From assembly GCA_002477595.1 (NCBI GenBank), contig DLQN01000090.1, positions 20,665-39,368 on the forward strand: DNA of 18,704 bases, given 5' to 3'. Source of the stretch: Roseivirga sp. UBA7431. GTDB lineage: Bacteria > Bacteroidota > Bacteroidia > Cytophagales > Cyclobacteriaceae. The notes below the pieces were generated by a model. That model was given only the letters and a program-made list of their open reading frames with translations. It was not told the DNA's origin and ran no database searches. The position numbers were made by a program, and so were the translations under genes. Numbering within the stretch: the first letter of the stretch is position 1; every line of letters begins with the position of its first letter. This document shows, one piece after another, positions 1-18,704 of this stretch.

Positions 1-767
1 TCATCATCAATCTTGGGATCGTGCGATAGAATGACTGCATAAGTCTCATTATCCAAAGCATAATCTCCTAAAACCTCTTGTGGCCAATTGACATGTAAAT
101 GATCCGGAGCAGTCTTATAGTCGGTCTTTCGGGCAAAAGTGTCGCGTGGATCGATCACTATTGCCTCAAAGTCATAAGTATGTGCCAAATCAATTAGCTC
201 AGCTGTAATGTGCGCAGAACCAATCAAAAGCATTTTGTTCTTAGGTGGAAAGCTATGTATAAAGTAATCCGTGCCTTCATGGTTAATGAGCGTATTGCTA
301 CGTTTATCGTACGTTTCAGAGGCTAACTTCATCAAATCACCTGATATTTTATCTTTGGGATTATAACTCACATGGCTCCCGTCATTTAAATTCGTGATGA
401 TGGCTATTCCTTGATTCGCTGAGATACTTTCGTCAAGCTTTGCCCATAGATCAACTGGATAGAATGGTGAAATATGCACCCATACTTCTCCCCCACAACT
501 AAGCCCAATTTCCCAAGCATCTTCATTGGCGATTCCAAATTTGGTTAACTCGGCCTTACCAGTTTTAAGAACCTTCAATGCTTTCGCTACCACAGCATTC
601 TCGACACATCCGCCACTCACTGAGCCAATCATATCACCTTCCTTGGTCACAATAAGGCATGCACCCGGCTGTCTTGGAGAGCTTCTCCAGGTTTTAATAA
701 CTTTTGCCATCGCGAATTCCCTATTCTCATTGATCAGTTCCTTTATTCGTGGAAGAATGTCTAACAT
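1..767 (-). CDS. xdhC: XdhC/CoxI-family Moco maturation chaperone (3' end beyond window)
   Basis: Reading the minus strand from ATG at 767 gives 255 residues without a stop; the gene runs off the left edge. The N-terminal XdhC_CoxI domain shows SSPRQPGA (about residues 29-36), GSVSGGCVE (48-56) and IGLSCGG (87-93). A Rossmann-like C-terminal part starts near LLIGSAHI (180-187) and continues through VIDPR (204-208) and LSHDPKID. XdhC proteins bind Moco, help its sulfuration and deliver it to xanthine-dehydrogenase-type enzymes, usually together with the cytidylyltransferase MocA, which is also in this window. An in-frame ATG at 812 exists, but it would leave 5 bases to moaA and cover the likely -7 box at 802-809, so 767 is preferred. 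Divergent from moaA. Confidence 0.93.
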   Translation of the reverse strand, partial: MLDILPRIKELINENREFAMAKVIKTWRSSPRQPGACLIVTKEGDMIGSVSGGCVENAVVAKALKVLKTGKAELTKFGIANEDAWEIGLSCGGEVWVHISPFYPVDLWAKLDESISANQGIAIITNLNDGSHVSYNPKDKISGDLMKLASETYDKRSNTLINHEGTDYFIHSFPPKNKMLLIGSAHITAELIDLAHTYDFEAIVIDPRDTFARKTDYKTAPDHLHVNWPQEVLGDYALDNETYAVILSHDPKIDD

Positions 768-784
768 TATCTCTGCTTTGCCAG

Positions 785-792
785 TATATTTG
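785..792 (+). promoter_or_regulatory. Candidate -7 box for moaA
   Basis: TATATTTG matches the Bacteroidota -7 consensus TANNTTTG at every fixed base. It lies 25 bases before the moaA start, so transcription would begin near 797-800 with a short leader. No convincing -33 TTG lies at the usual spacing, which limits confidence. Confidence 0.45.
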
Positions 793-801
793 AATTGATA
801 A

Positions 802-809
802 CGAATATA
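802..809 (-). promoter_or_regulatory. Candidate -7 box for xdhC
   Basis: On the minus strand this reads TATATTCG, one base off TANNTTTG. It lies 34 bases before the xdhC ATG at 767. Together with the box at 785-792 it would make a compact divergent promoter in a 50-base gap. No clear -33 element was found. Confidence 0.35.
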
Positions 810-817
810 CATTCAAT

Positions 818-1807
818 TTGCTTTTCGATAACCACGGCAGACAACTCAATTACCTCAGGCTCGCGGTCACAGACCGATGTAATCTGCGCTGCTTCTATTG
901 CATGCCAGAGGAAGGATTGAATTTCAGTAAGAAGTCACAAATTCTCAGCTTTGAGGAAATGGAACGACTGATCGTTATTCTAGCCAAACTGGGAATTTCT
1001 AAAGTTAGAATTACGGGTGGCGAACCCTTCGTACGAAAGGATCTTATCCCTTTTATGAAGACCGTTTCGGGTATTGAGGGCATTGATAAGCTAAGCATCA
1101 CGACAAACGGAACTGGTCCTTTAACGCAGATAGCCGAAATGAAAGCCATGGGAATTTACGCAGTGAACCTAAGCCTCGATTGCCTCGATCGTGATCGCTT
1201 TCATAAGATTACCAGAAGAGATGAGTTCGATCAAGTGATGACCTATTATCGCGCATTACTCGATGCTGACATCAACACCAAAATCAATGCGGTAGTAATG
1301 CAGGATCATAATTTGGATGATATTATCCCCATCTGTGAACTGACAAAACTAGATAAAGTCAGTGTGCGTTTTATCGAAGAGATGCCTTTTAATGGTGGCT
1401 CAAAAGGATACACCCCAATCGAATGGAATCACAATAAAATCCTGGATCATATTCAAACTGCTTATCCTGACCTGATCAAAATCGAAGATGAGAAAAGCTC
1501 CACTTCCTATAACTATCAAATTCCTGGAGCCAAAGGAAGTATAGGGATCATTCCAAGCTATACCCGCACGATATGCGGAAGCTGTGACCGTATCCGATTG
1601 ACACCAAAAGGTGAACTAAAGACCTGTCTCTATCAAAACGGAAGCTTCAGTTTTAGAGACTTTATGCGTGATGGGGCAACGGATCAAGAAATAGAGGACA
1701 AATTCAAATTGCTTTTTGGTCAGCGTGCAAAAGATGGTTTTGAAGCTGAAAAGCAGAAGTCATCTGAATCCAGTTCCTTTGAATCCATGGCAACAATTGG
1801 AGGGTAA
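818..1807 (+). CDS. moaA: GTP 3',8-cyclase MoaA (radical SAM)
   Basis: First step of Moco synthesis: radical-SAM rearrangement of GTP to 3',8-cyclo-7,8-dihydro-GTP in the cytoplasm. The 329-residue product equals the usual family length. The SAM-cluster motif CNLRCFYC gives C21, C25 and C28. The second Fe-S motif near the C-terminus (CGSCDRIR then KTC) gives C253, C256 and C270, spaced CX2CX13C. ITGGEP (65-70) fits SAM binding, and the C-terminal GG (ATIGG) matches the tail MoaA needs in its active site. The start codon is TTG at 818. There is no in-frame ATG between it and the stop at 791-793, and the family normally begins with ML(Y/F)DNHGR, so TTG is accepted. First gene of the plus-strand Moco run. 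Confidence 0.97.
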   Translation: MLFDNHGRQLNYLRLAVTDRCNLRCFYCMPEEGLNFSKKSQILSFEEMERLIVILAKLGISKVRITGGEPFVRKDLIPFMKTVSGIEGIDKLSITTNGTGPLTQIAEMKAMGIYAVNLSLDCLDRDRFHKITRRDEFDQVMTYYRALLDADINTKINAVVMQDHNLDDIIPICELTKLDKVSVRFIEEMPFNGGSKGYTPIEWNHNKILDHIQTAYPDLIKIEDEKSSTSYNYQIPGAKGSIGIIPSYTRTICGSCDRIRLTPKGELKTCLYQNGSFSFRDFMRDGATDQEIEDKFKLLFGQRAKDGFEAEKQKSSESSSFESMATIGG

Positions 1808-1809
1808 TG

Positions 1810-1868
1810 AATTTTGAATTTTTAATGGGAAATTTTCAATGCACATTCAACCTTCAAAATTAACAATT
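1810..1868. repeat. AT-rich spacer with inverted repeat
   Basis: The moaA-moeA gap holds a perfect 9-base inverted repeat (AATTTTGAA at 1810-1818, TTCAAAATT at 1853-1861) with a 34-base loop. It also carries AATTAACAATT (1858-1868), whose reverse complement occurs at 9360-9370. It lacks the GC stem and T-run of a terminator. Possibly a degenerate dispersed AT-rich repeat. Confidence 0.4.
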
Positions 1869-1881
1869 CAACATTCTTAAC

Positions 1882-3084
1882 ATGATTTCATACCAAGAAG
1901 CATTAGACATCATCTCAAAGCATCCTTTCAAGGCAAAATCAGGACAACTAAAGCTTGAGGAGATCAATGGACATGTATTGAATGAAGACATTCTTGCCGA
2001 TCGTGACTTCCCTCCTTTCGATCGTGTTACAATGGATGGCATTGCCATCAATCATGCAGCTTATGCGAAGGGACAACGAGATTTTGCGATAGAAAAGACC
2101 ATTGGTGCAGGAATGCCTCAGTCTAGCCTAGAAGATGCTTCTAATTGCGTTCAGATCATGACAGGCGCTATGCTTCCATTGAAGACTGATACCATTATCC
2201 GCTATGAAGACATTACCATAGAAGATAATATCGCCACCATCAATGTTGATTCTGTTAGGCATAAGCAGAATGTCCATTTCAAAGGAGAGGATAAAAAGCA
2301 AGGAGATATAGTCTTATCGAAAGGTACTGTGCTTGGTGCACCAGAGATGATCATTGCAGCCTCCATAGGTAGACCAACATTAGATGTGTTACTTCCTCCG
2401 AAAGCAGCCATCATTACCACTGGAGATGAGCTAGTTGGAATTGATGAATTACCACTTGAACATCAAATAAGAAGATCGAGTAACTATGGTGTGCAAGGCC
2501 TTTTGCAGCAATGGTATATCGATGCTAAGCAATATCATTTGGTAGATAATAAGGAATTGATAGTTAATGAGTTATCATCAATTATCGAAACAGTTGATTT
2601 ATTAATATTAACTGGAGGAGTTTCAAGAGGAAAGTTTGATTTTCTCCCAGAAGTACTAGAAGAACTCGGAGTTGTAAAACACTTCCATAAAGTGAAGCAA
2701 AGACCGGGTAAACCTTTCTGGTTTGGTACCGCTCCGAATGGCACAACAGTGTTTGCATTACCTGGTAATCCGGTATCTACTTTTGCTTGCGCTAATGTAT
2801 ACATCAAGCATTGGTTAAGTCATTCTCTCGGTACAAACCCACAGACGATTTATGTAAAACTCAATCAAGATATTGACTTTCTACCACCGCTTACCTACTT
2901 CTTAGAATGTAGAGCGGAGTTTAATGTATCTGGTGAGTTAGTCGCCACACCATTCAGAGGGCATGGCTCTGGTGACTTTGCCAATATGAGTCATGCCAAT
3001 GGTTTTGTTATTCTACCAGATAACAAAACTGAATTTAAGAAGGGAGAAGTTTATCCGTATATTTTGTATCGAAAGGACTTTTAA
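1882..3084 (+). CDS. moeA: Molybdopterin molybdenumtransferase MoeA
   Basis: Inserts molybdate into adenylated molybdopterin, the last core step of Moco synthesis. The 400 residues carry the family signatures in order: DFPPFDRVTMDGIA (42-55), IMTGAMLP (92-99), ITTGDELVG (178-186), RRSSNYG (197-203) followed by the MoCF domain core LTGGVSRGKFDF (243-254), RPGKP (274-278) and LPGNPVSTF (293-301). The C-terminal domain IV runs from about 320. ATG at 1882 gives the usual N-terminus. The stop TAA and the moaC ATG overlap by one base (TAATG), so the two are probably translationally coupled. The partner MPT adenylyltransferase (MogA/MoaB) is not encoded in the window. Confidence 0.96.
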   Translation: MISYQEALDIISKHPFKAKSGQLKLEEINGHVLNEDILADRDFPPFDRVTMDGIAINHAAYAKGQRDFAIEKTIGAGMPQSSLEDASNCVQIMTGAMLPLKTDTIIRYEDITIEDNIATINVDSVRHKQNVHFKGEDKKQGDIVLSKGTVLGAPEMIIAASIGRPTLDVLLPPKAAIITTGDELVGIDELPLEHQIRRSSNYGVQGLLQQWYIDAKQYHLVDNKELIVNELSSIIETVDLLILTGGVSRGKFDFLPEVLEELGVVKHFHKVKQRPGKPFWFGTAPNGTTVFALPGNPVSTFACANVYIKHWLSHSLGTNPQTIYVKLNQDIDFLPPLTYFLECRAEFNVSGELVATPFRGHGSGDFANMSHANGFVILPDNKTEFKKGEVYPYILYRKDF

Positions 3085-3557
3085 TGACTAAGAAATTCAC
3101 GCATATCGATCAAGAGACGCCTTCAATGGTGGACGTAGGCCATAAAACAGTTACCGAACGTACAGCCATTGCACAGGCAATTGTACAACTATCCGATGAT
3201 ATGAAACCACATATTTCGGATGGAGAGATTAAGACCTTAAAAGGGCCTGTCTTTCAAACAGCCATTATTGCTGGTATTCAAGGAGCTAAAAGAACGTCAG
3301 AATTAATTCCGCTTTGCCACCAATTGAACCTCAATAAAGTTGACATTCAGATTCAAGTTAATGATCAACTTGAAGTAACAATTACTTCATTAGCTAAGTG
3401 TAGTGGCAAAACAGGGGTAGAAATGGAAGCGTTAACTGGCGCTTCTATAGCCGCATTGACCATCTATGATATGTGTAAAGCCTTCTCTCATAATATCGTG
3501 ATCAAAGAGACAAAGCTTATCAAGAAGACTGGCGGTAAATCGGATTATCAAAGCTAG
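3084..3557 (+). CDS. moaC: Cyclic pyranopterin monophosphate synthase MoaC
   Basis: Converts the MoaA product to cyclic pyranopterin monophosphate. The 157-residue length is normal. Characteristic stretches are HIDQETPSMVDVG near the N-terminus, KGPVFQTAIIAGIQGAKRTS (about 53-72), LIPLCHQL with the conserved histidine, GKTGVEMEALTGAS and LTIYDMCKA with the conserved acid, then IKKTGGKSDY at the C-terminus. These cover the known active-site Lys, His, Asp and Glu-Met-Glu segments. It starts inside the moeA stop codon (1-base overlap). Immediately downstream is a large imperfect inverted repeat, so the coupled Moco block may end here or continue weakly into the propeller gene at 3700. Confidence 0.97.
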   Translation: MTKKFTHIDQETPSMVDVGHKTVTERTAIAQAIVQLSDDMKPHISDGEIKTLKGPVFQTAIIAGIQGAKRTSELIPLCHQLNLNKVDIQIQVNDQLEVTITSLAKCSGKTGVEMEALTGASIAALTIYDMCKAFSHNIVIKETKLIKKTGGKSDYQS

Positions 3558-3558
3558 G

Positions 3559-3641
3559 CGTCACTGCACGGACGAAGGACAAAGCAGTATCCACTCTCTA
3601 TTTGGGAGATTGCTTCGGTCGCCATACTCCTCGCAATGACG
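3559..3641. repeat. Imperfect inverted repeat, GCAATGACG family, copy 1
   Basis: Begins one base after the moaC stop. The left end CGTCACTGC pairs with GCAATGACG at the right end. The element is two inverted, diverged arms of about 36 bases around a short centre near 3594-3604. The right arm (GGGAGATTGC to GCAATGACG) is the recognisable unit and recurs at 9410-9463. Role unknown; it could act as a 3' mRNA hairpin. Confidence 0.7.
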
Positions 3642-3656
3642 ACACAAAAAACAAAG

Positions 3657-3699
3657 AATCCCTCTTTGTAAAGAGGGTGGCCGAAGGCCGGGAGATTTT
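3657..3699. repeat. Structured multi-stem repeat abutting a start codon
   Basis: Outer ends AATCCC and GGGAGATT are near-complementary. Inside are CCCTCTTT/AAAGAGGG (3660-3667 with 3670-3677) and GGCC-GAA-GGCC (3679-3689), giving a cloverleaf-like fold. The element ends at 3699 and the next base is the A of the propeller gene's ATG, so it supplies the whole proximal 5' leader. Similar elements are, from memory, dispersed in Bacteroidota genomes. Confidence 0.65.
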
Positions 3700-4758
3700 A
3701 TGAAACTCATCACAGGAACAGATAAAGGACTAATCATTTACCAAAAAGTAAATGGCGCATGGAAGTTATCCGACATCCACTTTATCGGTATGCCTATTGG
3801 TGCTTTTCATCAAGATCAGACTGGCAAATGGTGGGTGGCCATCAACCACAAGCATTGGGGGCCAAAGCTATATACGTCACAGAACCAAGGTGAAACATTC
3901 TCCGAAGTAAACACTCCCCGATTTGGTGACGAAAGCCCTTATTTCTTAAAGTCGATTTGGCGTATTGAAAGCCAAGCGATCGGCCCGATCAATAGACTAT
4001 ACATCGGTACCGAACCTGCCGCACTATTCCTATCTGAGGATCAAGGGAAGTCCTTTAAAGAGCTCTCTGAGCTTACAGCACACGAAAGTAGATCACAATG
4101 GCAAGGCGGAGGCAAAGGAAGCAATAGCCCATTCTTACACACTTTAGTCACCGACCCTAATGACAGCAATGCTTTAATGGTAGGAATTAGCTGTGCGGGA
4201 GTTTTTCAAACACAGGACTTAGGAAATACGTGGAACCCTAGTAACAAAGGACTTAAATCCTTCTTTCTACCCAATTCAGAAATTGAAGTCGGTCACGATC
4301 CCCATATCATTCTGAGACACCCAATGAACTCAAACATTATTTGGCAACAGAATCATTGTGGTATTTACAGATCTGAAGATGGCGGCCTTACTTGGAATGA
4401 CATTTCAGATAAGGAAGGCAAAGCCGTCTACGGCTTCTCAATGGTGATTGATGATGAGGACATTAATACAGCGTGGGTCATTCCAGCACAATCTGATGAC
4501 TTACGATACCCTATCCAAAATAAGCTAGCTGTTTATAAAACAACAGATGCTGGTCAATCTTGGCAGGCACAATCTAATGGTCTTCCGCAAGAAGCAGCAT
4601 TCGATCTTGTCTTGAGGGCAAGTTTTGCTCGAAAGGGTCAGACCATGGCTTTTGGAAGTAATAACGGTAACCTCTACCTATCAGAAGACAGCGGGGGGCA
4701 TTGGCAAGTCCTAAGCCAAAGCTTAAGCTCAGTTAGATCTATAAGTCTTATTCCTTAA
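3700..4758 (+). CDS. Cytosolic BNR/Ycf48-like beta-propeller protein
   Basis: 352 residues with no signal peptide or membrane segment. Six BNR/Asp-box units are visible: SQNQGETF (60-67), SEDQGKSF (112-119), TQDLGNTW (171-178), SEDGGLTW (225-232), TTDAGQSW (281-288) and SEDSGGHW (328-335), spaced as blades of a beta-propeller. Distinctive stretches are GTEPAALF (103-110), GISCAGVF (162-169) and IWQQNHCGIYRS (214-225). These resemble a cytosolic family often labelled exo-alpha-sialidase which, as I recall, lies beside small MoaD/ThiS-type genes in actinobacteria. No sialidase active site is apparent, so that label is doubtful. It follows moaC after 142 bases of repeats and may serve Moco or sulfur-carrier chemistry; function unknown. 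Confidence 0.88.
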   Translation: MKLITGTDKGLIIYQKVNGAWKLSDIHFIGMPIGAFHQDQTGKWWVAINHKHWGPKLYTSQNQGETFSEVNTPRFGDESPYFLKSIWRIESQAIGPINRLYIGTEPAALFLSEDQGKSFKELSELTAHESRSQWQGGGKGSNSPFLHTLVTDPNDSNALMVGISCAGVFQTQDLGNTWNPSNKGLKSFFLPNSEIEVGHDPHIILRHPMNSNIIWQQNHCGIYRSEDGGLTWNDISDKEGKAVYGFSMVIDDEDINTAWVIPAQSDDLRYPIQNKLAVYKTTDAGQSWQAQSNGLPQEAAFDLVLRASFARKGQTMAFGSNNGNLYLSEDSGGHWQVLSQSLSSVRSISLIP

Positions 4759-4821
4759 CGTCACCCTGAACTTGTTTCAGGGTCTGCTTGACTCAGATGC
4801 TGTAACGAGTTCAGCATGACG
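4759..4821. repeat. Inverted repeat, CCTGAAC family, copy 1
   Basis: Starts on the first base after the propeller stop codon. Ends CGTCA..CTGAAC and GTTCAGCATGACG are inverted, and a nested ACCCTGAAC/TTCAGGGT hairpin lies in the left half. The same family is at 10146-10229. It may be a 3' mRNA stabiliser or weak terminator, though no T-run follows. Confidence 0.7.
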
Positions 4822-4889
4822 AACCGTTTCAATTATTCTTACCCTTTCACAGGATTTCACTAATTTAATATTCCGCAAACCTATAGCAT

Positions 4890-7496
4890 ATGAAGTCAAA
4901 GTCTTTTCGCCTCGCACTCTCCTTTCTCTTAGTATTTTTCACCTCAATAAATCTTCAGGCCCAAGAAACACCCTCTCCATTATTGGCTTCTTTTGAGGAG
5001 TATAAACAAATGAAGGAAAAGACTCCTTTTGGAGTTGAATGGGTACAAATTGGTCCAACGATCAATTCCGCCCGTGCAGACGCCATTCAAGTTGACGAGA
5101 AGAATCCAGGCACCATGTACGTTTCCTTTGGGTCTGGAAATCTGTGGAAAACAGTCGATAATGGGTTGACTTGGAAAGCCATCTTTGAAAATCAAGCGGC
5201 ACAAGGCATTGGTGATATTGCTCTAGCACCTTCCAATTCGAATATTCTCTATCTCGGAACTGGTGAAAGCTTAAAGAAACCCAGAAATTTCACCATGCCG
5301 GGCACTGGTGTTTATAGATCTGATGATGCAGGTGAAACTTGGAGGCACTTAGGTTTAAGCGACTCTTGGCATATCGGAGAGATCGTGATTCACCCTCAAA
5401 ACCCAGACATCGCAATTGTAGCCGTATTGGGTCATTTCTGGACAGACAATAAAAACAGAGGCGTATATCGGACTGAAGACGGTGGAAAATCATGGAATCA
5501 CGTCCTCTATGTTAATGAACAAACGGGTGCCAATGATATTGTATTCGCACCATCAAATCCAGATGTTGTCTATGCCTCTATGTGGCAACACAGCCCTGAA
5601 GTAAGTGGCAAAAGTAGTGGAGTGTATAAAAGCACAGATGGTGGAAAAAGCTGGGGAAAGGCACATAACGGCATGCCTTCAGACGAAAATGTGGGTAGAA
5701 TTGGTTTGGCTGTGTCTCATTCTGACCCAAATAAAGTATACGCCCTTATGGACCATCGAAACCGTGGTAAAGACGAAGGAGCCGCTAAAATATTCAGAAC
5801 TTTAGATGGAGGAAAAAGCTGGGTAAAGACGCATAAGGATGAACAGATGTTCTTCTCAACAATCGGCTGGTACTTTACCGATATTTATGTTAATCCTAAA
5901 AATGACGAAGAGATTTTTGGGCTTGGCGTTCGGGTGGCACACAGTACAGATGGCGGAAAGAATTTCGAATACTTAGGTGGTGAGGTCTATCACCTCTTCC
6001 CTAGTGCCTCCGATCCTCTTCACCTAGACCATTGTGAAATGTGGATCAATCCATCTAATCCTAACCATATGGCTTTGGCAAACGATGGCGGACTTTATAC
6101 TTCATATGATAAAGGAAAACACTGGACACATCATAACAATATCCCTGCTGGAGAATTCTATCAAATTGCCTTGAGCAAGGAAGAGCCATATCAGATTTAT
6201 GCTGGCGCTCAAGATAACGCAACAGCCTATGGACCTGCTCTTGAATATGACCAACGTTATAACAAGGGCTGGCAATACCTGTGGGTTGATGCGTGGAGTG
6301 GTGGCGATGGCTGTGTGACCTGCGTTGACCAGGAAGACCCTAACACCGTATACTTCAGCATGCAGAATGGTGCAGCACGAAGAAGAGACATGAGAACAGG
6401 TAAATCTGTCTCCATTCGACCAAGGCTACCTAGAGATCATGAAGGAACATTACAATTTAATTTCGTGGCTCCATATTTCATTTCTTCTCATGACCATAGA
6501 ACGATGTACCATGGCGGAAACTATGTCTTTAAGAGTCAGAACAGAGGCGATTCATGGGAAGTAATCAGTCCTGATTTATCCAATTCCTCAGACCCCGACA
6601 AAAAATCTACTGCAGCTGGCGCCATCATAGAATCAGAAATTCAGCCTGGCCTACTCTATTTTGGGTCCGATAAAGGTTCATTTTGGTACACTAAGGACGA
6701 TGGTAAAACATGGAAAGAAAACTCAAAAGGCCTTCCTAATAACTACATCAGAAGCATTTACCCTTCTCGCTTTAAGGCCTCTCGTGTTTACTTGACGCTT
6801 ACCGGAATGAATTACGATGACCTTGGACGTTACATCTATGTGTCTGAAGACTATGGCGCTAATTGGAAAGCCTTGGGCAACGACATACCCAACGAAGTAG
6901 CCAATGTAATAATCGAAGATCCGAAGAATGAGAACATCCTGTATGTAGGAACAGCACGAGGCGTTTACCTCTCTGTTGACAGCGGGCAATCTTGGTCTTT
7001 GATGGGACAAAACTTACCTACGGTGAGTGTAGCAGACCTCAAGATTGATCGCAATAGCATGGACTTAGTGATCGCAACGCACGGCAGAGGTATTTATAAG
7101 ATGAATCTGAAACCCATTCACAAGATGATTTCCGTGTCCAATAACTCAGTGCAGCTTTTCGCGCTTCCTGAGTTTAGATTACCACGCTTTAGAGACACAC
7201 ATCGTGACCCTGATTATGAATCCCTCAAAAAGACAGCCATTAGCTACTTTCTTCCTAAAGCTGGTAAAGTAAGTTTCAGTATAATGGATAATAAGGATGA
7301 AACAATTTGGACGTTTTCGGAGGATGGAAAACAAGGTCTGAATACTTACAGATGGGATTTAATTCTAAAAAAAGCAGAAAGCAATCAGCCCTACTTTATC
7401 CGATATGATGAGTTTATCAGCCCAGGTAGATACGAACTGGCTTTAACCTCTGACGGGGTCACAACTAAATCTGAGTTTGAAGTAAAGGCGTATTGA
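4890..7496 (+). CDS. Secreted BNR/VPS10-like beta-propeller protein
   Basis: 868 residues. Residues 1-24 form a signal peptide (basic start, hydrophobic core, LQA before QE); no lipobox, so periplasmic or exported. At least ten Asp-box units follow, including DNGLTW (90), DDAGETW (145), EDGGKSW (196), TDGGKSW (249), LDGGKSW (305), TKDDGKTW (601) and SVDSGQSW (695), consistent with two sortilin-like propellers. A motif with H379, D380, H381 and NDGG (398-401), plus GAQDNAT (439-445), recurs in the paralogue at 15785. THGRGIY (730-736) closes the propellers. Residues from about 775 form a beta-rich FlgD-like C-terminal domain. No type IX sorting domain is seen. Often annotated as glycosyl hydrolase, but no catalytic site is evident. 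Substrate unknown. The 131-base upstream gap contains a repeat and no clear promoter. Confidence 0.9.
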   Translation: MKSKSFRLALSFLLVFFTSINLQAQETPSPLLASFEEYKQMKEKTPFGVEWVQIGPTINSARADAIQVDEKNPGTMYVSFGSGNLWKTVDNGLTWKAIFENQAAQGIGDIALAPSNSNILYLGTGESLKKPRNFTMPGTGVYRSDDAGETWRHLGLSDSWHIGEIVIHPQNPDIAIVAVLGHFWTDNKNRGVYRTEDGGKSWNHVLYVNEQTGANDIVFAPSNPDVVYASMWQHSPEVSGKSSGVYKSTDGGKSWGKAHNGMPSDENVGRIGLAVSHSDPNKVYALMDHRNRGKDEGAAKIFRTLDGGKSWVKTHKDEQMFFSTIGWYFTDIYVNPKNDEEIFGLGVRVAHSTDGGKNFEYLGGEVYHLFPSASDPLHLDHCEMWINPSNPNHMALANDGGLYTSYDKGKHWTHHNNIPAGEFYQIALSKEEPYQIYAGAQDNATAYGPALEYDQRYNKGWQYLWVDAWSGGDGCVTCVDQEDPNTVYFSMQNGAARRRDMRTGKSVSIRPRLPRDHEGTLQFNFVAPYFISSHDHRTMYHGGNYVFKSQNRGDSWEVISPDLSNSSDPDKKSTAAGAIIESEIQPGLLYFGSDKGSFWYTKDDGKTWKENSKGLPNNYIRSIYPSRFKASRVYLTLTGMNYDDLGRYIYVSEDYGANWKALGNDIPNEVANVIIEDPKNENILYVGTARGVYLSVDSGQSWSLMGQNLPTVSVADLKIDRNSMDLVIATHGRGIYKMNLKPIHKMISVSNNSVQLFALPEFRLPRFRDTHRDPDYESLKKTAISYFLPKAGKVSFSIMDNKDETIWTFSEDGKQGLNTYRWDLILKKAESNQPYFIRYDEFISPGRYELALTSDGVTTKSEFEVKAY

Positions 7497-7500
7497 TGAC

Positions 7501-7620
7501 TTATAAGATGCACTTCACCTCTGCCCAACTTAGTAATGCTTTCAGGGAATCAACCGCGATCAGTGTCTCTCGTAGAGGACGCTGATCATAAGACATGACC
7601 TCGAAAGTAATCTTAGCCAT
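7501..7620 (-). CDS. Possible 39-residue protein, unrecognised
   Basis: ATG at 7620 and TAA at 7501-7503 encode 39 residues beginning MAKITFEVMSYDQR and ending WAEVKCIL. I do not recognise a family. Support for translation is an A-rich leader (AAAATAAAGC then a run of A up to the ATG), typical of Bacteroidota start regions, and its place 46 bases after sufU on the same strand. Against it are the short length and a strong 30-base hairpin inside it at 7558-7587. It could be a small protein of the Moco/sulfur run, a gene remnant, or chance. Confidence 0.35.
   Translation of the reverse strand: MAKITFEVMSYDQRPLRETLIAVDSLKALLSWAEVKCIL
7558..7587. other. Strong hairpin inside the small ORF
   Basis: Arms GATCAG-T-GTC-T-CTC and GAG-GAC-G-CTGATC around loop GTA give 12 Watson-Crick pairs, one T-G wobble and one bulged T. 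Neither strand has a T-run after it, so it is not a standard intrinsic terminator, although it sits where the two strands' transcripts converge. Confidence 0.6.
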
Positions 7621-7666
7621 ATTTTTTTTGCTTTATTTTGATTTCATTGTCTGTTACACCAACGGA

Positions 7667-8113
7667 TTACTTCATCATACTTCCTCGTAATGACAATAGT
7701 AGCTCCTCCCAACTCAGCGTGGCGCACACTTTACGTTCAGGAAATTCTCTGGCAGCGGCAAAGGCTAATAAATCTTCATCACTTGTGAGGGATTCAGGAC
7801 TTTGATCGGACAACTCATTCACCAGCTCATGAAAGAGCTCAATGAACGGCTTAATCTCAACTAAGGTCTTCCCTTCTATCTGCTTCGTCAACACAGCCGT
7901 GGATGCCTTTGAAATAGCACAGCCGAAACCATCGAAAGTCGCTTTTTCAATAACATCATCTACTATTTTGAGAGAGACTGTGTATTGGTCGCCACACATG
8001 GGATTATAGGCTTCTAGCACATGTGTCGCATCCTCAAGTTTGCCTTGATGACTTGTGTCCTTCGCGTTGACAAGGATATGAGATTGATATAGTGCCTTTA
8101 TTCGATCGTTCAT
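7667..8113 (-). CDS. sufU: SufU-type sulfur acceptor / scaffold protein
   Basis: 148 residues of the NifU_N/IscU fold. Ligand positions of SufU are present: C40 and D42 (PMCGDQ), C65 (GFGCAIS) and C130 (RKVCATL). The longer stretch between the second and third Cys (GKTLVEIKPFIELF onward) is the insertion separating SufU from IscU. SufU is zinc-binding and takes persulfide sulfur from SufS, passing it to Fe-S assembly or other acceptors. Its ATG overlaps the sufS stop by 4 bases, so the pair is coupled. Embedding in a Moco run without sufBCD nearby suggests a sulfur-relay job towards molybdopterin rather than general Fe-S assembly, which is inference. Confidence 0.92.
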   Translation of the reverse strand: MNDRIKALYQSHILVNAKDTSHQGKLEDATHVLEAYNPMCGDQYTVSLKIVDDVIEKATFDGFGCAISKASTAVLTKQIEGKTLVEIKPFIELFHELVNELSDQSPESLTSDEDLLAFAAAREFPERKVCATLSWEELLLSLRGSMMK

Positions 8114-9330
8114 GACAGGAAGGCTTGGGTTTCTTTAAGCGCTATAATCAAGGCATCGATATCAGCCTTGGTATTGTAAATAGCAAATGAAATTCGGGCA
8201 GTAGCCATCAAATTTAACCGGTGCATCAATGGCTGGGCGCAATGATGTCCTGCCCTGATACAGATTCCCTTCTCATTCAAAAAAGTACTTAAATCATGCG
8301 CATGAACGCCTTCCATAACAAAGGAAATAACTGGCGCTCTATCGTCAACATCGCCAATCACTTGAATGCCTTCCATTGCTTTAAGTTGTTCCAGCGCATA
8401 ACCCGTTATGGCTTTTGTGTGAGCACTAATTTCGGCATAACCAATCTCGTTGATAAAATCTACAGCCGCACCTAGACCAATCACACCGGCAATATTGGGT
8501 GTGCCAGCCTCATGTTTGTTAGGTGACTGTTGAAAACTGGCTGCCTCAATCGTCACCTCTTTGACTATACCACCTCCATAGCTTAATGGTGCCATTTCTC
8601 TTAATCGTTCACGCTTCCCAAACAGAACACCCACTCCTGTAGGTCCATAGATTTTGTGCCCCGAAAAAACCAAAAAATCACAATGCAAAGCCACAACATC
8701 TATCTCGGAATGAGCTACAGACTGAGCAGCGTCTATAAACACAGGTACCTCAAAACCTTTAGCAGCCTTAATGATTCTCAATAAGTCGTTTTTGATACCC
8801 AATGCGTTTGAAACCCCCGTAACTGCCAATAACTTGACTTTATTAGTTAACAGACTCTCCAAGGCTTCATAGTCTAATTCCCCTGAATCGAGGATGGGAA
8901 TTACCTTAAGCAAAGCGCCCTTCTCGGTACAGATTTGCTGCCAAGGTATCAAGTTAGCGTGATGCTCCATCTCTGAAATGATTACTACATCTCCTGCATT
9001 CAATCTTGGTCTCAAAAATGAGTTGGCCACTTTATTGATCGCGTCTGTAGTTCCAGAAGTGAATACTATTTCATCTTCATGAGCAGCATTCAAAAGTCTT
9101 TGAACCTTGCCTCTAACTTCATTATAATTTTTCGTGGTTTCAGTCGCTGGCCAGTAAGAGGATCTACCTACTGTTCCATATTCCTTTGCATAGAAGTCTG
9201 TGATCCTATCGATTACAGCTAGTGGTTTTTGACAAGTAGCTGCATTGTCTAGGTAAACAAGATCTTGTCCAAGCGGAGTTTTTTGCTTGAATATTGGAAA
9301 CTGTTGCTTTATGGTTTCTGGGTTAAACAT
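8110..9330 (-). CDS. sufS: SufS-type cysteine desulfurase
   Basis: PLP enzyme that removes sulfur from L-cysteine, leaving a protein persulfide. An in-frame TTG at 9354 is possible, but the ATG at 9330 gives 406 residues and places key residues at the same numbers as E. coli SufS: H123 (EMEHHANL), PLP lysine K226 (SGHKIYGP) and persulfide cysteine C364 (RAGHHCAQP). DAAQSVAH (201-208) carries the PLP-contacting Asp and Gln. The short loop around C364 marks group II desulfurases, which need an activator such as SufU, encoded next with a 4-base overlap. It lies downstream of moaD-moaE, so it could feed the MoeB-rhodanese protein. Confidence 0.96.
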   Translation of the reverse strand: MFNPETIKQQFPIFKQKTPLGQDLVYLDNAATCQKPLAVIDRITDFYAKEYGTVGRSSYWPATETTKNYNEVRGKVQRLLNAAHEDEIVFTSGTTDAINKVANSFLRPRLNAGDVVIISEMEHHANLIPWQQICTEKGALLKVIPILDSGELDYEALESLLTNKVKLLAVTGVSNALGIKNDLLRIIKAAKGFEVPVFIDAAQSVAHSEIDVVALHCDFLVFSGHKIYGPTGVGVLFGKRERLREMAPLSYGGGIVKEVTIEAASFQQSPNKHEAGTPNIAGVIGLGAAVDFINEIGYAEISAHTKAITGYALEQLKAMEGIQVIGDVDDRAPVISFVMEGVHAHDLSTFLNEKGICIRAGHHCAQPLMHRLNLMATARISFAIYNTKADIDALIIALKETQAFLS

Positions 9331-9337
9331 GCTTTGC

Positions 9338-9352
9338 GTTCCCGTCGGGAAC
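9338..9352. promoter_or_regulatory. Perfect 15-base palindrome before sufS
   Basis: GTTCCCGTCGGGAAC is a perfect inverted repeat (7-base arms, 1-base centre) ending 7 bases before the sufS ATG, in otherwise AT-rich sequence. It could be an operator or an mRNA hairpin occluding the start region. No regulator is identified, and a dispersed repeat is also possible. Confidence 0.4.
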
Positions 9353-9356
9353 AATT

Positions 9357-9385
9357 ATTAATTGTTAATTCTCAATTCTTCATTC
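9357..9385. repeat. AT-rich repeat upstream of sufS
   Basis: Low-complexity stretch built from AATTGTTAATT, CAATTCTTCATTC and similar words. AATTGTTAATT (9360-9370) is the reverse complement of 1858-1868, and related words occur at 14362-14379. Could be a degenerate dispersed repeat. Confidence 0.35.
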
Positions 9386-9390
9386 AGAGA

Positions 9391-9463
9391 ACGAAGCAAT
9401 CTGCCTGTTAATAATGAGATTGCCGCGCTACGCCTGTCTGCCGACCGGCAGGCTCGCAATGAC
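9391..9463. repeat. GCAATGACG-family repeat, copy 2, with insert
   Basis: Left part ACGAAGCAATCT (9391-9402) is inverted to GAGATTGC (9415-9422), and the right end is CTCGCAATGAC (9453-9463), as in the copy at 3559-3641. A 20-base palindrome-like insert lies at 9433-9452. The left arm is truncated compared with copy 1. It lies between moaE and sufS. Confidence 0.65.
9433..9452. repeat. 20-base nested palindromic insert (a)
   Basis: CCTGTCTGCCGACCGGCAGG is an imperfect palindrome (7 of 10 positions pair). Removing it leaves GCTACG-CTCGCAATGAC, a form close to the other copy of the repeat. A similar 20-base block is at 10198-10217. Confidence 0.5.
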
Positions 9464-9464
9464 A

Positions 9465-9881
9465 TTAAGGGTGAGCGGAAACCCACACCTCTCCATCTTC
9501 AAATACTTCTTTCTTCCAAATCGGGACAGTCTCTTTCAAGGTATCTATCGCATATTGACAAGCTTCAAAAGCCTCTTTTCTGTGGGCTGATGAACAAGCA
9601 ATGACAACTGCCTCTTCTTGGATCTCAACTAATCCAGTGCGATGATGAATCACCATTTTATGGAGACTCCACTTATCTGTAGCATGATCAGCAATCTTTT
9701 GCATTTCTTTTAAAGCCATGGGCTCATAGGCTTCAAATTCCAAATGTTTGACCGCTTTCCCTTTTGTTTGATCTCGTACGGTACCTACGAACACAACGAT
9801 GCCTCCAGCACCAGGATAGGTCACTGCCTCAGTGCATGCTTTAGAATTAAGCTTATCAACTGTGATGTATATATCCTGCAT
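9465..9881 (-). CDS. moaE: Molybdopterin synthase catalytic subunit MoaE
   Basis: Large subunit of molybdopterin synthase, which transfers sulfur from two MoaD thiocarboxylates to cyclic pyranopterin monophosphate. From ATG at 9881 it has 138 residues with FVGTVRD (31-37), HHRTGLVEI (79-87), SSAHRKEAF (97-105) and LKETVPIWKKE (115-125), which includes lysines matching E. coli K119 and K126. A GTG at 9893 would add four residues and overlap moaD. The ATG one base after the moaD stop is preferred, with tight coupling of the two subunits. Followed by a repeat and then sufS. Confidence 0.96.
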   Translation of the reverse strand: MQDIYITVDKLNSKACTEAVTYPGAGGIVVFVGTVRDQTKGKAVKHLEFEAYEPMALKEMQKIADHATDKWSLHKMVIHHRTGLVEIQEEAVVIACSSAHRKEAFEACQYAIDTLKETVPIWKKEVFEDGEVWVSAHP

Positions 9882-9882
9882 A

Positions 9883-10125
9883 TCAGCCGCCACTTACAGG
9901 TGGAATTAGCACTAGCTCGTCACCGGATTTTAATTCATAACTATCTTCGACATAATCTGCGTTTACCGCAAACCTTAAGGATGAGAGCTTAGAGAACTCT
10001 GGATAGATACTGGAGAGTTGTTCTCTAACCGCACTAATGGAATTACCATTATCTAAATCCATGGTCAGTTCCTTTCCTTTGATAATGTCTTTGGCGATAC
10101 CAAATGCTACAATCCGTATTTTCAT
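9883..10125 (-). CDS. moaD: Molybdopterin synthase sulfur carrier MoaD
   Basis: 80-residue ubiquitin-like sulfur carrier ending VSGG. The C-terminal glycine is adenylated by MoeB and converted to a thiocarboxylate. Other family marks are the N-terminal strand MKIRIVAFG, the central AVNADYVED and the ELVLIPPVSGG tail (about 70-80). ATG at 10125; the stop is one base before the moaE ATG. The 109-base gap to moeB upstream holds a CCTGAAC-family repeat. Confidence 0.95.
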   Translation of the reverse strand: MKIRIVAFGIAKDIIKGKELTMDLDNGNSISAVREQLSSIYPEFSKLSSLRFAVNADYVEDSYELKSGDELVLIPPVSGG

Positions 10126-10145
10126 GCTTTATTTCTTAAAAAGTA

Positions 10146-10229
10146 CGTCATGTTGAATTCAGTTCAGCACCTTCTTTAAAGTAGATCCTGAAACAAGCCT
10201 GCCTATCGGTAGACTGGTTCAGGATGACG
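10146..10229. repeat. CCTGAAC-family inverted repeat, copy 2, with insert
   Basis: Outer arms CGTCATGTTGAA and TTCAGGATGACG. Inside, ATCCTGAA (10185-10192) pairs with TTCAGGAT (10218-10225). The apex holds a 20-base block at 10198-10217. Same family as 4759-4821. It fills most of the moeB-moaD gap. Confidence 0.7.
10198..10217. repeat. 20-base nested palindromic insert (b)
   Basis: CCTGCCTATCGGTAGACTGG is an imperfect palindrome (7 of 10 pairs) that agrees with the block at 9433-9452 at about 11 of 20 positions, including CCTG at the left and GG at the right end. Without it the host hairpin would read CCTGAAACAAG-TTCAGG, a simple stem-loop. Confidence 0.5.
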
Positions 10230-10234
10230 ACAGC

Positions 10235-11368
10235 TTAATAAGTATCCATATTATGGTCTATTTCTTTCTGCCAAGCCAAGATACCACCTTTCAAATTGAT
10301 CAGGTTGTCAAAACCTTCTTTTTTGAGAAGGTCAATAGCGTTTTGACTTCTTCCTCCTGACTTACACATTACTACCACGGGCCGATCGTTAGGGATTTCA
10401 AGTACTCTGTCTACCACTTGATTCAAAGGAATCAGCTGGCCTCCAATATTGGCAATATCATATTCGTAGTCCTCCCTGACATCAAGCAAATGAATAGAGT
10501 CAGCTTTCTTAAGCTCTTGTAGTTCTTGAACCGTAATTTCATTTTGAATTGCCTCTACAAGATTGCTGCAGAAAGCCTCGTAATCAATCAGCTCGGTGAG
10601 AGTTGGGTTGACACCTGACAATGGGTTATCAGGGTTGGCTTGAATGTTTAGGGTTCGGGTAGAGACATCTTGTGCATCGTACAAAAATAGTTTGCCAGAT
10701 AGTGTTGTACCAATCCCCGTAATAATCTTAATGACTTCGTTGGCTTGCATAGCACCAATAATACCAGGCAAGACGCCCAATACTCCACCCTCACTGCAAC
10801 TCGGTACCATATCTGGTGGTGGTGGTGAAGGAAACAAATCACGGTAATTAGGTCCTCTTAGACCATTCTCATCTGCGTAATTGAAAACAGAGACTTGACC
10901 TTCGAAACGAAAGATTGCCCCATAGACCAGTGGCTTTTCTAAGAAGTAGCAAGCATCATTCACCAAGTACCGAGTGGGTAAATTATCTGAGCCATCTACG
11001 ACTAAATCATATGCTCCAATGATCTCCATGGCATTCTGAGCAGTAATCGGCTCTTCATAAATCTGAAGCCTAACGTTAGGATTCAATTCCGTTAACTTGT
11101 CTTTAGCCACCTGCGCCTTGTTTTTTCCAACTGATTGTTCATTGAACAACACTTGTCGGTGAAGATTTGAGAGACTTACTTCATCAAAATCCATGATACC
11201 GATATGGCCAACACCGGCAGCCGCTAAGTATAATAAGTTTGGTGCACCTAGCCCTCCCGCGCCTATCACTAAGACGGAAGCTGCCTTCAGCTTCTGTTGT
11301 CCATCAATACCAAAATCAGGTAATATGATTTGACGGTTATACCGGATGAGTTCTTCCTTGCTAAGCAT
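10235..11368 (-). CDS. moeB: MoeB-rhodanese fusion (MoaD adenylyltransferase/sulfurtransferase)
   Basis: 377 residues. Residues 1-245 are a ThiF/MoeB adenylating domain with the ATP loop GAGGLGAP (36-43), DFDEVSLSNLHRQ (60-72) and catalytic C191 in PSCSEGGVLG. Residues about 275-370 are a rhodanese domain with persulfide loop CKSGGRS starting at C335. This layout is like eukaryotic MOCS3: the protein adenylates the MoaD C-terminus and transfers sulfur from C335. The zinc-binding CxxC pairs of E. coli MoeB are absent: NYRDLFP (174-180) stands where the first CxxC would be and no second pair is seen. It starts directly after the mocA stop with no spacer. Often labelled molybdopterin-synthase adenylyltransferase. 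Confidence 0.95.
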   Translation of the reverse strand: MLSKEELIRYNRQIILPDFGIDGQQKLKAASVLVIGAGGLGAPNLLYLAAAGVGHIGIMDFDEVSLSNLHRQVLFNEQSVGKNKAQVAKDKLTELNPNVRLQIYEEPITAQNAMEIIGAYDLVVDGSDNLPTRYLVNDACYFLEKPLVYGAIFRFEGQVSVFNYADENGLRGPNYRDLFPSPPPPDMVPSCSEGGVLGVLPGIIGAMQANEVIKIITGIGTTLSGKLFLYDAQDVSTRTLNIQANPDNPLSGVNPTLTELIDYEAFCSNLVEAIQNEITVQELQELKKADSIHLLDVREDYEYDIANIGGQLIPLNQVVDRVLEIPNDRPVVVMCKSGGRSQNAIDLLKKEGFDNLINLKGGILAWQKEIDHNMDTY

Positions 11369-11959
11369 TTAATCGAATAATTCTATATCGCCTAAACTAT
11401 CGATATCCTTGATGAAACGATCATTGTCAACATTCAGGTTCAATACATTTTCTTGGTTGTCGCGAACGATCTGAGCGCAACCATTAGTGTCTTTATGATT
11501 CGACATATCGTCAAAATAGTTTTTACCAAAGATCACTGGGTTAGCCCTTTTCTGATCATACCAAGGCACAAGTATTCGCTGAGTTCCGCCTTCTGACAGA
11601 AAACTCTCTATCAAAAAATCATAATCTGCCGTATTTAACCAAGGCATATCGCCAAGACATATCATTATGGCATCACAAGGTTGTGATCTGCTTAATCCTG
11701 ATTGAATGGAAGAAGTCATACCCAACTCAAAATTATCATTATGTGCAAATTGGTCGTTCAGCCTTAAACTTAGGCTTGACATCACTTGATCCGCATCTCT
11801 ACCGGTAACAACTGTAATCTGATTAATCTTAGACTTACTCAATCCCCTATAGACTGACTGAATAACAGCTCCTCCATGAAAAGGAAGCAACAGTTTATTG
11901 GGGCCGTTCATTCTAGACGACAAACCCGCAGCTAAAAGAATTGCATTGACTTTTGGCAT
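11369..11959 (-). CDS. mocA: MocA-like molybdenum cofactor nucleotidyltransferase
   Basis: 196-residue NTP-transferase (MobA-like fold) with LAAGLSSRM (9-17) and K22 for nucleotide binding, GMTSSIQSG (80-88) and LGDMP (102-106), whose Asp binds magnesium. The overall pattern (LAAGxSSRM, GMxSSxxxG, LGDxP) resembles MocA (CTP to molybdopterin cytosine dinucleotide) more than MobA (GTP). The XdhC gene at 1-767 fits this, since MocA and XdhC serve the same enzyme family. The nucleotide preference is inferred. ATG at 11959; the moeB ATG follows its stop immediately. A terminator 26 bases upstream isolates it from the SnoaL-like gene. Confidence 0.85.
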   Translation of the reverse strand: MPKVNAILLAAGLSSRMNGPNKLLLPFHGGAVIQSVYRGLSKSKINQITVVTGRDADQVMSSLSLRLNDQFAHNDNFELGMTSSIQSGLSRSQPCDAIMICLGDMPWLNTADYDFLIESFLSEGGTQRILVPWYDQKRANPVIFGKNYFDDMSNHKDTNGCAQIVRDNQENVLNLNVDNDRFIKDIDSLGDIELFD

Positions 11960-11984
11960 TAGTTGAAGGTAGAGTTTTGGCCAT

Positions 11985-12012
11985 AAAAAAAGGAGCTCGA
12001 GGCTCCTTTTTT
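11985..12012 (-). terminator. Intrinsic terminator (after SnoaL-like gene)
   Basis: GGAGC/GCTCC stem with flanking A7 and T6 tracts (about 11 pairs) around a 5-base loop TCGAG. On the minus strand it starts 17 bases after the stop at 12029 and ends in a T-run. It lies only 26 bases before the mocA start. Confidence 0.85.
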
Positions 12013-12028
12013 ATAAGTACTGAATGTC

Positions 12029-12388
12029 TTATTGTGCGTTGTTGTAATAAAATCTTTCGTGAACAATTTGATCACCTTCCCACTTCTGGACGCCTACCTG
12101 CTCCATTTGAGCTCTATTTCCATCTTGGAAAGTAACATCCATCATGGTTTCATGCATTACTATACCGTTAGCTTCATCCGAAGTAATACTTTTTACTTCA
12201 AGGTTGTGAAACTCCTTCACGTAGTCTAAGAATTCTACTTCATGGGCTCTACATGCTTCTTTACCTTCCCAAGTCCCTCTAGGCTCAGTGATTACTACGT
12301 TTGGAGCGTAATATTTGTCAAAAGCTTCGAGCAATTGGCCTTGTCCTAACATCTTGTAAATGTCTGCTGTTCTTTCTTTGTATGTCAT
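12029..12388 (-). CDS. SnoaL-like/NTF2-fold small protein
   Basis: 119 residues beginning MTYKERTADIYKMLGQG and carrying the SnoaL-like pattern: an N-terminal helix pair, AFDKYYAPNVVITEP (22-36), GTWEGKEACRAHEVEF (38-53) and closing strands QVGVQKWEGDQIVHERFYY (97-115). The cone-shaped fold serves many unrelated enzymes and binders, and no specific reaction can be assigned. No signal peptide. It appears to be a single transcription unit, with its own upstream region at 12389-12451 and a strong terminator at 11985-12012. No functional link to the Moco genes is evident. Confidence 0.82.
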   Translation of the reverse strand: MTYKERTADIYKMLGQGQLLEAFDKYYAPNVVITEPRGTWEGKEACRAHEVEFLDYVKEFHNLEVKSITSDEANGIVMHETMMDVTFQDGNRAQMEQVGVQKWEGDQIVHERFYYNNAQ

Positions 12389-12451
12389 GATGATTTAAGT
12401 TTATATATGTACATACATTTATTAGCGCTATAAAGTTCAAAAACATTCAAG
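12389..12451 (-). promoter_or_regulatory. Probable upstream regulatory region of the SnoaL-like gene
   Basis: AT-rich 63-base gap. On the minus strand it has TTTTTGAAC, then TAAATGTA about 16-20 bases later, a weak match to the Bacteroidota -33/-7 pair. It also has a perfect 10-base palindrome TATGTACATA at 12406-12415 that could be an operator. Confidence 0.25.
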
Positions 12452-13111
12452 TTATTTAAAAATCAATATTGACGGATCTGGACAATTGTTCAGAGAATAT
12501 GTCCCTTGAGAAGCTATGGCAACACCTGGGTAATCTCCTTTAGCACCTTGCATGTCTTGTATGACTTGAAAATGTAGATGAGGTGGCCAGTGAAAGTTCT
12601 CATTGTATTCTCCCATGGAGCCCAAGACCTCACCAGCTACAAACTCTTTTCCTACTTGAAGTCCCTCTAAGGATGAACTACTTAAATGACCAAAGAGCGT
12701 ATGAAAACTTACATTATCAAATTCATGTTCTAGGATAATTACTGGGCCATAATCTCCATGAATCTTTCGATTCGCAAAGGAATGTACTTTACCATCTAGT
12801 GGAGCGAATACCTGTGTTCCTGCTATCGCCCAAATGTCTATACCCAAGTGAATTGTCCTAGCTTCCTCACCTTCAAATAGATCACTCCTACTATATAAGG
12901 ACCTTTCTTCAGCGTAGCCACCTATACCTACTTGCTTCCCCGCTTTATTGATTTGATTGAATACGAAGTCAGTAAAATCTGTCTCACTATTCAAGTCAAT
13001 GTCCGAAAGAAGCGTGTTATTTTTACTTAGATCGAGTGGTAAATAGTCATCAAACTTCACTACTTGATGCACTTCGATATTCGATTTCTCAACTAAGGAT
13101 TTCAGGTCCAT
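12452..13111 (-). CDS. Cytosolic M23 (LytM-fold) metallopeptidase-like protein
   Basis: 219 residues with the M23 zinc motifs HLGID (about 88-92), HTLFGHL (137-143) and PHLHFQV (177-183). Residues 1-75 form an extra N-terminal segment. There is no signal peptide or membrane anchor, unusual for a peptidoglycan endopeptidase. The C-terminal GDYPGVA and CPDPSIL stretches resemble, as I recall, the M23 domain found between an aminoglycoside-phosphotransferase-like domain and a class III aminotransferase in some large bacterial fusions, so this may be the stand-alone form. ATG at 13111 is 3 bases after the argE stop, so it is cotranscribed. Substrate unknown; a cytosolic role on amino-acid derivatives is possible. 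Confidence 0.85.
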   Translation of the reverse strand: MDLKSLVEKSNIEVHQVVKFDDYLPLDLSKNNTLLSDIDLNSETDFTDFVFNQINKAGKQVGIGGYAEERSLYSRSDLFEGEEARTIHLGIDIWAIAGTQVFAPLDGKVHSFANRKIHGDYGPVIILEHEFDNVSFHTLFGHLSSSSLEGLQVGKEFVAGEVLGSMGEYNENFHWPPHLHFQVIQDMQGAKGDYPGVAIASQGTYSLNNCPDPSILIFK

Positions 13112-13114
13112 ATA

Positions 13115-14266
13115 CTATGAAAGTTCTTTTATGAGGTTATTCATAAACCTGACACACCATGCTAATTGCTCCTTCGAAACAAACTCGTTTGCTCTATGGG
13201 CTTGTGCGATATCACCAGGGCCACAAATAATAGCCTCAAAGCCACCTTCTGCAAACTGTCCTGCTTCTGCCGCATATGACACCGCATCAAGTTCTTCGTA
13301 CTCAGCCAATCTCTTAGTCAATCTCACAATTTCTTGGTCCTCATGCGTGTCTAGGCCTGGTACGGCTGGGTGAATATTGCCTGTGCTTATCTTAAACCCA
13401 GGAAACACTGACCGCAATTCAGTTTCTCGTTCTCTGCAATACGCTTCAAACTCTTCGAAAATTTCTTGAGGCGTCTCGGAAGGAATCGTTCGAACATCCC
13501 ATGTAAAATTACATTCCTGTGCAATTACATTTGGAGCAATGCCTCCTTCTATTCTACCAATATGAATGGAAGTATGGTTAGGTGTAAACCGATCGTCTGT
13601 ACGACCCGCACCAATGAGGCTATTCATTTTATTCTCTAACCATAGAACGAGTCGCATTGACTCATGGATAGCGCTAACTTCTTGTTTAATACGACTGCTA
13701 TGTCCTTCTGATCCAGTTACTTTCGTTTCGAAAATACAGATGCCTTTTTGTCCAACAGTAGGAATCATCATTGAAGGCTCACCAATAATCGCGAATTGAG
13801 GCTTCTCGGTATAATATTCATTGATGCCCTTCACCAAGTCTGGTGCAGCAAGGCAACCAATTTCTTCATCATATGAAAAGGCGAAGTAAATTGGTCTTTT
13901 CAAGTCAGCTTTCACCATGTCTGGCAAAGCCTCTAAACAACAAGCCGCAAAGCCTTTCATGTCACAAGAACCACGTGCATAGAGTAAGCCATCATTCTTA
14001 TCCGTTAGGGTGAATGGCTCTGTCGTCCATTCTTGTCCTTCAACAGGTACAACATCCGTGTGACCTGATAAAATCACTCCTCCATCAACTGCTGGACCTA
14101 TGCGGCAATGCAATGATGCTTTAGTCCCCTCTTCATTTGGAACCAATACACCCTCTACACCATGCTCGGCAAGAAAATCTTTGATCCAGTGGATAATGGA
14201 AAGATTACTCTCTCCTCCTAAAACAGGAAATGAAACGAGCTTAGCTAATATTTCTTCTGCCTTCAT
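13115..14266 (-). CDS. argE: ArgE-like M20 deacylase (acetylornithine deacetylase family)
   Basis: 383 residues, the same length as E. coli ArgE. Metal-site motifs are SGHTDVVPV (67-75), ARGSCDMKGF (97-106), DEEIGC (133-138) and GEPS (162-165). The dimerisation domain spans about 180-290, and the C-terminal GPGDIAQAHRANEFV carries the last metal histidine. The enzyme hydrolyses N-acyl amino acids. Acetylornithine is the classical substrate, but some Bacteroidota use N-succinylornithine, so the acyl group is uncertain. No other arg genes are nearby. Its neighbours are the M23 gene 3 bases downstream and the YfcC transporter upstream after 115 bases, which suggests scavenging of N-acyl amino acids as an alternative to arginine synthesis. 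Confidence 0.88.
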   Translation of the reverse strand: MKAEEILAKLVSFPVLGGESNLSIIHWIKDFLAEHGVEGVLVPNEEGTKASLHCRIGPAVDGGVILSGHTDVVPVEGQEWTTEPFTLTDKNDGLLYARGSCDMKGFAACCLEALPDMVKADLKRPIYFAFSYDEEIGCLAAPDLVKGINEYYTEKPQFAIIGEPSMMIPTVGQKGICIFETKVTGSEGHSSRIKQEVSAIHESMRLVLWLENKMNSLIGAGRTDDRFTPNHTSIHIGRIEGGIAPNVIAQECNFTWDVRTIPSETPQEIFEEFEAYCRERETELRSVFPGFKISTGNIHPAVPGLDTHEDQEIVRLTKRLAEYEELDAVSYAAEAGQFAEGGFEAIICGPGDIAQAHRANEFVSKEQLAWCVRFMNNLIKELS

Positions 14267-14361
14267 TACTTCAAATGTTAAATTGTGAGAGGTTAATGTG
14301 ATTTATGTTAAGTGTATCATTAGTGAGTCATTAAGGGTTTAATCCTTCTTTCATCAGTCAA

Positions 14362-14379
14362 AATTCTTAATTCAACAAT
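14362..14379. repeat. AT-rich repeat word between yfcC and argE
   Basis: AATTCTTAATTCAACAAT shares words with 1858-1876 and the reverse complement of 9357-9385. The rest of the 115-base gap (14267-14381) shows no terminator or confident promoter. Confidence 0.3.
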
Positions 14380-14381
14380 CG

Positions 14382-15785
14382 TTACGCGGGACCCCAGTCG
14401 ATAGAGACAGTTATCAATAAAACGATCCATGAGACGACCAATACAACCCCTACTACGGGTATGATAAACCTCAACCACTTGTCAAATGGTATTCGACACA
14501 TGGCCAACATGGCGATAAGACCACCCAATGTTGGGTTAAATAAGTTCGTAACACCATCGCCAATTTGATAGGCTAAAATAGTCGTTTGTCTTGTAAGCCC
14601 TAATAAATCACCCAGTGGGATCATTATAGGAAGTGTAGCTAAAGCCTGTCCACTTCCAGAAGGAATAAAGAAGTTGATCACCGATTGCGCAGCTGACATG
14701 GCTACTGCAGCAGCATATAATGGTAGTTGAGCTAAACCTTGCGACAGATAATAAGCAATGCTATCGGAGATATTACCCATCTCCATTGCTACTTTAATCG
14801 ATGTTGCAAAACCAACCATAAAAGCACCTGGTGCTACAACAGAGACTGAATTAAGCGCAGTTTCACTAATTGTTCGGCCACTCATCCCTCCTGCAATACC
14901 AGCCGCGATTGATATCATAAGGAAGATGGCAGATATTTCATCGATGAACCAATGATATTCAAATACACCAAAGAGCATCACTCCCATTCCACCAACAAAA
15001 ATTGCCATGATCAACCAGTTATTGGCGGACATCCGATACAACTCTAGTGGCTTGGAAAGCTCAAATCCTTTGGTGTCAATACCCAAGGAAAGGCTTCTTT
15101 CAGGGTTCTTTATAATACGCTTAAAGTATCTAATATTGAAATAAGCCAATATTGACAATGCACTGAGACACAGAATAGACCTTATCAACCAGCCAGAATA
15201 CATGGGCATTTCGGCAATCGTATGGCCCGTTCCAACTGTATAAGGATTGAATGGTGATAAACCGAAACCAACTGTCACTCCGCCCACTGAGATGGCAGCT
15301 GCCAGCATTAAATCACCACCAATCGCAAGACTGGTAATGGCAGCAATCGGTATTAGGGCTATGTTATTCTCGTAACCCACGAAGACCCCGAGCATACCGA
15401 AGATAAAGGTCATGAGAATAACGACTAAATACCTTCTCTCTAGTCCTAAATACTTCATGAAAGTGCCTACGGCATTCTCTATCATGCCAGAACGCTCTAA
15501 AATGCCAAACATTATACCACTCGACAATACCACAAAAATGATGGATATGGCAGATGCAAATCCTCCTGGTATTGCCAAAAAGGTATCGAGAAACGAAAGT
15601 GGCGTTTGTTCAATGGCCTTGTAGGAATCAGGAATGACTCGCTGACGTCCATCAACGAGTTCTCTCTCAAAATTTCCTGCAGGAATAATATAGCTAAGTA
15701 TTGCAGTGAGTATAATAATAGCGAACAGCATCACAATTGGATGCGGAATTCGCTGATACCATTTTTTAGACACTGCTTCTAACAC
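14382..15785 (-). CDS. YfcC/DcuC-type membrane transporter
   Basis: 467 residues, mostly hydrophobic, with roughly 11-12 membrane spans from residue 16 (HPIVMLFAIIILTAIL) to near the C-terminus. Family-like stretches are LSSGIMFGILERSGMIENAV (87-106), the glycine-rich AAISVGGVTVGFGLSPFNPYT, NFFIPSGSGQA and the GDGVTNLFNPTLGG re-entrant motif. The YfcC family belongs to the C4-dicarboxylate/basic amino acid carriers; substrate uncertain. The start codon is GTG at 15785, overlapping the stop of the propeller gene by one base (TAGTG). The next in-frame ATG, at residue 19, would cut into the first span. This coupling implies coordinated production with the secreted propeller protein. Confidence 0.87.
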   Translation of the reverse strand: MLEAVSKKWYQRIPHPIVMLFAIIILTAILSYIIPAGNFERELVDGRQRVIPDSYKAIEQTPLSFLDTFLAIPGGFASAISIIFVVLSSGIMFGILERSGMIENAVGTFMKYLGLERRYLVVILMTFIFGMLGVFVGYENNIALIPIAAITSLAIGGDLMLAAAISVGGVTVGFGLSPFNPYTVGTGHTIAEMPMYSGWLIRSILCLSALSILAYFNIRYFKRIIKNPERSLSLGIDTKGFELSKPLELYRMSANNWLIMAIFVGGMGVMLFGVFEYHWFIDEISAIFLMISIAAGIAGGMSGRTISETALNSVSVVAPGAFMVGFATSIKVAMEMGNISDSIAYYLSQGLAQLPLYAAAVAMSAAQSVINFFIPSGSGQALATLPIMIPLGDLLGLTRQTTILAYQIGDGVTNLFNPTLGGLIAMLAMCRIPFDKWLRFIIPVVGVVLVVSWIVLLITVSIDWGPA

Positions 15786-18704
15786 TAGTCTTCTTTAAGT
15801 GCTTCAAACTCCTTCTTGATCTCTTGGAATTTCGTTTTTAGCTCCTCAAATCTATCATAAGCATCTTTACCTGGCTGTTGGTCAGCTCTACCGATCGTGC
15901 TGTTCAAATAACCTGTTTGAGAACTAAGCATAGGCTGCATATAAGTACCTGGTGAAGTGACTAATTGATAGTAAACCCCATCAAGCGCCTCTTTCTTCCT
16001 TTGCTCCTTTTTGCTTCCTTGCTCTTGGTTCAAGGAATTGTTAAGTGCTTTTCTTTCGTCATCAATGGTTTTCACTAGCTGATCCACTTCACTTTGGAAT
16101 TCACGTACCGCCAAAGCAAGCGCCTCTTGCATTTTAACATCAGCATCGTTCACCAAAGTAGCTCTTGGATCTAACCTCACATTGAATTCCTGCTCAAGTA
16201 CTTGGTTTCCTACAGTCAACCTAGCTTTATAAGCTCCTGTTGAAACCATAGGTCCATTACCTAAATAAGACCTGTTAGGATTAGCACTCCATCCGCCATG
16301 ATGCCTCATATTCCAGTTAAAGCGATTGATTCCTGCCTTATTAGATAGTCCGCCTGATGCAGGAGCATTGCTAAAACCTGTTGACATATCTACGTCTGTA
16401 TTGACAGCAGGCTCCGACTTTCCACTAACAAATGATCGTACTACCTTGCCCGAAGTTGATAGGATATCAAGCCTAACCTCTTGCTTATCGTCAGCGATAT
16501 AATATTCTAGGTTAGCACCCGGCTGTGGACTTTGACGGCTATTCATTCTAAATCGAATAGCGTCTTTCGTGTCGAATAAGTAAGCTGATTGCTGAACAGC
16601 TTCGTTTAAGCTTCGAATGCTTGAGATATTATCGAGTATCCAGAATCCTCTACCCATTGTTGACATCACTAAGTCATCCTGATGGATCTTGATGTCTGTG
16701 ATCGGTGTAACTGGAAGGTTATTATTGAAAGCGTTCCAAGTTTCTCCATCATTCAATGAGATGAATAAGCCGAACTCAGTCCCAGCGTAAAGTACGCCTT
16801 CTTTATTTGGATCTTCTCTAACTACGCGTGTAGGGTAATCAGCAGGTAAACCATTATTCCCTGTAGTTATCAACTCCCAAGTCTTTCCATAATCCATTGT
16901 CTTATAGATATATGGGGCATAATCATTCAATTGATATCTTAATATGGCCACATATGCTTTTGCAGGGTTGTGAACCGAAGGTTCTACTGCATCTACTCTA
17001 CCGCCAATTGGCATATCTGGAGTTACTCGGTCCCAAGTAGCCCCACCATCTTTGGTGACATGCACTGGTCCATCGTTTGCACCTACCCAGATTAAACCCT
17101 CTTTAATTTTTGACTCCTGAATTGCGTAAATCGTACTGAAATATTCTTCACCCGTAACGTCTCTTGTAATTGGAGCCCCTGGCACCACTTGGAACTCATC
17201 ATCAAACGCAGTCAAATCAGGAGAAATGATTTGCCAAGTCTTACCGTCATCCATTGTCTTATGTACATACTGAGAAGTATGATAGACAACATTAGGGTTA
17301 TGCGGAGATACATGTATAGGTGCAACACGTTGAAATCTAAATTTCAAATCCTTAGGATTATGTCCATAGATATTCATTGCCCCGACATTGTATTGCATTT
17401 CTTGACCTGTTCGTTTATCAAAAGTCCCAAAATTACCTTTACAGTTAGAATACACAATATTTGGATTGCCCGGTTTAGGTACCGCAGGTCCTGTTTCGCA
17501 CCCACCTACTCCAAATATTGTTTGAGCTGCACTGCCAGTTTGCATACTCGGTACCGCTATAGTAGAATTATCTTGTTGCCCTGCATATAGCCAATACGGT
17601 GTTTGATCATCTACATCTACTTGATAAAGTTCTGCCGTTGGCTGATTGGATTGCGTAGACCATGATTTACCGTTATTCAAAGTCACATTGGCACCACCGT
17701 CATTTGCCTGTACCCAGATTGATGTATCGTTTGGATTGATCCAGATGTCATGGTTATCACCGTGCGGTGTTCTCTCCGTACTCCATGACTTACCACCATC
17801 GGAAGACTTCAAAAACCTTAATGCACTATTGTAGACTACATTTTCATTCTTTGGATTGGCATAAATGTTTGTGTAATAAAACGGTCTGTTTGTTAGGTTA
17901 GAATTGTCAGAAACGAATTCCCAACTTGCTCCACGATCGTCTGAACGATAAAGTCCTCCTTGATCATCAGAAGCCTCAATATTTGCATAAACAACATCTG
18001 GATTCGCTGGAGATACTGCAAAATCAATTTTACCAATTAGATTGGTAGGTAAACCGTTAGTAAGTTTCACCCAGTTAGTACCTCCATCAGTAGATTTATA
18101 GACTCCACCTTCACTAGAACCCGAAATGATGGTCCAAGGCTTTCTTTCACCTCTCCAGGCACCTGCATAAATCGTATTTGGATCATCTGGTGCAAACTCC
18201 AAATCAGAGAAACCAATACTGTCAGAGTGGTATAAAATTTTATCCCAAGAGGCACCGCCATCGGTTGTCTTGTATATTCCTCGATCTTCGTTTCGACCAA
18301 AGGCTTGGCCAATTGCTGCTACATAAACAACATCAGGATTGTCAGGGTGGATTTCAACAGCACCAATCTGTCCAGTATTCTTTAAACCAACAAATTCCCA
18401 CTCTTTACCAGCGTCAGCTGATTTATAAACTCCTTTTCCTGTAATCACATTAGAACGAATACCATCGGAACCTGTTCCTACATAAAGGATGTCTGGTTGC
18501 TTTTGATATACTGCAATCGCACCAATTGAAGGCGTTGAAAAATAGCCATCAGAGATATTATTCCATGAAATACCGTAGTCATCGGTTTTCCAGACGCCAC
18601 CACCGGTAGCTCCCATATAAAAAATAGATGGTTGGCTTACAACACCCATTACGGCAGTTACTCTACCGCCACGGTCAGGGCCAACATTTCTAAATTCATA
18701 AGAC
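15785..18704 (-). CDS. Large BNR/VPS10-like beta-propeller protein (5' end beyond window)
   Basis: 972 residues are visible and the frame is open to the right edge. The first visible residues, SYEFRNVGPDRGGRVTAV, show that it starts upstream, so the internal ATG at 18649 is not the start. Eleven Asp-box units follow, for example TDDYGISW, TTDGGASW, STDGGTNW, SDDRGASW, TMDDGKTW and LNDGETW, forming two propellers closed by MGRGFWILDN. A FlgD/Ig-like region comes next, then a helical, charged C-terminal segment (last 110 residues or so) that may form a coiled coil. HGDNHDIW with QANDGG, and AGQQDNS, match the 868-residue protein, so the two are paralogues. No type IX sorting domain at the C-terminus. 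Function unknown; the stop overlaps the transporter start. Confidence 0.9.
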   Translation of the reverse strand, partial: SYEFRNVGPDRGGRVTAVMGVVSQPSIFYMGATGGGVWKTDDYGISWNNISDGYFSTPSIGAIAVYQKQPDILYVGTGSDGIRSNVITGKGVYKSADAGKEWEFVGLKNTGQIGAVEIHPDNPDVVYVAAIGQAFGRNEDRGIYKTTDGGASWDKILYHSDSIGFSDLEFAPDDPNTIYAGAWRGERKPWTIISGSSEGGVYKSTDGGTNWVKLTNGLPTNLIGKIDFAVSPANPDVVYANIEASDDQGGLYRSDDRGASWEFVSDNSNLTNRPFYYTNIYANPKNENVVYNSALRFLKSSDGGKSWSTERTPHGDNHDIWINPNDTSIWVQANDGGANVTLNNGKSWSTQSNQPTAELYQVDVDDQTPYWLYAGQQDNSTIAVPSMQTGSAAQTIFGVGGCETGPAVPKPGNPNIVYSNCKGNFGTFDKRTGQEMQYNVGAMNIYGHNPKDLKFRFQRVAPIHVSPHNPNVVYHTSQYVHKTMDDGKTWQIISPDLTAFDDEFQVVPGAPITRDVTGEEYFSTIYAIQESKIKEGLIWVGANDGPVHVTKDGGATWDRVTPDMPIGGRVDAVEPSVHNPAKAYVAILRYQLNDYAPYIYKTMDYGKTWELITTGNNGLPADYPTRVVREDPNKEGVLYAGTEFGLFISLNDGETWNAFNNNLPVTPITDIKIHQDDLVMSTMGRGFWILDNISSIRSLNEAVQQSAYLFDTKDAIRFRMNSRQSPQPGANLEYYIADDKQEVRLDILSTSGKVVRSFVSGKSEPAVNTDVDMSTGFSNAPASGGLSNKAGINRFNWNMRHHGGWSANPNRSYLGNGPMVSTGAYKARLTVGNQVLEQEFNVRLDPRATLVNDADVKMQEALALAVREFQSEVDQLVKTIDDERKALNNSLNQEQGSKKEQRKKEALDGVYYQLVTSPGTYMQPMLSSQTGYLNSTIGRADQQPGKDAYDRFEELKTKFQEIKKEFEALKED

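Follow-up and report, generated by a model that had tools for sequence, protein, structure and literature searches.

Small ubiquitin-fold proteins are encoded beside their client in the MoaD-MoaE and ThiS-ThiG systems. Two other proteins of this kind, CysO and 4n6e, have CysM and a thiosugar synthase as known clients, respectively. Among single-domain Asp-box propellers, 3b7f has 7 blades and 5 Asp boxes, and its function is listed as not known in the accessible part of PMC2716378. For CO dehydrogenase, the sulfur source of the Mo-S-Cu site is stated as not known (accessible text of PMC4240915), and the gene lists in the accessible parts of PMC4240915 and PMC2997495 name no propeller or ubiquitin-like gene. 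Also, a literature search, with most subscription papers and all preprints outside its reach, found no publication on a propeller/ubiquitin-like pair. Here we describe such a pair, starting from a molybdenum cofactor (Moco) locus of Roseivirga sp. UBA7431; the window is the whole stretch of 18,704 nucleotides that was analysed.

The propeller gene and its surroundings

The propeller gene follows moaC on the same strand (Table 1). The span given in the sequence-only reading (3084-4758) holds these two genes. Its description of a signal-less 352-residue protein with six Asp boxes is borne out by the open reading frame and by Asp-box-like repeats at residues 60, 112, 171, 225, 281 and 328, and no leader is visible among the first residues as judged by reading the sequence. 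The motifs GTEPAALF, ISCAGVF and IWQQNHCG start at residues 103, 163 and 214.

Table 1. Features of the window, with coordinates counted from its first nucleotide.
Feature	Position	Strand	Basis or remark
xdhC/coxI-like maturation factor	3-812	-	runs off left window edge; PF02625 at 534-734 (G000:C47:21198-21398)
moaA	818-1807	+	TIGR02666 above cut-off
moeA	1882-3084	+	open reading frame and profile match
moaC	3084-3557	+	PF01967, 170 bits
moaC-propeller gap	3558-3699		142 bp
Propeller gene	3700-4758	+	352 codons; single-domain Asp-box beta-propeller, clade A, 3b7f family
sufU-type sulfur transfer protein	7667-8113	-	TIGR01994 above cut-off
sufS-type cysteine desulfurase	8110-9354	-	TIGR01979 above cut-off
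moaE	9465-9893	-	profile match
moaD of Moco synthesis	9883-10125	-	best model TIGR01682, 54.4 bits, under its cut-off of 66
MoeB/MoeZ-type E1 with rhodanese domain	10235-11368	-	profile match
mocA-like nucleotidyltransferase	11369-11959	-	best model TIGR03310, below cut-off

The protein matches 3b7f_A with an E-value of 1.2e-57 (phmmer), and its AlphaFold2 model (mean pLDDT 95.5) finds 3b7f as best fold match (Foldseek, TM 0.91, 31% identity), so that similarity in full-length sequence and fold identifies a 3b7f-type single propeller. The fold matches that follow are mostly tandem-propeller GH74 proteins at 11-16% identity. A GH74 xyloglucanase with two tandem 7-bladed propellers was rejected as a candidate, the 352 residues of the window protein matching, over their whole length, a single-propeller chain. 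The family is large (at least 7,999 of 8,000 database candidates scored at E <= 1e-20), other members are annotated as glycosyl hydrolase or exo-alpha-sialidase, and many of the 120 matches listed carry the name sialidase or exo-alpha-sialidase. These names agree with the Asp boxes and with R269 and P271, which we take to recall the FRIP motif of sialidases. Nevertheless, none of the five Pfam matches is a sialidase model, BNR_2 gives no match at E <= 0.01, and the nearest fold is the above 3b7f. That the protein is a cytosolic sialidase or another glycoside hydrolase, as annotated, is thus very improbable; the label, called wrong in the sequence-only reading, is unsupported.

C165, H219 and C220, all present in the window protein, had been proposed as conserved functional residues. 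H219 is invariant in two alignments (97 rows, and a wider set of 75), with H202 and Q217 also conserved. The cysteines fared less well: C165 is kept in 84/97 and 60/75 rows and C220 in 86/97 and 62/75, and since neither is conserved family-wide, a cysteine-based mechanism was rejected as a general feature. R269 is invariant in the first alignment (97/97) but not in the wider set (71/75); P271, two residues further on, is nearly invariant.

As the sequence-only reading had stated, moaD, moaE and moeB lie within a few kilobases (5-7 kb from the propeller, on the opposite strand). The E1 is the sole PF00899 match found in this genome, which is 80% complete. The xdhC-like gene at the left edge and sufS/sufU, also near the propeller, had escaped notice. 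Among 19 searched genomes of the genus, a clade-A paralogue, moaC and an xdhC match were each found in 18, the exception always being G296. With 18/19 for each and the same exception, the arrangement of moaC, xdhC and propeller is more than chance.

A ubiquitin-like protein that accompanies the propeller

Comparison of genomes shows that the propeller gene is paired with a gene for a separate CysO-like ubiquitin-fold protein of about 90 residues, distinct from the MoaD of Moco synthesis. The closest solved relatives of its profile are the ThiS/MoaD family protein 4n6e_B (E 6.4e-17) and CysO (3dwg_C, E 1e-16). The partner gives no TIGR01682 (MoaD) match at E <= 1e-5; only the SAMP1 and MoaD_arch models respond, both below cut-off. 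In 295 genomes of the window's family, co-occurrence is, on profile scores, near-perfect: the partner is present at 80 bits or more in 63/68 propeller-positive and 0/227 propeller-negative genomes (Fisher p 7e-59, relatedness ignored, with the 80-bit cut-off set after the scores were known). At 55 bits the same table reads 67 with both, 1 with the propeller only, 23 with a partner-type match only and 204 with neither. Those 23 form a group of ThiS proteins with lower scores (55.7 to 74.8 bits), some of them in frames of about 470-510 residues. Five propeller-positive genomes (G384, G396, G470, G491, G511) have no partner at 80 bits; in G396 a partner scoring 74.6 bits adjoins the propeller. 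Because at most six candidates were scored per genome in the propeller searches, the propeller-positive counts of 8/296 and 68/295 are minimum values and misses may hide among the 227 negatives, but rescoring of up to 34 candidates per genome changed the status of no family genome present in both samples.

The partner is adjacent, on the same strand, at 62 of 94 propeller loci (59 upstream, 3 downstream of the propeller), and the two profile matches are separated by -1 to 259 bp (median 27). All 19 searched genomes of the genus have both proteins. Beyond the family, where the evidence comes from plasmid records and not from genome counts, the propeller gene lies just downstream of the partner in 10/10 beta- and gamma-proteobacterial plasmid records with a partner match, and an adjacent partner is found in 2/3 actinobacterial plasmid records. 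The two genes of Cupriavidus metallidurans CH34 are also neighbours (L016). No adjacent partner was seen in three alphaproteobacterial records, one Streptomyces record and G120. Pattern scans built on a single protein gave 0 loci in viral contigs and 2 in genome contigs, one of which (L010) is a different protein of 1060 residues.

These counts uphold the proposal that the family neighbours MoaD/ThiS-type genes across phyla. The identity of the partner is another matter. The window's own MoaD was ruled out by alignment, by models and by a genome search that found a likelier candidate, so the partner is neither MoaD nor MoeB of the window; it is a dedicated CysO-like protein, here unlinked, on another contig (G000:C99:7684-7953). 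There the order is cupin-partner-glucosidase, with about 100 bp from partner to glucosidase and no propeller gene between them; the clade-A propeller sits elsewhere in the genome. The position of the moaC-propeller gap is taken by a partner gene in G299, G301 and G310, three species of the genus, and a tblastn search with two partner proteins against the whole window (E <= 10) detected no remnant in this gap. A tree of 38 partners is too short to match unlinked copies to propeller clades, and assignment was based on synteny.

Clade A and the molybdenum hydroxylases

In a propeller tree of 67 Bacteroidota rows, out of about 104 known loci, the window gene falls in clade A (support 98/96; clade B is weak, 84/72). 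Moco, xdhC, cox or sufS/sufU genes lie within 6 kb at 42/42 sampled clade-A loci (at 4 of these, sufS/sufU are the only such genes) and at 4/20 clade-B loci. Within the same distance, the five Bacteroidota rows outside both clades have no molybdenum or suf gene, and a 13-row subclade of clade B (12 genus genomes and G315) is free of Moco, xdhC, cox and suf genes. Neighbours were named by BLAST to reference proteins (E <= 1e-6), so that paralogues may be among them, and most other neighbours were left nameless. Desulfurase genes recur near clade-A loci and E1 genes near some. A form I CO dehydrogenase motif occurs in four examined regions. The 20 regions examined in detail are not a random sample: most were picked because the partner is not adjacent, because an E1 is lacking or because an E1 gene is linked. 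In G437 the run is MerC-like gene, partner, propeller, coxM-S-L-G-D-E, xdhC; its CoxL has the AYRCSFR motif and scores 1216.8 bits with TIGR02416, above the cut-off of 991. No neighbour of the pair within 5 kb is annotated as a molybdenum gene in Pseudomonas, Burkholderia and Mitsuaria.

In most species of the genus the clade-A gene comes after moaA-moeA-moaC, and G296 is without moaC and without a clade-A gene together; both facts would suit a component of Moco synthesis that acts with the window's MoaD, MoaE and MoeB. Against this, a propeller match is found in at least 68/295 family genomes while 22/33 propeller-negative relatives have moaC, and the co-occurring small protein is CysO-like and, at 80 bits, missing from every propeller-negative genome. 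We regard a role in Moco synthesis as improbable. Gene order supports placing clade A among the factors that mature molybdenum hydroxylases (xanthine dehydrogenase/CO dehydrogenase type), together with XdhC, the MocA-like protein and SufS/SufU, and service of the propeller/ubiquitin-like complex in this maturation is the best reading for the window's lineage.

The Gly-Gly tail and comparison with known systems

A C-terminal Gly-Gly ends 38/38 partners of the partner-tree set, that of G296 included, and 15/16 of a smaller set that contains the diverged downstream type. Sulfur transfer by the pair is plausible. Our explanation, tentative and a little short of an even chance, is that the window gene supplies the propeller of a module whose second protein is the CysO-like partner, clade A serving molybdenum hydroxylase maturation with sulfur passed via the tail. 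The partner's tail would dock at the invariant residues H147, S164, H202, Q217, H219 and R306 of the propeller, candidates picked by invariance alone. In the window's lineage SufS and the MoeZ-type E1 might load the tail with sulfur, which the propeller would then deliver to the molybdenum site that XdhC or CoxD/CoxE handles. An E1-type match over cut-off is present in 71/77 propeller-positive genomes, and in G324 partner and propeller directly follow an E1 gene.

The pair could also be a non-covalent complex, with the ubiquitin-fold protein as a subunit that has a structural role or presents a ligand and carries no sulfur; clade A would act as a chaperone or scaffold for molybdenum hydroxylases, with other clients elsewhere. 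We consider this possible but less likely than not. Of 81 full-length sequences related to the Nonomuraea partner, none ends in Gly-Gly although much of the protein is otherwise conserved, a count that samples one clade because it is based on a single query (L012). Five of the six propeller-positive genomes without an E1 over cut-off are 60-96% complete; the sixth, G296 (99% complete, in 4 contigs), lacks any match to moaC, xdhC or PF00899 and keeps a clade-B propeller with its Gly-Gly-ended partner, so that the module in itself seems to depend on neither Moco nor E1. The clade-B subclade free of molybdenum and suf neighbours points the same way. Against a non-covalent complex stand the near-constant Gly-Gly of the two partner sets named above, the desulfurase and E1 genes near clade-A loci, and the fact that a Gly-Gly-less partner adjoins a propeller in one case only (L012). 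For one Gly-Gly-less partner, AlphaFold2 gives a model of moderate quality (mean pLDDT 80.5), with CysO as the best, though weak, fold match (E 0.16). The earlier idea that the family works with ubiquitin-like sulfur carriers thus survives for the ubiquitin-fold partner, but its sulfur part is weakened by the Gly-Gly-less clade and by G296.

A broader scenario, which we consider unlikely as a whole, would see an obligate complex of ubiquitin fold and Asp-box propeller recruited several times: in Bacteroidota for the step, still missing, that inserts sulfur into molybdenum hydroxylases including form I CO dehydrogenase, and in one actinobacterial clade without Gly-Gly for a role independent of both conjugation and sulfur carriage. 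Such a clade would show a ubiquitin-like protein retained for a role besides these two. Co-occurrence gives a large sialidase-named family a partner and a biochemical setting, and suggests a so far undescribed protein duo that may help assemble molybdenum enzymes. If the role of clade A is true, the pair becomes a concrete candidate for the sulfur source of the Mo-S-Cu site, a gap named in the accessible text of PMC4240915.

Among known systems, 3b7f (Reut_B4987 of Ralstonia eutropha JMP134) belongs to the same family as the window propeller and differs in having 5 Asp boxes instead of 6. CysO (3dwg_C) and 4n6e_B are nearest to the partner, but their known clients are not propellers, and part of the partner family is without the tail. 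The layout of MoaD-MoaE and ThiS-ThiG, with the gene beside its client, is alike; here, the client is an Asp-box propeller and the small protein lies outside the MoaD model. The maturation set CoxD/E/F/G/I of Oligotropha carboxidovorans compares with G437, where the coxM-S-L-G-D-E genes and xdhC have the pair in front.

The propeller and its partner

The propeller encoded in the window is very probably paired with a dedicated CysO-like ubiquitin-fold protein (the partner). The observation on the propeller gene itself is sound: its sequence contains six Asp boxes, as well as the three motifs (GTEPAALF, IxCAGVF and IWQQNHCG) that the sequence-only reading pointed out. The main idea of that reading, a tie to MoaD/ThiS-type proteins across phyla, was confirmed too, and a background count was made for one family, the Cyclobacteriaceae. 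Among 295 genomes of this family the propeller was matched in at least 68 (94 loci), and a partner scoring at least 80 bits was found in 63 of these 68 versus none of the remaining 227. The partner lies adjacent on the same strand at 62 of the 94 loci, the profile matches being a median of 27 bp apart. Propeller-positive genomes below the 80-bit cut-off are G384, G396, G470, G491 and G511; the adjacent partner of G396 scores 74.6 bits. At a 55-bit cut-off the 295 genomes divide into 67 with both, one with the propeller only, 23 with a partner-type protein only and 204 with neither. The Fisher value for the pairing ignores relatedness; counted by genus, the propeller occurs in 27 of 84. Among 296 Bacteroidota genomes the propeller was found in at least 8, and the four best partner scores all fell in propeller-carrying genomes. 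Six of the 8 have an adjacent Gly-Gly-ended ThiS-like gene and the window's genome has an unlinked one; no ThiS-like partner was seen beside the propeller gene of G120.

In plasmid records of Mitsuaria, Pseudomonas and Burkholderia stagnalis the gene upstream of the propeller homologue is annotated as a MoaD/ThiS family protein. A tblastn search with the small Pseudomonas protein matched 10 of 72,556 plasmid records, all 10 with a propeller gene directly downstream. The ThiS-like gene is downstream of the propeller in Nonomuraea and Arthrobacter, and none was seen beside it in one Streptomyces and three alphaproteobacterial records. Genes of VOC/glyoxalase, YciI/YCII and 3-dmu type adjoin the pair on the Pseudomonas plasmid and at two diverged Bacteroidota loci (L022, L031, L028); a third guess at a neighbouring gene, at locus L034, gave no Pfam match. 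Among solved structures, 4n6e_B and CysO (3dwg_C) come closest to the partner profile; at E<=1e-5 the partner did not match the equivalog model for MoaD. Neither the partner's identity as read from the sequence alone nor a role for the window's own MoaD and MoeB was borne out; the likely partner is the CysO-like protein encoded on contig C99. Literature searches found no paper on the pair, and text searches of PMC1779556 and PMC1949818 for terms such as sialidase, propeller and BNR turned up no relevant passage.

Features of the window and of contig C99 in the window's genome
Feature	Position	Strand	Remarks
Propeller gene	3700-4758	+	142 bp 3' of moaC
Intergenic flanks of propeller gene	3558-3699 and 4759-4889		short palindromes
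Large BNR/sortilin-type protein	4890-7496		868 aa
Second large BNR/sortilin-type protein	15785-18649		954 aa
Partner	G000:C99:7684-7953		90 aa, ends QAISGG; between cupin gene and GH1-type glucosidase gene

Among named proteins, the nearest relatives of the propeller belong to Roseivirga. Only one solved structure is a strong match, 3b7f (E 1.2e-57; runner-up 2.5e-6), the function of which is listed as not known in a passage of PMC2716378. An AlphaFold2 model from a 97-row alignment (mean pLDDT 95.5) matches 3b7f with a TM of 0.91, followed mostly by GH74 xyloglucanases at 11-16% identity, and no sialidase profile matched the propeller in the profile search. The propeller family is large, a non-Bacteroidota profile reaching E <= 1e-20 in 7,999 of 8,000 scored candidates. 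The propeller model scores 124 bits against the first large BNR protein versus 508 bits against the window's own propeller, so both large BNR/sortilin-type proteins look like members of another family. Invariant in the 97-row alignment are, among others, K9, H52, K56, W134, H147, S164, D200, H202, Q217, H219, R269 and R306. In a more diverse set of 75 rows H202, Q217 and H219 are kept throughout, H147 and S164 in 74 each (the remaining row is masked), R306 in 74 (the remaining row is a gap), R269 in 71 and D200 in 65. Of the residues earlier proposed as functional, H219 is kept in all 75 rows, C165 in 60 and C220 in 62; the argument from cysteines was not borne out.

Two paralogues in Bacteroidota

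The window corresponds to G000:C47:20665-39368 of a draft genome that is 80% complete. It begins with a minus-strand xdhC cut by the left edge, then carries moaA, moeA, moaC, the propeller gene on the plus strand and a large BNR gene; further right follow sufU, sufS, moaE, moaD, a MoeZ-type E1 gene and a mocA-like gene on the minus strand. By eye, the flanks of the propeller gene contain short palindromes, e.g. CCCTGAAC...GTTTCAGGG, which may belong to repeats dispersed through the genome.

The tree places the window's propeller in clade A, which has 42 rows and a support of 98/96; clade B comprises 20 rows with weak support (84/72), and five more Bacteroidota rows lie outside both. Genes of the Moco, xdhC, cox or sufS/sufU sets occur within 6 kb of all 42 clade A loci (4 of them through sufS/sufU alone), of 4 of the 20 clade B loci and of none of the five others; in a clade B subclade of 12 Roseivirga genomes plus G315 they occur at 0 of 13 loci. 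The clade A gene is present in 18 of 19 Roseivirga genomes. The exception, G296 (99% complete, 4 contigs), also lacks moaC, xdhC and PF00899 matches; this genome has apparently lost Moco synthesis and offers a natural experiment for Moco-dependent functions.

In three Roseivirga genomes (G299, G301, G310) the partner gene separates moaC from the propeller; at this place the window has just its 142-bp gap. The cupin-partner-glucosidase locus of the window's genome looks like that of clade B in G309 and G296, with the propeller gene missing. Each Roseivirga genome thus keeps one partner gene (two in G298), whatever its position, and we infer that the unlinked partner serves the window's propeller.

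Does the partner carry sulfur?

A sulfur relay as the chemistry of the pair is a tentative reading, to which we give slightly less than an even chance. It is favoured by the Gly-Gly tail of the partner (38/38 in one set, 15/16 in another), by sufS/sufU genes recurring around clade A loci and by E1 genes around some, in G324 directly upstream of the partner-propeller pair. PF00899 exceeds its cut-off in 71 of the 77 genomes that carry the propeller. On the other side, G296 has no such match, yet keeps propeller and partner, as do G389, G446, G562 and G602, which are just 60-87% complete; G384 (96% complete) has neither PF00899 over cut-off nor a partner match. Moreover, none of the 81 full-length proteins (90 aa or more) among 86 Nonomuraea partner relatives ends in Gly-Gly, many ending in VLPALA or similar exactly at the expected tail position; propeller adjacency in this clade was seen for one member (L012). 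These proteins (P0241-P0326) come from Nonomuraea, Streptosporangium and relatives, and several are named molybdopterin synthase sulfur carrier subunit at source, a name that is probably wrong given the missing tail.

At four loci (L118, L046, L041, L057) a ThiS-like domain, as read from the sequence, starts frames of ~470-540 aa. The ends of these frames resemble an E1-rhodanese protein and may reflect a ThiS-E1 fusion; two of the loci, L046 and L057, also have a cysteine-synthase-like frame close by.

A probable link to molybdenum hydroxylases

Gene order points to molybdenum hydroxylases. In G437 a MerC-like gene (our own label, as it has no Pfam match) is followed by partner, propeller, coxM, coxS, coxL, coxG, a coxD-like AAA ATPase gene, coxE and xdhC, and its CoxL passes TIGR02416 (1216.8 bits, cut-off 991). 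Eight CoxL-sized proteins were inspected with the pattern used: four, all in Bacteroidota of the window's family (L158, L193, L197, L210), bear AYRCSFR, which we take to be the motif of form I CO dehydrogenase, one has AYRGAGR and three matched neither. Cox genes lie within 6 kb of 9 of 67 Bacteroidota rows. G298 reads xdhC, MerC-like gene, partner, coxM-S, four more genes (the first CoxL-sized with AYRCSFR), xdhC, moaA, moeA, moaC and propeller, and the window corresponds to its right-hand part without the cox genes. A role of the clade A propeller in the maturation of molybdenum hydroxylases is reasonably likely. In the account given by PMC2997495, a cysteine desulfurase supplies sulfur to XdhC-bound Moco.
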